Shown: positions 1 to 64,000 of the stretch, piece by piece
Numbering within the stretch: position 1 is the stretch's first letter
How the letters are laid out: every line of letters begins with the position of its first letter
NCBI RefSeq assembly: GCF_000186345.1
Contig: NC_014962.1
Coordinates: 4,492,450-4,556,449 of the forward strand
Length of the DNA stretch: 64,000 nt
Direction: 5' to 3'
Source of the DNA: Isosphaera pallida ATCC 43644
GTDB lineage: Bacteria > Planctomycetota > Planctomycetia > Isosphaerales > Isosphaeraceae
Position numbers and translations under genes: made by a program
Notes under the pieces: model-generated
The model's database searches: none
Told to the model about the DNA's origin: nothing
What the model saw: only the letters and a program-made list of their open reading frames with translations

Positions 1-160
1 TGCCTTGGATTCGTCGATGGGATAGGTCCGATCGGATTCAACCACCGTCCGCCACCGACCCACGCCCTTGCAACCTCGCCCTGGGTCGTCCTGTCCCGGT
101 TTGTTTGGCCTTGTCTTGTCCATCGCCTTCGATTCCGTCCCTCTGTCGAGACATCCACTC

Positions 161-1576
161 ATGGCCTGCTCCCACTCCATCCACGACCTCCTCGCGGGTC
201 GCGTTCCGTTCGAGAGTTCCGTTACAGTGCAGGGTTGGATCCGAACCCGCCGGGACTCCAAGGCCGGTCTCTCGTTCCTTCATGTGTCCGACGGCTCCTG
301 CTTTGCGCCAATTCAAGTGGTCGCCCCGGCCAACCTCCCAAACTACACCACCGAAGTCGTCCGTCTCACCACTGGCTGCGCCGTGATCGCCCACGGCAAA
401 CTCGTCCCCTCCCAAGGCAAGGGACAAACCCACGAAATCCAGGCCGATCGGATCGAGGTCGTCGGTTGGGTCGAAGATCCCGACACCTACCCTGTTTCAG
501 CCAAACATCATACGTTTGAATACTTGCGCACCGTCGCCCACCTCCGACCCCGCACCAACACCTTCGGCGCAGTGGCGCGGGTACGTCATTGCCTTTCGAT
601 GGCGGTCCACCGCTTCTTCCACGAACGCGGCTTTTTCTGGGTCCACACCCCCATCATCACCTCGTCGGACTGCGAGGGAGCCGGCGAGATGTTCAAAGTC
701 TCGACGCTCGATCTGAACAATCCGCCACGCGACGCCCAAGGCCAGATCGACCACTCCCAGGACTTCTTCGGCAAACCGGCTCATTTGACCGTCTCGGGTC
801 AACTCAACGTTGAAGCCTACTGCCTGGCGCTGTCCAAAGTTTACACATTTGGCCCCACCTTCCGAGCCGAAAACTCCAACACCACCAGACACCTCGCGGA
901 GTTCTGGATGATCGAGCCGGAAGTCGCCTTCGCCGACCTCGCCACCAACGCGGACCTCGCCGAGGAGTTTCTCAAGTACCTCTTCCGCGCGGTGCTGGAG
1001 GAACGTGCCGACGACCTGGCCTTCTTCGCCGATCGCATCGACAAGCAATGTGTCAACCGTCTGGAGACACTGACCAACGCCCAATTCGAACGCATGGACT
1101 ACGCCGAAGCGATTCGCATCCTCGAAGACGCTCAAACTCGCAAGTCGGCCTCCTTCGAATTTCCCATTCACTGGGGAGCCGACCTCCAGTCCGAACATGA
1201 ACGCTACCTCACCGAGACCCATGTGGGCCGACCCGTGGTGGTCATGAACTACCCCAAACAGATCAAAGCGTTCTACATGCGCCTCAATGACGACGGCCGC
1301 ACCGTCGCTGCGATGGACGTGTTGGCCCCCGGCATCGGCGAAATCATCGGCGGCTCCCAACGCGAGGAACGGCTCGACGTGCTGGACACGCGACTCGAAG
1401 AATTGAACCTCCCCAAGGACGAGTATTGGTGGTACCGCGACCTGAGACGCTACGGTACCGTGCCTCACGCCGGTTTCGGCCTCGGCTTTGAACGAACCAT
1501 CCTCTACGCCACCGGCATGTCCAACATCCGCGACGTCATCCCCTTCCCCCGCACTCCTGGTCATGCCGAATTTTGA
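161..1576 (+). CDS. asnS: Asparaginyl-tRNA synthetase
   Basis: Class IIb aminoacyl-tRNA synthetase of about 471 residues that charges tRNA-Asn with asparagine in the cytoplasm; E. coli AsnS has 466. The N-terminal OB-fold anticodon-binding domain (about residues 15-110, with [17 protein letters not shown]) is followed by the class II catalytic core. Visible signatures are the motif 2 stretch [20 protein letters not shown] and the C-terminal motif 3 [16 protein letters not shown]. The long loop after [11 protein letters not shown] separates AsnRS from AspRS. I start at the ATG at 161 because [11 protein letters not shown] matches the family start; the frame is open back to a TTG at 68, but that extension looks non-coding. 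The gene stands alone and nothing is visible about its regulation. Confidence 0.95.
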
Positions 1577-1829
1577 TCATTCGCTGTCAACGTTGTTCCT
1601 GGAAGTCTAACTCCGTCAGTCGAGACCCTCTCATTCTCATCATGTCGCCAACCGCTTGATTCGTTCGCCCCGCGGTTTGCGACACGCTTCCGCCCGGGTG
1701 TCGAAGACGGGAGGCAACTCAACAACCTCGAACCCACGATCGGCCTCGGGTTCGCCGCATCTTGATTCTTCCACCAATCAACGAGACAAATCGACCTTGT
1801 GTTGCCAAGTTTCACTCTTGAGTTCACTC
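1577..1829. other. Intergenic, no gene seen
   Basis: The spacer between asnS and the next gene is 378 bases long in total. I see no convincing reading frame or RNA gene in it. Its right end, from 1830, carries a promoter candidate listed separately. Confidence 0.5.
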
Positions 1830-1857
1830 TTGATTGGGGTTCGAAAACCGTTACAAT
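1830..1857 (+). promoter_or_regulatory. Candidate sigma-70 promoter
   Basis: TTGATT at 1830-1835 and TACAAT at 1852-1857 are separated by 16 bases. Both are close to the -35 and -10 consensus in an otherwise GC-rich spacer. It points at the gene starting at 1955 and would give a leader of about 90 bases. The assignment rests on sequence only. Confidence 0.4.
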
Positions 1858-2891
1858 CCCAACAGCCTTGACCAAACCGAAGCGGACTCAAGGGATTGGT
1901 TCGAAGCGATCGGCCTGGCCGGACGAATGCTCATCAACGCGAAGGATCGCGTCCATGTCACGCATGGTTTTCCACCCAGGATGGATGGGGCTGAGTCCCA
2001 CGACGCACTGCTCCACCTACGCCCGCCCTGGGCGCGGGCTTGAGCATCGGTGTCGGTGGTGGATAGCGGGGTTGGTGTTGATCGGGGCGTTGGGAGCGGC
2101 TCCGGCTTGGGGCGATGCGCTCCCCGAAGGATATCCTGGACTTTCGAGCGGGATTGGCGGCTCGGCGAGCTACCATTACGACTCGCGCCGCAACCTGGGA
2201 CTGTTGCGAGTCGAAAGCACGCCGTATTTGCTGAGCGTGGGACCGCGAAGCGACCAACGGGTGCGGATTGAATCGACACCGGAGCGGGAATGGTCCCAGA
2301 CCTTACTGGCCCGGATTGGACCTGACGGTCAGGTCGATCCGTTTGACTCGCCGGAAGATGGTGACGAAGCTAATCGGTTCGAGATTCGTGGGCGGATTCA
2401 AACACCTCGCGAGCTTTTGGAAGGGGTGCTGCTGCGGGGCGTGCCCCGCTCAGTGGAGTTTCGTACCGCGATTGAGGACGCGCTGGGAGACCAAGGGGGT
2501 TCGAACTCGTCGCGCGGTCTAGCAGTGGTCCAGTTAGATCGGATCGAGGGACCACTGCGGGATCGCTTTGGCGCTTCGGCGGAACTGGTGTTGGATTTGG
2601 GAATCGACGGGATTCAAAGCATCCTGGCGGAACAAGGGCGACTACCGACTCGCAATTTTGAGGCGCGGGGAGTCGAGGCCAGTTTATTAGCTCAAGCCAA
2701 TCGCCGGTTGGTAGTGCCAGCTCCGGAGCCGTCGTTGCTTTGGGCCGTGCTGGTCGGTCTAGCGGTCTTGAGTGTCGGTCGGGTGATTGGTTGGTCGGGT
2801 GGCGGGCCGGATGGCTGGCCACGGAGAGGACGTCCCCGACTCACCGGGCGTCCACCGCGTCGTCCCGCTTCCCGAACCAAACAATGGCGGC

Positions 2892-3797
<906 letters not shown>

Positions 3798-4419
3798 CTC
3801 CCGAGCTAAGTTGGATGCGATTCAACTAGCGCTGTGGAATCGCTCGACTCTCTCGGCAGGCGCGACTCATCCCCCCTGCCCAAACCACTCCCGGTTCGGG
3901 ACGATCACCTGATCCCCACCCAACGGACGGCGTCGCCACCGCCCGCAAGCGCTCGCGGTCTCGCGGTCCCCACTCGCCTTCAATACGCCACGTCAAACTC
4001 CGGACCTGCCGGAATCCGCCATCACGACGAAACGGACTCGATTGGATCAGTCCCATCGAGACCACGAACGGGTCGCCATCCTGGATCTCCGCGACGTCCT
4101 CCATCTCGCGTCGCTTGTTCTTTATCGTTCCTCTCGTGCGGGAACTTGAGAAGTTTCCAGAAACTTAGCGGATTTTTGGGATTGGGCAATTTAGCCAAAG
4201 ATTCCTTTTTCGCCTCGGTGCTCCACTCTTTGGCTTCAATCGGTTGTGTAGGCTAGATCCCCCTCCAATCAATTCAATTTCTATCAACCAAACGCCCTCC
4301 AGTCCGAAGGGGACTGGAGGGCGTTGGAAGGGGATGAAATGCAATGGAAAGGGAACGGAAGAGGAAGAGAAGAAAAGGAAGCTTCAACTAAGCAATCGCG
4401 TTAGCCACCCCCGCCATCC
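3798..4419. other. Intergenic between thioredoxin-fold and sigma genes
   Basis: This 622-base spacer lies between two minus-strand genes. It holds the hairpin at 4291-4325 and a small palindrome, AAGTTTCCAGAAACTT at 4151-4166, in the presumed promoter region of the sigma factor gene. Short open frames exist on both strands, but none has a good ribosome binding site or a recognisable product. Confidence 0.5.
4291..4325 (-). terminator. Perfect 15-bp hairpin, likely transcription terminator
   Basis: The arms AACGCCCTCCAGTCC (4291-4305) and its exact complement (4311-4325) enclose a 5-base loop. The hairpin lies 95 bases past the stop of the thioredoxin-fold gene. On the minus strand it is followed by a moderately T-rich stretch rather than a clean T-run. 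A terminator is the simplest reading; it could act in both directions. Confidence 0.6.
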
Positions 4420-4983
4420 TCAGGAGGTGCGCCACTTGATGTTGCAGCCGACGCTGGGAACTTGGTGAGGCGAGACTGGTCGGCCTTCGAGAACCGCGTC
4501 GATCGCGGCGCGGAGATCGGCTCCGGTGACCGGCTTGCCGTTGCCTGGTCGGCTATCGTCCATTTGACCACGGTAGACGAGCTTGCGGTCACGGTCATAA
4601 AGAAAGAAGTCGGGAGTGCAGGCCGCCTCGTAAGCGCGGGCCACTTCCTGGGTGGCGTCGAACAAATAGGGGAAGGTGTAACCCCGAGCCGCCACCTCTT
4701 CGACCATCCGCTCCGGCGCATCGTCGGGATGCGAGACCGGGTCGTTGGCGTTGATCCCAACCACCGCCACCCCCCGCGCTTGGGCGTCGCGGGCCAACGC
4801 GGCGAGCCCCTCGGCGATATGCTTAACATACGGACAGTGATTACACAGAAAGACGACAAGGAGCGCTGGGGCGTCGGCGAAGTCGGACAGACGGACCACA
4901 GCGTTGCCCTTAGCCGGTTCGGGCAGGGCAAAGTCGGGCGCGGGCGAACCGAGTTCCTTCATTGTCGAGGGGGTCAGGGCCAT
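4420..4983 (-). CDS. Thioredoxin-fold AhpC/TSA-family protein
   Basis: Redoxin-family protein of about 187 residues. The N-terminus (GSPAPDFALPEP) is the usual entry into an AhpC/TSA or thioredoxin-like fold. The active-site motif is FLCNHCPYVKH, a CxxC in which the second Cys precedes Pro, as in the TlpA/ResA-like and thioredoxin family proteins annotated near peroxiredoxins. A cis-Pro segment (ACTPDFFLYDRDRKLVYRG) follows. It should carry out thiol-disulfide exchange or peroxide reduction; there is no signal peptide, so it probably acts in the cytoplasm. The ATG at 4983 (MALTPSTMKELG) fits the family length; the frame is open further upstream but unlike a protein. A hairpin follows its stop. 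Confidence 0.85.
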   Translation of the reverse strand: MALTPSTMKELGSPAPDFALPEPAKGNAVVRLSDFADAPALLVVFLCNHCPYVKHIAEGLAALARDAQARGVAVVGINANDPVSHPDDAPERMVEEVAARGYTFPYLFDATQEVARAYEAACTPDFFLYDRDRKLVYRGQMDDSRPGNGKPVTGADLRAAIDAVLEGRPVSPHQVPSVGCNIKWRTS

Positions 4984-5194
4984 GAGGTATTGGCTCCCAA
5001 TGTGAGGTGACGATTCAACCCAACCGATCCATTGGCGGTCGGTCGCGCGGCGTCGAAGGTAACGCAATCGACCCGACCGATTCAACACGGTCGATGCCCT
5101 GGGCGACGATGGACGGGCCGCAATACCCGCTCCGTCGTCGCCAGTGTGTTCGTCCAAGACGAGTCAAACGGGAACCGCCCCCGTTCCGCAAGGC

Positions 5195-8100
5195 TCAGCG
5201 CCGTTCGGCGGCGGGTCGGAGGAAGACCTTACGATCGCTCCCGACGACGACCAGCGAGGAGCCGTCCCCGGCCAGCCCTAGCGTGGCGACCGAGTCAGCC
5301 CGTCCGGGAATCGGCAGGCTTAGAAGCGGGCCGCCGCCGTCGGGGCCGCCCAGCGCGACGAGATCGACCACGTTGCCCGAGGCCACCACCAAGCGATCGC
5401 CCCGTTGACTGAGCGCTAAGCGTCCGCCGGGACCGCCCGAGCTGCCGCCCCCGGCCCGCCAGGGACCGGCCGTATCGCCGGGGCCGAGACGCGGGGTGGC
5501 GTCAGCGGGGTTGAACAGTTCGATCGCAAAGTCGTCATGGGCCACGGTCCAGAGACTGGGCCCCACCGCCAAAGCGACGATTGGACTGGAGGAGCCGGTC
5601 TCCACCGTCTGAAGCGTTCGAGCGGTTTGCCCATCGAGCAACAGCGCGCGGACCTTGCCTTGTTCGCTGCGGACCCCAACGGCCAACCGCGCGTCGTCGT
5701 GCGACCAGGCCAAGGCCGTGACCGCGCCGCCTAGGTCGTCCGACTCAGCTCGGGCGCGGCCGTTAGTGGCGTCGCGGAGCCGAACCCGGCGATCCTCCAA
5801 CCCGCCGCCGGTGGCGAGATTCCGACCATTGCCCGAGAACGTCGCCGCCGTTGCGCCGCCGGAGTGGGGCGGTTCCAACACGACCTCCACACCCTGGGAG
5901 CTATTGGCCCCCTCGGGCGATTTCAGGCGGGTCGTGCCGTCGGGTTCGGCCAACACGACCAACCGGCCCGCCGGACCCAGCGCCAGGGGGAGGCCGGTTC
6001 GGTTGAGTTTGCCGAGGGCTTGGCCGTCGGCGGCACGATAGATCGCCAGGGAGGCCGAACCATCGTCGAGCAGGAAGGCGGCGTGGTCGGGGGCAAACCA
6101 CACGGTTTGGACCAATCCGACGGGGTTGGGCGTGACCGCCAGCGCCTCAGCGGAACGGCTGGCATCAAACGCCAAGACCGAGCCGTCGGGCCCGGCCAGC
6201 CAGACCCAGGGAGCCGCGCCACCGCCGGGAGCCGCGCTCAAGGCCACCGCGACTGGACCAGCACCGACGCCGCGATAGGTTTGGATCTCCACTGGCTTGG
6301 CAGGATCGGCCAAACTCCAAACCCGCGCCACCCCGTCCCCGGCGATTCCCGCCAGGACGCGGCCGTTGGCCCCCAGCGCGATCCGCTGGAACGGCGCGCC
6401 TGGCGAGGAGGCGTAGCCACCGGTCTGTTCCAGGTTGGGCAGCTTGTGGAACGACACAAAGCGGTCGTTGGTGGCGATCGCCACCAGGGGCGTGCCGTTG
6501 GCAGAGGCTAGGGCCACAACGGGCGCTTTAGATCGGCGGGCGTAGATCGCTTTGAGCGTCTTGCCGGTCGTCAGATCGAGCGCTGCGACCACGCCGCGGG
6601 CGTCGCCCACCACCACGGCAGAGGAGGCGACGGTGAGAACCTCGGCGTTGAGTTTGATTGACCAGGCGGGCTTGCCGTCGGCCACGTTCCAGACGTTGAC
6701 CGCATCGCCGCCGATGGCGACGACCCGATCGCCTCCAGGGGCCAGGCCGACCGCCTTGACCACCGCGCCCTGGTTGAACATGTTGTTGGCGGCCAGAGGC
6801 TGGCCGTTGTCGGTTCTCCAGAGCCGCACCGTGCCATCGGCGGCTCCGGCGGCAGCTACCCGCCCGTCGGCCGAGACTGCCAAGGCGGTCGCCGGGGCGG
6901 TTAGGCCTTCCAAGCGTTTGGCGGCGGCTTGACCGTCCACGAACAGCAGCAGCGCTGTGGGTTGGTCGCTTCGCGTCAACGCCACCTTGCCGTCGGCGGA
7001 TACGTCGAACAACGTGGTGGCGGCCGCCCCGAAGCCGCCGGCGTCGGCAATCGGCTCAACGAACCGGACGGGAACTTGGGCCAACCAGGTCAGCAGACCG
7101 TTTTCCAGCCCTAAATCGGCGTCGCCGGACAGGTCGCGGGCCTTGGCCAACGCAGTGCGGAAGCCGGCAAAATCGCCGGAACGCCAGGCGCTGGCGGCCC
7201 GATTCCAGGCTTGGCGGGTCAGCTGAGCTTCAAGATAGGCCCGGGTCTGATTGAGTTCGGATCGAACTCGACTCAAGACCGTTTCCGAGACCCCGGGTGG
7301 CGGAGTCGGTGTGGAGGACGTAGCTTGGGACGAGGCTTGCCGAGCCGCCTCCAGCGCTTGGCGGGCCTGCTCCCGTTCCTCCTCGGTGCCATTGAGTTCG
7401 ATTTCAAGCTGAGTGACACGGGCCCGGGCCTCGTCGAGTTGTCCCCTCAAACTCGCGCCATTCCAGCCCAGCCAGACGGCGACCAGGGCGAAGACCGCCG
7501 CGACCGCCCCCAGAATCAGCGGCAGGCGTCCACCACCTGTTGGACTGGCCGAACGTCCGGCGGATCGGTTCATCAGTTCGGCGAGGGCCTGACGCTGGGA
7601 ATCGACCTCCGACCCCGGCATGGTCAAACCCGCGGCAGCGGCCATCGCTGGGAATCCCTTGCCGCCGCGCGCGGTCTTCTGACCGGCGGTCGCCAGACGA
7701 CCGGCTACCGCCGCGGACGACACCGCCGGGGTCACCCCGCGCGTCTCGGTGGACGTCGCCGGGCTGAGCCAATCGCGTAGTTGATCCCAGCTTTCGATGA
7801 GGGCCTCGTGGGCCAGGTCGATCCAGGTGAGGGTGGGGTCGTCTGGCTCGGTTCGAAGAGTGAGCAAACGCTCAGAAACCAATCGGTCCACCACCGCGCG
7901 GGCGCGGTCGGGTTCTTCGAAGGCGGCTTCTAGGTCAGCCCGCGAGCGGGGTCGGCGAGTGCGGCGTTGAGTGACCAGCATCAGGAAGACCCGGCGGACC
8001 AGATCGACCGCGTCGGGACCAAATTCTGGGTCCTGGGCGATCGACTCGACCACTTCGTCGGCGTGACCCGCCAAAGCGCCGGAGAGCCCGCCCATCGTGT

Positions 8101-10432
8101 CGTAGTCGGCATGAGTGAACCGATTCGAGCCGCGGGCCACGGCTTGGCTCCAGAGCCGTTCCAGAGCGAAGGAAAGCAGAGGCAGGGGGGTCGAGGTCGA
8201 GCCGGGACTCAGGAGCCGCCCGGAGCCATTGGTTCCGTTGGCGAGTCCCCCCGCGTTGCGACCGTTGAGGGAGGGGGAGGAGCTGTCGAGCGACCCAGTG
8301 GCGACCTCGGCAGAGGAGCCGGCGATCCCCAATGCTGGATCGAGACCAGCGCGGGCGGCCAGGGAGGGGATGGCAACCTCTGAATCGGTCGAACCGGTTC
8401 CCGACTCCAGCGCGCCTGCGTTGCTTCGATCCCAACGCGAGAAGTCGGAGGGGTCCGAGGGTGACCCACCTCCCCAGCTTGCCCCCCCACCGCCCCCGAC
8501 GCGAACTGGAGCGCGGAGGACTGCCAGGGTGGGATCGGCCAGCAGGCGATCGACCAGACCCACGGCGTGTTCGGGGCGTCCGTCGTCGAGCGGGCCTTCG
8601 AATTCGTAGCCGTGACTCTCCGCCGGCTCGGTGATGATCGCCCGCAGTTCCTCCTGACCCGGCGGACGCAGGATATACGGGCGTTGCAAAAAGCCGCCCA
8701 GACCCGGCAACGTGGCCGCCGCCCCTAAAAACTCGCCTCGAAGCCCCAACACCACCCGCAAGGTCTCGGGATACTTCATCGCCGCCTCGCCCAAGGCGAT
8801 CGCCAGAGCATCGCGTCGAGCCAGATCGCGCTCGAGGGTGAACATCTCCTCAAACTGGTCGAAAATGAGCAAAAGCGGACGGCCCACGTTGCAACTGGCT
8901 GTCAGCAGCTCGCGCAGCGGCGGCAGCCAGTCATTGTAGGCCGGCAGATCCTCCACCGAAGCAAGTTCCTGGTCATCGCCCAGCAGGCTAGCCATGAGAG
9001 TGCGGGCCGGATGCGCGCCGGGCTTGAGCGTGACCACCCGCCAATTGAACACACCGGCCAGACCACTGTGTCTGACGGTGTGGGCCAACCCAGCACGGAG
9101 CAGCGAGGACTTGCCGACTCCCGGATCCCCCGAAACCGCCAGCACCGGCTCGTTCTCCAGGATCGCCAGCAATTCGGCGGTTTCGGCGTCGCGGCCCTGA
9201 AACTCGGCCGCGTCCCGCTCGCCAAAGCTGGCCAGGCCCCGATACGGCGAATCGAACAGGTAGAGGCCCCGCGGCGAGACGTCCCGCAGCACGCCCGGAC
9301 GGATCCAAAGCTCTAGAAGCGCCCAGGTTAGATCGTTCTCGGACAGCACCTCGCAGTTGAGGGCCTCCTCGTAGGGCAACCCGTTGGCAACGGCGCGGTA
9401 GAACTCGACGGCCATCTCGACGCCGGAGACCCCCGGGAGCGGACAGGAGGCTTGAACAACGGCCGCGAGGTCGCCGCCTCGGGGGTCCAGCAGCAACTGG
9501 GCGAAACCGGCGAACTGGCCCGGCTCCTGTTCGAGGTTCGTTTCGACGAATTGGAGGAATGCCAAATCGACCTGGCCTTCGCGGCACCATTCGGCCAATT
9601 CGCCCCCAGAGAGGGCCACCCGCTCCTCCTGGGGGTCGCACAGGATGATGTAGTCTCGTTCGCCATGCACGAGCAGGTGAACCACGTCGAAGCCGCCCTC
9701 GACGATCGCCCGTTGCAGACCGTTGCGGTCGGCTTTGCACAGAGGTTGGAACGGCTCGGGCGTCCAATTCTCCACCGGCTGATCGGTCACCGACGCCAAG
9801 GGGACCGCTCCCTCGGCACCCACGAAGAAGACCTCATAGCGGCCTTCCGTCTGATACAACGCCGCGGCTAAATCCCCCATCAGGTCCAGAAGTGCCGGCG
9901 CGGACACCTCGGGATGGGGAGGAATCGACTCGGCCACCGCCACCAAGATCCGAATCGGTTCGCCGCGGATCACCTTCTCTAACACCCGCGAGGTCTTGGG
10001 GGTGCAGCGTCCCACGATCCGAATAATTTGCGTGGGGGGGTCGCCCGGATTGGGCCTCAAGAGGTAAGCGTCCCGGCCCGGATCGCACAACAACCCAAAT
10101 GGCAAATCCCGCGCCGGCTCGTAAGGAGCGTCCACCAGCAGCCGCAATGGACGGTGTTGACGCCCCACCTGATTCAGTACCTCGGCCCACTTTCGACTGT
10201 TACGCGACCGGCCCAACAACGCCCGGTGCAACTCTCGGCCGGCCTCGCGGGCCTTGTCCGGCGTCACCAGGCTTGCCCCCCGCGCCAGTTGATCCAGCGT
10301 GGTCCCCTCGCTCAACAAGCCCGACGCCAGGCGATCTCCGGCACTCTCACCCAGATCCTCGGTGAACAACTCCACGCGGGTCTCATCGCCGTATTTTCCA
10401 ATCGCCAAACGAACATGATACGGTTGATTCAT
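5195..10432 (-). CDS. CHAT-STAND NTPase-membrane-WD40 giant protein
   Basis: A 1745-residue multidomain protein. Residues 1-390 resemble a CHAT (caspase-like, HetF-associated) domain: VVHLLVHGE supplies the expected His (H256), but the strand that normally ends in Ala-Cys reads AFLQFVETN, with Val296 where the nucleophilic Cys should be. SPYRGLASFGERDAAEFQGRD at about 393 is the classic lead-in to a STAND NTPase (nSTAND1) domain, with Walker A GDPGVGKSS (K441), Walker B LLLIFDQFEE (D525) and the later LPLLSFALERLWSQ winged-helix segment. A Gly/Ser/Asn-rich insert of about 100 residues precedes that segment. Residues 971-990 form one membrane helix, then a coiled coil (about 995-1100). From about 1120 to the end there are WD40-like blades (VSADGRVAAAGAADGTVRLW). 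STAND proteins with WD40 sensors act as ligand-triggered switches. The gene stands alone, divergent from the PSD1 gene. Its role is inferred. Confidence 0.85.
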   Translation of the reverse strand: MNQPYHVRLAIGKYGDETRVELFTEDLGESAGDRLASGLLSEGTTLDQLARGASLVTPDKAREAGRELHRALLGRSRNSRKWAEVLNQVGRQHRPLRLLVDAPYEPARDLPFGLLCDPGRDAYLLRPNPGDPPTQIIRIVGRCTPKTSRVLEKVIRGEPIRILVAVAESIPPHPEVSAPALLDLMGDLAAALYQTEGRYEVFFVGAEGAVPLASVTDQPVENWTPEPFQPLCKADRNGLQRAIVEGGFDVVHLLVHGERDYIILCDPQEERVALSGGELAEWCREGQVDLAFLQFVETNLEQEPGQFAGFAQLLLDPRGGDLAAVVQASCPLPGVSGVEMAVEFYRAVANGLPYEEALNCEVLSENDLTWALLELWIRPGVLRDVSPRGLYLFDSPYRGLASFGERDAAEFQGRDAETAELLAILENEPVLAVSGDPGVGKSSLLRAGLAHTVRHSGLAGVFNWRVVTLKPGAHPARTLMASLLGDDQELASVEDLPAYNDWLPPLRELLTASCNVGRPLLLIFDQFEEMFTLERDLARRDALAIALGEAAMKYPETLRVVLGLRGEFLGAAATLPGLGGFLQRPYILRPPGQEELRAIITEPAESHGYEFEGPLDDGRPEHAVGLVDRLLADPTLAVLRAPVRVGGGGGASWGGGSPSDPSDFSRWDRSNAGALESGTGSTDSEVAIPSLAARAGLDPALGIAGSSAEVATGSLDSSSPSLNGRNAGGLANGTNGSGRLLSPGSTSTPLPLLSFALERLWSQAVARGSNRFTHADYDTMGGLSGALAGHADEVVESIAQDPEFGPDAVDLVRRVFLMLVTQRRTRRPRSRADLEAAFEEPDRARAVVDRLVSERLLTLRTEPDDPTLTWIDLAHEALIESWDQLRDWLSPATSTETRGVTPAVSSAAVAGRLATAGQKTARGGKGFPAMAAAAGLTMPGSEVDSQRQALAELMNRSAGRSASPTGGGRLPLILGAVAAVFALVAVWLGWNGASLRGQLDEARARVTQLEIELNGTEEEREQARQALEAARQASSQATSSTPTPPPGVSETVLSRVRSELNQTRAYLEAQLTRQAWNRAASAWRSGDFAGFRTALAKARDLSGDADLGLENGLLTWLAQVPVRFVEPIADAGGFGAAATTLFDVSADGKVALTRSDQPTALLLFVDGQAAAKRLEGLTAPATALAVSADGRVAAAGAADGTVRLWRTDNGQPLAANNMFNQGAVVKAVGLAPGGDRVVAIGGDAVNVWNVADGKPAWSIKLNAEVLTVASSAVVVGDARGVVAALDLTTGKTLKAIYARRSKAPVVALASANGTPLVAIATNDRFVSFHKLPNLEQTGGYASSPGAPFQRIALGANGRVLAGIAGDGVARVWSLADPAKPVEIQTYRGVGAGPVAVALSAAPGGGAAPWVWLAGPDGSVLAFDASRSAEALAVTPNPVGLVQTVWFAPDHAAFLLDDGSASLAIYRAADGQALGKLNRTGLPLALGPAGRLVVLAEPDGTTRLKSPEGANSSQGVEVVLEPPHSGGATAATFSGNGRNLATGGGLEDRRVRLRDATNGRARAESDDLGGAVTALAWSHDDARLAVGVRSEQGKVRALLLDGQTARTLQTVETGSSSPIVALAVGPSLWTVAHDDFAIELFNPADATPRLGPGDTAGPWRAGGGSSGGPGGRLALSQRGDRLVVASGNVVDLVALGGPDGGGPLLSLPIPGRADSVATLGLAGDGSSLVVVGSDRKVFLRPAAERR

Positions 10433-10868
10433 CGGCCAACGCCCTCGTCTCGGTGTGGTCGGAACGACTCCCGGACCCGCTCGGAACCGACCCCCCTGGG
10501 GAAATCGCTTCTCAGTCCACGCCCGACATCCCCGACCCCCTCGCTCGCAAAGCGCCGGCCCACCCCGCGCGGGGAAGCCAACTCGCCGTCGGATTCACCT
10601 CGCCCACGCGGCATGGCGCCCGCGACGGCTCACCAACGGACACGGGGGCGCTGTCGGGCGCGCCTCGTCGTCAAACTAAGCATAGTTCCGTATTCCGAAA
10701 CCGACCTTACCCGACCCCCCCCTTTTTCCTGACCCTCGCAATCCCACTTTTTCCTCTCACCATCCCTATTTGCGGTAGGATTTTTTCGTTTCACTATTCA
10801 ATTTCTCAATTTTCGCAACAAACTATTCTCCTCACCCGATCGCCGCGTTGGGTCGCGCGACCCGAGAC
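10433..10868. other. Divergent intergenic region
   Basis: This spacer lies between the start of the CHAT-STAND gene (minus strand) and the promoter of the PSD1 gene (plus strand). Bases 10700-10850 are pyrimidine- and AT-rich compared with the rest of the window. No gene or RNA is recognisable. It should hold the promoter of the giant gene, but I cannot pin it down. Confidence 0.5.
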
Positions 10869-10897
10869 TTGATCGCGGGTCGTCCAGATCTTATAAT
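10869..10897 (+). promoter_or_regulatory. Strong sigma-70 promoter candidate for PSD1 gene
   Basis: TTGATC (10869-10874) and a perfect TATAAT (10892-10897) are spaced by 17 bases, the optimal distance. Transcription would begin near 10904, leaving a leader of about 70 bases with AAGGA at 10965-10969 just before the ATG at 10973. Confidence 0.65.
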
Positions 10898-10972
10898 AAC
10901 ACCATTGAGCGATTGCCAAACATTTGGCCAACTTGGCGGTCGGTGTGAGCGACCGAGGAAGGGCAAGGAACG

Positions 10973-13726
10973 ATGACCGCAAGCCAAGCAACTAGCACGG
11001 ATCGGTGGACTGCTCCTCGACTTGACCTCCTGGGAGGTTGGATCCTTCTGGCGGCGTTGGGAATCGGGGGCGTTCCGGAACCGTCCCAGGGTGGCGACGA
11101 GGTGACGTTCAACGCCCGCCCCGCGCCCGATTATCTCACCCAAATCAAGCCGCTGTTGACCGAGCGATGCGTTTCCTGCCACGGAGCGCTCCAGGCCAAG
11201 GCCGGGTTGCGGTTGGACGCGGCCCCTCTGATTCGCCGGGGAGGCGACGCGGGACCGATCGTCGAGCCGGGGCACGCCGACGAAAGCCTGCTCATCGACC
11301 GTGTCACCTCGACCGACTCCGACCGCATGCCTCCCGAAGGCCAACCGCTCTCCCCCGACCAGATCGACACCTTGAAGCGCTGGATTGACGCCGGCGCGAT
11401 CATGCCAGAGACCGAAGCGATCCCCCCGCTTCCCTCGCGGCACTGGTCCTTCCTACCGCCTCGCAAGGTCGATCTGCCTCAACTCGATCCCGCAGACAAA
11501 GCGGCTCATCCCATCGACGCCCTGCTGGAGGTCAAACGACGCGCCGAGGGGGTCTCCGCCGTCGGCCTGGCCGATCGCCGGACCTTGATCCGCCGCGTCA
11601 CCCTCGACCTGACCGGCCTAGCTCCCACTCCCGAGGAGGTCGCCGCCTTCCTCAACGACCCCAACGACGACGAGACCGCCTGGAACCACCTAGTCGATCG
11701 TCTCCTCGCCTCACCCCGCTTTGGCGAACGCTGGGCCCGTCATTGGATGGATGTCTGGCGCTATTCCGATTGGGCGGGTTACGGCATGGAGATCCGCGAG
11801 AGCCGTCCCCACCTTTGGCGTTGGCGGGATTGGATCGTCGAGTCGCTCAACGCCGACCGCCCCTATTCGGCTATGATCGAAGCCATGATCGCCGGCGACG
11901 AGGTCCGCCCCCACGACCCGGACACCCTGAGGGCCACCGGTTACCTGGCCCGCAACTGGCACCGCTTCAACCGCAACGTCCAACTCGAATCCACCGTCGA
12001 ACATTTGGGGAAAGGTTTTCTGGGTCTGACCCTCAACTGCGCGAAGTGTCACGACCACAAGTACGACCCGATCACCCAGGACGACTTTTATCGGATGCGG
12101 GCCTTCTTCGAACCGATCGACGTGAGGACCGACCGGGTTCCCGGTCAGGCCAACCTGGACAAGGACGGGGTCACCCGGGTTTTCGACGCCTTCGCCGACC
12201 GCCCCACCTATCTGTTGGTCAACGGCAACGAAGCCCAACCCGACACCTCCCGCTCGTTGACTCCAGGAACGCCCCGGTTTCTCGACCGGACCGCCGGCTC
12301 GACCGAGCACGCCATCACTCCGTTGACCCTGCCCCTGTGGGCCGTCGCTCCCGGCTTGCGGCCCTTCGTTCTGGTCGAAACCTTCGGACCCGTGCGAACT
12401 GCCCGCCGCGCGGCGTGGAACGACTTTCTTCAAGCCGACGCCGAAGTTCGCCGTTGGACCCAAGCGCGCGGTGTGGCCCCCCAAGACCCCGCCGTTTTGA
12501 AGGCGCGAATCGCCCGCGAGGCGTCGCGCCGCCGAGCGATTCAAACCCGCTGGGAGGAACTCGCGCTGGCGGCCCGCGCGGTCTGGACCGGCCTGGAGGC
12601 GACCCGCGACCCGTCGGCCCCCCGCGCAGTCGATCCAGCCCCGCTGGTGGGTCTGATCCAACGCTGGGCCGCTTGGACCAGCGCGGAGGCACGTCTGGCC
12701 ACCTTGGAGGCCGAACATGCCGCCCAACCGATCGACCCGGCCAACCCCGCCCAAGCCCAGACCACCCGCGCCGACCGGCTCAAGCAGCTCGACGAGGCCC
12801 GGACTCAACGCGACAAAGCCCGCGCCGGGCGGTTCGACTGGTCGCAAAAACCAACCCCCCTGGGCGACTTGCACCCCCCAACCTCGACCGGACGACGCCT
12901 CGCCCTAGCCCGCTGGATCGCGTCGCCCACCAACCCCTTGACCGCGCGAGTGGCCGTCAATCATGTCTGGATGCGCCACTTTGGCGCGCCGTTGGTCGGC
13001 TCGGTCGAAAATTTCGGCCTGAGAGGCCAATCCCCTACCCATCCCGAGGTGTTGGATTGGCTCGCGGTGGAATTCATGGAGTCGGGCTGGTCGTTCAAAC
13101 ACCTCCATCGCCTCATCCTCACCAGTCGAGCCTACCGCCTGCGTTCTGACACCCGCGACGCCTCAACTCAGACCATCCAACGCGACCCAGACAATCATTG
13201 GTACTGGCGAGCGCGGGTCAAACGGATGGAAGCCGAACTGGTGCGGGACAACCTCTGGTATCTCTCCGGAGGCCTGGACCTGACAATGGGCGGTCCCGAA
13301 CTGCCTCACGATCAGGGCGAAACGGTGGGACGGCGCAGCCTCTACTTCCAGCGCGCCCCAGAGAAGTCGATGCGGTTTTTGGACCTGTTCGACGCCCCCG
13401 GTCACGCCGAATGCTATCGACGCTTCACCACCGTCATGCCTCAACAAGCTTTGGCGCTAGTCAATTCGGCAATGGCGCTCCACCGCGCCGAGGCGCTGGC
13501 CGATCTCTTGAGCCAACTTCACCCTCCCACCACCGCCGAGTCCGACGCCGCCTTTCTGCGGGATGCCTTCGAGCGGGTGTTGAACCGCCCGCCTACCCCC
13601 GCCGAACTCGACGCCTGCCTGGAGTTTTTGGATGCCGCGCGTGCCCAACCAGACCAACATCGCCTCAACCGCATCGCGGCCGTTCATGTCCTCTTCAACC
13701 ACCACGATTTTGTCACGATTCGTTGA
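10973..13726 (+). CDS. PSCyt1/DUF1549/DUF1553 planctomycete cytochrome-domain protein
   Basis: A 917-residue protein of the planctomycete-specific PSCyt1-PSCyt2-PSD1 architecture. A hydrophobic N-terminal segment (LLGGWILLAALGIGGV) suggests export. CVSCH near residue 66 is the haem-binding motif of PSCyt1, in the usual setting of QIKPLLTERCVSCHG. PSCyt2 (DUF1549) spans about 180-390 and includes a second CxxCH at about 357 (NCAKCHDHKYDPITQDDFY). PSD1 (DUF1553) covers about 640-890 (TARVAVNHVWMRHFG, ENFGLRGQSPTHPEVLDWL). Function is not established; these proteins are thought to be exported, possibly redox-active and linked to polymer breakdown. The gene is followed after 86 bases by a DUF1501 gene, the usual partner. 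It has a good ribosome binding site and promoter. Confidence 0.93.
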   Translation: MTASQATSTDRWTAPRLDLLGGWILLAALGIGGVPEPSQGGDEVTFNARPAPDYLTQIKPLLTERCVSCHGALQAKAGLRLDAAPLIRRGGDAGPIVEPGHADESLLIDRVTSTDSDRMPPEGQPLSPDQIDTLKRWIDAGAIMPETEAIPPLPSRHWSFLPPRKVDLPQLDPADKAAHPIDALLEVKRRAEGVSAVGLADRRTLIRRVTLDLTGLAPTPEEVAAFLNDPNDDETAWNHLVDRLLASPRFGERWARHWMDVWRYSDWAGYGMEIRESRPHLWRWRDWIVESLNADRPYSAMIEAMIAGDEVRPHDPDTLRATGYLARNWHRFNRNVQLESTVEHLGKGFLGLTLNCAKCHDHKYDPITQDDFYRMRAFFEPIDVRTDRVPGQANLDKDGVTRVFDAFADRPTYLLVNGNEAQPDTSRSLTPGTPRFLDRTAGSTEHAITPLTLPLWAVAPGLRPFVLVETFGPVRTARRAAWNDFLQADAEVRRWTQARGVAPQDPAVLKARIAREASRRRAIQTRWEELALAARAVWTGLEATRDPSAPRAVDPAPLVGLIQRWAAWTSAEARLATLEAEHAAQPIDPANPAQAQTTRADRLKQLDEARTQRDKARAGRFDWSQKPTPLGDLHPPTSTGRRLALARWIASPTNPLTARVAVNHVWMRHFGAPLVGSVENFGLRGQSPTHPEVLDWLAVEFMESGWSFKHLHRLILTSRAYRLRSDTRDASTQTIQRDPDNHWYWRARVKRMEAELVRDNLWYLSGGLDLTMGGPELPHDQGETVGRRSLYFQRAPEKSMRFLDLFDAPGHAECYRRFTTVMPQQALALVNSAMALHRAEALADLLSQLHPPTTAESDAAFLRDAFERVLNRPPTPAELDACLEFLDAARAQPDQHRLNRIAAVHVLFNHHDFVTIR

Positions 13727-13812
13727 CCTTTCCAAAAGAAAAAGCGCCTCTCTCCGGATCATTCCACGCTTATTCCAGGCTTTCCCAGCGTTCGGTGAAA
13801 GGGTCTTTGATC

Positions 13813-15315
13813 ATGAAGACACATCATCATCATCAGTTGTTCGATTCGGCCACGCGGCGCGGCTTTCTGCGCGACCTAGGCTTGGGGTTCGGCGGCCTGG
13901 CGCTTGGAACCATGCTGGCTCAGGACCTGCTCCCAATCTCCTCCCAGGCAAAGGCCGACGAGCATCTGGGTTGGCGTCCTCCCGATGGGCGTCCCCATTT
14001 CGCGCCTAAGGCCAAAAGCGTCATTTGGATGTTCATGATCGGTGGCGTCAGCCAAGTCGAATCGTTCGACCCCAAACCGGAACTCGACCGCCACGACGGC
14101 AAAACCATCGCTGAGACCCCTCACGCCTCGATTCTGGAATCGCCTTACGTCAAGAAGAACGTGCGCGAACTGGTGGCCGGTCTGCACCCGGTTCAACCCA
14201 AGATCATGCGGATGCAGGTTGGCTATCGGCGTCATGGCCAATCCGGCCTAGCAATCTCCGACTGGTGGCCTCACCTCAGTCGGCACATCGATGATCTGGC
14301 GATTGTCCGTTCCATGTGGACCACCGATAACGACCACGGCGCTCAGCTCCAATTTCACACTGGACGCCACGTTCTTGAAGGTCGATTGCCCACCATCGGC
14401 TCCTGGGTCCACTATGGGCTTGGAACCATGAATGAGAATCTCCCCAAATATGTGGTTCTCGGCACCCCTCTGGCCGACTGCTGCGGGGGCATCGGCGGAC
14501 AGGGTTCTGGCTACCTCGGCCCCGAACATGAAGGGGTCCAACTCAAGGTCGATCCCCGAGAACCGATCCCTTACGCCTCGCCCGCCAAGCCCGTCCCCGA
14601 CGACCTGCAACGCCGCAAGTTCGCCCTTATCGATCGTCTCGACCGACTCGTCGCCCAGGACCACCCCGACGACCCCGCTATCACCGCGCGTATTCAATCG
14701 TATGAACTGGCGTTTCGGATGCAAATGGCTGTCCCCGAAGCGCTCGATTTCAAGCATGAGTCGGAGGAGACCACCCAGCTTTACGGGCTTCACCAGGACG
14801 CGACCCGCGACTTCGGCGCTCAGTGCCTGGCGGCGCGGCGGCTGGTCGAGCGAGGAGTACGGTTCGTTCAACTCTTCCACGGCTCCAATGGCGGAGCCGG
14901 AGCTTGGGACGCCCACGGCGGACTCAAGGCCAACCACGCTCAACAATGTGCCCAGGTTGATCAACCGATTGCCGCGCTGTTGACCGACCTCAAGCGGCGT
15001 GGTCTGCTGGAGGAGACTTTGGTAGTCTGGGCCACCGAATTCGGCCGCACCCCCGGTTCACAGGGAACCGACGGCCGCGACCATCACCCCTACGGCTTTT
15101 CGGTCTGGATGGCCGGTGGCGGCCTCAAGGGAGGCGTGGCCCACGGCGCAACCGACGAACTGGGCTTCCACGCCGTCGAGAACCGCCATTACGTCACCGA
15201 CATCCACGCCACGGTGCTGCACGCGCTGGGACTGGATTCGCGGCGCCTAGAGGTGCCAGGGCATCGACGGCTCGACATCGATCACGGCCAACCTATTCTT
15301 GAGCTGTTCGCATGA
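13813..15315 (+). CDS. DUF1501 family Tat-exported protein
   Basis: A 500-residue DUF1501 protein, a sulfatase/alkaline-phosphatase-like fold found mostly in planctomycetes next to DUF1549/DUF1553 genes, as here. The N-terminus contains the twin-arginine motif ATRRGFLRDLGLGFGGLAL, so it is probably exported folded. Conserved stretches include SVIWMFMIGGVSQVESFDPK, FGAQCLAARRLVERGVRFVQ, the ATEFGRTPGSQGTDGRDHHP block and the C-terminal HATVLHALGLD. I start at the ATG at 13813, preceded by GAAAGGG; the same frame is open upstream only because it overlaps the previous gene in another frame. Its stop overlaps the ATG of the next gene (ATGA at 15312-15315). The four consecutive histidines at residues 4-7 are natural. 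Confidence 0.92.
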   Translation: MKTHHHHQLFDSATRRGFLRDLGLGFGGLALGTMLAQDLLPISSQAKADEHLGWRPPDGRPHFAPKAKSVIWMFMIGGVSQVESFDPKPELDRHDGKTIAETPHASILESPYVKKNVRELVAGLHPVQPKIMRMQVGYRRHGQSGLAISDWWPHLSRHIDDLAIVRSMWTTDNDHGAQLQFHTGRHVLEGRLPTIGSWVHYGLGTMNENLPKYVVLGTPLADCCGGIGGQGSGYLGPEHEGVQLKVDPREPIPYASPAKPVPDDLQRRKFALIDRLDRLVAQDHPDDPAITARIQSYELAFRMQMAVPEALDFKHESEETTQLYGLHQDATRDFGAQCLAARRLVERGVRFVQLFHGSNGGAGAWDAHGGLKANHAQQCAQVDQPIAALLTDLKRRGLLEETLVVWATEFGRTPGSQGTDGRDHHPYGFSVWMAGGGLKGGVAHGATDELGFHAVENRHYVTDIHATVLHALGLDSRRLEVPGHRRLDIDHGQPILELFA

Positions 15316-16014
15316 GCATCTTTGCGGACTCCGAATCAAACACCCCGACCCCGCCGGAATCTGCAAACGACCCGACCATCTCGGGATCGGCTCCGCCCCC
15401 CGCGTCGCGCGGGCTTCAACATGGAACCGGATCGGGTCCGACTCTCATTGAATGGATGGCTTTAGTCGCCGGTTTGGCGGTGGCGTTCGCGTTGTTCGGA
15501 GAGCTGCTTCGATCCGACGACAACGAGGCCGCCTGGCATGTTTGGCCGTTGGCGATTCTAGGCGGCTTTGAGTTTGCCGATGCCCTGGCTGATCACGCGA
15601 CGACTGCGCAGCAAGCATCGACGCCAAGGCGCGACCACTCCGCCAACCTTGATGGACTGGACACCCTGGGAGTTCCTAGTGACGGTCCAGGGCTGGGCTG
15701 CATGGATGACATGGCCACCTGTAATGGTAATGAAGTGGAATGGGCAGAAGATCAGTGATTCCACCACTGATTGCACCTATTTTTTCGGAACTCCGTTGAT
15801 GAGTTTGGCCGTGCTGGCGGCGCTGATTCAAGCTCGTGGGATCAAGGGACTTCGGCAGCGGGCTCGGTTGGGCGAGGCTGATGCCAATCCGACCCGCCCT
15901 GCACGCCCACCCCTGCCCTGGACCACGACCTTCGCCATGATCCTGGGGGCGTTGTGGGCGCTGAGCGGCCTGCACTTCGTGATGCGGATGGTCTGGGAGG
16001 ATTGGCGTCGTTGA
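15312..16014 (+). pseudogene. Membrane protein split by a frameshift
   Basis: Two overlapping frames together make one membrane protein of about 234 residues. The first (from 15312, ATGA overlap with the DUF1501 stop) gives a Pro/Ser-rich start, a helix (IEWMALVAGLAVAFALFGEL) and AWHVWPLAILGG. The second gives LSLPMPWLITRRLR, a Trp-rich helix (WEFLVTVQGWAAWMTWPP), CTYFFGTPLMSLAVLAALI, and a last helix (FAMILGALWALSGLHF), ending at 16014. The join falls at the TTT at 15567-15569: with one T fewer, the frame runs straight through GGC GGC TTG AGT. The second frame has a TAG at 15559-15561, so it cannot start earlier. Similar small membrane proteins are familiar to me from Isosphaera relatives, without known function. 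Either a real disruption or a base error. Confidence 0.65.
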
Positions 16015-16102
16015 GGAGAGACAAATGGCAGCGGCGTGGCGCCAGTCGAATCCAAACCTAAGCAGACGCTTTCCTGTTTGGTTGGGTTGACGGTTCGATC
16101 GA

Positions 16103-17374
16103 TCAACCGCTGAACTGATGGAACGCCAGCACACTGATTGCGCCTAGGGCGGCGACCAGGGCGAGGATGAACAGCACCACCACGAAGCCCCCGGCGGGCG
16201 ATTTTTCGACCAACGCGGCCAACCAGTCGAACCAACCGGGATAGTTGGGCCGGACGGTGCGGACTTTGGCCTGTCCTGGCGCGGATCCTGGGTCGGCGTT
16301 GGAACCGGTGGGCGGCTTGGTCTGATGGTTAGAGGAGGCTGCGCCAGTGGCTTTGTCCTTGGTCAGCAGACGCTCCAAAGCGTCCGCGACCGCGCCGCAG
16401 CTGGGGAAGCGATCGTGGGCTTTGGTGGCCATCATCTTGTCCAGAATCGCCACCAATTCCGTGGGGATTTCGGGCCGGTGTTCCAAAATCGGGGCCGGAC
16501 GCCCGGTGATCCGGCGGCTGAGCCGCTCCATCGGATTGTTGCCGGGGAAAGGAAACTTGGCCGTGAGCAAGTAATACATGGTCACGCCCAGGTTGAATTG
16601 GTCCGATCGACCATCCACATCCTTGCCCATCGCTTGTTCGGGTGACATATAGTCAATTGTCCCCACAGCGATATTGTCAGCCGTTTGGAAGGTGGAGTTG
16701 GGGTCGTCCTCCATCAGCGCGCCGAGGCCTAGATCGAGGATTTTGATGGTTTCGCCATCCTCGGTGACGAAGAGATTGGAGGGTTTGACGTCGCGGTGGA
16801 CCACCCCCTGCTCGTGCGCGTGGTGCAACCCGCGTGCTGCTTGAATCGCGTAGCGGATCGCCAACTCAATAGGCAATGGACCGTCGGTCTTCAGAATATC
16901 CTGAAGGCTTTTGCCCTTGACGTACTCCATCACCAGGTAGAGCAGCTGGCCACGGGCGTCGGCGTCGTAAGCCCGCACCACGTTGGGATGGTCGAGCCGA
17001 CCAACCAACCGCATCTCGCGTTGAAAGCGGGCGACCGCCTTGTCCTTGCTGGTGATGTCTGAGGCGATTCGCTTGAGCGCCACCAGACGACCCATAAGGA
17101 TATGTTGCGCCTTAAACACCTCGCCCATTGAGCCTTTGCCGAGCCGGTCCAGGATTACGTAGCGACTGACCACCAGTTCGCGCCCGCGGCCGGCGATGAG
17201 TCGTTTGGCCATGAACGGGGTGAGGATCTTCTCGCTGATGAGCCGTTGGGCCAATCCTTGAAGATCGGTGGGGAAGTCGTTCTTGGCCGCTTGCTCGCGC
17301 AACTCGGCGAGCGCGCGGTCGGTGAGGATGCCGGCTTTCTGAATCTCGGTCAACAGATCAATCGTCTCGGCCAT
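16103..17374 (-). CDS. Membrane-anchored Hanks-type Ser/Thr protein kinase
   Basis: A 423-residue eukaryotic-like kinase. Residues 1-65 form a helical planctomycete-type extension (LLTEIQKAGILTDRALAELR, LAQRLISEKILTPFMAKRL). The kinase domain spans about 70-335: glycine loop LGKGSMGEVF, Lys101 in VALKRIA, the pairing Glu in FQREMRLV, catalytic loop HRDVKPSN (Asp195), metal site DLG (Asp214, in place of DFG), SPEQAM for APE, and DGRSDQFNLGVTMYYLL. A Pro/Thr/Ser-rich linker leads to one C-terminal membrane helix (GGFVVVLFILALVAALGAI), so the catalytic part should face the cytoplasm with almost nothing outside. All catalytic residues are present, so it should be active. The substrate is unknown. 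Confidence 0.92.
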   Translation of the reverse strand: MAETIDLLTEIQKAGILTDRALAELREQAAKNDFPTDLQGLAQRLISEKILTPFMAKRLIAGRGRELVVSRYVILDRLGKGSMGEVFKAQHILMGRLVALKRIASDITSKDKAVARFQREMRLVGRLDHPNVVRAYDADARGQLLYLVMEYVKGKSLQDILKTDGPLPIELAIRYAIQAARGLHHAHEQGVVHRDVKPSNLFVTEDGETIKILDLGLGALMEDDPNSTFQTADNIAVGTIDYMSPEQAMGKDVDGRSDQFNLGVTMYYLLTAKFPFPGNNPMERLSRRITGRPAPILEHRPEIPTELVAILDKMMATKAHDRFPSCGAVADALERLLTKDKATGAASSNHQTKPPTGSNADPGSAPGQAKVRTVRPNYPGWFDWLAALVEKSPAGGFVVVLFILALVAALGAISVLAFHQFSG

Positions 17375-17592
17375 CTCCGCTCCCCTGACATGAACGTCGG
17401 CGCGCCGAACCGGGCGTGATGCGGGTCGGTTGGCCTGGCTGATTCCAAACCGTTCGGACCGCGGCGATCCTGGGATCCACCGGCTGCGACCGCCATGATT
17501 CCATCATCCACCTCGGCTTTGCCCCGCGCGACGTGGTCTGAAGTATTTTGGCACACTTCCGTCTCCCAAGTAAGGAATCAGCGTGGCCATGA

Positions 17593-17634
17593 CGCCGAAA
17601 TTCCAGCGTCTTGGAGGGGGTGGGAATTTCGGCG
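17593..17634. repeat. 12-bp perfect inverted repeat
   Basis: CGCCGAAATTCC at 17593-17604 is repeated as its exact complement at 17623-17634 with an 18-base G-rich loop. It lies 44 bases past the stop of the esterase gene and about 220 bases before the kinase start. It may be a terminator, though no T-run follows on either strand, or a protein-binding site for the kinase gene. The rest of the 303-base spacer 17375-17677 shows no gene. Confidence 0.5.
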
Positions 17635-17677
17635 AAATCGCCCCCGTTGATTGACCAACAATCGGGGCAGGGTTAGG

Positions 17678-18388
17678 TTATCCACGACGATGATCCAAGA
17701 GCCAACGGTAGAGCTCGGGATTGGCGTAAGTTTCAGTCCAAGAATCGTGACCCGCTTCGGGATACACTGTCAGCTTGGCGTCGCCCCCTTGGTCTTGCCA
17801 TGCTTTGACCATCTCTTCGGAAGCCCGAAGCGGTACCACCGGGTCACGCGCCCCGTGAAAGGCCCACACCGGCACTTCCTTAGCGGGGGTCAAACGCGCC
17901 AAGATCGGCGAACCACCGCCACAAATCGGCACCGCTGCGGCGAAACGCCGCGGTTGGCTGGTCACCAACGCCCAGACGCCGTACCCTCCCATGCTCAGTC
18001 CCGTGACAGAAATCCGGCTCCGATCCACCTTGAGCTCCCGCTCCAAATCGTCTAACAACGCCAGCAGAGTTTCCACGCTCCAGTATTGATCCGTCGGACA
18101 CTGGGGAGCCACTACAATGAATTGGGAGCAGGGGGTGGGTCGTCCCGAGGCCAGTAGCTTGGGCGGACCATGGGCTTTGACCTTCTCCAGATCTTCCCCG
18201 CGCTCCCCCGCGCCATGCAGGAACAGCAACAGTGGACAGCTCTCTCTGGCTGCGTAATCCGGCGGCAAATGCAACCAGTAGGAAAGGCGGGTCGGGATCG
18301 TCCCCTTCCAGTCCCGGCGTTCCAGAGATCCAGGTATCAGCGATTGGGAAAGTTGGGGAGACTCGGAAGGATCGGAAAAGGTGAACAT
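17678..18388 (-). CDS. Alpha/beta-hydrolase esterase
   Basis: A 236-residue serine hydrolase of the dienelactone-hydrolase/carboxylesterase type, similar to the stand-alone esterase or peptidase S9-like domains common in planctomycetes. The oxyanion region is LLLFLHGAGERG. The nucleophile elbow is GLSMGGYGVW. The acid is the Asp in HGARDPVVPL and the base the His in YPEAGHDSW. There is no signal peptide, so it should be cytoplasmic as written. An N-terminal WKGTIPTRLSYWLHLPPDY fits the first beta strands. The substrate cannot be read from sequence. It lies between the kinase gene and a long spacer; an inverted repeat follows its stop. Confidence 0.85.
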   Translation of the reverse strand: MFTFSDPSESPQLSQSLIPGSLERRDWKGTIPTRLSYWLHLPPDYAARESCPLLLFLHGAGERGEDLEKVKAHGPPKLLASGRPTPCSQFIVVAPQCPTDQYWSVETLLALLDDLERELKVDRSRISVTGLSMGGYGVWALVTSQPRRFAAAVPICGGGSPILARLTPAKEVPVWAFHGARDPVVPLRASEEMVKAWQDQGGDAKLTVYPEAGHDSWTETYANPELYRWLLDHRRG

Positions 18389-19002
18389 GATGGATTGAAG
18401 GAAAGCCGGGGTGGGGGAACCAGGTGGATCAACTGTGGCGGAGGCCGAGGCGATCCCTAGGAACGCCTAGACCGTTGCGGCAACCGCCGCTGGGACACCA
18501 AATCGGATTTGAAAAACGTGCCACACATGGGTAAACCCGATCGCCTTTGGGTTGGAAAACGACTAAAAGTCAGGGTGACTTGTAAAAGGTCGGTCGGACT
18601 CGACCGCACTTGTGGAAGGGATCGGGATCTTGATCGAATCTCGTTGCCAGCCGTTGGCGACTTGGTCCAATCGCCCTGGAAGCGTCAGCTTCAGGGAAAG
18701 CGGCCTGCGCGGCGAGGGTCTGAAGGGTCGCGTCCCCTGCGGCGTCTCCAGTTCCCCAACCGGTCATGTCCAAGAGTAACGTCAAAACTGTTCAACGCAA
18801 GACCTATCTCACGAGAATTGGCGGTCCGGTGGGGGGGTTTCGTATCACACTCCATCGACTGCGTGAGCGTTGTGAGCCATCATTTTCTGTTCCCTCGAGT
18901 CCATCACGTGAGTTTCTGTTGTCCCCGTCCCCGCCTGATCGTTGGCGTGATGATCTTGGCGTGGACCTCATTGAGACTGACTCGCTTTCGGGAGATTATC
19001 TT
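18389..19002. other. Long divergent spacer, no gene seen
   Basis: This 614-base region separates the esterase (minus strand) from the Hpt gene (plus strand). The Hpt reading frame is open back to 18766, but the extension is unlike a protein and the ribosome binding site favours 19003. There is a short palindrome, CGGTCG-GACT-CGACCG, near 18590-18605. I see no RNA gene or mobile element. Confidence 0.5.
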
Positions 19003-19398
19003 ATGGCCGGATTCGACGACGCCTCTTCACAAACCGGCGACCACGAATCCAACGAATCGCCTCCGTTGCTTCGGGAAATGGACGAGGGACTTTTCGACGA
19101 GCCAGAATACCTGACGATTTTGGAGGAGGCCGCGCGTAACCTTCCCGAGGCATACCGGGAGATTCTTCAGGCACGCGACCGTCAAGAGCGGGACAAGGTG
19201 ATCTGGGCGATTCACAACTTCAAGGGGGTCACTGGGCAGTACGGCATGGAGCGGCTTTGCCGCCGGGTCACCGACCTTTACGCCGTGCTGGAGCGGGGCG
19301 AATGGCCTGAGAATTTCTCCGAGCAGCTTGAGGAAATTGGCCGAATCATGTTGGACACCATTGACGAGATAGAGCGGCTCACTGAATCCGACGGCTGA
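19003..19398 (+). CDS. Stand-alone Hpt (histidine phosphotransfer) protein
   Basis: A 131-residue protein whose second half looks like a four-helix Hpt domain. The key motif is AIHNFKGVTGQYGMERLCRR, which keeps the His-x-x-Lys-Gly pattern of the phosphorylated helix, followed by an acidic helix (QLEEIGRIMLDTIDEIERL). The first 45 residues are acidic and disordered-looking. Hpt proteins carry phosphate between a hybrid sensor kinase receiver and a final response regulator. No kinase or regulator gene is adjacent, so its partners are elsewhere. I start at the ATG at 19003 with GGGAG at 18989-18993; a start at 18766 would add 79 unlikely residues. It is convergent with pyrD, 37 bases away. Confidence 0.7.
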   Translation: MAGFDDASSQTGDHESNESPPLLREMDEGLFDEPEYLTILEEAARNLPEAYREILQARDRQERDKVIWAIHNFKGVTGQYGMERLCRRVTDLYAVLERGEWPENFSEQLEEIGRIMLDTIDEIERLTESDG

Positions 19399-19435
19399 TC
19401 CATTGGCCTCTGGACGATGCGAGGGCCAACCCAGC

Positions 19436-20482
19436 TCAACCGATAGGATCGCGGTGGGAGCGGAGTTGGCCTACCAGCTCCGACACCGCCTTGATCCCCT
19501 GACCCGCCAGCGCGGCGCTGAGCGCCTGGCGGATGGTCAAGGCGGCATCGGGTTGGAAGAAGGTCGCAGTCCCGACCTGAACCGCCGAGGCTCCAGCCAC
19601 CAGAAACTCCAAGGCATCGTCCAGGGTGAGGATCCCGCCCACCCCCACAATCGGCAGCGACGGCAAAGCGCGATGGACTTCCCAGACCATCCGAAGCGCT
19701 ACTGGTTTGATCGCCGGGCCACTCAGACCGCCGAAGTCATTAGCCAGGATCGGGCGTCGCCGTCGCCAATCGACCGCCAGGCCCTTGAGCGTGTTGATCA
19801 GCGTCACCGCGTCGGCACCGCCGTCCCAAGCCGCGCGGGCCAACGGCACGATGTCGGTGACGTTCGGGGTCAGCTTAGCCCAAAGCGGCGTTTCGCACAC
19901 CGCGCGGCATCTGGCCACCACCCGTTGAACCGTCGCCGGCTCGATCCCCAAATCCAGGCCATGACTGACATTGGGACACGACAGGTTCAACTCGACCGCC
20001 GCGACCCCCGGCTCCGACCCAACCCGACCGGCCAGCTCGGCGAATTGCTCGGGCGACTCCCCGGCCACGTTGACCACAATCGCAGTCCCCAACCCGCGCA
20101 GGTAGGGCAGATGGTGTTCCAAAAAGTGGTCGATTCCGTCGTTATCCAGTCCAATCGCGTTGAGCAGGCCCGAGGCGGTCTCCACCGTGCGGGGCACCCG
20201 GTTACCCGCGCGGGGCGCGGCGGTAATCGTTTTGGGCACGATCCCGCCAAGTTGGTCCAGTTTGAAAAACGGCGCGACCTCACGGGCATAGCCGAAGGTT
20301 CCCGAGGCCACCAGGATTGGATTGGCTAGGATCAAGCGACCCACCCGCGTCCGCAGATCGACTGGAAAGACGGTCTCCCGCCGACCATCTCGTTGGAGGG
20401 CGTTGGAATGGGCGGCGTCGGCGGGCGGACCTGCTGTCGTCAACGACGTATTGGGATCAAAAGGACCGGCGCTCATGTTCAT
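19436..20482 (-). CDS. pyrD: Dihydroorotate dehydrogenase, class 1B catalytic subunit
   Basis: Flavoenzyme of about 348 residues that oxidises dihydroorotate to orotate in pyrimidine synthesis. Family marks are NPILVASGTFGYAREVAPFF at the start of the barrel, LNAIGLDNDGIDHF, VNVAGESPEQFAELA, and ELNLSCPNVSHG, whose Cys is the catalytic base typical of cytosolic class 1 enzymes. The phosphate-binding end carries PIVGVGGILTLDDALEFLVAGASAVQVGTA (shown in parts: VGVGGI and AGASAVQVGTA). Class 1B enzymes need the PyrK Fe-S/FAD subunit, which is not in this window. About 45 residues precede the conserved core. I prefer the ATG at 20482 (or 20476), seven bases past the bpt stop; longer starts would overlap bpt. 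Confidence 0.92.
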   Translation of the reverse strand: MNMSAGPFDPNTSLTTAGPPADAAHSNALQRDGRRETVFPVDLRTRVGRLILANPILVASGTFGYAREVAPFFKLDQLGGIVPKTITAAPRAGNRVPRTVETASGLLNAIGLDNDGIDHFLEHHLPYLRGLGTAIVVNVAGESPEQFAELAGRVGSEPGVAAVELNLSCPNVSHGLDLGIEPATVQRVVARCRAVCETPLWAKLTPNVTDIVPLARAAWDGGADAVTLINTLKGLAVDWRRRRPILANDFGGLSGPAIKPVALRMVWEVHRALPSLPIVGVGGILTLDDALEFLVAGASAVQVGTATFFQPDAALTIRQALSAALAGQGIKAVSELVGQLRSHRDPIG

Positions 20483-20489
20483 GTGAGGC

Positions 20490-21296
20490 TCACGAGGAAT
20501 TCTCGTCCGCGGCGCGTAGGCGGACCGTTTGAGCGGGTGGGCAACCATGCTCGCGACCAGGACGACGAAGATCCGGCGGTTGTTTCCAACCCTGACCCGG
20601 CTCTAGCAACTCATAAGGTTGAAAACTCGCTTTATAGGCCAGCGAAAGACAGTCGCTCACATAATAACCCAGATGAACCCAAGGCCGACCCAGGCTTCGC
20701 GCCCGTTCGATCACGCTCAAGACGTTCCAGGTCCCCAGATTGCGGTCGGCGTGGTCGGGATCGTGTAAAAAGTAGATGGCCGAGAGCGCCTCGGGCAACT
20801 CGTCAACATAGCCGACCCCCACGAGCTTTCCGTGAAGACGGTAGCGATATTCGGCCGTGGGGATCGGGTTAACCGCGAAGGCGAAGGCGTAACTCCAGGA
20901 ATTGGTTTCGTCCTTGCCGTCCCATTGGCGGGTGCGCGACCGGGCGGCGTGAAAGCGGTTGTACAGATCAATCCGTTCCTCATCGACTGTAGGTTCCCCT
21001 ACCTCCAAGGTCACCACCCCCTCGTTGCGGCTGCGGACCCGTCGCTGGGCGCGGTTGGGGACGAAACGATCCACCGGGATCCGCAGCGCGCGACAAGCAT
21101 CGCAGGAAGGACAGCGAGGGCGATAAACCGCGTGGCCGAACCGCCGCCAACCGGAGTCCATCAGTTCCTGATACTCTTCCAAACTCATCGCCTCGACGAA
21201 CAGTTCCTCCGAAACCGCCATCTGCTCCTTGAGATAGGCGCAGCGCCGCGGTTCGGAGAGTTCATGGTCCAACACGATCATCGCGGGCCCTCCCAT
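20490..21296 (-). CDS. bpt: Aspartate/glutamate leucyltransferase
   Basis: A 268-residue aminoacyl-tRNA-protein transferase of the Bpt/ATE type. These enzymes add Leu (Bpt) or Arg (ATE1) to the N-terminus of proteins, marking them for ClpAP/ClpS degradation. The N-terminal domain has CAYLKEQMAVSEELFV and the Cys-rich YRPRCPSCDACRALRIPVD. The C-terminal GNAT-like domain has LVGVGYVDELPEALSAIYFL, DRNLGTWNVLSVIERA and LGYYVSDCLSLAYKASFQP. Length and motifs match bacterial Bpt better than eukaryotic ATE1; substrate choice cannot be proven from sequence. The ATG at 21281 (MIVLDHELSE) is an alternative start. pyrD follows after 7 bases, probably on the same transcript. Confidence 0.88.
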   Translation of the reverse strand: MGGPAMIVLDHELSEPRRCAYLKEQMAVSEELFVEAMSLEEYQELMDSGWRRFGHAVYRPRCPSCDACRALRIPVDRFVPNRAQRRVRSRNEGVVTLEVGEPTVDEERIDLYNRFHAARSRTRQWDGKDETNSWSYAFAFAVNPIPTAEYRYRLHGKLVGVGYVDELPEALSAIYFLHDPDHADRNLGTWNVLSVIERARSLGRPWVHLGYYVSDCLSLAYKASFQPYELLEPGQGWKQPPDLRRPGREHGCPPAQTVRLRAADENSS

Positions 21297-21335
21297 CGAG
21301 CCAAATCGATAGTGATTGATCCATTTGAAATTCGG

Positions 21336-23828
21336 TCACGATGATTCCCTCGCGTGGTGGACAATCCTCCATCGCGCGAGTCGGGACGAGATGTCGGTGG
21401 GGAACTCGGAGTGGAGGGACTCTCTAGCCGCCTGGGTCGCAGGAGGGCGGTCGGAACCGTGGCCGTCGCGGGATCGCGGTTTGGCCGCCGCCTCGCGCCA
21501 GCGGGGCAAGGCGTCTTGGAGAAACCGGCGGCGGGCGTCATCGAGCTTGCGGTCAGCATGGGGGGTGGCCGCGTCCAACCTCAGCGCTTCCTCGGCTTCG
21601 GCCACCGCCTGGTCGTACAGGCTCAAGTCGGCATTCAGTCCCGCCAGCTCCGCCCGCAATCCGGCGCGGGTCGGGGCGAGGCGGCTGGCCAGACGGGTGG
21701 CCTTGGCGATTCGTCCTAGCAACACGAGACGATCGTTGGGGCTGATCGATTCACCCAGACGCTCCAAAAAGAGTTTACCCATCCGGGCCTGCTCGCGGAG
21801 GATCGACCCGGCCCTCGGGTCGCGGGGCGGCTCTAACGCCATGTCGTAGTACGTCAGCGCTTTGATCCAAACGTTGCGATCCTCCTGAGCTCCCGAAGCG
21901 ATCCAACGGGCGTAGGTCAATTGGGCCAGGGTTGTCCAGGGGCGGGCCGACAACCGGTCGGCCTCGGCTGCCTCTAGGGCCAACTCCAAGGGGCGGTCGA
22001 ATTCCTCGGGACGGCTCGCCCGCGACGCCAGACGCTCCGCCGCCTCCAACAACGCTTCGGACCTCAAAAACGAGCCAATCGTGCCGACATAGATGCCCAC
22101 CACCGCCGCCCAGATCAGCAACCCGGTAACCGCGGGCAACCGTCCGGCCACCCGCAGCCGTCCGCAACGTCGATCCTGCCGCAGGTTTTGACCGACGGCC
22201 AACCAGACGGCCCACGGCAACGCCACGCTAGGAAAGCCCAGACCACCGGCGGCCAGCAGGTTGACCGCCACAGCCAGCACGCCTAGCCCCAACGCCGCCG
22301 AACCCACCGTGTTGCCCATCGCTAGCCCCCGCCCCAGCAACACCGCGCCGCCGAAGCCTGCCAGCAAGACCACCAACCGCCGCTCTTCGACCGTCGGGTT
22401 GATCGCCAAGGCCAAAACCCAACCAAACGCTGCGGCCACCACCAGCCACCAGCCGCTTCTGGGAGCCGCGGCGTGAACCGTCTCAAGTGGCTCGGGATCA
22501 TCCCGCCCTTCTTCAATCCCCTGCCCCGGACCCAGAAGATGACGCAATCCCCACCCCAGACCCGCCAGGGTCGCCACCATGCCGAAAACCCCCGCCGTAC
22601 ACCACGCTTCCAGCACAAAGTTGTGTGGATCGGCGATCTCCTCGCTGGCGGTCTCAGTCATCCATCGGGGATAAGCCGGTGCGAAGTTGTTGGGACCAAG
22701 ACCAGTCCAGAACACCCCTTCTTCGCCAGTCAGGATGCCCCAGGCCCCCCGCCAGTAATCCAGGCGATAACTCAGCGATTTGAACGACTCGGTGACGATC
22801 AACCTGTCAAGCTGACCGGTTGCCGCGCCGGTTGCCACGGCCAGTGCTCCCAACACCGCCGAACCCACCACCACTGCCCCCAGCGCGCCACCCCCGCGGG
22901 TCTTGCCAGCGCGCCAGAGCCAAACCAGTCCGGCCACCAGCAACCCAAGGTAGGCGCTACGACTCTTGGTCAGCAACAAACAGGTCAACACTATTCCCAG
23001 TGGAATCGCGGCGATCAGAACCGAGACGGTGGAGGTTGCGGTCGCGGTCGTTTCACCCGGCGCTGAACCGTTGAATGAGCGGGGACGGGTGAGGTGGTCG
23101 AACAATGCGGCCAGGCCGATCGCGGCGACTCCCACGAGCAGACCGGCCAGCGAGTTGGCCAGCGCAAAGGTGGCGAACGGCTCCCGTGAGCCCAGCAGAC
23201 GGTTCTCGAACCGAGACACCGAGGCAGGGTCGGTCGGGTCGATCCCTGCGGCCAGCAGCGACGCCTGGGGATTGGCCTGGTAACGCGCGCGGGTCTCGGG
23301 AAACTCCAAAGCGACCTGAACCAGACCATAGGCCGCCAAACCCACCGCCGCTGCCGCCAACGCTGAGGCCAACCCGCGCGACTCCCTCGCGTCGCGGGGC
23401 AGACAACGGGCCAACAGATAAGCCAACCCCACCCCCACGCCGTTCCACGCCCCATTGAGCGCCGCGCGGCCATCCAGCGCCCCTCTGGTCGAGAAGGCCA
23501 GCAGAATCATCCCGGCGATCACGCAGGCGTCCACCGCCGACCAGCGCCAACGGGTCGCGCCGCCAACCGCGCCAGCCAGCAACGCCAGAAGCGTCACGCC
23601 CAGCATCGCCCCGTCCCAGATCACCCCGGAGCGCTGCACATCGACCGTCGGCGCGTCGCTGGGGAAGGTCAAACGAATGACGATCAGCGCCGCCAATAAC
23701 GCTAAGGCACCCCGGCGGAGCCATTCGCCCACCACCGGCCAGACCGAGGCCGCCACCGGCACCGCTTGAGGTCCGATCGCCGCCGGATGCCCCGCGCGTC
23801 TGGATTCAACTCGCTTGGCGGACACCAT
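21336..23828 (-). CDS. O-antigen ligase/polymerase-like membrane protein with TPR tail
   Basis: An 830-residue protein of the WaaL/Wzy (Wzy_C) superfamily. The first 600 residues contain about a dozen membrane helices, and the large periplasmic loop carries the family signature FWTGLGPNNFAPAYPRWM and EIADPHNFVLEAWCTAGVFG, where the His is typical of the active loop. Residues from about 620 on are soluble, alanine-rich helices resembling TPR units (RPWTTLAQLTYARWI, LYDQAVAEAEEALRLDA). Members join or polymerise lipid-linked glycans on the periplasmic side. Its start overlaps the 3' end of the WecA-like gene by 23 bases, so the two are cotranscribed and probably serve the same glycan. Confidence 0.88.
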   Translation of the reverse strand: MVSAKRVESRRAGHPAAIGPQAVPVAASVWPVVGEWLRRGALALLAALIVIRLTFPSDAPTVDVQRSGVIWDGAMLGVTLLALLAGAVGGATRWRWSAVDACVIAGMILLAFSTRGALDGRAALNGAWNGVGVGLAYLLARCLPRDARESRGLASALAAAAVGLAAYGLVQVALEFPETRARYQANPQASLLAAGIDPTDPASVSRFENRLLGSREPFATFALANSLAGLLVGVAAIGLAALFDHLTRPRSFNGSAPGETTATATSTVSVLIAAIPLGIVLTCLLLTKSRSAYLGLLVAGLVWLWRAGKTRGGGALGAVVVGSAVLGALAVATGAATGQLDRLIVTESFKSLSYRLDYWRGAWGILTGEEGVFWTGLGPNNFAPAYPRWMTETASEEIADPHNFVLEAWCTAGVFGMVATLAGLGWGLRHLLGPGQGIEEGRDDPEPLETVHAAAPRSGWWLVVAAAFGWVLALAINPTVEERRLVVLLAGFGGAVLLGRGLAMGNTVGSAALGLGVLAVAVNLLAAGGLGFPSVALPWAVWLAVGQNLRQDRRCGRLRVAGRLPAVTGLLIWAAVVGIYVGTIGSFLRSEALLEAAERLASRASRPEEFDRPLELALEAAEADRLSARPWTTLAQLTYARWIASGAQEDRNVWIKALTYYDMALEPPRDPRAGSILREQARMGKLFLERLGESISPNDRLVLLGRIAKATRLASRLAPTRAGLRAELAGLNADLSLYDQAVAEAEEALRLDAATPHADRKLDDARRRFLQDALPRWREAAAKPRSRDGHGSDRPPATQAARESLHSEFPTDISSRLARWRIVHHARESS

Positions 23829-24963
23829 CCCCCTCCTCCGGCCGCTCGTTCGATTGGATCGTCGCGGACGCTCCCGAGGTCGATTCTAGAATCGCCACGA
23901 TCCCCAATAGGCAGAGCGTCTGCGACGCCACCACCGCCGCGCCGAGGCCGTCCAAGCGATGCAACAGCAACGCGCCGAGGCCACCGGCCAACGTGACCAG
24001 ATGGATCGTCGCCACCGCGCGGGGCGGGGTCAAGCCTCGGGCCACTAGACGATGCGAGAAGTGGCGGCGATCCGGCTGGAATGGACTGCGACCCTCGCGC
24101 AAGCGGATCAGAATCACCGAGATCGTATCGTAGAGTGGTACCGCCATGACCAGTAGCGGGGTTAGGGCGGCGTGGGGGGCGTAAGCCACCGGCCCGACCC
24201 CCTCGACCCGGGTGAAGGTGCCCAGAACGCTCAGGCCGCCCAGCACGAACCCGAGGAAGTTGCTCCCAGCGTCGCCCATGAACAACCGCGCGGGCGGGCG
24301 ATTGTGGATCAGAAACCCGGCGAGCGCGCCGATCAGTACAATCAACGCCACCGGCACGAACAGGCCACCGACCAACGCCGAGGCCGCCGCCAGCAGCGCC
24401 GCGGCAATCAGCGCGACCCCGGCGGCCAGGCCATCCATGTTGTCCAAAAAGTTGAACGCATTGGTCAGGCCGACGATCCAAAGCACGGTCAGACCGCCCG
24501 AGACCAGCGGTTGGGAGAGCGGCCAAAACAGGGTGATCCGATCGCCCCACCAGACGAACATCCCCGCCAAAGCGAACTGGATCGCCAACCGCGGCCTCCA
24601 GTTGAGAGCGCGGCGGTCGTCAGCCAGGCCCATCAGCAGGATGAGCCAACTCAGACCGATCAGCAACCAGAGTGTCCCCGCCTTATCGCGCAGGCCGTCA
24701 GCGTGGATCGCCAACGGCTCGGGCAAGGGCAACCAGGGACGAAGCGGACCCACCGCCAGCCAACCGCATCCCAAAATGAACGTGGTCGCCGACGCGATGG
24801 CCAAACCACCCCCCAAGGGTGTCGGTACCTGATGCGCCTTGCGGCCGCCCGGCACATCGACCAAGCCCACTCGGGGAGCCAGACGCCGAACCGCGTGCCC
24901 CAGCGCCCAACTCAGGACCAGAGCCGCGCCGCCCAGGAAAAGCCCCACCGCCAACCATGCCAC
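23806..24963 (-). CDS. WecA/MraY-like undecaprenyl-phosphate sugar-1-P transferase
   Basis: A 385-residue polytopic enzyme of the glycosyltransferase 4 (MraY/WecA) family, which transfers a sugar-1-phosphate such as GlcNAc-1-P from UDP-sugar to undecaprenyl phosphate. Signatures in order are DVPGGRKAHQVPTPLGGG, the Asp pair in LLMGLADDRRALNW, NAFNFLDNMDGLAAGVALI, LFMGDAGSNFLGFVLGGL, and the cytosolic basic loop DRRHFSHRLVARGL. About ten membrane helices are visible. WecA-type proteins start O-antigen, enterobacterial common antigen or teichoic acid synthesis. The overlap with the ligase-like gene supports that role, and the UDP-GlcNAc enzymes GlmU (27.2 kb) and WecB (60.9 kb) could supply precursors. 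Confidence 0.9.
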   Translation of the reverse strand: MAWLAVGLFLGGAALVLSWALGHAVRRLAPRVGLVDVPGGRKAHQVPTPLGGGLAIASATTFILGCGWLAVGPLRPWLPLPEPLAIHADGLRDKAGTLWLLIGLSWLILLMGLADDRRALNWRPRLAIQFALAGMFVWWGDRITLFWPLSQPLVSGGLTVLWIVGLTNAFNFLDNMDGLAAGVALIAAALLAAASALVGGLFVPVALIVLIGALAGFLIHNRPPARLFMGDAGSNFLGFVLGGLSVLGTFTRVEGVGPVAYAPHAALTPLLVMAVPLYDTISVILIRLREGRSPFQPDRRHFSHRLVARGLTPPRAVATIHLVTLAGGLGALLLHRLDGLGAAVVASQTLCLLGIVAILESTSGASATIQSNERPEEGDGVRQAS

Positions 24964-25092
24964 GCTCGTTCCCCCTCTCGTTGGCTTGGCCTTCAGGATC
25001 GAATGAGTGGAACTCGGAGGGGATTGCGGTTGGGATGCGCCCCCAACTCAAACCAACCCAATGAAGACGACAACCAAACCAACCATCTCGAT

Positions 25093-26880
25093 TCAGGCGT
25101 TGCGAGCCGCAGCGCGGGCGGCGCGACGTTCACTCAACACCCGGGCCCGGGCGTGTTTGGCCTGAGCGATCCGCGCAGCAATCGCTGCCCCAGCTCCTTC
25201 CACCGGGATCGAGTCGGCCTCCTTTTCGTGCCGCCACTTGAGTTCGAGCTTACCCTCCTTCAGGCCACGCTCACCGATCACGACGCGGAGCGGGATTCCG
25301 ATCAGATCGGCGTCCTTGAATTTGAAGCCGGGTTGATGGTCGCGGTCGTCGGTCAAGACGTCGATCCCGGCGGCGGCCAGTTCGCGCTCGAGGGTCTCGA
25401 CCACCGCCATCAGGTCGGGGTTAGAAACTTTGAGCGGGATCAGGATCACCTCGTAGGGGGCAATCGCCAGAGGCCAGACGATCCCGTGGGCGTCGTGGAG
25501 GGCTTCGACGGCCGCGGCGAGGATGCGGTTGATTCCAATACCGTAGCAACCCATGATGATGTCTTGGGCCGTTCCGGTCTCATCCAGGAAGGTGGCTCCC
25601 ATCGCTTTGGAGTATTTGGTGCCGAGCTTGAAGACGTGGCCGACCTCGATGCCTCGAGTTTCAATCATCGGCTGGCCGCTGAGCGGGCAGGGATCGCCCG
25701 CGACGGCGTTGCGCAGGTCGGCCACCCGATCCAGCGGAAAATCGCGCCCAGGAACCACCCCGGTCAGATGGAGATCGACCGCGTTGCCTCCCACCACCAC
25801 CTTCTCCATCGCCGCGACACTTTGATCGACGGCCAGAGGGATTTTCAAATCAACCGGCCCGAGGAAGCCCATCGGCGCGCCGGTGGCGCTCTGAATCGTG
25901 GCGGCATCGGCCGGCGTGACGGTCTCGGCGGCAAAGGTCCGGCGGATCTTGGCCTCGTTGGCCTCGTGATCGCCCCGAATCAGCACCCCAACCGGTGCGC
26001 CGTCGGCGAGAAAGACCATCAACTTGGCGGTCTGATCCGGTGTCACCCCCAGAAAGTCCGACACCTCTTGAATCGTCCGCTTTCCCGGCGTGGCCACCTT
26101 TTCAAAGGGTGGAGCGACCGCAGCCCGCGCCACCCGCTCGGTTTGGGTCGGCAGCTTCAACGCCCCCACGGCGGCCCGTTCGACGTTGGCCGCATAGCCT
26201 GAGGCCGGGCATTGGAGGATCACATCCTCGCCGATCGAAGCGGGAACCATAAACTCATGCGAACTGTCGCCGCCGATGGGACCACTTTCGGCCTCGACCA
26301 CCACGTAGGGGATCCCACACTCGTCGAAGATCCGCTGATACGCCTCGTACATCGCGTCGTAGCTCTGGTTGAGTTGGTCGAGGTTGGCATCGAAGCTATA
26401 GGCATCTTTCATGAGGAACTCGCGAGTCCGCAGTACGCCGAAGCGGGGACGCGGCTCGTCGCGGAACTTGGTCTGAATCTGATACAAGGTCATCGGCAGT
26501 TGCCGATACGACTTGATGAGGTCGCGGGCCAGGTCGGTCACCACCTCCTCGTGGGTTGGTCCCAGCGCCATGGTCTGATCGCCGCCGACCTTGAGTTGCA
26601 TCAGCAAGTCGCCGAAGGTCTGGTAGCGACCGGTCTCCTTCCAAAGTTCCACCGGCTGAAGCGCGGGCATCAACATTTCTTGAGCGCCCGCGTCGTCCAT
26701 GCCTTTGCGCACGATCGCCACGATCTTGTTGAGCACCCGCCAGCCCAACGGCAAATAGGTGTAGGCTCCCGACCCGAGCTGGCGGATCATCCCGGCCTTG
26801 AGCAATAATTGATGACTTGGGGCCACCGCGCCGGCGGGAGCCTCCTTCAACGTCGGGATCAGCGCCTTGGACCAACGCAC
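25093..26880 (-). CDS. proS: Prolyl-tRNA synthetase (bacterial type with editing domain)
   Basis: About 595 residues; E. coli ProS has 572. It charges tRNA-Pro. Class II core signatures include LLLKAGMIRQLGSGAYTYLP, FRDEPRPRFGVLRTREFLMK (motif 2) and GCYGIGINRILAAAVE (motif 3). Between them lies the YbaK-like insertion that hydrolyses Ala-tRNA-Pro (EVSDFLGVTPDQTAKLMVFL and following). The C-terminal anticodon-binding domain is present (VLTDDRDHQPGFKFKDADLI). I start at the GTG at 26880 (VRWSKALIPTLKEAP), where homologues begin, with AAGG just upstream. The frame is open for another 183 codons, but that part is Arg/Pro-rich and overlaps glmU. Confidence 0.95.
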   Translation of the reverse strand: MRWSKALIPTLKEAPAGAVAPSHQLLLKAGMIRQLGSGAYTYLPLGWRVLNKIVAIVRKGMDDAGAQEMLMPALQPVELWKETGRYQTFGDLLMQLKVGGDQTMALGPTHEEVVTDLARDLIKSYRQLPMTLYQIQTKFRDEPRPRFGVLRTREFLMKDAYSFDANLDQLNQSYDAMYEAYQRIFDECGIPYVVVEAESGPIGGDSSHEFMVPASIGEDVILQCPASGYAANVERAAVGALKLPTQTERVARAAVAPPFEKVATPGKRTIQEVSDFLGVTPDQTAKLMVFLADGAPVGVLIRGDHEANEAKIRRTFAAETVTPADAATIQSATGAPMGFLGPVDLKIPLAVDQSVAAMEKVVVGGNAVDLHLTGVVPGRDFPLDRVADLRNAVAGDPCPLSGQPMIETRGIEVGHVFKLGTKYSKAMGATFLDETGTAQDIIMGCYGIGINRILAAAVEALHDAHGIVWPLAIAPYEVILIPLKVSNPDLMAVVETLERELAAAGIDVLTDDRDHQPGFKFKDADLIGIPLRVVIGERGLKEGKLELKWRHEKEADSIPVEGAGAAIAARIAQAKHARARVLSERRAARAAARNA

Positions 26881-27214
26881 GTCCGCCGCCTTTGCTTTGC
26901 CTAAGGGGGAAGGAGGAACGGGACAACGACCCGACCCTCTGGGAGGCGGGGCCGGAACGTTGCCGTGTCTTGGAACGAATCGGCCCCGAACGCAACCATC
27001 GCCACCATCCGCACGATGACCGCGCCGGGGGATCTGGCTGAGCTTATCACACCAGGTCGTTTGCCGGGAGACGGTGTCGAGGCGCGACATGCCCGTGGGT
27101 CGCGTGGCGGGTCGGTTCGGCCGGGGTTGGCTGGGGGCTGGGGTGTGAACCACATCCGCCGTGAAGAGGCGGCGGGTTGGGGAAGATGGGTTCTTGCCGG
27201 GTGCCGCTTGCCAC
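26881..27214. other. Intergenic between glmU and proS
   Basis: This 334-base spacer between two minus-strand genes is an open frame continuous with proS, but its composition and lack of conservation make it non-coding to my eye. I see no terminator or T-box-like leader. Confidence 0.45.
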
Positions 27215-28543
27215 TCACCGGGGATCGGTCGCGGATCGTTGGAAGCGATCCAAAGGCCGGGCCGGGACCCCCACCACAGTTTGGCCCGGCTCGACCACGC
27301 GACCCGGCGGCAGCACCGCGCCGGCCCCCACAACCGCTCTTTCGCCCACCTCGGCAGGGGCCACGAGAATAGCCCCGGCCCCCACGAACGCCCCGGCTCC
27401 GATCCGGGTGGGATGTTTGGCGCGTCCATCGTAGTTGGCGGTGATCGTGCCGGCCCCGATGTTCACCGACGCGCCCACCTGAGCGTCCCCCAGGTAGCTT
27501 AGATGACGCACCGCGACCCCGTCGCCCAGATCCGAGCGGGTCAACTCCACGAACGCCCCCACGCTCACCCGATCCCCCAGGGTCACGCCGTCGCGCACCA
27601 GTGCAAACGGACCAATCGAGCATTCCACGCCGATTCTCACCCGACCGGTGATAACTGTGAACGGATGAATCACTGTGTCCCGGCCAATCGACGCCCGCGC
27701 GTCGATCGAGGTGTTGCGGGGATCGACGATTCCTACCCCCTCCTCCATCAAGCGGTTGTGAATCCGTCGCTGCATCACCATGTGAGCTTCCGCGAGATGG
27801 GCACGGGTGTTGATCCCCAGCACGTCGTCCGGCTCTAGCGCCGGTTGGGCTTCGACTTTGAGGCCCATCTCCTGAAGCAGGGTCGGAGCGTCGGTGAGGT
27901 AATATTCACCTTGGGCGTTATTGGTGGTGAGGCGATCCAGGGCGGTCCAGAGGTGGGGCAGGGCGAAAACGTAGCAACTCGGGTTGATCTCGCGGATGGC
28001 TGCCTCGCGGGAGTCGCAATCGCGTTCTTCGACAATCCGCAGGAATCGCCCGGCCCCATCGCGGAGGATTCGGCCAAAACCGGTGGGGTCGGACACCACG
28101 GCCGTTCCCATGAGGCAGGCGAAGCCTTCGCGGGCCTGACGCTCTAGCAACGCGGCCAGCGGTTCGGGACGCAACAACGGCTCGTCCCCCACGACCACCA
28201 GTGCTGGGCCGTCATGGTCGGCGAGCAGGGCGCGACAGGCTTTCACCGCGTCGCCGGTGCCGCGTTGCTGTTCCTGAAGCACGAACTCGACATCCGGCTG
28301 GTCGGCCAAGGCGGCCCGCACTTGATCGGCTGCGAAGCCGACCACCACCACGATTCGCCGCACGCCGGCTTGACGCACCGCGTCCACCACATAATGGATC
28401 ATCGGCCGACCACACACCTCGTGCAGCACCTTGGCCTTGTTGGACTTCATCCGCTTGCCATGTCCAGCGGCCAGGATGATCGCCACTGGACCAAAGCATC
28501 GATCAGAAGGAGCTTGGGTGGACGAGGCGGGCGAGTGGTTCAT
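27215..28543 (-). CDS. glmU: Bifunctional GlcNAc-1-P uridyltransferase / GlcN-1-P acetyltransferase
   Basis: About 442 residues; E. coli GlmU has 456. It makes UDP-GlcNAc for peptidoglycan and surface glycans. The N-terminal Rossmann pyrophosphorylase has IILAAGHGKRMKSNKAKVLH, the nucleotide-binding loop of the family, plus EQQRGTGDAVKACR and QGEYYLTDAPTLL. From about residue 230 there is a left-handed beta-helix of hexapeptide repeats (IGRDTVIHPFTVITGRVRIG). It keeps the acetyltransferase active-site region, VRHLSYLGDAQVGASVNIG then GTITANYDGRAKHPTRIG. The C-terminal tail is short. The ATG at 28543 (MNHSPASSTQ) gives a normal length; the open frame upstream adds 23 unlikely residues. Confidence 0.94.
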   Translation of the reverse strand: MNHSPASSTQAPSDRCFGPVAIILAAGHGKRMKSNKAKVLHEVCGRPMIHYVVDAVRQAGVRRIVVVVGFAADQVRAALADQPDVEFVLQEQQRGTGDAVKACRALLADHDGPALVVVGDEPLLRPEPLAALLERQAREGFACLMGTAVVSDPTGFGRILRDGAGRFLRIVEERDCDSREAAIREINPSCYVFALPHLWTALDRLTTNNAQGEYYLTDAPTLLQEMGLKVEAQPALEPDDVLGINTRAHLAEAHMVMQRRIHNRLMEEGVGIVDPRNTSIDARASIGRDTVIHPFTVITGRVRIGVECSIGPFALVRDGVTLGDRVSVGAFVELTRSDLGDGVAVRHLSYLGDAQVGASVNIGAGTITANYDGRAKHPTRIGAGAFVGAGAILVAPAEVGERAVVGAGAVLPPGRVVEPGQTVVGVPARPLDRFQRSATDPR

Positions 28544-28672
28544 GGTTGGGCGAGTTCTCAAAAACAAACCGCAGGAAAGCGTGAAACGAAAAGCGGCGAG
28601 GTCCAACGCCAACCAACCGCAAACCCCGAGGGTCCATCGCCCCTTAGTAGGGGGAGTTCTTAGGGAGTTGGT

Positions 28673-29797
28673 TCAGGAATCGGTACGCCCCTCCAAACCA
28701 CCGGGGCGGAAGACACCACCGCCTTGACTGTCGAGCCGATAGAGCCGACTGGTTTCCACTTGCTCGAACCCCAAGGCGCGATAAAGGGCCAGCGCCGGTT
28801 GGTTGGACGAGTCGGTCTGGACACAGAGACGGTCGATATACTGGAGGCGAGCGTACTTGATCAACTCCACCACCAGGAAGCGGGCCAGGCCGCGACGACG
28901 GTAGTTGGGATCGACCACCAGATCGGTCAAGGCGTAGCGGTGCAACCCATCCTCGCGGCCAAAGGCTTCCATATCCCAGACCGTCGCGCGGGCCACCCGG
29001 CGATGGTCGCGACGGCCACGCAACTGAATCTCGGCGTGTTGATGTTCGGATAACGCAATGGTTCGCCACCAGTCGGGGGCCAAAAAGTCCTCCTCGATCT
29101 CGAAACGGAAGTCGCGGCGGATCGCCGCGGCGCGAGGGTCGCGGGCCTCCATAGCGAAGCAGTCGGCCTCAAAAAGAACGGAGGTTTGCACCGGACGGAA
29201 CCCGCCCTGCTCCAACGTCTGGTGAAACGCCTGGTGGGAACTGAGGACCCCGGAAAATTCGCCGCCGCCGTAGCATCCCCAGTAAAATGGGTTGAGCGGA
29301 AACGCGCCTCCGGCGTAAATGACCTGGGCTCCTTGGGCTTCGAGGCGGCGTCGAGCTTCGTCCAATAAAAGCGGTGCCCAGGGCGGGGCTTGGTGGGGCG
29401 ACTCGAAGACCATCATCGCCACCGTTCCCCAACTCCGATCCAATCGCGGCCTTGGAGAAATCAAACCGCCTCCGGCGCTCAGAAGCGACGAGGTGCAACC
29501 GCTGGTCCAGCTCTTGAAATCGGCGTCGCTCCCCGCTCGACCATCGGCCAAGCTCCAATCGGTGGACGGGCCAAACCCAATGTGGGCGAAGCCGCACACC
29601 CGATCGGATTCGTCCAACGCCACAATCAAACCATCCGCCTCAAAGTAAGGATGATTGAGGATGTCGGTCTCGAACTCATGGACCGACAAGGGCCGAGCAG
29701 TTGCGCCCCCCATCGGAACGCCCTGATTCCAAAGGGTCGTCAGCGCCGGCGGATCGCTGTTGCGGAAGCTGCGGAACCGGATCGGGCCGTCGCTCAC
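28673..29797 (-). CDS. Tandem GNAT-family N-acetyltransferase
   Basis: A 374-residue protein with two GNAT folds. The first covers about 5-150 (FRSFRNSDPPALTTLWNQG at the start and VCGFAHIGFGPS as the central strand). The second covers about 215-360 (LTDLVVDPNYRRRGLARFLV, with the acetyl-CoA-binding R-x-x-G-L-A loop, and NQPALALYRALGFEQVETSR at the end). Only the second keeps a clear cofactor loop; the first seems degenerate and may be structural. The acyl acceptor is unknown; double-GNAT proteins include mycothiol synthase and peptide acetyltransferases. The ATG at 29797 is directly downstream of an array of CCAT elements phased at about 10 bases. Confidence 0.8.
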   Translation of the reverse strand: MSDGPIRFRSFRNSDPPALTTLWNQGVPMGGATARPLSVHEFETDILNHPYFEADGLIVALDESDRVCGFAHIGFGPSTDWSLADGRAGSDADFKSWTSGCTSSLLSAGGGLISPRPRLDRSWGTVAMMVFESPHQAPPWAPLLLDEARRRLEAQGAQVIYAGGAFPLNPFYWGCYGGGEFSGVLSSHQAFHQTLEQGGFRPVQTSVLFEADCFAMEARDPRAAAIRRDFRFEIEEDFLAPDWWRTIALSEHQHAEIQLRGRRDHRRVARATVWDMEAFGREDGLHRYALTDLVVDPNYRRRGLARFLVVELIKYARLQYIDRLCVQTDSSNQPALALYRALGFEQVETSRLYRLDSQGGGVFRPGGLEGRTDS

Positions 29798-29820
29798 GAA
29801 CTCCTCCCTTTCATGTTATT

Positions 29821-29885
29821 CCATCCTATTCCATTCTATGCCATTTCGATTCCATCCAACCCCATCTCATCCCATTCGGTCCCAT
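29821..29885. repeat. Seven CCAT elements at helical spacing
   Basis: CCAT occurs at 29821, 29831, 29841, 29852, 29862, 29872 and 29882, that is every 10, 10, 11, 10, 10 and 10 bases. The bases between differ. The array is 24 bases upstream of the GNAT start. Regular 10-11 base spacing places all copies on one face of the helix, as in a bent DNA or a multi-site operator; a decayed 10-bp tandem repeat is the simpler alternative. Confidence 0.6.
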
Positions 29886-30068
29886 GAATTTTCGGAGAAC
29901 GCGACCTAGTCCATCCTCCCCCAATTGGGGTCGCTGTGTTTGCGATTCCATCCGTGGTCATGATTGGCTTCCAACCACTGGCGGGCCAGGGGTGGCACGC
30001 TAGTCAATTCGTTCAATGCGGGGAGGAACTCCGCAAGGGATCGCCGCCCCGGCCAACGCCATGCCCGT

Positions 30069-30383
30069 TCAACCCTGCGGCAACGCGACCAGGATCTCGT
30101 CACCTTCGACCTTAACAGGGAAAACCTCGATTGTGGCGCGACGCGCGTCGGGGCAGGTCCCAGTCTCCAAATGGAATCGCCAACCGTGCCAGGGACAGGT
30201 GACCACCCCGTTTTCCACCTCCCCATCGGCCAGCGGTCCTCCCTGGTGAGGACACACGCCGTCCACGGCCACAAAGCGGTCGTGGAGGTTGAAAACGGCG
30301 ATCACCCGACCGTCGACCTCGAACTCGCGCGCCTCGCCTGGAGGGACTTCCGCGACCGTGGTGAGTCTCACAAACTCGGACAT
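30069..30383 (-). CDS. Rieske-type [2Fe-2S] ferredoxin
   Basis: A 104-residue small Rieske protein. The two cluster-binding boxes are CPHQGGPLADG (Cys-x-His) and CPWHGWRFHLETG (Cys-x-x-His), spaced by 17 residues, with the basic fold strands EFEVDGRVIAVFNLHDRFVA before them. It resembles NirD and the ferredoxins of aromatic dioxygenases, which pass electrons to an oxygenase or reductase. No such partner is next to it, so its role is open. There is no signal peptide, so it is cytoplasmic. Start at the ATG at 30383. Confidence 0.92.
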   Translation of the reverse strand: MSEFVRLTTVAEVPPGEAREFEVDGRVIAVFNLHDRFVAVDGVCPHQGGPLADGEVENGVVTCPWHGWRFHLETGTCPDARRATIEVFPVKVEGDEILVALPQG

Positions 30384-30733
30384 GGCTCACTTTCCCCTTG
30401 CAATTTCACCAAGTTGGCGCGGTGACAACGGTACGCTTCAATCCAAAACTCATTCGATTTCCGACTGATCACCAAGCACGCGGTTGACCCACGCGCCCTC
30501 GGCGTTTCAGCATGGCGATTGAGCACCCCAGGGTCAATCCCCCGCCCGGTCGGCTTCTCCCCGTGGTCGGTCTCCTTTACCTTCTTCCTTCTCAAACGAC
30601 TCTCACCTCCCTTGCGGACGCGCGCTGTTCCCGAAATCATCACCACCAGGACGCGCACCACTCCCCTCCGCCTCTCGCCCCTCTGTTGTTCGTCCCGCCT
30701 TGTCGCATCATCCGCCTTCCGGTGAGCTCTGCC
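30384..30733. other. Divergent spacer, no gene seen
   Basis: These 350 bases lie between the Rieske gene (minus) and the dimethylformamidase-like gene (plus). The plus-strand frame is open from 30512, but the stretch before 30734 is unlike a protein. No promoter stands out. Confidence 0.45.
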
Positions 30734-32287
30734 ATGATCTTTCCATCCTCCCAAACCCGCGTGGCACGTCCCACCCCTCACCGAGTCCCCCGCGACCATT
30801 TGACCCGTCGTCACTGGTGGCGGCGCGTCGGTGGTTTGGTCGCTTGGCTGACTTGGCGAACGAGCCGCTTCAGCACGCTCTCCGCCCCAGGAGCGACAAA
30901 CGACGACACGCTCTTTGCGCCTCCCACTCTGGCGGCCTACCTCGATCGTCTCAGCGCTCAACCCGGCGAGCAGGTGGCGCTCCATGTCTCAACCACGGCT
31001 GAGCGATTCGATCTGGAAGTCGCGCGACTGGGCCAGCGGGTCGAAACGGTTCAGACGCTCGCCAACCTGAAGGGTCGCGCGCACCCGATTCCGAAGGACG
31101 CCTCCTCGCACGGCTGTCGTTGGCCCCAAACCCTCTCTTGGACCATTCCCCAGGATTGGCGGCCGGGCTATTACGAACTTCGCCTCCGCGCCCAGGTCAA
31201 AGGGTCGTCGCAACCCGCCACCGCCACCGCCACCGCGTTCCTAGTGGTGCGGGCACCGGGGCGAGGACGCCCGGGAATCCCCCTTCTGGTGTTGGCGACC
31301 AACACCTACAACGCCTACACCAACTGGGGCGGTTACAGCCTCTACGCCTACAACGGCAAGGACGGGGTCCAGGGTCGCCGCGTCTCGTTCAACCGACCGC
31401 TGACGAGTCAGTTCGCCACCTGGGAATGGCCATTCGTGCGTTGGGCTGAGGCGCGGGGGATCGAACTAGATTACGCCGTCAACTCCGACCTCGAGTTCCA
31501 TCCCGAACTTCTGGAAACCACGCCGCTTTTCCTCAGCGTTGGCCACGACGAATATTGGTCCAAACCGATGCGGGACCACCTGGAGGACTGGCTCGACCGC
31601 GGCGGCAACGCTGCCTTCTTCAGCGGCAACTCGGTCTGCTGGCAGGTCCGCTCCGAAGAGGACGGCCGCGCCCTGGTCTGCTACAAACAGGCATTCAAGC
31701 ATGACCCAGTCTTCGCCCGCGACGACCACGCCACCCTCTCAACCTTGTGGAGTCACCATCTCGTCAAGCGTCCCGAAAACCAACTCACTGGCGTCGGCTT
31801 CCAGTACGGCGGTTATCATCGCAGTCATGGCCAACTGATGACCTTTCCCGGTGGTTATCATGTTCACCGCCCCAACCATTGGCTCTTCGAGGGGACCGGC
31901 GTCGAACAAGGGTCGCTGATTGGCTCCAAACACACCGTTGTGGGCTATGAGTGCGATGGTTGCGACTTTGTGATCGACCCCGAAACCGCCCTACCGGTCC
32001 CTACCGGACGCGACGGCACCCCCAACACGTTCGAAATCCTCGCCAGCGCCCCGGCGATCTGGCATCCCGACGATTGCGAATGGTACGACCGTTGGGATAA
32101 AGGCCGCATCGGCGCTGCGGTCCTAGGGGTTTATCGACGCGCGACACCTAACGGCGGCACCGTCGTCACCGCCGGCAGTACCGATTGGTCGCATGGTCTG
32201 ACGCTCGACAAGGACGGTCCTGATCCCGTAATCGAGCGTGTCACCCTCAACGTGTTCAAACGCCTGGGTCAACGGTTTTCCGGTTGA
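30734..32287 (+). CDS. N,N-dimethylformamidase beta-subunit-like protein
   Basis: Protein of about 517 residues matching the large-subunit domain of N,N-dimethylformamidase, which also occurs in many uncharacterised proteins. Signatures are VLATNTYNAYTNWGGYSLYA, WPFVRWAEARGIELDYAVNS, LFLSVGHDEYWSKPMRDHLE and GGNAAFFSGNSVCWQVR. The first 130 residues form a beta domain (QPGEQVALHVSTTAERFDLE). A hydrophobic N-terminal stretch with paired arginines (HWWRRVGGLVAWLTW) hints at export. Without the small subunit, amidase activity is not assured. I start at the ATG at 30734 with GGTGAG upstream. Confidence 0.8.
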   Translation: MIFPSSQTRVARPTPHRVPRDHLTRRHWWRRVGGLVAWLTWRTSRFSTLSAPGATNDDTLFAPPTLAAYLDRLSAQPGEQVALHVSTTAERFDLEVARLGQRVETVQTLANLKGRAHPIPKDASSHGCRWPQTLSWTIPQDWRPGYYELRLRAQVKGSSQPATATATAFLVVRAPGRGRPGIPLLVLATNTYNAYTNWGGYSLYAYNGKDGVQGRRVSFNRPLTSQFATWEWPFVRWAEARGIELDYAVNSDLEFHPELLETTPLFLSVGHDEYWSKPMRDHLEDWLDRGGNAAFFSGNSVCWQVRSEEDGRALVCYKQAFKHDPVFARDDHATLSTLWSHHLVKRPENQLTGVGFQYGGYHRSHGQLMTFPGGYHVHRPNHWLFEGTGVEQGSLIGSKHTVVGYECDGCDFVIDPETALPVPTGRDGTPNTFEILASAPAIWHPDDCEWYDRWDKGRIGAAVLGVYRRATPNGGTVVTAGSTDWSHGLTLDKDGPDPVIERVTLNVFKRLGQRFSG

Positions 32288-32534
32288 GTCAGCAACCCGC
32301 GCTTTGACCTTGAGCGCGGCCCAGATGGTTAGTGAGGGAGGGACCCACCCCCGCCACCCGGAATCCAGCGCGATTGGCCGGGTCGGGCGTGTGGACCCAA
32401 ACCTTTTGAATCGAATACGGCTGACCCGTTCGATGATGAAGATGCGCCACCAGGCGATTGGGAAATGGATTTGGAGCTCCATCGGGTTGGGGAACGGCGG
32501 TGCTGGATGATCTGGTCGAATCCGATCGGCTGGG

Positions 32535-33587
32535 TCACTCTCGCGCCCAGGGTGAGGTCGATTTCCGTAGAACCGCCTCGGCGGGTGCAAGCAGTTCGTC
32601 GATGCGGCGCAGTTCATCCTCGGTGAGCGGGGCGGCGGTGGCGGCTTTGACATTCTCGGCGATCTGCTCGGGGCGACTGGCACCAATGAGTGCGGAGGTG
32701 ACTCGACGATCGCGCAACACCCAGGTCAACGCCAGCTGGGCCAGGGATTGACCCCGTTGGGCAGCGAACTCGTGGAGGCCGCGAATCGTGCCCAACACGT
32801 CGGGATGAAAGTCGTCCCCTTTGAGCAAGCTGTCCGGCAGCGAGGCGCGCGACCCAGCGGGAATTCCATTGAGGTAGCGATTCGTCAGCAACCCCTGATA
32901 AAGCGGACAAAAGGCAATGACGCCGATGCCCAGGTCCTCCACCGCGTCCAGCAACCGGGCTTCGATCCAACGGTTAAGCATGGAGTAATTTGGCTGATGG
33001 ATCGCCAACGGCGCGAATCCCTCGGCCTTGCAAATCGCCGCCGCTCTTCGGGTCTGCTCGGCGGTGTAGCTGCTGATCCCCACATAGAGCGCTTTGCCCG
33101 ACCGGACTGCCGAATCGAGCGCGCCCATCGTCTCTTCGAGGGGCGTCAACGGGTCAAAGCGATGGCTGTAGAACAAATCCACATAATCGATTCTCAAACG
33201 CTTGAGCGACTGATCCAGACTGGCCAGCAGCGACTTGCGGCTGCTCCATTCGCCGTAAGGACCAGGCCACATTCGATAACCGGCCTTAGATGAGATAATC
33301 AACTCGTCGCGAGGGAGTTGTTTGAGGATCGTGCCGACATGTTCCTCAGCGCTGCCGGGAGGTGGGCCGTAGTTGTTGGCCAGGTCGAAGTGGGTGATTC
33401 CGGCGTCAAAGGCAGTGAAGAGCATCCGACGATGGTTGTCAGAGACAGCCTCGCCGCCGAAGTTGTGCCAGCAGCCCAGGGAGATCGCCGGCAGGTTCAG
33501 ACCGGTACGTCCACAGCGTCGATAAGACATCCGACCATCATAGCGGTCGGGGTTGGGTTCATATGAGGAAATCGTGGCGGCGGCCAT
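32535..33587 (-). CDS. Aldo/keto reductase, YghZ-like
   Basis: About 350 residues of NADPH-dependent aldo/keto reductase in a (beta/alpha)8 barrel. It begins like the E. coli YghZ (L-glyceraldehyde-3-phosphate reductase) group: SYRRCGRTGLNLPAISLGCW and HNFGGEAVSDNHRRML. The catalytic Asp and Tyr are in FDLANNYGPPPGSAEEHVG, the Lys in LIISSKAGYRMWPGPYGEW, and the His in DLFYSHRFDPLTPLEETM. The cofactor end is HQPNYSMLNRWIE and ALIGASRPEQIAENVKA. The ATG at 33587 gives the YghZ-like length; an upstream ATG at 33665 adds 26 residues. Confidence 0.92.
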   Translation of the reverse strand: MAAATISSYEPNPDRYDGRMSYRRCGRTGLNLPAISLGCWHNFGGEAVSDNHRRMLFTAFDAGITHFDLANNYGPPPGSAEEHVGTILKQLPRDELIISSKAGYRMWPGPYGEWSSRKSLLASLDQSLKRLRIDYVDLFYSHRFDPLTPLEETMGALDSAVRSGKALYVGISSYTAEQTRRAAAICKAEGFAPLAIHQPNYSMLNRWIEARLLDAVEDLGIGVIAFCPLYQGLLTNRYLNGIPAGSRASLPDSLLKGDDFHPDVLGTIRGLHEFAAQRGQSLAQLALTWVLRDRRVTSALIGASRPEQIAENVKAATAAPLTEDELRRIDELLAPAEAVLRKSTSPWARE

Positions 33588-34359
33588 GCGGTTGGTCTCG
33601 GGGTCGAACCGGTTCTTAGAGCGAATTTGCCAACGACGACATGCAACGGAACGCGGGCTGAACACCCGGGTCTCCCCCAGGATTCGCCTCAGCCCTCCCG
33701 ATTCGACATCGGAACCGCGACCAATTCAACCATCATGCCCCGCTCCCAGCACGTTTTTCCGCCCCCCCGCGCCCCCCCTTCCCAAGCGCTGTCTCCTTTT
33801 TTCCCCGCCGTTTCCGCTCTGGCTCGGTTCGGGGGTGGCTTCGTACACTCCTCACCTGCCTGCACTCCAAACATTTACCGGCTCGCTCCGCCCCGATCCG
33901 AGACGACGACCAAGCGGAAGCCAACGAGGTCCAACCGGCGCGCCGGCGCATTCGAGACGGCTCGCCGGGTAGCCGCTCCCAGCGCTGTTGACCCAGCTTT
34001 CGCCCCGAACCACCCGGAACCAGGATTGTGCAGAGTCCACCCAAGGGTTGGCTCCACCAGGAGCTCAACATAACCGTCCACACCAATCTTATACACTTCA
34101 AATCATGTTTTCGATATCCTAACCATTCGCTCGGTGAGTGCCCACATCATGAATGAGGCTTTCCGCAGGCGTCTGGGCTTCCTGGCAGGCCAGCATGAGT
34201 TCCGGCGTGTGGTCAATCATATTCGTTTTTCAAATTGACTTGTTGCAGATTCAATGGATTATCTTTCGCTTCAGCTTGGATTTCGTCACCCTTCTACCGA
34301 TCATCCCCTACACCCACTCCCCACCGCCTACTCCCCTCTCCCCACACTCCACTCCCCAC
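33588..34359. other. Long spacer with gene debris
   Basis: This 772-base stretch separates the aldo/keto reductase from nth. Bases about 33875-34090 hold a decayed fragment on the minus strand (listed separately). A 29-codon frame at 34149-34238 has only a weak ribosome binding site and I do not call it. Bases 34310-34370 are a C/T-rich tract. Confidence 0.5.
33875..34090 (-). pseudogene. Decayed sulfatase-modifying-factor (FGE-like) C-terminus
   Basis: Translating the minus strand in three frames gives pieces that join into the C-terminal end of a formylglycine-generating-enzyme/SUMF1-like domain. One frame reads WFRVVRGESWVNSAGSG, close to the family RVxRGGSWxN motif. The next reads NAPARRLDLVGFRLVVV, close to the family ending RNAPARRxDxVGFRL. 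A third, upstream, gives NVW-like and SSWW text. No single frame holds all pieces and no start is present, so this is a broken remnant. FGE-domain proteins are abundant in planctomycetes. Identification is by motif only. Confidence 0.5.
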
Positions 34360-35304
34360 TCATTCGTCAGCCGACGAGAAGCGAGCGCGACGGGGCTTGG
34401 AGGTTGCGGATTCGACACCGACCTTAGGACAAAGGTCGGCCAGTATGCAGCTCTCGCAGCGTGGTTTGCGGGCGTCGCAGGTATCCCGACCGTGGAAGAT
34501 CATCCGGTGTGAGAAGCCAACCCACTGGTCGCGGGGCAGGATCGCCATGAGGTCGCGTTCGATTTTGATGGGATCGTGATGACGGGTCAGCCCCATGCGA
34601 AACGCCAGGCGTTTGACGTGGGTATCGACCACCACTCCCTCGGCGCGTCCGAAGGCGTCGCCCATGACCACGTTGGCAGTCTTGCGGCCCACCCCCGGCA
34701 AGGCGGTCAGGGCGTCGTAATTGTCGGGCACAACTCCGCCGTGATGCTCGACGATCGCCCGCGCCATCCCGATCAAGTTGAGCGCCTTGTTGTGATAGAA
34801 CCCAGTCGAGCGGATCAGAGTCTCCACCTCGGCGAGATCGGCCCGAGCCAGCGAAGCCGGGTCGGGGAATCGCGCGAAGAGTGCGGGCGTGGTCAGATTG
34901 ACTCGAACATCAGTACACTGAGCGGAGAGGATGGTCGCGGCCAAGAGCTGAAATGGATTCTGATGAGTTAGCGCGCAACGCGCTTCGGGATAGCGAGCGA
35001 TCAGGCGTTCTAGAATGAGCGCGGCTCGAACCTTGGCACCTTGAGGACGGCGTGGCGTCCCGGCGCGGGAGGTCTTCGAGGCGGGTTGACCGGGGTTGCG
35101 GATCGGCGGCAACTTGGTGGGAGGAGAGTCCGCGGATTTCGTTTCATGCTGATCAGACACGGCAGCTCCCCCTCGGGCAAGACCATCACCAGGTTGGATT
35201 TCGGACGAACCGGAATCGGAGATCGAATCGGCGGTGGGGTTTTGCACAGCCTTCTCGGCCAAGGGGGACGTGGAGCGCCGACGACCGGAGACGGGTGAGG
35301 ACAT
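34360..35304 (-). CDS. nth: Endonuclease III
   Basis: DNA glycosylase/AP lyase that removes oxidised pyrimidines. The enzyme core (about residues 95-300) has NPFQLLAATILSAQCTD, the helix-hairpin-helix LPGVGRKTANVVMGDAFG with its catalytic Lys, the catalytic Asp in VVDTHVKRLAFRMGL, and the [4Fe-4S] site as Cys-x6-Cys-x2-Cys-x5-Cys (CDARKPRCESCILADLC). Before the core lies a Ser/Pro/Lys-rich extension of about 85 residues; E. coli Nth has only 211 residues in all. I prefer the ATG at 35304, with GGAGG nine bases upstream (314 residues); the ATG at 35361 also has GGAG upstream and would give 333. Confidence 0.93.
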   Translation of the reverse strand: MSSPVSGRRRSTSPLAEKAVQNPTADSISDSGSSEIQPGDGLARGGAAVSDQHETKSADSPPTKLPPIRNPGQPASKTSRAGTPRRPQGAKVRAALILERLIARYPEARCALTHQNPFQLLAATILSAQCTDVRVNLTTPALFARFPDPASLARADLAEVETLIRSTGFYHNKALNLIGMARAIVEHHGGVVPDNYDALTALPGVGRKTANVVMGDAFGRAEGVVVDTHVKRLAFRMGLTRHHDPIKIERDLMAILPRDQWVGFSHRMIFHGRDTCDARKPRCESCILADLCPKVGVESATSKPRRARFSSADE

Positions 35305-35714
35305 CGCCTTGAACCTCCGTGAATTCGGGCCTCCCCTTTTGGACCCAGTGGCTACCGTCATCTCCCTCTCCGAACACTTCGCGTCGAGAGACCGCGGGCG
35401 TGGCCTTCAATAGCGCTCGCTCATGGTAGTCCGCCCCTTGGCCGCGTCAATTCCGAACAAATATCCCTCCGCACCCGATCACATCCACCCCAGCGATCGC
35501 CCCCCCCGCGACGGGGTCCGCTCGCGGAATCCTTTGGCCTTCGTCGATTGCAATTCAGACGGTTTGAAACGATCAGGGTTGCCGGTGTCTCAGAGATTTC
35601 TAGACTAGAGTTCGACGAAACGCCGGGCGCGACCCTCTGCCCGACCAGGGTTGTTCAGCGCTGCGTCCCCCACACTCCCCCTACGCCCCTCATCTCCAAC
35701 CGTTGTGGTTGACT
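35305..35714. other. Divergent spacer between nth and LON-domain gene
   Basis: These 410 bases separate nth (minus) from the LON-domain gene (plus). Short frames occur on both strands but none is convincing. Nothing else recognised. Confidence 0.45.
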
Positions 35715-36395
35715 ATGTCCGACCCTCAGGAATTGGATGGTTTCAAAGGAATCTGCCGCCTCTTCCCGTTGGGCGGGGTGGTGATGTTTCCTCACAGCGT
35801 CTTGCCGCTGCATATCTTTGAACCGCGCTACCGTCAAATGACGCGCGACGCTCTGGCCGACGATCAGCTGATTGCGATCGCCAATCTCGCGGCCGACGGA
35901 GGCGTCAACGAAGACGGCGAGCCGAACCTGGCTCCCGTGGCCTGCCTGGGACGGGTGGTGCGTCATCAGGAACTCCCCGACGGACGCTTCAGCCTGTTGC
36001 TCCAGGGGATCAAACGGGTCCGTCTGATCAGCGAGATCAACGACCCCGAAAAGCTTTACCGTCAGGCGCGGGTCGAACTGCTGGACGACCTAGAGGAGGA
36101 TTCCCCCTCCAACGCCCAGCGGCACGAGCGTTTGCTGGATTTGTTCCGCGACTTGTTTCCACCTGGTCACTCGGCCGGTCGGGAATTATTGGAATTGTTG
36201 GAAAGCGACCTGTCGTTGGGAGCGGTCACCGACATTGTGTCTCACGCGCTCAACTTCCCACCGCCAATCAAACAGGCGCTGCTGGAGGAGGTCAATGTGG
36301 CTCATCGTGCTGACCAGCTCATCAAGCTGATTCGCCCCCTCGCCCCTCAACGTCCTCGTTGGCCAGTCTTCCCACCCCCTCCTAGCCTCAACTGA
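35715..36395 (+). CDS. LON substrate-binding domain protein
   Basis: A 226-residue protein consisting of the N-terminal (substrate-binding, PUA-like) domain of Lon protease without its ATPase or protease parts. Signatures are LFPLGGVVMFPHSVLPLHIF, EPRYRQMTRDALADDQLIA, the Gly-containing CLGRVVRHQELPDGRFSLLL and LQGIKRVRLISEI. The last 90 residues are the helical part (SLGAVTDIVSHALNFPPPIK). Stand-alone proteins of this kind are widespread, with no firm role; binding of unfolded proteins is assumed from the Lon domain. I start at the ATG at 35715; an in-frame TTG at 35703 is less likely. Confidence 0.9.
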   Translation: MSDPQELDGFKGICRLFPLGGVVMFPHSVLPLHIFEPRYRQMTRDALADDQLIAIANLAADGGVNEDGEPNLAPVACLGRVVRHQELPDGRFSLLLQGIKRVRLISEINDPEKLYRQARVELLDDLEEDSPSNAQRHERLLDLFRDLFPPGHSAGRELLELLESDLSLGAVTDIVSHALNFPPPIKQALLEEVNVAHRADQLIKLIRPLAPQRPRWPVFPPPPSLN

Positions 36396-36651
36396 ACCAA
36401 AACGAACAACGCCCGCCGAGAACTTGGCTCGCCGCCTTCCATCAACGGGAGTTTGGCCCATAAGGAAGGTATGATTTGCGCGCCATTGTCTTGATTTCAC
36501 CACGCCGTGGCCTTACTCTTGGCGGCGTTCCTCCGGCGACGGATGCCTCGCCACTTCGTGGCGCGCCTGGGTTTGTTCGTGTTGGTCCAGCGAAATCCCC
36601 GCCGGAAGGGGCTCCAATCCTTCTCGCGCCGCGCCCCATCAAACCAAACCC

Positions 36652-37338
36652 ATGCCGCCCAATCCTCTTCCTACCACGCCTCCCCCCTCTTCCCCGCCGA
36701 GTCAACGTCTGGCCACCCCCATTCCGATCGACTTGATGGAGGAGGACGGTCCCCCCACCGCAGCCTCGACCCCAAGTCCGGTCGATCTGGAACGAATCGC
36801 CCGCGCCGTGCGCGAAATTTTGATCGCGGTGGGCGAAAACCCCGACCGGGAGGGAATTCGCGACACCCCTCAACGGGTCGCTCGGATGTACGCCGAAGTC
36901 TTCCAGGGCCTGCACCAAAACCCTCGGGATCACCTCAAAACCGCCTTCACCGAGACCTACGAGGACACGATCCTGATTCGGGATATCGCCTTCATCAGTT
37001 TCTGCGAGCATCATTTGTTGCCCTTCGTAGGTAAGACGCATGTCGCCTATCGACCCCGCGGACGGGTGGTGGGCCTCTCCAAGGTGCCTCGGGTGGTGGA
37101 TGTCCTCTCCCGCCGTCCACAGTTGCAGGAACGCCTCACTACCGACCTGGCCGACCTGCTCCATTGCGAGCTCGACGCCCAAGGCGTCGCAGTCATGGTC
37201 GAGGCGACCCATTCCTGCATGACGATCCGCGGGGTCAGCAAGCCGGGCAGCTCCTGTTGGACCTTCGCCATGCGCGGGGTTTACGAGACCGACCCCGCCC
37301 TCCGCGCCGAGGTGCTGGCGATGGTTCGAGGAGGGTGA
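36652..37338 (+). CDS. folE: GTP cyclohydrolase I
   Basis: A 228-residue enzyme that converts GTP to 7,8-dihydroneopterin triphosphate, the first step to folate and related pterins. The core reads VGENPDREGIRDTPQRVARM, FISFCEHHLLPFVGKTHVAY (zinc Cys and catalytic His pair), GLSKVPRVVDVLSRRPQLQE, and VEATHSCMTIRGVSKPGS (second zinc Cys). The first 40 residues are Pro/Ser/Thr-rich and not part of the fold, so a later start such as the ATG at 36736 is possible. No riboswitch is evident in the 256-base spacer before it. Confidence 0.95.
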   Translation: MPPNPLPTTPPPSSPPSQRLATPIPIDLMEEDGPPTAASTPSPVDLERIARAVREILIAVGENPDREGIRDTPQRVARMYAEVFQGLHQNPRDHLKTAFTETYEDTILIRDIAFISFCEHHLLPFVGKTHVAYRPRGRVVGLSKVPRVVDVLSRRPQLQERLTTDLADLLHCELDAQGVAVMVEATHSCMTIRGVSKPGSSCWTFAMRGVYETDPALRAEVLAMVRGG

Positions 37339-37447
37339 GTCGCTTCGTTTCTGAGGGCCGACTTCCCTTCAGTCCGTCTCTTCAGGCCGAGACGAAACGC
37401 GATGGGTCCGGAACCGGATCGGCACGGGTTCGCGGGAGGCTCCGACC

Positions 37448-40400
37448 GTGAACAGAAACGAACTTCGAGCGCGGGTCCGTGAGGATCTGGGGGGGGTGAT
37501 CGACGGCGAACTCTGGTTTGATCCCATCCGACGCGCTCCCTACGCCAGCGACGCCAGCATCTTCGAGATCGACCCTCTTGGGGTCGTCGTTCCCCGCCAC
37601 TGGGAGGACGTGCGGCAAACCCTGCTCTACGCCCGCGAGCAGGGGATCGCCGTCCAACCCCGCGGCTCCGGCACCGGACTGGCGGGCGAAAGTCTGGGCG
37701 ATGGGCTGACCCTCGACCTCAGCCACTCCTTTCGACGTATCCTGGCCATCGAGGACGACACGGTCACCGTCGAACCCGGCGTGACTCTGGGGACCCTCAA
37801 CCGCGTCCTCGCCGAACGGGGACGACGCCTGGGACCCGACCCCAGCGGCGCGGCCACCTGTACCCTGGGCGCGATGATCGCCGGCGACGCCGCCGGAGCG
37901 AGATCGCCGCGCTACGGGACCACTGCCGACCATGTGGTGAGCCTCTCGGTGATGTTTGCCCACGGCGAGGAGGCTACCCTCGAACGCCGCCCCTGGCCGC
38001 GAGGCGACGACGACCCCGGCGACGACTTCGTGGCCGGTCTGACCCGCAAGCTCGCCGGACTGCTCGGACGCAACGTCGAGACCATCCGCGCCCGACGACC
38101 CCGCTCCCCCCGCAACCGCTGCGGCTACGCCGTCTGGAGCGCCGGGAGTCCCGACCTGGGTTGGATCGACCCCGCCCGGCTCGTCGTCGGCTCGGAAGGC
38201 ACCCTGGCAATCGTCACTCAGATCACCATGCGAACCGTGCCGATCCCCCCGGCGCGGGGAGTAGCTGTTCTGACCTTCGCCCATTTGTCCGACGCCTGCG
38301 CTGCGGTCCCCGACCTGCTCGAAGACGACCCCGTGGCCTGCGACCTGCACGATTGGCGTGGCCTGAGCCTGTTACGCGACGGCGAGGAACGAATCTGGGC
38401 CCGCCGCTGGTTCGGCGACGACGCCCGCGCCGCCCTGGTCCTCCTCTTCGAGGAATCCGACCCCGACGAGATCAATCGACGTCTTCAACGGGTGCTTCAA
38501 CGTCACCGCGTCCGCACCGTCTCGCCCCCCCAATCCGTCCCCGCCCGCACGCTTCGAGAAACCACCGTCGCGGCCACCATCGACCCCCGCGAGGTCGAAC
38601 GGCTGTTCTACTTGCGTCAACGGATCCTTCCGCTGTTGATGCGGCGTCGCTCAAGACGGCAGGCGGTCCCACTGCTGGAGGACCTGGCAGTTGATCCCCG
38701 CGACCTGCCCAGCGTTCTTCGCCAACTTCAAAATGTTTTCAAGCGTCATGCGGTCAACTGGACCCTTTACGGCCACGCCGGGGCCGGTCAACTCCATGCG
38801 CGTCCGTTTCTGGATCTGGCCGATCCAGCCGACCGCAGCAAAATCGCGCCGTTGGCCGCCGAGATTTACGAGCGTGTTTGGGAGTTTGGCGGCACGATTT
38901 CTGGTGAACATGGCTGTGGATTGGCGCGCAGCGTCTTCACGGCCAAGCAGTACGGCCCCGACATCACCCGTCTGTTTCGGGAAATCAAGACGGCGTTCGA
39001 CCCCGAAAATCTGCTCAACCCCGGCAAGGTCGTGGCTGACGACCCCGAGTTGCCCATTCACCTGCTCAGACGAACGCCCGCCTGGAGTGGGGTCGAAGCC
39101 GAGGCGCCCCTGTCTTCAGAGGAGGACGCTTCGCTGGAATGGCCGATCGCTCCGTCGCGCGACCACGAGGACTCGGGAGCGCTCAGCCCGCTGGGCGACT
39201 CCTCCGCCACAAGGAATCCGCCCCCCTCTCTGCCGCCAGAACGTGGCGGCTCCGGCTCCAAGGTCGCCTCCTGGTTGACTCAACGAGTCCAACCGCCCCC
39301 GCCGCCGATTCTGGAACCAACCCTGGCCTGGGAGGAACGCGGCTTTCTCGAAAGCCTGACTGCCTGCAACGGCTGCGGCGCATGCCGCTCGCGCGAGCCG
39401 GGTCCAGGCTTGAGAATGTGCCCCACCTTTCGTGCACTGGGCGACGAAGCCGCCGCCCCCCGTACCCAGGTCCAACTGCTGAGGTCGATCGCGGCAGGCG
39501 TGATTGATCCACGAATATGGGGATCGGATGATCTTAAAACGAACGCCCATCTCTGCGTCCATTGCGGACTCTGCCGAGTGGAGTGTCCCGCCGGTGTGGA
39601 TGTCTCGGCGCTCATGATCGAGGCCAAGGCGGCCCATGTGGCCAACCACGGCTTGGCCGCCTCTGACTGGGTTTTGTCCCGTCTGGAAGTCTGGGTACGT
39701 CTGGCCGGACGGGTTCCCGGCTTAGCCAACCGTCTGCTTGGCTCGCGGAGCCTGCGTTTCCTGCTGGAACGGCTCGCCGGGCTGTCCCGACGCCGCTGCC
39801 TGCCCCGTCTGGCCCGCCGACCGTTCCTTAAAAGGGCCGTCGAACTCGGCTGGACCATCCCCCGTCCTCATCTCCCCGGCCCCCGCGCTGCTTACTTCGT
39901 GGATGTCTTCGCCAACGCCTACGACCCCGAACTCGCCGAAGCCAGCGTGCTTTTACTCCAAAAGTTCGGCGTCAATGTCTATGTGCCGCTCCCTCAACGC
40001 GGCTCGGGCATGGCCGCGCTCTCGGTGGGCGACCTCGACTTCGCCCGCGAACTCGCCCTGGTCAACCTGCGGTCCCTGGGCAACGCCGTGCGCGACGGTT
40101 ACACCATCGTCTGCACCGAACCGACCGCCGCCCTCGTCCTCAAACGGGAATACCCCCGGTTGGTGGACGATCTCGACGCTCTGACGGTCGCCCGACATAC
40201 CATGGATCTGTTCGAATATCTCGACGCCCTCGACCAACACCGCCCCCCGCCCGAACCGACTGTGCCGATCCCCGGACGCCTCGGCTACCATCAACCCTGC
40301 CACCTCCGCGCCCAGGAGATCGGCACGCCGGGACTCGACCGACTCCGACGCATCCCTGAACTCCAAGTCGAGTTCATCGACCGCGGTTGCTCCGGCATGG

Positions 40401-40654
40401 CCGGCACCTTCGGCCTGAGCAAACGCCACTTCCTGACCTCGCTCCGCGCGGGACGCGATTTGCTCAACCGGTTGCGCGACCCCGACCTCGACTTCGGCTC
40501 GACCGAATGCGGCGCGTGTCGGATGCAGATGGAACAAGGCATGTCCAAACGAACCCATCACCCGGTCAAGCTCCTCGCGGTCGCCCACGGACTTCTGCCC
40601 GAGTTCCGGGCCAAGATCCGTCTGCCCAAGGATCGTCACGAGATCGCCACCTGA
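37448..40654 (+). CDS. FAD-linked D-2-hydroxyacid dehydrogenase with Fe-S domains (YdiJ-like)
   Basis: A 1068-residue fusion of a GlcD-like flavoprotein and a GlcF/GlpC-like iron-sulfur protein, the layout of E. coli YdiJ, a D-2-hydroxyglutarate dehydrogenase. Residues 45-260 form the FAD-binding (PCMH) fold (GIAVQPRGSGTGLAGESLGD, DPSGAATCTLGAMIAGDAAG). Residues 270-540 are the FAD-oxidase C domain, ending GEHGCGLARSVFTAKQYGP. A Ser/Pro linker follows. Two 4Fe-4S boxes come next: CNGCGACRS near 640 and CVHCGLCRVECPAGVD near 703. The end carries two CCG-type motifs (YHQPCHLRAQEIGT near 946, TECGACRMQMEQG near 1021). Electrons should pass from a D-2-hydroxyacid to a quinone or cytochrome. It starts with GTG at 37448, with GGGAGG eight bases upstream. 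Confidence 0.92.
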   Translation: MNRNELRARVREDLGGVIDGELWFDPIRRAPYASDASIFEIDPLGVVVPRHWEDVRQTLLYAREQGIAVQPRGSGTGLAGESLGDGLTLDLSHSFRRILAIEDDTVTVEPGVTLGTLNRVLAERGRRLGPDPSGAATCTLGAMIAGDAAGARSPRYGTTADHVVSLSVMFAHGEEATLERRPWPRGDDDPGDDFVAGLTRKLAGLLGRNVETIRARRPRSPRNRCGYAVWSAGSPDLGWIDPARLVVGSEGTLAIVTQITMRTVPIPPARGVAVLTFAHLSDACAAVPDLLEDDPVACDLHDWRGLSLLRDGEERIWARRWFGDDARAALVLLFEESDPDEINRRLQRVLQRHRVRTVSPPQSVPARTLRETTVAATIDPREVERLFYLRQRILPLLMRRRSRRQAVPLLEDLAVDPRDLPSVLRQLQNVFKRHAVNWTLYGHAGAGQLHARPFLDLADPADRSKIAPLAAEIYERVWEFGGTISGEHGCGLARSVFTAKQYGPDITRLFREIKTAFDPENLLNPGKVVADDPELPIHLLRRTPAWSGVEAEAPLSSEEDASLEWPIAPSRDHEDSGALSPLGDSSATRNPPPSLPPERGGSGSKVASWLTQRVQPPPPPILEPTLAWEERGFLESLTACNGCGACRSREPGPGLRMCPTFRALGDEAAAPRTQVQLLRSIAAGVIDPRIWGSDDLKTNAHLCVHCGLCRVECPAGVDVSALMIEAKAAHVANHGLAASDWVLSRLEVWVRLAGRVPGLANRLLGSRSLRFLLERLAGLSRRRCLPRLARRPFLKRAVELGWTIPRPHLPGPRAAYFVDVFANAYDPELAEASVLLLQKFGVNVYVPLPQRGSGMAALSVGDLDFARELALVNLRSLGNAVRDGYTIVCTEPTAALVLKREYPRLVDDLDALTVARHTMDLFEYLDALDQHRPPPEPTVPIPGRLGYHQPCHLRAQEIGTPGLDRLRRIPELQVEFIDRGCSGMAGTFGLSKRHFLTSLRAGRDLLNRLRDPDLDFGSTECGACRMQMEQGMSKRTHHPVKLLAVAHGLLPEFRAKIRLPKDRHEIAT

Positions 40655-40881
40655 CCCGAATCCGGTGAGTCGCCATCGGTTCCTTCTCGGTCCCTCGTCC
40701 CGATCGCCGCCGTTCACGAGCGATTCGAGGGCCTTTCATGTCGTCTGTCAAAATCCAATAATCAGCCTGAATTCGCGGCCGACGCCACGTCCCCGCCTCC
40801 GATCCCTTTCTATGGAATCGATCCCCATGACACTCGGATTCCCATCGGGTTCTTCCTATCGGAGAAAAGAAGGTTGCCAAG
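40655..40881. other. Left part of long spacer, no gene seen
   Basis: The spacer 40655-41081 between the dehydrogenase and the DUF1573 gene is 427 bases long. This first part has no recognisable feature; the direct repeat at 40882-40952 follows. Base composition shifts towards A/T near the repeat, as expected for a promoter zone. Confidence 0.45.
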
Positions 40882-40952
40882 ACACTCAAACGTCCTGATT
40901 TATGAACGCAAATAAGTTTGATAATACACTCAAACGTCTTGATTTAGGAACG
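40882..40952. repeat. 27-bp direct repeat upstream of DUF1573 gene
   Basis: Bases 40882-40908 and 40926-40952 agree at 25 of 27 positions; the shared core is ACACTCAAACGTC, then TGATTTA and GAACG. The copies start 44 bases apart, about four helical turns, with an AT-rich gap (TTTGATAATAC). Two identical sites on one face of the helix ahead of a gene suggest an operator, but no regulator is known. Confidence 0.65.
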
Positions 40953-41081
40953 TAGGGAACCGCGCGTAGTCGGACGTGCTCCCGAGACAAAATTTTGGCG
41001 ACGCTCTTGACTTACTGTCGCGAGCTCGCCAAACTCCATTTACCGTCTGCCCTCGACAGTTCACATCCGGAGGGTCGTCTG

Positions 41082-41588
41082 TTGCATCAAACCGTGCCCA
41101 CCAAGCCGCGTTCCGCCATCTTTCGATGGCTCGCCATCAGCGCGCCTTGGTTTGGTTTCGTGGTGTTGACTATGCTCTCTTCGACGGGGATGGCGTTCCT
41201 GATGACGGGGGACACCTCACTTGTAGTCCCTTATCTTCAGGGCGAGCGTTTCCTGGTCTCCCAGACCGATCACCATCTCGGAACCCTGCGACAGGGGGAT
41301 GAGAGGACCTTCACGGTCGATCTCCTCAACCAGGCGGGGGAATCAGTTCAGGTTCACGGAGCGCAACGGGATTGTTCCTGCCTTGTGACCGATGAGTTCC
41401 CCGTCACGATCGAACCCGGACAACGCCTGAGTCTCGGAGTGCGGGTGCATGTCCCTGATCAGCCCGGCGCGTTCGAGCAACACGTCACGTTCTACACGAC
41501 AAGCCCGGAAAAACCCAGGATTTTCGTGACCGCGCGGGCCGATGTCGTCGCTCAAGAAGGACCAAATCCTTCTGAGATGACCCCCTGA
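41082..41588 (+). CDS. DUF1573-like exported or anchored protein
   Basis: Protein of about 168 residues. An N-terminal hydrophobic stretch (WLAISAPWFGFVVLTMLSS) acts as signal peptide or anchor. The rest is an immunoglobulin-like beta domain of the DUF1573/MSP type: HHLGTLRQGDERTFTVDLLN, VHGAQRDCSCLVTDEFPVTI, IEPGQRLSLGVRVHVP and HVTFYTTSPEKPRIFVT. The paired Cys in DCSC is typical of planctomycete members, where the domain is exported. The start is a TTG at 41082 (a CTG at 41079 also fits), chosen because GGAGGG at 41069-41074 sits seven bases before it; the frame is open to 40995. It leads a row of exported or membrane proteins. Confidence 0.75.
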   Translation: MHQTVPTKPRSAIFRWLAISAPWFGFVVLTMLSSTGMAFLMTGDTSLVVPYLQGERFLVSQTDHHLGTLRQGDERTFTVDLLNQAGESVQVHGAQRDCSCLVTDEFPVTIEPGQRLSLGVRVHVPDQPGAFEQHVTFYTTSPEKPRIFVTARADVVAQEGPNPSEMTP

Positions 41589-41717
41589 CAACCCGAGAGC
41601 GGATCGTGGTCGCGTTGACGAGGGCTCTCGTCACGCCCCCTCCGTTCGTTTCCGCTCCTCCTCCCGGTGGAAGTCGTTCCAACCCGGTCTCGTCTCCAAT
41701 TCCAGGAGAACCCACTG

Positions 41718-41867
41718 ATGAGTCGTCTTGAGTCCCTTCTGACCAGACTCTTCGGAGTCCTGGCCATCTCCTTCTTCCTCCTCGGGGCCTCACTCGGCGT
41801 GGCCAGAAACGCCAGCGCGGAGGAGGATCCTGGTCCCATCCAAGGTGTGTTCCTCCCGCACATGTAA
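41718..41867 (+). CDS. Tiny exported peptide precursor
   Basis: A 49-residue frame with a strong ribosome binding site, AGGAGAA at 41704-41710, seven bases before the ATG. Residues 4-34 look like a signal peptide (LLTRLFGVLAISFFLLGAS followed by ASA). Cleavage after ASA would free a mature peptide of only about 15 residues, EEDPGPIQGVFLPHM. I know no family for it. The same AGGAGAACC leader precedes the next gene, suggesting shared translation signals and possibly one transcript. It could be a leftover 5' end of a once longer exported protein. Confidence 0.5.
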   Translation: MSRLESLLTRLFGVLAISFFLLGASLGVARNASAEEDPGPIQGVFLPHM

Positions 41868-41953
41868 GGCAGGTGCAACTCATGCTTTGTTGACACCTGT
41901 TACACATGTCTTGCTTGTGAACCAATTTCCGTCAGTCTGAGGAGAACCATCCG

Positions 41954-42961
41954 ATGCCGCTTTCTTTGCTGATCGCAACGATCGGTCTCGTCCCGTGCTG
42001 TTTTCAAAACAGCGACAAGCAAAGCGATCTCAAGTCCAGGCTTCTTGAAGAAGGCCCTGCGGCATGGCGTGCTCTGGACGAACGAATCAAGCAAGTTGAG
42101 GGGTCTTATCAATATAAATACGTCTACTCAGACCCAACTGCTAAAGACGCCACGAAGAAAAATGAGGTTCACTCAAAAGAAGACAGTTTTAAAATTAATC
42201 AATCAAAGGCGGTGTGGACTTCCAAACTCACTGAAGGAACTTTAGTAATTCTTGCGAATGAAGACTACTTAGCTGTATTAGAATCTTCCGACACAACTCA
42301 ACCTTCCTCTTTCTCGATCCGCTCTCTCAGCGAACAAACCGCACCAGACAAGTCGATTTACGAAGCGGACGTTGACCATCCTACAGGAAAACTCGTCGAT
42401 CTCATTCGGTCGCCTTGGGCGATCCTTTATCGGACGTTAGGTGAGTGGTTTGCACACCCTGGATTCACTATCATCCGTGTCGAAGGCATCGAAGGCCCCG
42501 ACGCCAACGAATTAGTTCGGGTCACGTTCAAATATCAAGCTGTGGATGAACCTAAGGAACGAGCGATTCCGGAAGGCGAAATGGTCCTCGATCCCTCGAA
42601 CCAATGGTGCTTGAAATCATATCGACTGAGCAAGTTTTAGGGAACCATTGAATGCACATTCGAATATGATGGAGAACGCGCGGGCATTCCCTTTCTTCAA
42701 CTCAGTAAGGAAGTCCTTAAGGGGAGCGGCCGCGAAGCGGTCACCACAATTTCGTTTACCGAGCTGAAGCACCGGGTCGCCTCGGACGACGAGTTCACCC
42801 TCTCGGCCTTTGGACTTCCCGAACCCAACTTTCAACCCACGGCTCCCACTCCCCAGTATTTTTACTACCTCGCGTTGGCGGCGGTCTTCCTTGCGGCCTT
42901 CCTGTGGATGCGCGGACGGAACGCCTGGCGGACCAACCTCGGCGCGGCCGCGACCGCCTGA
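41954..42961 (+). pseudogene. Exported protein with C-terminal anchor, split by in-frame TAG
   Basis: The first frame (41954-42640, 228 residues, AGGAGAACC ribosome binding site) starts with a short hydrophobic signal containing CC, so it may be a lipoprotein, then a soluble domain (WRALDERIKQVEGSYQYKYV, GTLVILANEDYLAVLES). It stops at TAG 42638-42640. The same frame then stays open for 106 more codons and reads as protein: GTIECTFEYDGERAGIPFLQ, LKHRVASDDEFTLSAFGLPE, and a membrane helix (FYYLALAAVFLAAFLWM) followed by Arg residues, ending TGA 42959-42961. A one-base change would restore a protein of 335 residues with signal, domain and C-terminal anchor. The middle of the gene (42060-42640) is clearly richer in A/T than its neighbours. 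Function unknown. Nonsense mutation, error or readthrough are all possible. Confidence 0.7.
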
Positions 42962-43050
42962 CCTCCTCCCAAGCGGCTTGTCAGCCTCTCGGTTGATCTG
43001 TTCCTCACTCGTCTCGACGCGCGACCTTCGCTTCTTGACTCGGGGCCACC

Positions 43051-44335
43051 ATGAGTTCCATTGGTCCTTCGCCCAACTCCCTGACGCCGCTCGACAACGA
43101 CCCCCTGGCTCGTGGGGCCGTCGCGTTGCTGGTGGTCGTCTTGACGAGCGTGATTCCCTTTGTGGGACTCATCGTCGGTGAGCAGTTGATCCGATCCTTG
43201 GGATCGGCTGGCCCAATCTTCAGCGAAACTCCCGCCCCCTTCGCCACATGGGATGGTCAACGCTACATTCACATCGCAACCAACGGTTACATTCAAGATG
43301 ACCCGTTTGTTTCCTATCATGTCGTGTGGTTCCCCGCCTATCCGTTGACGGGACGTCTGGTTTCCCGTCTCACCGGACTCGACATCCCCAACGCCCTGCT
43401 CCTCACCTCCAACCTCTTCCTCGCCGCCGCCTTCGTCGTCGTCGCTCAATAGCTTCACGCCCGTGACTCCCAGCACGCCAACCATCCCAACTCCAACGCG
43501 CGATCCCACGCCTACGCCCTCGCCGCCCTCGGACTCATCCCCACCTCCTTCTTCTTCCGCATGGCCTACACCGAGGCGATGTTCCTCTTCCTCACCGCCT
43601 TGACCCTGCTGGCCATCCAACGCAAATGGAACCCCGTCGTCATCGCCATCGTGGTGGGATTGGCCACCGCCACCCGGCCGGTCGGCGTCGCCCTGGCCGT
43701 CGGATTCGTCTGGCATCTGGCCGCCCACGCCCCCAACCGCCGCGTCCTGGCCCTTCGACTGCTCACGCTGGGTCCCCTGGCCTGCTGGGGACTGCTGGCC
43801 TACATGGCCTCCCTCGCCATCGACTTCGGCGATCCTCTCGCCTTCGTCAAGGCTCAAGATCCCTTCAAACAACGAACCGGCACCCCCGTTCTGGAACGTC
43901 TGCTCGCCTTGGTCACTCTGGAGCCGATTCGTTCGTTTTATGACTCCCGGTCTCCCCTCATGGGGTGGGGCGTTCCTTCCTCCACCTCCCTCGCGTGGTT
44001 GTTCTCCCTGCGCCCGGTCAATTCGGTCGTGTTCCTGGCGTTCCTGGGCCTGATCGTTCTGGGAGGATTCAAGCGCTGGCTCAACGGGGTTGAACTCGTG
44101 ATCTCCGCCGGGTTGCTGGCCATCCCCTACGCCTCGATTGGTTATGAACAGGATATGCAAAGCATGGCCGCAAAGCATGGCCCGCTACAGTTCCGCCGTC
44201 TTGCCGGCCTATCTTGTGATGGGACGGTTGCTCGCCGGGATTCCCGCCCCTCTGGTCATGGCACTGGCGGGGATCTCCGGCTTCTTCCTCGGGTTGTACG
44301 CCGCGCTCTTCGCCGCCTGGTACACCTTCATCTAG
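43051..44335 (+). pseudogene. PIG-V-like mannosyltransferase, doubly disrupted
   Basis: Remains of a GT-C mannosyltransferase of the PIG-V type (about 423 residues when repaired), a multi-helix enzyme using a lipid-linked sugar. The first part has the luminal motif PFATWDGQRYIHIATNGYIQ and helices up to FLAAAFVVVAQ, where TAG at 43450-43452 interrupts. The same frame goes on with LGLIPTSFFFRMAYTEAMFL and GLATATRPVGVALAVGFVWH. At 44157-44182 a 13-base unit is duplicated in tandem and shifts the frame. The true ending, ARYSSAVLPAYLVMGRLLAG and GLYAALFAAWYTFI, is in another frame, with its own TAG stop at 44333-44335. The restored TAG codon is probably Trp. Two independent lesions make this a real pseudogene. 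Confidence 0.85.
44157..44182 (+). repeat. 13-bp tandem duplication causing frameshift
   Basis: GCAAAGCATGGCC occurs twice in direct succession (44157-44169 and 44170-44182). Removing one copy restores a continuous frame through DMQSMARYSSAVLPAYL of the mannosyltransferase. It is a typical replication-slippage product. Confidence 0.9.
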
Positions 44336-44427
44336 ATCATCCCGTCTCTTCCGTCGTCGTTCCGTTCGCGACGCCATCCCACCTCACTCAAGAGAGCCGT
44401 GATCGAGGCTCGGGAGTGGAGTTTCCC

Positions 44428-45431
44428 ATGAGACGCAGCGCTTCCCCCCACGACGCCGCGGCGCGGGTTTCACTCTGATCGAACTTCTGGTGGTGATCGC
44501 GGTCATCGGCGCGTTGATCGCGCTGCTGTTGCCCGCCGTCCAGGCGGCCCGCGAGGCGGCCCGGCGCGCCCAGTGCGCCAACAACCTCAAACAGTTCGGC
44601 CTGGCGCTGGCCAATTATCAAACGGCGCTGGGGGTCTATCCCTTCGGAGTCGGCGGAGGCGGCCCGCCCGAGTCGGACGAACCCCGCTGGTCGGCACCGT
44701 CGCAGCTCTTGCCGTTTCTGGAACAGCGGTTGGTGTTCGACTCGCTGAACTTCTGCGGCGTCCCCTGGATGCACGATCCGGTGTACAGCCTCCGCAACGC
44801 CACCGCGCTCACCACCCGGATCGCCACCTTCCTTTGCCCCTCCGACTTCGACGCGATCGACGACCCGTTCGGTCTGGCTCCGATCAATTACCGGGCCAAC
44901 GCGGGCACCTTGCCGCGCAACCTCGCCCGAGACACCGGCGTTCTGGGAGCGACCGCCCGCAACACCGGGGTCTTCTGGTTCCAAAGCGCGGTGGGTCCGG
45001 CTCAGGTGCGCGACGGCCTGAATTCCACCGCGTTCTTCAGCGAGCGGGTACGCGGCGTTTCGGGTCGTCCCGACGCTCTGGCCGACTATTACCAGGTCGG
45101 CAACGACCAGGAGGAGTGCCGTCAAGCCGGGGTCAACGCCCGCTACACCAACGACTTCGAGTGGTCGGGCGGACGCTGGGGCGATGGGAACATGTTCTAC
45201 ACGAGGTATCACCACATCTTTCCGCCCAACGCGCCCAGTTGCCTGCTCAACGGCGTCCAGGATTACGGCAGCCCCATCATCGTGACCGCCACGAGTCGGC
45301 ACTCGGGAGGGGTCCACGCGCTCATGGGCGACGGATCGGTTCGGTTCGTCAAACAAACGATCGCTCCCAACATCTGGCGGGCATTGGGGACGATTCACGG
45401 CGGCGAGGCGATCGACTCCAGCGCGTTGTGA
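44428..45431 (+). pseudogene. DUF1559 prepilin-like protein with start-proximal frameshift
   Basis: DUF1559 proteins are planctomycete surface proteins with a type IV prepilin-like N-terminus. Here the body is intact: GFTLIELLVVIAVIGALIAL as the N-methylation and helix segment, PAVQAAREAARRAQCANNLK, and the C-terminal DUF1559 box HALMGDGSVRFVKQ. The only good start, ATG 44428 with GGGAGTGGAG seven bases upstream, is one base out of frame: it reads 16 codons to a TGA. The prepilin frame has no ATG, GTG or TTG before GTG 44487, which would lose the cleavage motif. Adding one C to the six-C run at 44444-44449 joins them as MRRSASPPRRRGAGFTLIE. So the gene is off unless the tract slips. Confidence 0.75.
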
Positions 45432-45672
45432 CGCGCCAGGGCGAGGGGAAAGGAAACGCCACCCGGTTTCCAGCCCGGTTCGGCTCGGCTCGGTTCAGCT
45501 CGGTCCTTGGCGCGATCGCGCGGTTCGTCCCGAATCGGCCAACCACGACGATCCGCGTCGGGTTGGAACGGTTGGGACACGTCCGGCCTCCTTCTCGGGG
45601 GCGGGTCTGTCCCCGTGGCCTCCCGGCGCTTAGAATAGAGTGCCATCCGCCTTCCAACCCTTCGGTCGTGAC

Positions 45673-46776
45673 GTGAATCCGCCACGCCTCTCCTCCCCAG
45701 CTCCGATCGATCGCCGCCATCTCCTCACCGGACGGTTGGGCGGTTCGTCGTCCGTTCCGCCCCTCTATGACTCCGGGACCGACACGGGGACACCCGGCTC
45801 GATTGACCTGCTCAACGCCCGACGCGCCGGGATGGGCACCTTCTTCGAGGTGAAACTGCCCGCCGCGACCCCTCGGGCCGCCGCGCTCGCCACCGAGGCG
45901 CTCGATGTCATCGACCGCCTGGAAGGCCAGTTGACCGTTTACCGGCCCGACTCGGAACTTAGCCGCATCAACGCCACCGCTCATCTCGGGCCGGTCGAGG
46001 TCGAACCTGGGTTGTTCGACCTGTTGGAAACCGCTCTAGAGTTCGGCGAGGCGACCCAGGGCGCGTATGACGTGGCGATCGGCGCGCTTTCGGAGGTCTG
46101 GGGGTTCACCCGCGGCCCCAAACGGATTCCCGACCCGTTCGCTCTGGAGGAGGCCCGCCAACGCTCGGGCGTTCATCACGTTCATCTCGATCGGAATTCC
46201 CGCACGATTCGGTTCGATCGTCCCGGCGTGATCCTCAACCTGGGCGGCATCGGCAAAGGGTTTGCGCTCGACCGCGCGGCGGAGACGCTCAAGGATCGTC
46301 CAGGATTGCATGGCGCGTTGATTCACGGCGGACGCTCCAGCCTGATCGCGCTGGGGTCGCCCGGTTGGTTGGGGACCGGCTGGCTGATCGCTTTGCTCGA
46401 CCCGACCGACCCGAGCGGTCAGCGCTCCCTGGGCACGCTCACCCTGGAAAACCGGGCAATGGGCGCGTCGGCGGCCACCTATCAGAGGTTTGAGGCCAAT
46501 GGCCGCAAGTATGGTCATCTGATCGACCCCCGCACCGGCGAACCGGTGCCGTTTGAAGCCGATCGTCCATTGGGCGTGGTCGTCACCGCCTCCAGCGCCA
46601 CCGAGGCCGACGCCTTGTCCACCGCGTTGTTCGTCATGACCCGGATCGAGGCCCGCGAGTTCCTCGCCAGGCGTCCCGACCTGGGGGTTCTGCTAATCCA
46701 CGCCCCTCTCCGTCCCGACGAGCCGCCCCAAGTGTTGGTCAAGGGCCGTGCAGCTTTGGAATTCCTGCCTGGTTGA
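45673..46776 (+). CDS. apbE: FAD:protein FMN transferase (ApbE family)
   Basis: About 367 residues. ApbE enzymes attach FMN covalently to Thr/Ser of partner flavoproteins such as NqrB, NqrC or RnfG, usually outside the cytoplasm. Family marks are ARRAGMGTFFEVKLPA at the start of the fold, LSRINATAHLGPVEVEPGLF, AIGALSEVWGFTRGPKRIPD, VILNLGGIGKGFALDRAAE, and the flavin/metal region HLIDPRTGEPVPFEADRPLG followed by TEADALSTALFVM. A basic RRHLLTG near the N-terminus may belong to a weak Tat signal. No flavinylated partner is adjacent; the DoxX gene follows after 87 bases. The start is uncertain: GTG at 45673 (VNPPRLSSP) or GTG at 45640; neither has a strong ribosome binding site. Confidence 0.88.
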   Translation: MNPPRLSSPAPIDRRHLLTGRLGGSSSVPPLYDSGTDTGTPGSIDLLNARRAGMGTFFEVKLPAATPRAAALATEALDVIDRLEGQLTVYRPDSELSRINATAHLGPVEVEPGLFDLLETALEFGEATQGAYDVAIGALSEVWGFTRGPKRIPDPFALEEARQRSGVHHVHLDRNSRTIRFDRPGVILNLGGIGKGFALDRAAETLKDRPGLHGALIHGGRSSLIALGSPGWLGTGWLIALLDPTDPSGQRSLGTLTLENRAMGASAATYQRFEANGRKYGHLIDPRTGEPVPFEADRPLGVVVTASSATEADALSTALFVMTRIEAREFLARRPDLGVLLIHAPLRPDEPPQVLVKGRAALEFLPG

Positions 46777-46863
46777 CATCCGCGGCGCGGGGACCAACTC
46801 TTCGTTCAGGTCGCGCTGCGCCACCCTCATCCCTTCTCAAACCACCCGTTGGAGAACTCGCCC

Positions 46864-47985
46864 GTGTCCCGCTCGCTGTCGCCGACCGCCGCCGCCTACC
46901 CCGGCTTCTTTGCCGCCTTCGCGCTGATCGCCCTGCGGATCGTCATCGGTTGGCACTTTTTTTACGAAGGGGTCTGGAAAATCGAGACTCTCTCGACCAA
47001 TAACCGCTTCACCTCTGAGGGCTACCTGCGGTACGCCTCGGGACCTCTGGGTGAGGTGTTTCGAAGAATGATCCCCGACGTCTACGGCTTCGAGATGCTC
47101 GACATCGAGGCGATCGAGAAGGACTGGACTCGGCGTTTGGAAGCCCGAGCGCGGCATTACGGCTTCGACGAGGCTCAGAAGGCCGAAGCCCAAAAGCAAC
47201 TCGCCGCCAAACTTGATGAGGCGCGCAGCTGGTTCGCCGATCCGACCAACGACCTGAAAATCAAACGCTACAAAGATGACATTGCTTACATCCTTCAAAT
47301 CGAGCAGGATTCGGGCAGTTTGTGGTTCGAATTAGCAGCGGCCCGCGACCTCCGTTCAGCCGCGGACGCGACTCGGCGGCAGTTGATCGGCACTGTCGAT
47401 GGTTGGGCCAACGACCTGGCCGCCTCATGGGACCAATTGGCTACTCCAGACCAACTTGAGACCGCCGGACGCTACTTCCCGCCCACCTTTGATCTCTGGA
47501 ACAACCGCCTCGACTGGATCGACCTGGCGACAATCGTCGGCCTGACCGCGTGTGGCTTCGGCCTGATGGCCGGTCTGTTCACCCGCTTGTCACTGCTGGG
47601 CACCATCGCGTTGTTGAGCCTCTTTTACCTCAGCGCGCCCCCCTTCCCCGGTGTGCCAACCAGCCCCATGTCCGAAGGCCATTACTTGATGGTCAACAAA
47701 AACTTGGTGGAACTGGTCGCCTGCCTGGTGCTGTTGGCGTTCCCAACCGAATATTGGGTCGGTTTGGACGCAGCGCTCTTTGGTGCGCGTCGCCGTCGCA
47801 AACTGGCCGAGGCGGCCGCTCGCAATCAATCCGACGGCGACTCCCCCGACGGCGGCTTGGCCCGTCACTCCCACGGCGATGCTCCCGACAACAACGGCGA
47901 CGCCTACGATCCGGAATCCCACCAGGTTGGCGACCCCGAACGAACTGAGTTAGCCTCGTCCCCAGGTCGCTCCCAAGGCTATTGA
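46864..47985 (+). CDS. DoxX-family membrane protein
   Basis: About 373 residues. The membrane core is DoxX/DoxD-like: helix 1 with ALIALRIVIGWHFFYEGVWK near the N-terminus, then after a long insert the helices ATIVGLTACGFGLMAGLF, LGTIALLSLFYLSAPPF and LVELVACLVLLAFPTEYW. The insert of about 190 residues between helix 1 and 2 is charged and helical (IEKDWTRRLEARARHYGFDE, AEAQKQLAAKLDEARSWF) and should lie outside the membrane; such inserted DoxX proteins are common in planctomycetes. DoxX proteins are linked to respiratory or thiol-redox processes. The C-terminal 60 residues are Asp/His-rich and disordered. Start GTG at 46864 with GGAGAA seven bases before; TTG at 46849 overlaps that site. Confidence 0.85.
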   Translation: MSRSLSPTAAAYPGFFAAFALIALRIVIGWHFFYEGVWKIETLSTNNRFTSEGYLRYASGPLGEVFRRMIPDVYGFEMLDIEAIEKDWTRRLEARARHYGFDEAQKAEAQKQLAAKLDEARSWFADPTNDLKIKRYKDDIAYILQIEQDSGSLWFELAAARDLRSAADATRRQLIGTVDGWANDLAASWDQLATPDQLETAGRYFPPTFDLWNNRLDWIDLATIVGLTACGFGLMAGLFTRLSLLGTIALLSLFYLSAPPFPGVPTSPMSEGHYLMVNKNLVELVACLVLLAFPTEYWVGLDAALFGARRRRKLAEAAARNQSDGDSPDGGLARHSHGDAPDNNGDAYDPESHQVGDPERTELASSPGRSQGY

Positions 47986-48216
47986 TCCCGCGACGCTAGG
48001 TGACATGGTACACCGGTCAATCTGCCCCCCCCCGCCCGCCCGCTCCGATTTCACTCGCCACCCCCGCCCTCGGCGTTGACGACTGGATCGAGCGTTCCTC
48101 TCCCGTTTGCTGTTGTCCCCTCGCTTGGCCGTCTGACATGAGATAGGTTTGTTCCGATTCGTCGCGGCTGGCGTTTTCCCCTCTCTTCCCCCAGACAGAA
48201 ACTCGGAGGCTTTCCG

Positions 48217-49896
48217 ATGTCCACCCTCACTGCTGAACAACGCGCCCTGGGCGCGGCGAACGCTCGCGAGGCGCTGGGCTTCTCGCGACGCGACTTCCTC
48301 AAAGCGGCGGCCGCCGCTCCCGCCTTGGGAGCCTTCTATTTCTCCTACGGTAAACTGGAAGGCCACGACCCGGTCCGCGCTGTGCTGATCGGCACCGGCG
48401 ACGAAGGCTGCCAGGCGATGGTCCGCGACCACAACCGTGACTACGTCAACTACATCGGCTTTTGCGACATTCGCCCCACCCAACTTGAGCGTTGCAAGGC
48501 CGAGTTCGCCAAGCACGCCCAGTACACCCCACGCGACGTGGAGACGTTGCGGATCTACGACGATTACAAACAAGCAATCGCTGACCCGGACGTCGAGATG
48601 GTGGTCATCGCCCTGCCTCTGTTCCTACACGCCCCCGTGGCGATCGAGGCGCTGAAAGCAGGCAAGCACGTCTTTACTGAAAAGCTGATGGCCAAGACGG
48701 TCGCGCAGTGCAAGGACATGATCCAAGTGGCACGGGCCAACAACCGCCTGCTGGCGGTAGGACACCAACGCCACTATTCCACCACGTATGACAACGCCAA
48801 CCATCTGATTCGCCAGGGCTACCTCGGCGAGATTCGCCACATCCGAGCGCTTTGGCACCGCAACAACGGCCAACCGATCTACGCGCGCCGGGGCGCAACC
48901 CTGGAATACAACGATAACGGCCACGCCCGTTGGTCCAACCCCGACGCCCCCCTAGAATACGACGCTAACGGCAACCCCATCGTCGTGCTGGGGACCAAAG
49001 AGCGCAACGGCCTCATCTCCGACGGTAAGCCGCTCTACTGGGATAGCTGGAGCCGAGGCATCCCCGACAAAGATCGCGGAGTCGATTTCGCCAAGCATGG
49101 CTATGGCTCGCTCCATGAACTGATCGCCTGGCGTCTTTACGACAAGTACGGCGCAGGTCTCATGGCCGAACTCGGCAGCCACCAACTCGACGCCTGCTCA
49201 ATTTTCCTGGGCAAAGTCCACCCCCTGTCCGTCTCTGGCTACGGCGGCAAGTACCATTTCCGCGACAACCGCGAGGTGGACGACCACGTCTTCGCCCAAT
49301 TCGAGTTCCCCGCGCTATCCGCAGACGGCCAACCCCGCGACGACGAGCGCGTGATCGTCACCTATTCATCGATCTGCACTAATGCCTACGAAAAGTATGG
49401 CGAAACCGTGATGGGCACCCTGGGCACCCTGGTCCTGGAAGAAGAAAAAGACCTCTACCTCTTCCGCGAAGGGGACCGCAACCGCAAGAACACCGGCCCA
49501 GTGCGTGACACCGCCATTACCATGACCAGCACCCCCGCCGGCAAGCCAGTCATGGAAGCCTCGGCCAGCTGGTCTGGCGGCGGTGCGTCCACCTCGATCG
49601 CCGGCGTGATCGCCGACGGCAAGCCGTTCCGCGGCTACCGCGAGGAACTCGAACACTTCGCTTGGTGCATCCGTCAAGGCGACCCCAAGAACTACATCAA
49701 CCCCTCCGACGAAACCCTCAAACCCCGCTGCCGAGGCGAGGTCGCCCTGGCCGACGCCGTCATCGCCTTAACTTCCAACATCGCCATGCGCGAAGGCCGA
49801 CGCATCGAATTCAAACCGGAGTGGTTCAACCCCGACTCCCCCGAAACCCCCGACGGCTCCAAGCCGGACTATTTCGGCCCCTACGCCAAGGTCTAA
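48217..49896 (+). CDS. Tat-exported Gfo/Idh/MocA oxidoreductase
   Basis: A 559-residue NAD(P)-dependent oxidoreductase. SRRDFLKAAAAAPALGAFYF at about 24 is a clear twin-arginine signal, so the protein is exported with its cofactor. The Rossmann domain starts at about 52 (VRAVLIGTGDEGCQAMVRDH), and the family lysine motif is AGKHVFTEKLMAKTVAQCKD. The C-terminal sheet domain includes LYDKYGAGLMAELGSHQLDA with the conserved His. It is longer than usual (350-450) because of inserts around residues 215-280. Planctomycetes have many exported members, probably acting on sugars or inositols. Ribosome binding site GGAGG at 48206. Single gene. Confidence 0.92.
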   Translation: MSTLTAEQRALGAANAREALGFSRRDFLKAAAAAPALGAFYFSYGKLEGHDPVRAVLIGTGDEGCQAMVRDHNRDYVNYIGFCDIRPTQLERCKAEFAKHAQYTPRDVETLRIYDDYKQAIADPDVEMVVIALPLFLHAPVAIEALKAGKHVFTEKLMAKTVAQCKDMIQVARANNRLLAVGHQRHYSTTYDNANHLIRQGYLGEIRHIRALWHRNNGQPIYARRGATLEYNDNGHARWSNPDAPLEYDANGNPIVVLGTKERNGLISDGKPLYWDSWSRGIPDKDRGVDFAKHGYGSLHELIAWRLYDKYGAGLMAELGSHQLDACSIFLGKVHPLSVSGYGGKYHFRDNREVDDHVFAQFEFPALSADGQPRDDERVIVTYSSICTNAYEKYGETVMGTLGTLVLEEEKDLYLFREGDRNRKNTGPVRDTAITMTSTPAGKPVMEASASWSGGGASTSIAGVIADGKPFRGYREELEHFAWCIRQGDPKNYINPSDETLKPRCRGEVALADAVIALTSNIAMREGRRIEFKPEWFNPDSPETPDGSKPDYFGPYAKV

Positions 49897-50079
49897 CAGC
49901 GCGGATCAATCCGATCCTTCAACAACCCCCGCGCGGGCTGCGTTTGGTTCGATCATCCCAATCCACCGAACCAGCCCATTCTTCTTGATGTGACGTGATC
50001 AACACGTTCCGCCGGATCACCTCATCACCCGCCTCTCGGGACGAGGCGATTCCGGCGACAACGGTAAGGGGTCGTCTCG

Positions 50080-50862
50080 ATGCGCGACATCGCGCTGATC
50101 CTGCCGGCGGCGGGCCGCTCGACCCGGTTTCACGCGGGCCGTCACCCCGAAACCGCTCCGCTGGACACCCACGCGCTGGACGACCTCCCGCCCCGTAAGG
50201 TGTTTCTCGACCTGGACGGCGCAGCGGTCTGGGTTCGCACCCTCACGCGGTTTGCCAACCGCCCTGACCTGGCCCGCGTGCTGGTGGCAGTCTGCCCCGA
50301 AGATCGCTCCGCCTTCGAACGTCACTTCGCCATCCCTCTTAAGACCTTTGGCGTCGAGGTCGTCGAAGGCGGAGCCGAACGGTTCGAGACAGTCGCTCGC
50401 GCTTTGGACCACCTTCGGGACGATCCGACAATCGCCCTGGTCGCGGTTCACGACGCCGCTCGTCCTTGCGTTCCACCCGACCGGATCGAAGCGGTGTTTC
50501 AGGCTGCCCGACATTGCGGAGCTGCCGCCCTGGCCGTCCCGGTCGCCGACACCCTGCGACGCATCGACGCTGAGGGGTTCGCCGCCGGTGTGATCGACCG
50601 CACCGGCGTCGTCGCCATGCAAACCCCTCAGGTCTTTCGCCGCGATTGGCTCATCGAAGCCCACGACCGCCACCGCCAACGCCTTGCCAACCACCACGAC
50701 ACGGCCGACCCACTCGCCGTGACCGACGACGTGCAACTCGTCGAAGCGCTGGGAAAACGGTGCGCCCTGGTACCCGGCCACCCGGCCAACCTCAAGATCA
50801 CCACGCCGCGTGACTTCGAATTGGCCCGCGCCCTACTACGAGCCGAAACCAGCGTGCTTTAA
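50080..50862 (+). CDS. ispD: 2-C-methyl-D-erythritol 4-phosphate cytidylyltransferase
   Basis: A 260-residue enzyme of the MEP isoprenoid pathway; it makes CDP-methylerythritol from MEP and CTP. Signatures: ALILPAAGRSTRFHAGR as the nucleotide loop (with Pro where Ala is usual), PPRKVFLDLDGAAVWVRTL with the catalytic Lys, VVEGGAERFETVARAL, VAVHDAARPCVPPDRIEAVF, TGVVAMQTPQVFRRD, VTDDVQLVEALGKRCALVPG and NLKITTPRDFELARALL at the end. A loop of about 20 residues after AAGR lengthens it beyond the E. coli protein (236). It is followed by a DUF1501 gene after 107 bases, without an obvious link. Confidence 0.92.
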   Translation: MRDIALILPAAGRSTRFHAGRHPETAPLDTHALDDLPPRKVFLDLDGAAVWVRTLTRFANRPDLARVLVAVCPEDRSAFERHFAIPLKTFGVEVVEGGAERFETVARALDHLRDDPTIALVAVHDAARPCVPPDRIEAVFQAARHCGAAALAVPVADTLRRIDAEGFAAGVIDRTGVVAMQTPQVFRRDWLIEAHDRHRQRLANHHDTADPLAVTDDVQLVEALGKRCALVPGHPANLKITTPRDFELARALLRAETSVL

Positions 50863-50969
50863 TCTAATTAATCTAAAGAGACGGAAGCACGATCGGATTT
50901 CAACCACTCGCCCGTCACTCAAATCCATAGGCTCTCGGTTGATCTTCTATCACTCCTGGAGCGTGTCCT

Positions 50970-52520
50970 ATGCTCATTCCACGCTTCAAAACGGCGTCGA
51001 TCCCCACGGCTTCGCCCGCACACTCGCCAATGGTGAGGCTCGACCGTCGCGGCTTCCTCTGGCAATTCGGGGGCGGTTTGGGAGGGATCGCGCTGGCGTC
51101 TTTGTTGGGCCAGGACGGATGGATCGCCGGAGCCGAATCGACCGGCCTATCCTCTCGGACGGAACGGCGAATCAGCGACGGCTTACACCATCCCGCCCGC
51201 GCCAAGCGGGTCGTTCAGTTGTTCATGTCAGGCGCGGCAAGTCAGGTGGATACCTTCGACTACAAACCCGAGTTGATTCGACGCCACGGTGAACGGTTCG
51301 ACCCCGGCGGCAAGATCGAGTTGTTTCAGAGCAACCCCGGCAAAGTGATGCGCAGTCCCTGGAAGTTCCGGCCGCGGGGCGAGTGTGGGCGATTCGTGAG
51401 CGATTTGTTGCCCGAACTGGGCGGATGCGTGGACGACCTTTGTTTTTTGCACGCGATGACCTCAAAATCCAACGTGCATGGACCCGCCACCTTCCTGCAG
51501 GCCACCGGCTTTGTCAACCCCGGCTTCCCAGCGGCGGGAGCCTGGATCTCGCTGGCTTTAGGGTCAGACAACCAGGATTTGCCCACGTTCGTAGTCCTGC
51601 CCGACCAACGCGGCTTCGCCCCTAATGGACCGGCCAACTGGTCCTCTGGCTTCCTGCCAGCCGCCCATCAAGGCGTCATGATCCGTCCTAGCGCAGCCCG
51701 CCCCATCCTCGACCTCCACCCACCCGAAGAGGCCGGGTTGGACCCCGCGACCGACCGCGCTGGGCTCGACCTGCTGGATACCCTTAATCGCGCGCATCAG
51801 TCGCAGCGTCCGGGCGACTCCCGACTTGACGCCCGCATCGCCTCCTATGAACTGGCCGCCCGGCTCCAACTGGCCGCCCCCGAAGCGCTCGACGTGACCA
51901 ACGAGTCGCCCGCGACCCGTCGCGCCTACGGACTCGACGACGAAACCACCGCCGACTTCGGACGCAACTGCCTGATCGCCCGACGATTACTGGAACGCGG
52001 CGTGCGGTTCGTTCAGGTCTGGAACGGAGCCGACAACGGTTTCCCGCGGCGCAACTGGGACTCGCACGAGGATTTAGCCCGCGATCATGCGATCATGGGT
52101 CGTTCGCTCGACCAACCCGCGGCGGCGTTGATCCGTGACCTCAAGGCCCGCGGCCTCCTGGACGAAACGATTGTGGTCTGGTGTACCGAGTTTGGTCGAA
52201 TGCCCTGTTCCCAAGGAACCTTGGGACGCGACCACAACCCGCACGGCTTCACCGTCTTCGTGGCCGGCGGCGGCTTCAAGGGGGGAATCGCCTACGGACA
52301 AACCGATGAATGGTCGTATCGCGCCGTGGAACACCCCACCACGATCCACGACCTGCACGCCACGATTCTGCATCTGCTGGGCATTGATCACACCCGCCTC
52401 ACCGTGCGGCACAACGGCATCAATCGACGCTTGACTGATGTTCATGGCGAGGTGCTATTCTCACTGCTCAACTCAGAGCCCCAAAAGGCTGTTGTGGACG
52501 GTTCCCGCGACCAAGGCTGA
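50970..52520 (+). CDS. DUF1501 family Tat-exported protein
   Basis: A 516-residue second DUF1501 protein, here without a neighbouring DUF1549/DUF1553 gene. LDRRGFLWQFGGGLGGIALA at about 23 is a twin-arginine signal. Family blocks are VVQLFMSGAASQVDTFDYKP, FGRNCLIARRLLERGVRFVQ, CTEFGRMPCSQGTLGRDHNP and HATILHLLGIDHTRLTVRHN. It is only moderately similar to the protein at 13813-15315, so not a recent copy. Two starts are possible, ATG 50970 and ATG 51030 (MVRLDRRGF), neither with a strong ribosome binding site. Function is unknown for the family; a hydrolase fold is assumed. Confidence 0.9.
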   Translation: MLIPRFKTASIPTASPAHSPMVRLDRRGFLWQFGGGLGGIALASLLGQDGWIAGAESTGLSSRTERRISDGLHHPARAKRVVQLFMSGAASQVDTFDYKPELIRRHGERFDPGGKIELFQSNPGKVMRSPWKFRPRGECGRFVSDLLPELGGCVDDLCFLHAMTSKSNVHGPATFLQATGFVNPGFPAAGAWISLALGSDNQDLPTFVVLPDQRGFAPNGPANWSSGFLPAAHQGVMIRPSAARPILDLHPPEEAGLDPATDRAGLDLLDTLNRAHQSQRPGDSRLDARIASYELAARLQLAAPEALDVTNESPATRRAYGLDDETTADFGRNCLIARRLLERGVRFVQVWNGADNGFPRRNWDSHEDLARDHAIMGRSLDQPAAALIRDLKARGLLDETIVVWCTEFGRMPCSQGTLGRDHNPHGFTVFVAGGGFKGGIAYGQTDEWSYRAVEHPTTIHDLHATILHLLGIDHTRLTVRHNGINRRLTDVHGEVLFSLLNSEPQKAVVDGSRDQG

Positions 52521-52610
52521 ACGTCACCAGATGGAACCGAAAGCTAGACGCAAGCGCCGTCACCTACAAGGAATCAGACCATACCGGTCGATCGCTTGCA
52601 TGGTTTGAGT

Positions 52611-52958
52611 CATCGTGGTGAGCTGGGGAATGTCGTGAACTGCAGAACTCGAGCACTTTTCATGAAAACGCCTTCCCACGCGAGGCTTCGAGATCAGCGA
52701 CGAGCAATTCCCGCCGATCACTCACTTCTGGCCGGAGAAACTCAATGATCCGGGGATCACCGCCAAGGACAACAGAATCATTCCCCGAAGCTGTCTTTCG
52801 GATTGGACACAAAGGTCAGGAGTGAGTGAAACACGTTGTCCCGCCACGATGATCCCATGATCCCTTCTGGGATTCCGATTTCTCGACCAACCTCAAGCAC
52901 TCGGCCAAGCGAGCCCGGATCAGGTTACTAATCTAACTCGCCAGCGTGGTTGGGGGGG
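52611..52958. repeat. Direct repeat, left copy (~348 bp)
   Basis: This block matches 53731-54061 over its whole length, with scattered substitutions, a 17-base extra stretch near 52880-52900 and an extra C near 52787. Both copies contain the same minus-strand coding debris (RRELLVADLEASRGKAFS at the end). The left copy is the more broken. I do not recognise the protein. The rest of the spacer 52521-53050 shows no gene. Confidence 0.8.
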
Positions 52959-53050
52959 GAAACGCGACGAGCCAGCTTGTGCGAGGATGAGCGAATGGGC
53001 GACGATCCATCTCCGGTCAGTCGCCGTCTCTTGCGTCGGAGTCTTTTCTG

Positions 53051-53716
53051 ATGACCCTACCCCCTGGTTCAGAATCGAAATCGGTTCCATCAGTGTTGAC
53101 GAAGTTCAATCCGTTGTTCCGCATCCATGACGGGTATGTGCTAGGCCGTCGCGCCCGGCGGTTGGCCGAATTGTTGGCCGAGGTTCTGCCCGAGCGAACC
53201 GAAGTCCTTGATGTGGGTTGCGGAGACGGCAAAATCGCCGCAGCGATCATGCGGAGCCGTGCCGATGTAACGATCACCGGCCTGGAGGTCTTAGTGCGTC
53301 CTGACGCCGCCATTCCGATGAGCGTCTTCGATGGTCGTTCGTTGCCTTACTCTGATCAATCATTTGATGTCGTGATGTTCGTAGATGTACTGCATCATGC
53401 CGATGACGCGACCGCCCTGCTCCGCGAGGCGGTTCGGGTGGCCCGTTGCGCCGTCGTGATCAAGGACCACCGCTGCGAAAGTCGCATGGACAACTGGACT
53501 CTACGGTTCATGGATTACGTGGGCAACGCCCGCTACGGCGTGGCGTTGCCTTACAATTACTGGTCGATGGATCAGTGGAACGCTGCCTTCAACGAGGTTG
53601 GCTTGAGAGTGAGTTCGTGGCGATCCGAACTGGGGCTTTATCCTGCTCCGGCCTCTTGGGTCTTCGGGCGAAGTTTACATTTTCTGGGAGTATTAGAGAC
53701 AAGAAAAAACTTATAA
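53051..53716 (+). CDS. Class I SAM-dependent methyltransferase
   Basis: A 221-residue methyltransferase of the Methyltransf_11 type. The SAM-binding loop is VLDVGCGDGKIAAAIM (motif I, about residues 52-67), the motif II acid follows in TGLEVL, and the post-motif region is SFDVVMFVDVLHHADDATAL. The substrate cannot be read; neighbours suggest a sugar or lipid of surface glycans. It points opposite to the polysaccharide operon and lies exactly between the two ~340-bp direct repeats, so the segment may have been moved or duplicated as a unit. The last seven codons are AT-rich and run into the right repeat. Confidence 0.85.
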   Translation: MTLPPGSESKSVPSVLTKFNPLFRIHDGYVLGRRARRLAELLAEVLPERTEVLDVGCGDGKIAAAIMRSRADVTITGLEVLVRPDAAIPMSVFDGRSLPYSDQSFDVVMFVDVLHHADDATALLREAVRVARCAVVIKDHRCESRMDNWTLRFMDYVGNARYGVALPYNYWSMDQWNAAFNEVGLRVSSWRSELGLYPAPASWVFGRSLHFLGVLETRKNL

Positions 53717-53730
53717 TCACAATTTTAAAT

Positions 53731-54061
53731 CATCGTAGTGAACTAGAAAATGTCGTGAACTACAGAACTCGATCACTTTTCATGAAAACGCCTTCCCACG
53801 CGAGGCTTCGAGATCAGCGACGAGCAATTCCCGCCGATCACTCACTTCTGGCCGGAGAAACTCAATGATCCGAGGGTCACCGCCAAGGACAACAGAATCG
53901 TTCCCGAAGCTGTCTTTCGGATTGGGCACAAAGGTCAGGAGTGAGTGAAACACGTTGTCCCGCCACGATGATTCCATGATTCCCTCTGGGATTCCGATGC
54001 ACTCGGCCAAACGGGCCCGGATCAGGTTACCGATCTGACCCGCCAGCGTGTTGGGTGGCGG
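53731..54061. repeat. Direct repeat, right copy (~331 bp)
   Basis: Second copy of the block at 52611-52958, 1120 bases further on. On the minus strand it keeps a 76-codon frame (53780-54010: MESSWRDNVFHSLLTFVPNP, VVLGGDPRIIEFLRPEVSD) that is open upstream to about 54061, so it looks like the 3' end of a lost gene. No transposase motif or terminal inverted repeat is visible. The remaining bases of the spacer 53717-54117 hold nothing else. Confidence 0.8.
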
Positions 54062-54117
54062 AAATTCAACTTACCTCATTACCAAGCGGTATAATGTGAT
54101 TAGGATCAAGAACGAGA

Positions 54118-54837
54118 TTATTTTCGTAATCCAAGATAAAGAAGTTTTCCGCTTTGAATGATTGTTTTCTCACTGACAAAAAAGCGGTCAATAAGATCCA
54201 AGATTTCGACAGGCCGTGAAAGCCAGTTGAAGTAAGTTTCTGCTTCATGTTCTATCATGGTAGCAAGGGCGTCCAGTTTTTTCCAGGCCTTTCGGAACGG
54301 AGTGAAGGCTATAAAGTGGACAAAACCCAAAAATGGGGTATGCCAGGGTTCGACAGCGAGGAAGCGGCCGCCTGGGCGAAGAACCCTTCGGACCTCCGCG
54401 AGAGTGTGATTCAAGTCGTCAGGGAGGTTGATCAGGTGGTGCAAGCCACCCTGGACCACAACGGCATCCCTGCTCGAATCGGGTAGAGGCAAGGATCGGC
54501 AGTCACACACATGAATCGTATGGGGGCCCTGATACTCTGCGGCCAGCCGAGGGGAGAGGTCAGCTCCGTCGAGCCGGGTGAATCCGAGTTCGGAGAGGGC
54601 CACCAATCCATTGCCGCGTCCGGCGAAGATTTCGAGAATCTCTAGGTCGCGCGGCCACTCGGTGACGCCCAGCTGGCGGTAACGGCGATGGAACTTGCGC
54701 CGTTCCTGCTCCGGGGTGCTGAATCGGAGGTAGGCCGATTCCCAGACGTCCCAGTTTGGTTGAAAATCCTTGGGAAGACGGATGGGAAGCGTCACGCTGG
54801 ACCGAGTTGAAGAGTTTGACACTTGGAGAGGCTCCAA
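54118..54837 (-). CDS. Class I SAM-dependent methyltransferase
   Basis: A 239-residue methyltransferase. Motif I is LEILEIFAGRGNGLVALSEL, the acid strand LDGADLSP, the fourth strand RDAVVVQGGLHHLINLPDDL, and VRRVLRPGGRFLAVEPWHTP the typical late motif of Methyltransf_11/25 proteins. HTPFLGFVHFIAFTPFRKAW is a hydrophobic insert that may touch a lipid or membrane. Placed at the downstream end of the minus-strand polysaccharide genes, it could methylate a sugar (inference). The last 25 codons are AT-rich, unlike the rest. Confidence 0.82.
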   Translation of the reverse strand: MEPLQVSNSSTRSSVTLPIRLPKDFQPNWDVWESAYLRFSTPEQERRKFHRRYRQLGVTEWPRDLEILEIFAGRGNGLVALSELGFTRLDGADLSPRLAAEYQGPHTIHVCDCRSLPLPDSSRDAVVVQGGLHHLINLPDDLNHTLAEVRRVLRPGGRFLAVEPWHTPFLGFVHFIAFTPFRKAWKKLDALATMIEHEAETYFNWLSRPVEILDLIDRFFVSEKTIIQSGKLLYLGLRK

Positions 54838-54856
54838 AGCTAAGTGGGGGCGATAT

Positions 54857-55530
54857 TCAAGGTGTTGTAATCTTGACGGGTTTGACGTTTGAGGGGTCCC
54901 ACTCCCTCAGATCCATCGGTTGACGGAAGCCTCGTCCCGTCACCTGCCAAATTCGGCGGTTGGGGTAATGTTGAATGAGATCGAGGTTGCGGATATCGCC
55001 CAAATCCCAGGCCCAGATAATACGGGCGGAGTCGAGATCGGTGGGGTTATCGACCCAGACTACGTCTTCAGGAGGCATCGGACAATAAAAAACGAGATGA
55101 TTCCCTTTAATGCTGCTGAGTTTTAAGTCCACTCCATGCTTGGTGGATAAAATTACAGTAGCTTGTTGCTTGGCTTTACGACTCGCTGTTTCCGTCGCAA
55201 CGATTCCTCCCAAACCTTGACCTGGCGTATACTTTAACATTCGCGTTGGTTGGAGGGGGGCTTCGATGAACAAGGCAATCTCGTCGGGAATTGGCGGATT
55301 GGTCAACCGACCATGAGCGAAGGTATCAGCCGCGAGAAGATAAGAAAACTCATCTGTTTGTAGGGGTTGGGTGGTCCCAGAGCGATCGCCAGGGTAAGTG
55401 GGCTCAGCCAGCCCAGCAGTCCACTGATGACGATCGCCAACCATCCGGGCAGGAGTTGGGATGGCCTGGGTTCGGGCGGCGTGGGCGTAGGGTCCAAGGT
55501 GGGAGTCGTGGTGGAGGTTAGGGGATTCAT
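54857..55530 (-). pseudogene. Collapsed duplicate of the GT-C membrane protein
   Basis: Remnant of a paralogue of the protein at 55681-57291. It begins MNPLTSTTTPTLDPTP (ATG 55530), continues with a helix (LPGWLAIVISGLLGWLSPL) and IALGPPNPY, then shifts frame at about 55358 into TDEFSYLLAADTFAHGRLTN and QPTRMLKYTPGQGLGG. Near 55200 the text jumps to what aligns with the C-terminal end of the paralogue (HLVFYCPMPPEDVVWVDNP, ARIIWAWDLG, HYPNRRIWQVTGRG). The 390 or so central residues, all the other membrane helices, are gone. One frameshift plus one large internal deletion make it non-functional. Confidence 0.8.
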
Positions 55531-55620
55531 TCTGAAGTCCTCCCAATGGTCAGAATGCTGCACAAGAAGACGTTAAAGTAGAGTCCGTGCGCTGTTGAAA
55601 GAATAAAGGGTTTACATGTA
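55531..55620 (-). pseudogene. Remnant of a GT2 gene 3' end
   Basis: Directly upstream of the collapsed membrane-protein gene, this stretch matches the last 25 or so codons of the DPM1-like gene at 57288-58556, including the GTGCAGCAT and CATTGGGAG words and the ATGA overlap at its end. A one-base indel and a TAA break it. So the duplicated unit once held at least the end of the glycosyltransferase as well as the membrane protein. Confidence 0.7.
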
Positions 55621-55680
55621 TTTGAAGTTTTTCTCAACAGTACGTCATAAGAAATCATCAGTTTTATTGGTTGAGAAATA

Positions 55681-57291
55681 TCATCTTAAGGAAGACGTTG
55701 CTTTTCGAAGAATTTTTAACTTATCAACATACCATACAACTCGATCAGGATAGAGCTTAATGAGTTTTTGATTAGCTTCACTTCCTTGATTGTTTGCCCA
55801 AATGATGAAAGCTAATTCTATGTTCGGCTCGTTTGAGAATGGAACTTCTTCGCAAAAAACTAAATGTTTATCAGACGGGAAGCGTCGCCGTAGTTCTTCT
55901 GAGATAGGAAACGTTGACGGGTATATTTTGGTCCGAATCGGACCAACCAAAAGACGATTCTGAATGTCGTGTGCAAATTGAACAAGTGGTTCTTTGGGAG
56001 CTCCTGCAATAAGAAGCAGAAGCAAAAGCCACTTCGTCAATGACCCGAAAGTCGATCTTAGGAGAGCGTGAGCCGATCTGAGTGACTCCGCAAAGAAAGC
56101 GTATACGAGCGGGGCACCAGGAACAAGATAATGGATGGACGTTCTAAAGGTAGAACTCCATGTTTGGACAGCAAAGCCAATCATTAGGAATGTCCAAACG
56201 AGAATGGGAAACCAATTCCACTTCTTCTGGATTGTGCCTAGACAACCTATGACAACAATGAGAATACCTGCTGGATTGAGACAAAATAGTGCGTTGAGCT
56301 TAAAGATAAATCTTGGGGTCCAGCGTAAGTGAACTAGTAAGTCGTCAGGACGGTAATTGTCAAGATAAAATTCCCTCATCCAAGATGGACAGAAAGTGAT
56401 TCTAGTTGGTTGTTGATCAGATTGAAATAAAAAAAGAGGGTTCTTAAAATATTGTTTGTGATGAAGTTGATAGGGCAGCACAAAGGGATTGCCTGTGACT
56501 GCCTTGTTATACATAGCAAGCCAAAGGAATCCCAGTAATAGAACTACTCCAAGAGGAAGAATAATCGCAACAAACAAATAACGATGATTCCAGATTTGGT
56601 TCTTTACCAGAAAACAACTTAGAACTAAAGCCGATGGAACCGCGACAAGAAATCCCTCGTAGGGGCGGGTGTTCGACAAGATGACTAGTCCTAAACCGAT
56701 CGCCACGCTATGGCCCCAAGTTGGTTTGGTCCAAACCCTTCTCAGCCCGCCGAACAGAAGAGCCGCTCCGAGACCAGTCACACTTTGTCCCATGTAGGAG
56801 AACGTCCAAGCAATAGGAGAAGGCCACTCACTGTATTGATTAACAATCCCGATTTGGAATATCATAAAGATCGTTGTGAAAACTGCGAGACGAGGTGTTG
56901 TCCAAGCAAACAGCATCCAACATAAGGCGGCCGAGAACAACCCGAAGCTCAGGTAAACACCGTACACATAGTCGCCAAACACATGGTAACCAAGAGCCAA
57001 CACAAGTCCTTGACCAGGAGGAAATTTCGCCATACGGGTGGGTTGGATCAACGTGAAAACTTCCTCAAAAAACGGCGCGAGATGGTCTTCGATGGGTGGA
57101 TTAGTGAGACGACCAAGCGCAAATGTTTGAGCTTGCAAACACATGCAGCTCTCATCCCAAGTTGAAGGATAAGGGATTCCGCGGATCAGACCTTCACCCC
57201 AAGCGACCAACCAACCCAACACGCCACAAACCAAAACCGCAAGCCATTCCCGCTGGGTGAGTTGGTTGAATCCTCTGTATATCATATTCAT
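55681..57291 (-). CDS. GT-C (GT39/ArnT-like) membrane glycosyltransferase
   Basis: A 536-residue polytopic protein. After one membrane helix it has the first-loop signature STWDESCMCLQAQTFALGRL, NPPIEDHLAPFF, and QPTRMAKFPPGQGLVLALGY, which in relatives reads DEFSYLLAADTFAHGRLTNPP (quoted in part). About ten helices follow, then a soluble C-terminal domain (RRFPSDKHLVFCEEVPFSNE). This fits lipid-linked-sugar-dependent GT-C enzymes of the GT39/ArnT kind, though the catalytic Asp-Glu pair here is followed by Ser-Cys rather than Phe-Ser. It is strikingly AT-rich compared with neighbours, suggesting recent transfer. Its ATG overlaps the stop of the DPM1-like gene (ATGA, 57288-57291), so the two are translationally coupled; such pairs transfer sugars from polyprenyl phosphate. 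Confidence 0.78.
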   Translation of the reverse strand: MNMIYRGFNQLTQREWLAVLVCGVLGWLVAWGEGLIRGIPYPSTWDESCMCLQAQTFALGRLTNPPIEDHLAPFFEEVFTLIQPTRMAKFPPGQGLVLALGYHVFGDYVYGVYLSFGLFSAALCWMLFAWTTPRLAVFTTIFMIFQIGIVNQYSEWPSPIAWTFSYMGQSVTGLGAALLFGGLRRVWTKPTWGHSVAIGLGLVILSNTRPYEGFLVAVPSALVLSCFLVKNQIWNHRYLFVAIILPLGVVLLLGFLWLAMYNKAVTGNPFVLPYQLHHKQYFKNPLFLFQSDQQPTRITFCPSWMREFYLDNYRPDDLLVHLRWTPRFIFKLNALFCLNPAGILIVVIGCLGTIQKKWNWFPILVWTFLMIGFAVQTWSSTFRTSIHYLVPGAPLVYAFFAESLRSAHALLRSTFGSLTKWLLLLLLIAGAPKEPLVQFAHDIQNRLLVGPIRTKIYPSTFPISEELRRRFPSDKHLVFCEEVPFSNEPNIELAFIIWANNQGSEANQKLIKLYPDRVVWYVDKLKILRKATSSLR

Positions 57292-58556
57292 TCTGAAGTT
57301 CTCCCAATGCTCAGGATGCTGCACAGGAAGCTGCCAAAGAGAGTCTGCGCGCCCAGGGTGGCCAGGGTCACACCCGGAATCACCCAGCGCATCGTTTGGG
57401 CGTAGTCCAACGCGCCGAAGTTGACCGACCACCACGACCCGACGGCCACCGCCAGGCAGACTAGACCCGCGACCATCAACCCCAACGCCAACGCCAAACC
57501 CCGTTCCAAATTGAAAAGCCGGAAAAACCGTTCAACGTTGGGCGTGCTGGGTCTCAGACCAGTGTTGATCGCGTAGGTGGTCGCCAATACCGCGAAGATC
57601 GCCGACTGTTGACCCAAAAGCAGCGCAAGGCTGGCCACCAAAAGGGTGTGGACGTCCAGAGTAATTCCGCCCAGGGTGACGCCTGGCAGGGCCAGGGCGT
57701 AGCCGATCAGCCCCACCGCCATCAGCAGCAATCCGGGATGCCAGAACAGCCAGCGGGGGGAGTAGAGCAAGTAAAACCGCAGGGTTCGCCAGCCGTCCCG
57801 GAAGGTACGAAGGTGCTTCTTGCCCACCACGCGGCCATCGGGCCAAAGGGTGATCGGAACCTCGGTGACCTTACGCTTGTAGATGCGCGACTTGACCACC
57901 ATCTCGGTGGCAAACTCCATCCCGGTGCAGCGTTGGCCAATCGCTTGATAGAACTCTTTGGTGAAGCCGCGCATCCCGCAATAGACGTCGTGAAACGGAA
58001 TGCGGAACATGACGCGGGCCAACGCGGTCAAGGCAGGGTTGCCCAACCAGCGATGCAGAAACGGCATCGCGCCTGGTTTGACGGTACCGCCGCCGGCAGG
58101 GAGTCGGCAACCTTGCACCAGGTCGTAGCCTTCGCGGAGCTTGGCGACGAACTTGGGGGTTTCGCCGAAGTCGTAGGAGTCGTCGGCGTCGCCCATCACG
58201 ATGAAACGCCCTTGGGCCGCGGCAATGCCGCCCATGAGGGCGTTGCCGTAACCGCGTTGAGTCACCGGCACCACCCGCGCTCCGGCCTGGGCGGCCAGTT
58301 CACGCGAGCCGTCGGTGCTGCCGTTGTCGGCCACCACCACCTCCCCGGCGATCCCATGCTCGCGGAAGGCCCGCAACGCTTTTTCAACGCACCTTGCAAT
58401 GGTTTCGTGTTCGTTGAGGCAAGGAATGACCACCGAGACCTCGACCTCGGGTTCCTGGTCCGAGACCGACGAGCCAACGGGTTGGTCCTGCGGGAGGGAT
58501 TCCGTGGTATCGCGGGTGACGTTAGTGTTGGGCTGGGAAAGGGATGTGGACGCCAT
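57288..58556 (-). CDS. DPM1-like family 2 glycosyltransferase with membrane tail
   Basis: About 422 residues. The catalytic GT-A domain has VSVVIPCLNEHETIARCVEK, VVADNGSTDGSRELAAQAGA, RGYGNALMGGIAAAQGRFIV and the DxD-type GDADDSYDF, then DVYCGMRGFTKEFYQAIGQR, all typical of polyprenyl-phosphate mannose/glucose synthases. The last 170 residues contain four membrane helices (LLLMAVGLIGYALALPGV, HTLLVASLALLLGQQSAIF and others). It should make a lipid-phosphate sugar used by the coupled GT-C protein downstream. The start ATG 58556 (MASTSLSQPN) follows an open but weak stretch. The C-terminal bases are duplicated at 55531-55620. Confidence 0.9.
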   Translation of the reverse strand: MASTSLSQPNTNVTRDTTESLPQDQPVGSSVSDQEPEVEVSVVIPCLNEHETIARCVEKALRAFREHGIAGEVVVADNGSTDGSRELAAQAGARVVPVTQRGYGNALMGGIAAAQGRFIVMGDADDSYDFGETPKFVAKLREGYDLVQGCRLPAGGGTVKPGAMPFLHRWLGNPALTALARVMFRIPFHDVYCGMRGFTKEFYQAIGQRCTGMEFATEMVVKSRIYKRKVTEVPITLWPDGRVVGKKHLRTFRDGWRTLRFYLLYSPRWLFWHPGLLLMAVGLIGYALALPGVTLGGITLDVHTLLVASLALLLGQQSAIFAVLATTYAINTGLRPSTPNVERFFRLFNLERGLALALGLMVAGLVCLAVAVGSWWSVNFGALDYAQTMRWVIPGVTLATLGAQTLFGSFLCSILSIGRTSE

Positions 58557-58879
58557 AGAGAAGTTCCGTGCGAGCCGATTGACCCAGTCCAAGTGTGGAC
58601 TTGGCCGAGAACAGAAACGAGTCGAATCCACTTGCGATGTTCGACCTTGGTTTATGCTGAATTGGATGAACCTAATCTACCTGTCGGAAAACACCGATCG
58701 CAAGCTCAGCCAGGACCAGTTATTGCCGAGAATGGAACAACCGGTAACGCAGACCGGCTCCAACTCACCTTGGTGTCGTTCCGAAACAACGGTTGAAGAC
58801 CGCAGGATTGCCAGCGGTATCTCAACCCACAACAAGGTGTTTCGAGTATAGAAGACACCCGACACTATAACGTTCGAAG
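58557..58879. other. Spacer inside the polysaccharide cluster
   Basis: These 323 bases between two minus-strand glycosyltransferases are the only sizeable gap in the run from wzm to the GT-C gene. A short palindrome, CCAAGT-GTGG-ACTTGG, lies near 58590. I see no gene; a secondary promoter for the downstream genes may sit here. Confidence 0.45.
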
Positions 58880-59791
58880 TTATCCCCATAACATCTTGCG
58901 AAACGCGGCGACCAGCAGCCGAGCCCGGCCGAAGGTGTAACGGACATGCGCTCGTTCGTAGGGCAAAGGGTAGAACCAAAAAGACATCATCATACTCCTA
59001 ACCGCTATTTGATAATTTCCTATGCAGTAGTGCAGATAACCAAAGGTGTATTGAAAGTATCCGCGTGTTTTGCGTCGCAACCAGGGACGATTTCGGAGGT
59101 GTCCTCGTTCGTCGAGCTTGTCGAGAATAAGCCGCATCCCCTGCTCCATGCGTTCAGCGTTTTTACTCAGGCTAACTGGCTGATCGCGGTAGCCTACCAG
59201 AGGAGTTTCAAGGAGGAGGACGGGAGCACGTTCGGCAACACGGAGCCAGAGATCGTAGTCTTCTGGCCCCTGCATCCGTGGGTCAAACCCGCCAACCTGG
59301 TCGATCACCTCGCGGCGCGCGACCACCGAGGAAGTGACAATTTGGTTGCGCACTACTAGGGACTCGAAAGGAACAATGGCGATCTTGTGATCGGAGCCAC
59401 TCGGGAGTTCAGGGTGGCCTGCAGCGGGCCAGTCGTAGCATAAGGTGGCGAGAAGTCCGACTTGGGGATGTTCAGCAATGACGCGGGCTTGGCGGGCGAG
59501 CTTGCTGGGATGCCAAACGTCATCGGCGTCGAGGAAGGCGATCCAGTCGCCGGTGGCTTCGGCGAGTCCACGGTTGCGAGCAGCGGCAACGCCGGCGTTG
59601 GATTGATGAAGGTAACGAATTCGATCCTGATAGGGTTCCAAACACGCGGCCGTGTCGTCGGTGGAACCGTCGTCGATAACGAGGATTTCGTGAGCAGCGT
59701 GCGTCTGTGCCAACACACTCTCGACAGCCTGGACCACCAAAGGCGCAGCGTTATAACTGGGGATAATTACACTAAAGCGGGGAGGATTCAT
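58880..59791 (-). CDS. Family 2 glycosyltransferase
   Basis: A 303-residue GT2 enzyme with the standard GT-A fold: FSVIIPSYNAAPLVVQAVES, EILVIDDGSTDDTAACLE, AGVAAARNRGLAEATGDWIA, the metal-binding FLDADDVWHPSKL, and the acceptor side GGFDPRMQGPEDYDLWLRVA with the ED base. No membrane helix, so it works at the inner face of the membrane. It adds one sugar, of unknown kind, to a growing lipid-linked chain. Its ATG overlaps the stop of the GT4 gene by four bases. The 40 residues possible upstream are not conserved. Confidence 0.9.
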   Translation of the reverse strand: MNPPRFSVIIPSYNAAPLVVQAVESVLAQTHAAHEILVIDDGSTDDTAACLEPYQDRIRYLHQSNAGVAAARNRGLAEATGDWIAFLDADDVWHPSKLARQARVIAEHPQVGLLATLCYDWPAAGHPELPSGSDHKIAIVPFESLVVRNQIVTSSVVARREVIDQVGGFDPRMQGPEDYDLWLRVAERAPVLLLETPLVGYRDQPVSLSKNAERMEQGMRLILDKLDERGHLRNRPWLRRKTRGYFQYTFGYLHYCIGNYQIAVRSMMMSFWFYPLPYERAHVRYTFGRARLLVAAFRKMLWG

Positions 59792-60993
59792 GGATCGATC
59801 GTCGCCTTGAGGGCGGAGGCGCTGGGGTCGAACGTCATCACTCGATGGTAGTGGTTCACGATTCGCTCGACCACGGCCTGAGTTGAAAAGGTTTCCAGAC
59901 AATGGGTTCTGGCCTGCCGGCCCAACTCGCGTCGACGCTCCGGTTGATCGGCCAAGCGAATGATCGCTTGGGCCAATGTTCCAGGGCGGGTGAGGTCAAG
60001 AGCTTCCCCCCCGGTTCCAATGATCCATCGTAGTACTGGATCGTGGTGAACCAGACAGGGCAGACCAGTCGAGATGGCTTCCAACAAAGCAATAGGCATC
60101 ATTTCCTTGAGACTGGTCAACGCGAAGAGATCGGCGGCTTGCAGAAGGTTAGGGATTCGTTCACGAGGGAAGCGGACTAGAAATCGCACCCGGTCTCCCA
60201 ACAGGGTTTGCCCTAGGGCAATTAGATCGTTGGTTTCAGTCTCCCAGCCGCCGGCGACGATCAACCAGAGGGGGAGATCAGGCCGCTGAGCGCGTGTCTG
60301 GGCGAATTCGTGGAGCAGAAAGTCAATACGTTTGTGATGCCGTTTGATCGCCGCGACGCAAATCACCACCACGGCTTCGTCGGGGATGCCGAGTTCGCGG
60401 CGCATGTGGGGGGCGGTTCCGGGTTGAAAGTGTTCCGTGTCGATGAAGTTGGGAATCGCGGTCCAAGCGGGATGATCAACTCCGGCTCGTCGGGCTTCCT
60501 CGTGGTAGAACGGGGCGAGATGTTGAAGAAAGTCGAAGCGCTTCAGAAAATCGAGTGGTTCCTCGGTGCCGTGGGCCAGCAGGATGCGGGTGGGAATAAT
60601 TCCCAAACGCCAGGCACGGTGGGTCACTAAAGCAATTTGGGGGTCTTGAAGATGAAGAATGTGGGGGCGATCCCGCCTTAGAATGGGAAGCAGACGAAGC
60701 GCGAAGGTAGTTTGCTCAACCGCGTAAGGGGATCCCAGGCCGAATCGCCAGCGGACCCGGCGGGGCGACCAGCGCAACAGGGTTCGGGTCCGTTGGGACT
60801 CGCGTTGCCAACACGGGATGACTCGTTCGAAGGAAACGAGGGGGGAACCGCCTCCCTTGTACAGGATCACATCGTGGCCACGCGCGTGCAGGGCGTAAGC
60901 CAAGTCATGAGCCCAGGTTTCAATGCCGCGAGTGACGTGGCCCAGACCACTGGAAGCCACAGCGATCTTGAGTCGATTCATAACGGCATTCAT
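59788..60993 (-). CDS. Family 4 glycosyltransferase
   Basis: About 401 residues with a GT-B fold. The N-terminal domain begins RLKIAVASSGLGHVTRGIET with the Gly-rich loop and LAYALHARGHDVILY. The C-terminal donor domain shows VVVICVAAIKRHHKRIDFLL, DRVRFLVRFPRERIPNLLQA, LFALTSLKEMMPIALLEAIS with the E-x7-E motif, and TGLPCLVHHDPVLRWIIGTG. It probably adds a sugar of the surface glycan. Start options are ATG 60993 and ATG 60981; both lie inside the 3' end of the WecB gene, an overlap of 62-74 bases on the same strand. Its stop overlaps the next GT2 start (ATGA). Confidence 0.9.
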   Translation of the reverse strand: MNAVMNRLKIAVASSGLGHVTRGIETWAHDLAYALHARGHDVILYKGGGSPLVSFERVIPCWQRESQRTRTLLRWSPRRVRWRFGLGSPYAVEQTTFALRLLPILRRDRPHILHLQDPQIALVTHRAWRLGIIPTRILLAHGTEEPLDFLKRFDFLQHLAPFYHEEARRAGVDHPAWTAIPNFIDTEHFQPGTAPHMRRELGIPDEAVVVICVAAIKRHHKRIDFLLHEFAQTRAQRPDLPLWLIVAGGWETETNDLIALGQTLLGDRVRFLVRFPRERIPNLLQAADLFALTSLKEMMPIALLEAISTGLPCLVHHDPVLRWIIGTGGEALDLTRPGTLAQAIIRLADQPERRRELGRQARTHCLETFSTQAVVERIVNHYHRVMTFDPSASALKATIDP

Positions 60994-62176
60994 CGGAAGA
61001 GTTGGTGGGAATGATTGAAGGCACGAATGGAGGGGGGGGATTGGCGTCGCCCAAGAGAGCCGCGACGATCCGTCGTCCGGCTTGTCCATCGCCGTAAAGG
61101 TTCAGTGGACGGTCGGGGCGAGTCTGTCGGGTAGAGTCGCCGAGCAACGCTGCGGCTTCGGCAACGATCCGTCGGCGTTCGGTGCCGACCAAACGCACCA
61201 AGCCGACCTCCACCCCTTCAGGACGCTCCGTCTGATCGCGCGTCACCAAGGTCGGCACGCCCAGACTGGAGGCTTCCTCCTGAACGCCTCCAGAGTCAGT
61301 CACGATCAAATCCGCGCGACTCATCGCCGCTATGAACTGACGGTAGTTCAGTGGTTCAACACATTGGATTTGTTCGACGCCAGCGAGGTGTTCGCGGGTG
61401 GCTTCCTGAACGGCAGGGTTTGGATGAACAGGGAAAAGAATGCGAACATTCTCGAACGACATAACGAGATCGCGAAGGGCCAAAAGGACGTTTCGGAGTG
61501 GGGTTCCGAACGCCTCGCGCCGATGGGCAGTGACCAAGACGAGGCGGTAACCGGCGTCGAGGACACGGCGGGCGGAAGCGGGTAGATCGGCCTCGGTCAA
61601 CCGTTGTTGCAACCATCGCAGAGCATCCACCACGGTGTTGCCTACGACCAGGACACGTTCTGAAGCCACACCTTCGGCCAGAAGATGGTCGCGAGCGCGT
61701 GGAGTGGGAGCGAAATGCCAATCGGCCAGGAGGCCGATAGTGCGACGGTTGATCTCCTCCGGAAACGGTTGGCGTCGATCCCGCGTGCGTAGTCCCGCCT
61801 CGACATGAGCAACCGGCAGCCGCGAGAGAAAGCCGGTCCAAGCAGCGGCGGTGGCGGTGGTGGTGTCGCCCTGGACGATTAAGGCTGCGGGTCGGGGTTG
61901 GTGGTGTTGGAGGATCGTCGTTAGATCGACCAACGCGCGGCCCATGAACTCGGCCGGAGACTGACCAGGCCGCATCAAGTTCAGGTCGAACGCGGGCGTC
62001 AACCCGAACAAGTTCAGGGCAGCGTCGATCAGGTTGCGATGCTGTCCGGTCACGCCAAGAGCTGCTTTGGCCTCTGCAGAACGCTCGGCGAACGCCATTA
62101 GCACTGGCGCGAGTTTGATCACCTCGGGCCGAGTTCCGGCAACCGCTAGAAACTGTGCCGGGTAGGACGTGGTCAT
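60920..62176 (-). CDS. wecB: UDP-N-acetylglucosamine 2-epimerase (non-hydrolysing)
   Basis: A 418-residue enzyme interconverting UDP-GlcNAc and UDP-ManNAc. Signatures: FLAVAGTRPEVIKLAPVLMA, VTGQHRNLIDAALNLFGL, IVQGDTTTATAAAW, PVAHVEAGLRTRDRRQPFPE with EINRRTIGLLADWHFAPT, LVTAHRREAFGTPLRNVL, and DLIVTDSGGVQEEASSLGVP followed by TLVTRDQTERPEGVEVG. The last 40 residues (Pro-, Ser-, Arg-rich) go beyond the fold and are translated from the overlap with the GT4 gene. Its start overlaps the Wzt stop by four bases. It supplies ManNAc-type precursors for the cluster. Confidence 0.93.
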   Translation of the reverse strand: MTTSYPAQFLAVAGTRPEVIKLAPVLMAFAERSAEAKAALGVTGQHRNLIDAALNLFGLTPAFDLNLMRPGQSPAEFMGRALVDLTTILQHHQPRPAALIVQGDTTTATAAAWTGFLSRLPVAHVEAGLRTRDRRQPFPEEINRRTIGLLADWHFAPTPRARDHLLAEGVASERVLVVGNTVVDALRWLQQRLTEADLPASARRVLDAGYRLVLVTAHRREAFGTPLRNVLLALRDLVMSFENVRILFPVHPNPAVQEATREHLAGVEQIQCVEPLNYRQFIAAMSRADLIVTDSGGVQEEASSLGVPTLVTRDQTERPEGVEVGLVRLVGTERRRIVAEAAALLGDSTRQTRPDRPLNLYGDGQAGRRIVAALLGDANPPPPFVPSIIPTNSSDECRYESTQDRCGFQWSGPRHSRH

Positions 62177-63549
62177 GTCGCGGACTCCGACGGTCGGGGA
62201 CGGGTTTCCTCCAAGTGATTGTCGGAATGAAAACTGTGACGATCAAACCGAGTGAAAGGATTGAGATTGGAGCCGACCTTAGGTTCAGTCGCGTCCAGAA
62301 CTCCGCCGGTCCAGGGGAAGATCGGCACCAACGCACCTTCGCGTCCGTCGTCGCCACCCCTTCGAAACCGCACGCAACCCACCTGGGTCACCTCGAAACC
62401 AAAAACGTCGATATGACGATCGAGATGTTCCTTGCAAAGGCGTTCAATCGACACGCTGACCGTGTAGGACCCTGGCGGGAAAAGATGGGCCGGGATGTGG
62501 CACCGCGAGACTCCAACCCCGGTCGGGGAAGGTCGTGGAGGCGGATTGCCCGTATCGCTGTCGTAGCTGGAGAACAAGGCGACTCCGCTGGGGTTGCGGA
62601 CACGCACCCCCACATCGAAGGAGACCGTAGGATGGAGAATTTCATAGCATATTTCAATTTTCAAAGATTCCTGGCAGTGGATGGTTCCGGTTGGAGACCC
62701 CTCCGAGTCGAGAATCCGCGCGCCGAGGATTCGGACTTCCGAATGATGGTGCGGGTCAAGTTCGGCTTGCCAGGTTCCTTGCTGGGTGGCAGCGTCGGAG
62801 AGATACTCCGCGATCACCGCCTCGGTAGGACCGATCATGCGTAAGCGTCCCTGATGGAGCAGGAGCGACTTAGGGCACATATCCCGCACCAGACTTAGGT
62901 TGTGGGAGACAAACAGTACGGTCCGGCCGCTTCGGGCGACGTTGGCCATCACGTCGAGGCATTTTTTTTGGAAAGCGGTGTCGCCCACCGCCAGCACCTC
63001 GTCAACTAAGAGGATTTCCGGATCGAGATGCGCAGCGACCGCGAAAGCCAGACGGACGTACATGCCGCTTGAGTAGCGTTTGACCGGCATGTCCAGAAAC
63101 TTCTCCACCTCGGCGAAGGCGACGATTTTATCGAACCGCGCTGCGACTTCTCGGCGGGTCATTCCTAGAATGACTCCATTGAGAAAAATGTTCTCACGGC
63201 CAGTCAGTTCCGGATGGAACCCGGTGCCGACTTCGAGAAGACTGCCAACTCGTCCCCGGTATCGAATTCGCCCCGTAGTGGGCTGAGTGATTCGTGAAAG
63301 AATCTTGAGAAGAGTGCTTTTTCCCGCGCCGTTGCGGCCGATGATCCCGAAGACCTCGCCTGAATCGACCTGGAAACTAACCTCCCGCAGCGCCCAGAAC
63401 TCCTGAGACGGTGGCGATTTCAGCAGCGCGGCGGGGCGAGTGAAAGCGAGCCCGAGGGTTTCGCGAAGCGTGCGATAGTTGTAATAGGTTCGAGGTCCGC
63501 CTTCCAGAGGAACGCGGTATTTCTTCCCAACCTTCTCGACAACGATCAT
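62173..63549 (-). CDS. wzt: Polysaccharide ABC exporter ATPase (Wzt-like)
   Basis: About 458 residues. The ATPase half has Walker A IIGRNGAGKSTLLKILSR, the Q-loop-equivalent stretch GTGFHPELTGRENIFLNG, signature VKRYSSGMYVRLAFAVAA, Walker B DPEILLVDEVLAVGD and the switch His in VLFVSHNLSLVRDMC. Residues from about 255 form the Wzt carbohydrate-binding beta-sandwich (VRILGARILDSEGSPTGTIH, SGVALFSSYDSDTGNP, FPPGSYTVSVSIERLC), which in O9a-type systems recognises the finished glycan end. The final 60 residues are an unusual polar tail. With the permease upstream it exports a lipid-linked polysaccharide. Start ATG 63549 (MIVVEKVGKKY). Confidence 0.92.
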   Translation of the reverse strand: MIVVEKVGKKYRVPLEGGPRTYYNYRTLRETLGLAFTRPAALLKSPPSQEFWALREVSFQVDSGEVFGIIGRNGAGKSTLLKILSRITQPTTGRIRYRGRVGSLLEVGTGFHPELTGRENIFLNGVILGMTRREVAARFDKIVAFAEVEKFLDMPVKRYSSGMYVRLAFAVAAHLDPEILLVDEVLAVGDTAFQKKCLDVMANVARSGRTVLFVSHNLSLVRDMCPKSLLLHQGRLRMIGPTEAVIAEYLSDAATQQGTWQAELDPHHHSEVRILGARILDSEGSPTGTIHCQESLKIEICYEILHPTVSFDVGVRVRNPSGVALFSSYDSDTGNPPPRPSPTGVGVSRCHIPAHLFPPGSYTVSVSIERLCKEHLDRHIDVFGFEVTQVGCVRFRRGGDDGREGALVPIFPWTGGVLDATEPKVGSNLNPFTRFDRHSFHSDNHLEETRPRPSESAT

Positions 63550-63580
63550 TCTTCTAGACTCGGGGATGAAGTAAAAAGGA

Positions 63581-63620
63581 GTGAGGTGGCGAGATGGAAG
63601 GTGTGAGGTGGCGAGATGGA
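63581..63620. repeat. 18-bp direct repeat before wzt
   Basis: GTGAGGTGGCGAGATGGA occurs at 63581-63598 and 63603-63620, starting 22 bases apart, about two helical turns. It lies about 30 bases upstream of the wzt start in the 189-base gap between the permease and ATPase genes. Confidence 0.7.
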
Positions 63621-63738
63621 TTCGTAGGTGCGCGACGAACCATCTCAATTCAATGGAATTGGTTCCAGAGACCTCTCTTCCCAGGAACAACGGCGATTAA
63701 GGCGGGTTTGTGTCGCCCAAGTCGTCTTGGATTTGAAC

Positions 63739-64000
63739 TTAGATCACGTCAGCGAACTGTCGTTCAAAACGGCGAAAGAACCAGACACCCGAGGCGAAGA
63801 CCAAACCTGAGACGAGCGTGGCCAAGATCAATTCCTTCTTAGCGATCGGCAAACCGAAGAGGAGGCCGCGAAATCCTTGAAGCAGCGGCGTCATGGGGTT
63901 GGCCAGCCAGAAGAGGTAGGGCAGCCCAGAGTCGGGCGGTTTCTGCATGTAGAGGGTGGGCGTCGAGAACATCCAGATTTGAAGGAGGAACGGCACAACG
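63739..64000 (-). CDS. wzm: Polysaccharide ABC exporter permease (Wzm-like), partial
   Basis: The 3' end of an ABC-2 type permease whose start is beyond the window. The visible C-terminal 87 or so residues read MFSTPTLYMQKPPDSGLPYL, ANPMTPLLQGFRGLLFG, a membrane helix (ELILATLVSGLVFASGVWFF) and the ending RRFERQFADVI, all typical of Wzm/TagG-type exporters (NPMTPLLxxFRxxLFG and F-x-D-x-I at the end). It pairs with the Wzt ATPase 190 bases downstream to move the glycan across the inner membrane. Confidence 0.88.
   Translation of the reverse strand, partial: VVPFLLQIWMFSTPTLYMQKPPDSGLPYLFWLANPMTPLLQGFRGLLFGLPIAKKELILATLVSGLVFASGVWFFRRFERQFADVI

What the first reader, a model, noticed from the sequence alone, without database searches (positions are those of the whole stretch)
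5195..10432. CHAT-STAND-TM-WD40 giant with an apparently dead CHAT protease site
The sequence shows a CHAT-like N-terminus joined to a STAND NTPase, a membrane helix, a coiled coil and a long WD40 array. Known: STAND proteins with sensor repeats and protease-like effectors are proposed conflict or immune switches in bacteria. Seen here: the His box (VHGE, H256) remains, but the strand expected to end in Ala-Cys reads LQFVETN with Val at 296. Inference: the domain may be a non-cleaving adaptor that recruits or regulates a separate active protease, or uses another Cys (CPLP near residue 330). The membrane helix between NTPase and sensor would put the WD40 blades on the other side of the membrane from the NTPase, so it could sense an outside signal.
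Basis: partly seen in the sequence, partly recalled or inferred. Interest (0 to 1): 0.72.

Follow-up and report, generated by a model that had tools for sequence, protein, structure and literature searches.

The report
Membrane STAND receptor with dead CHAT
A giant, so far one-of-a-kind protein of the filamentous hot-spring bacterium Isosphaera pallida has the layout of a bacterial immune-type receptor, but its caspase-like front end has lost the cutting residue, so it more likely passes on its signal by binding partners than by cutting proteins.

Summary
Window 5195-10432 (minus strand) encodes an intact 1745-aa protein: CHAT-like domain (1-395), nSTAND1 NTPase with intact P-loop, one membrane helix (about 970-990), helical linker, WD40 repeats. 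Pfam misses the CHAT domain, but profile-profile comparison (score 50 against at most 22 for shuffles and control proteins), several alignments and an MSA-based AlphaFold model (best PDB hits SAVED-CHAT, then caspases) support it. These place H256 at the catalytic His and V296 at the catalytic Cys; the codon is two base changes from Cys. C330 aligns with a Trp of the next strand, a poor substitute. The same architecture with an intact dyad occurs in Nostocales. No relative of this CHAT domain was found in planctomycetes, so conservation of the dead site cannot be tested.

Recruitment of a separate active CHAT/caspase is weakened: the genome has one nSTAND1, no detectable C14 caspase, and one other detectable CHAT, itself without the Cys. 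Best reading: a transmembrane STAND switch whose CHAT domain is a non-cleaving binding module. Inactive caspase-like effector domains are already described in bacterial conflict systems, so this is a new variant, unusual but not a new kind.

The parts
9248..10432 (-). CHAT-like domain, residues 1-395
   Evidence: hhalign to CHAT profile, P 1.3e-6; AlphaFold model with MSA, best PDB hit SAVED-CHAT E 1.1e-6
9665..9667 (-). H256, retained catalytic His position
   Evidence: Aligned with the CHAT His in hhalign and MAFFT
9545..9547 (-). V296 (GTC), at the position of the catalytic Cys
   Evidence: Aligned with the CHAT Cys; codon; end of strand 290-297 in the model
9443..9445 (-). C330, the candidate alternative nucleophile
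   Evidence: After strand 324-329; aligned with the Trp of other CHATs; disfavoured
7760..9247 (-). nSTAND1 NTPase, Walker A GDPGVGKSS (435-443), Walker B LLLIFDQFEE (520-529)
   Evidence: Pfam PF20703 E 2.8e-79; two-part match in the genome; motifs read from sequence
8198..8515 (-). Gly/Ser-rich low-complexity insert inside nSTAND1 (about 640-745)
   Evidence: Sequence; lies between the two nSTAND1 matches
7463..7525 (-). Predicted membrane helix, residues 970-990
   Evidence: Hydropathy maximum 2.59
7313..7453 (-). Probable coiled coil, about 994-1040
   Evidence: By eye from sequence; not tested with a program
5195..7003 (-). WD40 propeller region, about 1144-1745, and stop codon
   Evidence: Pfam WD40 and propeller models

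Best explanation
It is a membrane-anchored STAND receptor whose output domain is a pseudoprotease. Shown by sequence: a CHAT-fold domain that keeps the catalytic His but has Val for the catalytic Cys, joined to an NTPase with intact nucleotide-binding motifs, a membrane helix and WD40 repeats. Inferred: the propeller, probably on the far side of the membrane, binds a signal; the nSTAND1 domain exchanges nucleotide and self-assembles on the cytoplasmic side; this clusters the CHAT domains, which act by binding a target peptide or partner protein, as scaffold or competitor, and not by cleavage. The partner is unlikely to be another CHAT or caspase of this organism, because no intact one is detectable.
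For: CHAT homology; V296 at the Cys position with a two-change codon; intact ORF and nSTAND1 motifs; same architecture with intact dyad in Nostocales; membrane helix in the same place in homologues; no intact CHAT or C14 caspase detected in the genome. Precedent: about 70% of caspase domains fused to vWA in MoxR-vWA conflict systems are inactive and were proposed to be dominant-negative or peptide-binding (PMC7159879). Two related Isosphaeraceae genomes keep another CHAT lacking the dyad at 75% identity.
Against: Known from one genome, so no proof that the dead site is kept by selection. No partner identified. Function, nucleotide switching, assembly and topology are all inferred. A relocated nucleophile is not formally excluded.
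Confidence: 0.5

Rival explanations
1. Relic: a formerly active CHAT-STAND effector that lost its nucleophile in this lineage and is drifting, or is tolerated as a disarmed suicide protein.
For: Single-genome occurrence; strong sequence divergence of the CHAT domain, missed by Pfam.
Against: The 1745-codon frame, the NTPase motifs and normal codon-position composition are intact; His, fold and the residue after the Cys (E297) are kept.
Confidence: 0.25
2. Adaptor for a separate active CHAT or caspase, in the manner of Apaf-1 or the pseudocaspase FLIP.
For: Analogy with eukaryotic NLR and pseudocaspase signalling (PMC7586951 listed; PMC7159879).
Against: No intact CHAT or C14 caspase detected in the genome and none among the neighbours scanned.
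Confidence: 0.1
3. Still a protease, using another nucleophile such as C330.
For: H256 is kept; C330 is one of eight Cys, at the end of the neighbouring strand.
Against: C330 aligns with the Trp of active CHATs, not with the nucleophile.
Confidence: 0.1
4. Decoy: the dead CHAT domain traps phage inhibitors aimed at active CHAT proteases.
For: Decoy action of inactive enzymes was proposed for related conflict systems (PMC7159879).
Against: Those cases have an active counterpart in the same cell; none is detected here.
Confidence: 0.05

Closest known systems
CHAT-nSTAND1-WD40 proteins of Nostocales (e.g. ARV63383.1, plasmid pHT582-1 of HT-58-2; L048-L052)
   Same: Order CHAT, nSTAND1, hydrophobic stretch, WD40
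   Different: Short CHAT with intact His and Cys (IVHFSGHG, LLNACYSE); C-terminal Cys pair that P0001 lacks
Caspase(C14)-nSTAND1-WD40 proteins of Isosphaeraceae (G430: L040, L041)
   Same: Closest nSTAND1 in the order (35-36% identity), WD40 sensor
   Different: N-terminal domain is a C14-type caspase with intact motifs, not a CHAT
Inactive caspase/trypsin effector domains of MoxR-vWA conflict systems (PMC7159879)
   Same: Caspase-superfamily domain without catalytic residues in an NTPase-gated system
   Different: Fused to vWA in a multi-gene system; no such neighbours here
Pseudo-orthocaspases (PMC6426788)
   Same: Bacterial caspase-fold proteins that lost the His-Cys dyad
   Different: C14 p20 family; this domain matches CHAT and not a small C14 profile
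Apaf-1 / NLR apoptosome proteins
   Same: STAND NTPase with WD40 sensor and a non-enzymatic N-terminal output domain (PMC7159879, and general knowledge)
   Different: CARD and not a dead CHAT; soluble; recruits an active caspase

Membership tests
CHAT domain (PF12770), by descent and fold | Profile similarity and caspase-like fold | tested here: met
   hhalign P 1.3e-6 with controls; model and Foldseek, partly circular. Pfam's own HMM does not reach E=1
CHAT protease (active) | Catalytic His | tested here: met
   H256
CHAT protease (active) | Catalytic Cys | tested here: not met
   V296 at the position
nSTAND1 (PF20703) | Score above curated cut-off, Walker A and B | tested here: met
   267.9 bits against 27.1; motifs in sequence
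WD40-sensor STAND receptors | C-terminal WD40 propeller | tested here: met
   PF00400 49.3 bits against 27
WD40-sensor STAND receptors | Nucleotide-driven oligomerisation | not testable with these tools
   Needs biochemistry
Peptidase C14 caspase / pseudo-orthocaspase | C14 (p20) profile match | tested here: not met
   No Pfam C14 hit; hhalign to a three-sequence C14 profile 17.7, background level
Known anti-phage defence system | Match to a PADLOC model | tested here: not met
   No PADLOC match; neighbours scanned are housekeeping or planctomycete-typical

The most novel reading that the evidence does not exclude
A transmembrane, NLR-like bacterial receptor that signals through a pseudoprotease: nucleotide-driven clustering of dead CHAT domains acts as a binding platform, a bacterial counterpart of pseudocaspase or Apaf-1 signalling with no active caspase-type partner in the cell.
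Probability: 0.25. Interest if true: 0.6.

Novelty: new variant of a known kind. Interest (0 to 1): 0.4.

Why it matters
If the CHAT domain is a genuine non-cleaving output module, proteolysis is not the only way CHAT-STAND receptors act, and bacterial proteins annotated as CHAT peptidases should be checked for the dyad before a cell-death role is assigned. In the small Isosphaeraceae sample aligned here, 4 of 23 Pfam CHAT domains lack the Cys.

Tried and rejected
Homologues of residues 1-393: none in 392 phylum genomes, genome contigs or plasmids; the only order hit (G377, E 8.7e-4) lies in a Ser/Thr-kinase protein and was rejected as spurious. No other genome of 392 had CHAT and nSTAND1 parts in one match. 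Single-sequence AlphaFold failed (pLDDT 34.7). Two-sequence MAFFT alignments and A8 misplace the Cys strand by a gap. Viral-contig scans found few CHATs, used only to build the MSA. PDB sequence search gave nothing relevant; no Rfam hit in window 1-20000. Viral fold library: no match at E 0.001. Sequencing or frameshift error rejected. DdvA (weak fold match) as a precedent: no text found, dropped.

Full report
What is there. The window lies in a 5,529,304-base genome of two contigs, the larger 5,472,964 bases, the same figures as the published genome of Isosphaera pallida IS1B, a filamentous hot-spring planctomycete (PMC3072084). The finding is an intact minus-strand ORF, 5195-10432, 1745 aa. 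Its codon-position GC pattern matches neighbouring genes along its whole length. Pfam finds nSTAND1 at 396-615 plus a second part, and WD40-type repeats, but no CHAT at E=1; PADLOC finds nothing.

Is the N-terminus a CHAT domain? Yes, by several partly independent lines. Residues 1-395 were compared by hhalign with a profile of 29 CHAT domains (23 from Isosphaeraceae, 6 cyanobacterial): score 50.0, P 1.3e-6, probability 90.6% over 245-360. One hundred shuffles reached at most 22.2; eleven other window proteins and two other parts of this protein at most 21.3; a small C14 caspase profile gave 17.7. AlphaFold without an alignment failed. With an alignment of nine sequences, residues about 150-360 reached pLDDT of mostly 50-90, with H256 at the end of strand 250-257 and V296 at the end of strand 290-297. 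Foldseek's best PDB matches were SAVED-CHAT (E 1.1e-6), followed by caspases. The fold test is partly circular because the alignment consists of CHATs.

Is the site dead? hhalign and MAFFT alignments on overlapping sequence sets put H256 on the catalytic His and V296 on the catalytic Cys. Two-sequence MAFFT alignments and A8 shift that strand by a gap; the larger alignments and the profile comparison agree with each other and are preferred. The codon is GTC, two changes from a Cys codon, and the residue before it (Phe, TTC) is two changes from an Ala codon; no other frame supplies an Ala-Cys. C330 follows the next strand and aligns with the CHAT tryptophan, so it is a poor replacement, though distances were not measured. 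Loss of activity is therefore predicted, not shown.

Relatives. No relative of residues 1-393 was found in 392 planctomycete genomes, the 45 genomes held for the order, genome contigs or plasmids. A combined CHAT-nSTAND1 profile found both parts in one match only in I. pallida among 392 genomes. The same domain order with intact His and Cys occurs in Nostocales. The nearest nSTAND1 proteins in the order carry a C14-type caspase with intact motifs instead. Because the dead site is known from a single genome, its conservation cannot be tested.

Topology. The hydropathy maximum is at residues 970-990, between NTPase and propeller; most full-length homologues have a hydrophobic stretch there preceded by an Arg-rich segment (in L049 the best-scoring stretch lies elsewhere). 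This protein has no Cys after residue 514; at the Cys frequency of ten window proteins, none in 756 residues has probability about 0.001, but Ala/Gly bias weakens that. Most homologues have a Cys pair near the C-terminus, compatible with a disulphide outside the cytoplasm. A far-side propeller is therefore plausible but inferred; the charge bias of this protein's own helix is weak.

Partners. The genome has one nSTAND1 (two-part match), no detectable C14 caspase and one other detectable CHAT, in a 1418-aa protein. That domain has Trp in the Cys column; the aligner places a THG in the His column only through an inserted stretch, and without that gap the His is missing too. A CHAT-profile search found nothing further. 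The neighbours scanned are an aminoacyl-tRNA synthetase, a sigma factor, an AhpC/TSA protein, planctomycete cytochrome and DUF1501 genes, a kinase and an esterase. Recruitment of a separate active CHAT or caspase is thus weakened, with the caveat that the same searches also miss the CHAT domain under study.

Mechanism and context. The best-supported reading is a membrane-anchored STAND switch whose CHAT domain serves as a binding module. Shown: domain order, motif status, predicted fold. Inferred: topology, assembly, output by binding. Kaur et al. [quoted passage not shown] pseudo-orthocaspases are 8.6% of bacterial caspase homologues (PMC6426788). In the Isosphaeraceae set here, 4 of 23 Pfam CHATs lack the Cys; two of them (L035, L036) share a Ser/Val state in two genomes at 75% identity. 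Conservation in that pair is an argument by analogy only; those proteins are not orthologues of this one. The finding is therefore a new variant of a known kind.

Noticed in passing
L005:6431-10687 (minus), about G000:C2:4736430-4740686: The genome's other CHAT protein (1418 aa) has also lost the catalytic Cys (Trp in its place) and probably the His.
   Followed up: partly
L035 and L036 (G414, G413): CHAT proteins 75% identical over 869 aa in two genomes of one genus, both with Ser for His and Val for Cys: a CHAT without the dyad that is inherited.
   Followed up: partly
L029 (G416): Another Isosphaeraceae CHAT with Arg and Ser in the His and Cys columns.
   Followed up: no
L040:7900-15693 and L041:5431-11271 (G430): Giant C14 caspase-nSTAND1-WD40 proteins (2597 and 1946 aa) with intact caspase motifs, near recombinase-like ORFs.
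   Followed up: no
L041:13517-17206 (G430): A 1229-aa protein next to a caspase-STAND gene with what look like three caspase-like segments, the later ones apparently degenerate.
   Followed up: no
L048, L050, L051, L052, L057, L058, L059: nSTAND1-WD40 homologues share a Cys pair about 17-26 residues apart near the C-terminus, absent from the window protein.
   Followed up: partly
L073, L074 (IMG/VR contigs): CHAT proteins on predicted viral contigs with SHAG in place of the usual THG, catalytic Cys kept.
   Followed up: no
window 8198-8515 (minus): A Gly/Ser-rich insert of about 100 aa interrupts the nSTAND1 domain.
   Followed up: no

What the first reader, a model, noticed from the sequence alone, without database searches (positions are those of the whole stretch)
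52611..54061. Methyltransferase gene bracketed by ~340-bp direct repeats
The repeats (52611-52958 and 53731-54061) carry the same minus-strand coding debris and enclose exactly one methyltransferase gene at the border of the polysaccharide island. This resembles the product of a tandem duplication or a recombination-borne cassette; recombination between the repeats would delete the gene. No transposase is present.
Basis: seen in the sequence. Interest (0 to 1): 0.55.

Follow-up and report, generated by a model that had tools for sequence, protein, structure and literature searches.

The report
Methyltransferase gene between two dead transposon scraps
An intact sugar-island methyltransferase gene sits between two matching scraps of a long-dead jumping gene (an IS5-type insertion sequence), an ordinary trace of past genome shuffling rather than a new kind of system.

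Summary
The repeats are real: 52604-52962 and 53724-54064, direct, 88% identical, the only two DNA copies found in the 5.53-Mb genome, whose size equals that published for Isosphaera pallida IS1B. The plus strand of each repeat encodes a decayed N-terminus of an IS5-family transposase (PF13340/NF033580). A relative's transposase finds both copies first in this genome (E 3e-7, 2.8e-6), and a frameshift-tolerant profile score far exceeds the controls (92 and 87; highest of 688 window segments 60, of 400 shuffles 50). The "minus-strand coding debris" is most likely antisense; its 95-residue frame has no relative.

The bracketed methyltransferase is intact, keeping 50 of 51 conserved residues. In 36 of 62 relatives it directly follows a glycosyltransferase on the same strand; here it is displaced and inverted. 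Both scraps share ends and lesions, so one local duplication of an already dead IS fragment fits better than two transpositions. No intact parent was found. Deletion by recombination is possible but unobserved; a 99-bp identical tract hints at gene conversion. Ordinary finding.

The parts
52604..52962 (+). Repeat copy 1: relic of the 5' part of an IS5-family transposase gene (recognisable codons 1-46 at 52678-52816); ACG in place of the start codon, 1-bp insertion in the C-run near 52786 that is private to this copy
53724..54064 (+). Repeat copy 2: same IS5-family transposase relic (recognisable codons 1-46 at 53798-53940); ACG start and the TGA at codon 49 shared with copy 1; 17-bp gap private to this copy
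53051..53716 (+). MT1: intact class I SAM-dependent methyltransferase (Methyltransf_23/11), 221 aa, bracketed by the relics
   Evidence: 50 of 51 conserved columns kept
54118..54837 (-). MT2: second methyltransferase, convergent with MT1; in other genomes its relative follows MT1 on the same strand
57288..58631 (-). GT: glycosyltransferase (best NCBIfam matches AglJ and dolichyl-phosphate hexose transferase, below cut-off) whose relatives directly precede MT1 elsewhere
55681..57435 (-). Membrane protein of the polysaccharide island (no Pfam or NCBIfam match)
54857..55546 (-). Internally deleted, decayed second copy of the membrane-protein gene; a second local duplication relic beside the first
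   Evidence: three blocks, 31-52% identity
50970..52520 (+). DUF1501 gene upstream of repeat copy 1 (left neighbour, same strand as MT1)

Best explanation
The repeats are two copies of one dead, right-truncated fragment (about 340 bp) of an IS5-family insertion sequence, in direct orientation on either side of MT1. SHOWN: the IS5-transposase similarity, the two-copy number, the common ends, the decay, the intactness of MT1 and its displacement and inversion relative to the GT-MT1-MT2 gene order seen elsewhere. INFERRED: an IS of this family entered the ancestor near MT1 and was truncated and inactivated; IS-associated rearrangement moved and inverted MT1 out of its operon; a later homologous event at the relic (a local duplication of the relic with MT1 followed by loss of one MT1, or single-crossover insertion of a circle carrying relic plus MT1 into the resident relic) left relic-MT1-relic. 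The repeats now have no function of their own. They are a place where homologous recombination could convert the copies or delete MT1.
For: The transposase frame of a relative's IS5 element (PF13340 E 1e-25; the same stretch fetched as L114 passes the NF033580 cut-off) finds the two copies as the top two places in the genome, E 3e-7 and 2.8e-6, 44-49% identity. Nucleotide match to three IS5 loci, 65-69% over 120-143 bp. Frameshift-tolerant profile (31 rows, two of them identical) score 92.1 and 87.4 on the plus strand, 32 and 34 on the minus strand; 400 dinucleotide shuffles give at most 50.0 and 688 other window segments at most 59.6. Both copies have ACG where the IS has its ATG and the same TGA in the transposase frame, and each has private indels. 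The genome's only two copies lie 1,120 bp apart; chance for two random positions within 1.5 kb is about 5e-4. No intact parent: PF13340 none at E<=1, NF033580 none at E<=0.1. MT1 keeps 50 of 51 columns that are at least 90% conserved in 62 relatives; GT directly upstream on the same strand in 36 of 62; MT2 directly downstream on the same strand in 9 of the 10 that have it. MT1 has no second match at E<=1e-10 in the genome.
Against: Only about 46 transposase codons are recognisable; the right third of each repeat gives no score above noise (24.5 and 27.4). Terminal inverted repeats could not be identified with confidence. PF13340 and NF033580 searched against the genome did not themselves hit the repeats, and an edited 48-residue peptide hit nothing in Pfam. 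Substitutions between the copies prefer the third position of the minus-strand frame (11 of 17, p 0.008 before correction for frames), a weak sign for the opposite strand. The shared lesions lie in tracts identical between the copies, so gene conversion could have made them shared. The duplication route is inferred, not shown. The tree of MT1 is unresolved and does not place it with the two other Isosphaeraceae rows.
Confidence: 0.72

Rival explanations
1. Remnant composite transposon: two full IS5-family elements inserted on either side of MT1 and moved it as a unit; both later decayed and shrank.
For: IS relics in direct orientation flank exactly one intact gene that is displaced and inverted relative to relatives.
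Against: Both relics end at the same internal point and share lesions; no transposase catalytic part, no clear terminal repeats; no other DNA copy in the genome.
Confidence: 0.13
2. Two insertions of a small non-autonomous (MITE-like) derivative of the IS mobilised in trans.
For: Common left and right ends of both copies; weak terminal-repeat-like scores near the left ends (about 0.004-0.005 per position, not significant after scanning 55 positions).
Against: Only two copies in the genome, both at one locus; right ends show no convincing inverted repeat.
Confidence: 0.07
3. A real minus-strand gene family (or its debris) whose C-terminal part is duplicated.
For: 95-residue open frame on the minus strand of copy 2; substitutions favour its third codon position 11 of 17.
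Against: No relative in 98 other genomes of the family and class, in 391 other genomes of a phylum draw (overlapping the former), or in the phage, plasmid or viral-contig collections; frame broken in copy 1; no Pfam match up to E 10; the plus strand explains the sequence.
Confidence: 0.04
4. An excision or phase-variation cassette: cells switch MT1 off by recombination between the repeats.
For: Direct repeats with a 99-bp identical tract, unlikely under even divergence (0.0021), suggest exchange between the copies.
Against: 8% divergence overall; none of the six frames scanned around it gave a recombinase family; no variant seen; only one genome of the species is held.
Confidence: 0.04

Closest known systems
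IS5 family insertion sequences, PF13340/NF033580 type (IS427-like by two-frame layout; the subgroup name is recalled, not tested)
   Same: N-terminal 46 transposase codons align, with the stretches FExxDExF and TAKDNR in register; DNA 65-69% identical over 120-143 bp to elements of Isosphaeraceae
   Different: Truncated, frameshifted, with stops; no catalytic domain; no sure terminal repeats; no intact copy found in this genome
IS-flanked gene / composite transposon remnants
   Same: Directly repeated IS sequence on both sides of one gene
   Different: The two relics look like duplicates of one dead fragment rather than two independent insertions
Conserved glycosyltransferase-methyltransferase-methyltransferase gene set seen
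   Same: MT1, MT2 and GT all present within 6 kb
   Different: MT1 moved out of its place behind GT, inverted, and facing MT2

Membership tests
IS5 family (PF13340/NF033580) | Transposase N-terminal domain of the family | tested here: met
   E 3e-7 and 2.8e-6, profile 92.1 and 87.4 against at most 59.6 in controls; but the family models themselves did not ring on the repeats
IS5 family (PF13340/NF033580) | Intact DDE transposase reading frame | tested here: not met
   Only about 46 codons recognisable; no ATG, in-frame TGA, indels. It is a relic, not a working member
IS5 family (PF13340/NF033580) | Terminal inverted repeats with TAGG-type ends and a short target duplication | tested here: inconclusive
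   Terminal-repeat matrix from 44 ends of 22 elements: best left scores at 52624 and 53744 (0.004-0.005 per position), none convincing on the right
Composite transposon | Two IS copies flanking cargo | tested here: inconclusive
   Two relics flank MT1, but share internal ends and lesions
Composite transposon | At least one functional transposase | tested here: not met
   None of this family found in the genome
MITE | Terminal inverted repeats and several dispersed copies | tested here: not met
   Two copies at one locus; no convincing terminal repeats
Phase-variable excision cassette | Population variants with and without the gene | not testable with these tools
   One genome per species held; no reads

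The most novel reading that the evidence does not exclude
The relic repeats work as a homologous excision cassette: exchange between them (hinted at by the 99-bp identical tract) deletes or circularises MT1 in part of the population and so varies methylation of a surface polysaccharide.
Probability: 0.04. Interest if true: 0.45.

Novelty: new member of a known kind. Interest (0 to 1): 0.17.

Why it matters
It settles a puzzling repeat as IS debris and shows a widely conserved polysaccharide gene order being broken at an IS relic while the displaced gene stays intact. It is a small worked example of how dead insertion sequences leave homology that can still rearrange surface-polysaccharide loci.

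Tried and rejected
Minus-strand protein reading: the 95-residue frame was searched in the own genome, 99 genomes of family and class (own included), 392 of a phylum draw (own included), viral contigs, phages and plasmids; no relative. In the own genome the only further places were weak (E 0.15-0.36).

Rfam: no family up to E 1 in 52400-54300. Promoter and terminator patterns: none found in 52480-54200. Plasmid collection with the whole repeat-gene-repeat DNA: no match.

Short DNA hits of the repeat's right part in relatives (R positions 279-331, four rows, E 0.0006-0.009): the two that I read lie in or near tetratricopeptide-like genes and were judged chance; the other two were not read. The 25-bp hit L024 was also set aside.

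Window segments at 42.87 and 44.5 kb scored 58.6 and 59.6 against the IS5 profile; the first, read, is a membrane-protein tail read with frameshifts and was taken as chance; the second was not read further.

Tree of MT1 (63 rows): bootstrap not settled, the window row falls with long branches; no statement on transfer is drawn.

The 62 relatives are L029-L090 of the 80 kept loci; the 18 weaker ones (L091-L108) were left out before the count.

Papers: PMC3072084 (passages) and PMC5352709 (a term search without hits) were opened; the rest were seen only as search listings.

Full report
OBSERVATION. The repeat pair is real. Copy 1 is 52604-52962 and copy 2 53724-54064, in the same orientation, start-to-start 1,120 bp, 87.7% identical with 26 substitutions, a 1-bp gap and a 17-bp gap. 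It is the only direct-repeat pair of at least 60 bp found in the window, and a search of the whole genome (two contigs, 5,529,304 bases) gives only these two places. The contig and total sizes equal those published for the Isosphaera pallida type strain, 5,472,964 and 5,529,304 bp (PMC3072084, passages; contig size). Between the copies is one intact gene, MT1, 53051-53716 (+), a class I methyltransferase.

WHAT THE REPEAT IS. Copy 2 does have an open minus-strand frame of 95 residues, but it has no relative beyond this locus in 99 genomes of the family and class (own included), 392 genomes of a phylum draw (own included), viral contigs, phages or plasmids. A DNA search of 45 Isosphaeraceae genomes (own included) instead matched R positions 71-171 and 84-199 to three places in two genomes (E 7e-6 twice, 0.009). 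At all three the strand that corresponds to the repeat's plus strand encodes the N-terminus of an IS5-family transposase, with PF13340 at E 1e-20 to 1e-25 and, for the one used as query, NF033580 above its cut-off. Searched the other way, that transposase finds the two repeats as the best two places in the genome (E 3e-7 and 2.8e-6) and a third small fragment at 3.13 Mb (E 0.005). A frameshift-tolerant alignment to a profile of 31 rows (the query plus 30 loci, one of them the query's own place) aligns codons 1-46 on the plus strand of both copies. The scores are 92.1 and 87.4; the minus strands give 31.7 and 34.3, 400 shuffles at most 50.0, and 688 other window segments at most 59.6. So each repeat is the decayed 5' part of an IS5-family transposase gene. 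'No transposase is present' is therefore incorrect.

STATE OF THE RELIC. In both copies the start codon reads ACG, and a TGA follows at codon 49 of the transposase frame; copy 1 has a private extra base before it, copy 2 a private 17-bp gap. The right third is no longer alignable. Terminal inverted repeats like those of 22 related elements could not be assigned with confidence. No better copy was found in the genome: PF13340 gives nothing at E<=1 and NF033580 nothing at E<=0.1. These same two models also fail to ring on the repeats, which shows how decayed they are. By contrast 26 of 45 Isosphaeraceae genomes searched (the own genome is among the 19 without) have a match to the query transposase at E<=1e-8.

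THE GENE BETWEEN. MT1 keeps 50 of 51 columns that are at least 90% conserved among 62 relatives (these are 62 of the 80 loci kept, the weaker 18 left out), so it is probably functional. It is the only match at E<=1e-10 in the genome. In 36 of the 62 loci a relative of the island's glycosyltransferase (57288-58631) lies directly upstream on the same strand; in 10 it is elsewhere in the locus, in 14 not found, and in 2 the contig is too short. A relative of MT2 is present in 10, directly downstream on the same strand in 9. In Singulisphaera acidiphila (L021/L036) MT1 and MT2 are adjacent and co-oriented, behind a glycosyltransferase that did not match the island's one. In the window MT1 stands beyond MT2, inverted and facing it, with a relic on each side. 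MT1's own phylogeny is unresolved.

HOW IT AROSE. The genome's only two copies lie at one locus (about 5e-4 for two random positions within 1.5 kb), begin and end at the same points and share lesions. This favours one local duplication of an already dead fragment over two transpositions. Two reservations. First, the shared start-codon lesion lies in a 99-bp tract without any difference (52654-52752), longer than expected from 26 evenly placed differences (105 of 50,000 simulations reach it); gene conversion could have homogenised the copies, and this tract is the only hint of exchange between them. Second, 11 of 17 differences fall on the third position of the minus-strand frame (p 0.008 before correction), which the plus-strand reading does not explain. 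The route (duplication with loss of one MT1, or insertion of a relic-MT1 circle by one crossover) is inference.

CONCLUSION. This is an IS-relic-flanked gene, a known kind of thing. Deletion of MT1 by recombination is mechanically possible but was not observed and is not testable here. I score it low for interest.

Noticed in passing
window 54857-55546 (-) and 55681-57435 (-): The membrane-protein gene has a decayed, internally deleted second copy beside it (three blocks of 31-52% identity), a second local duplication relic next to the repeat pair.
   Followed up: partly
L111:1501-1599 (genome contig C2, 3132977-3133075): Another small fragment of the same IS5-type transposase (codons 80-112, 55% identity) lies 1.4 Mb away, flanked by simple repeats of the type ACACCCCACTCCCC.
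   Followed up: partly
window 52654-52752 against 53774-53872: 99 bp without a single difference inside repeats that otherwise carry 26 differences; suggests gene conversion between the copies.
   Followed up: partly
L029-L090: A glycosyltransferase-methyltransferase pair, sometimes with a second methyltransferase, is kept side by side across many bacterial phyla; no NCBIfam family passes its cut-off for either methyltransferase of the window.
   Followed up: partly
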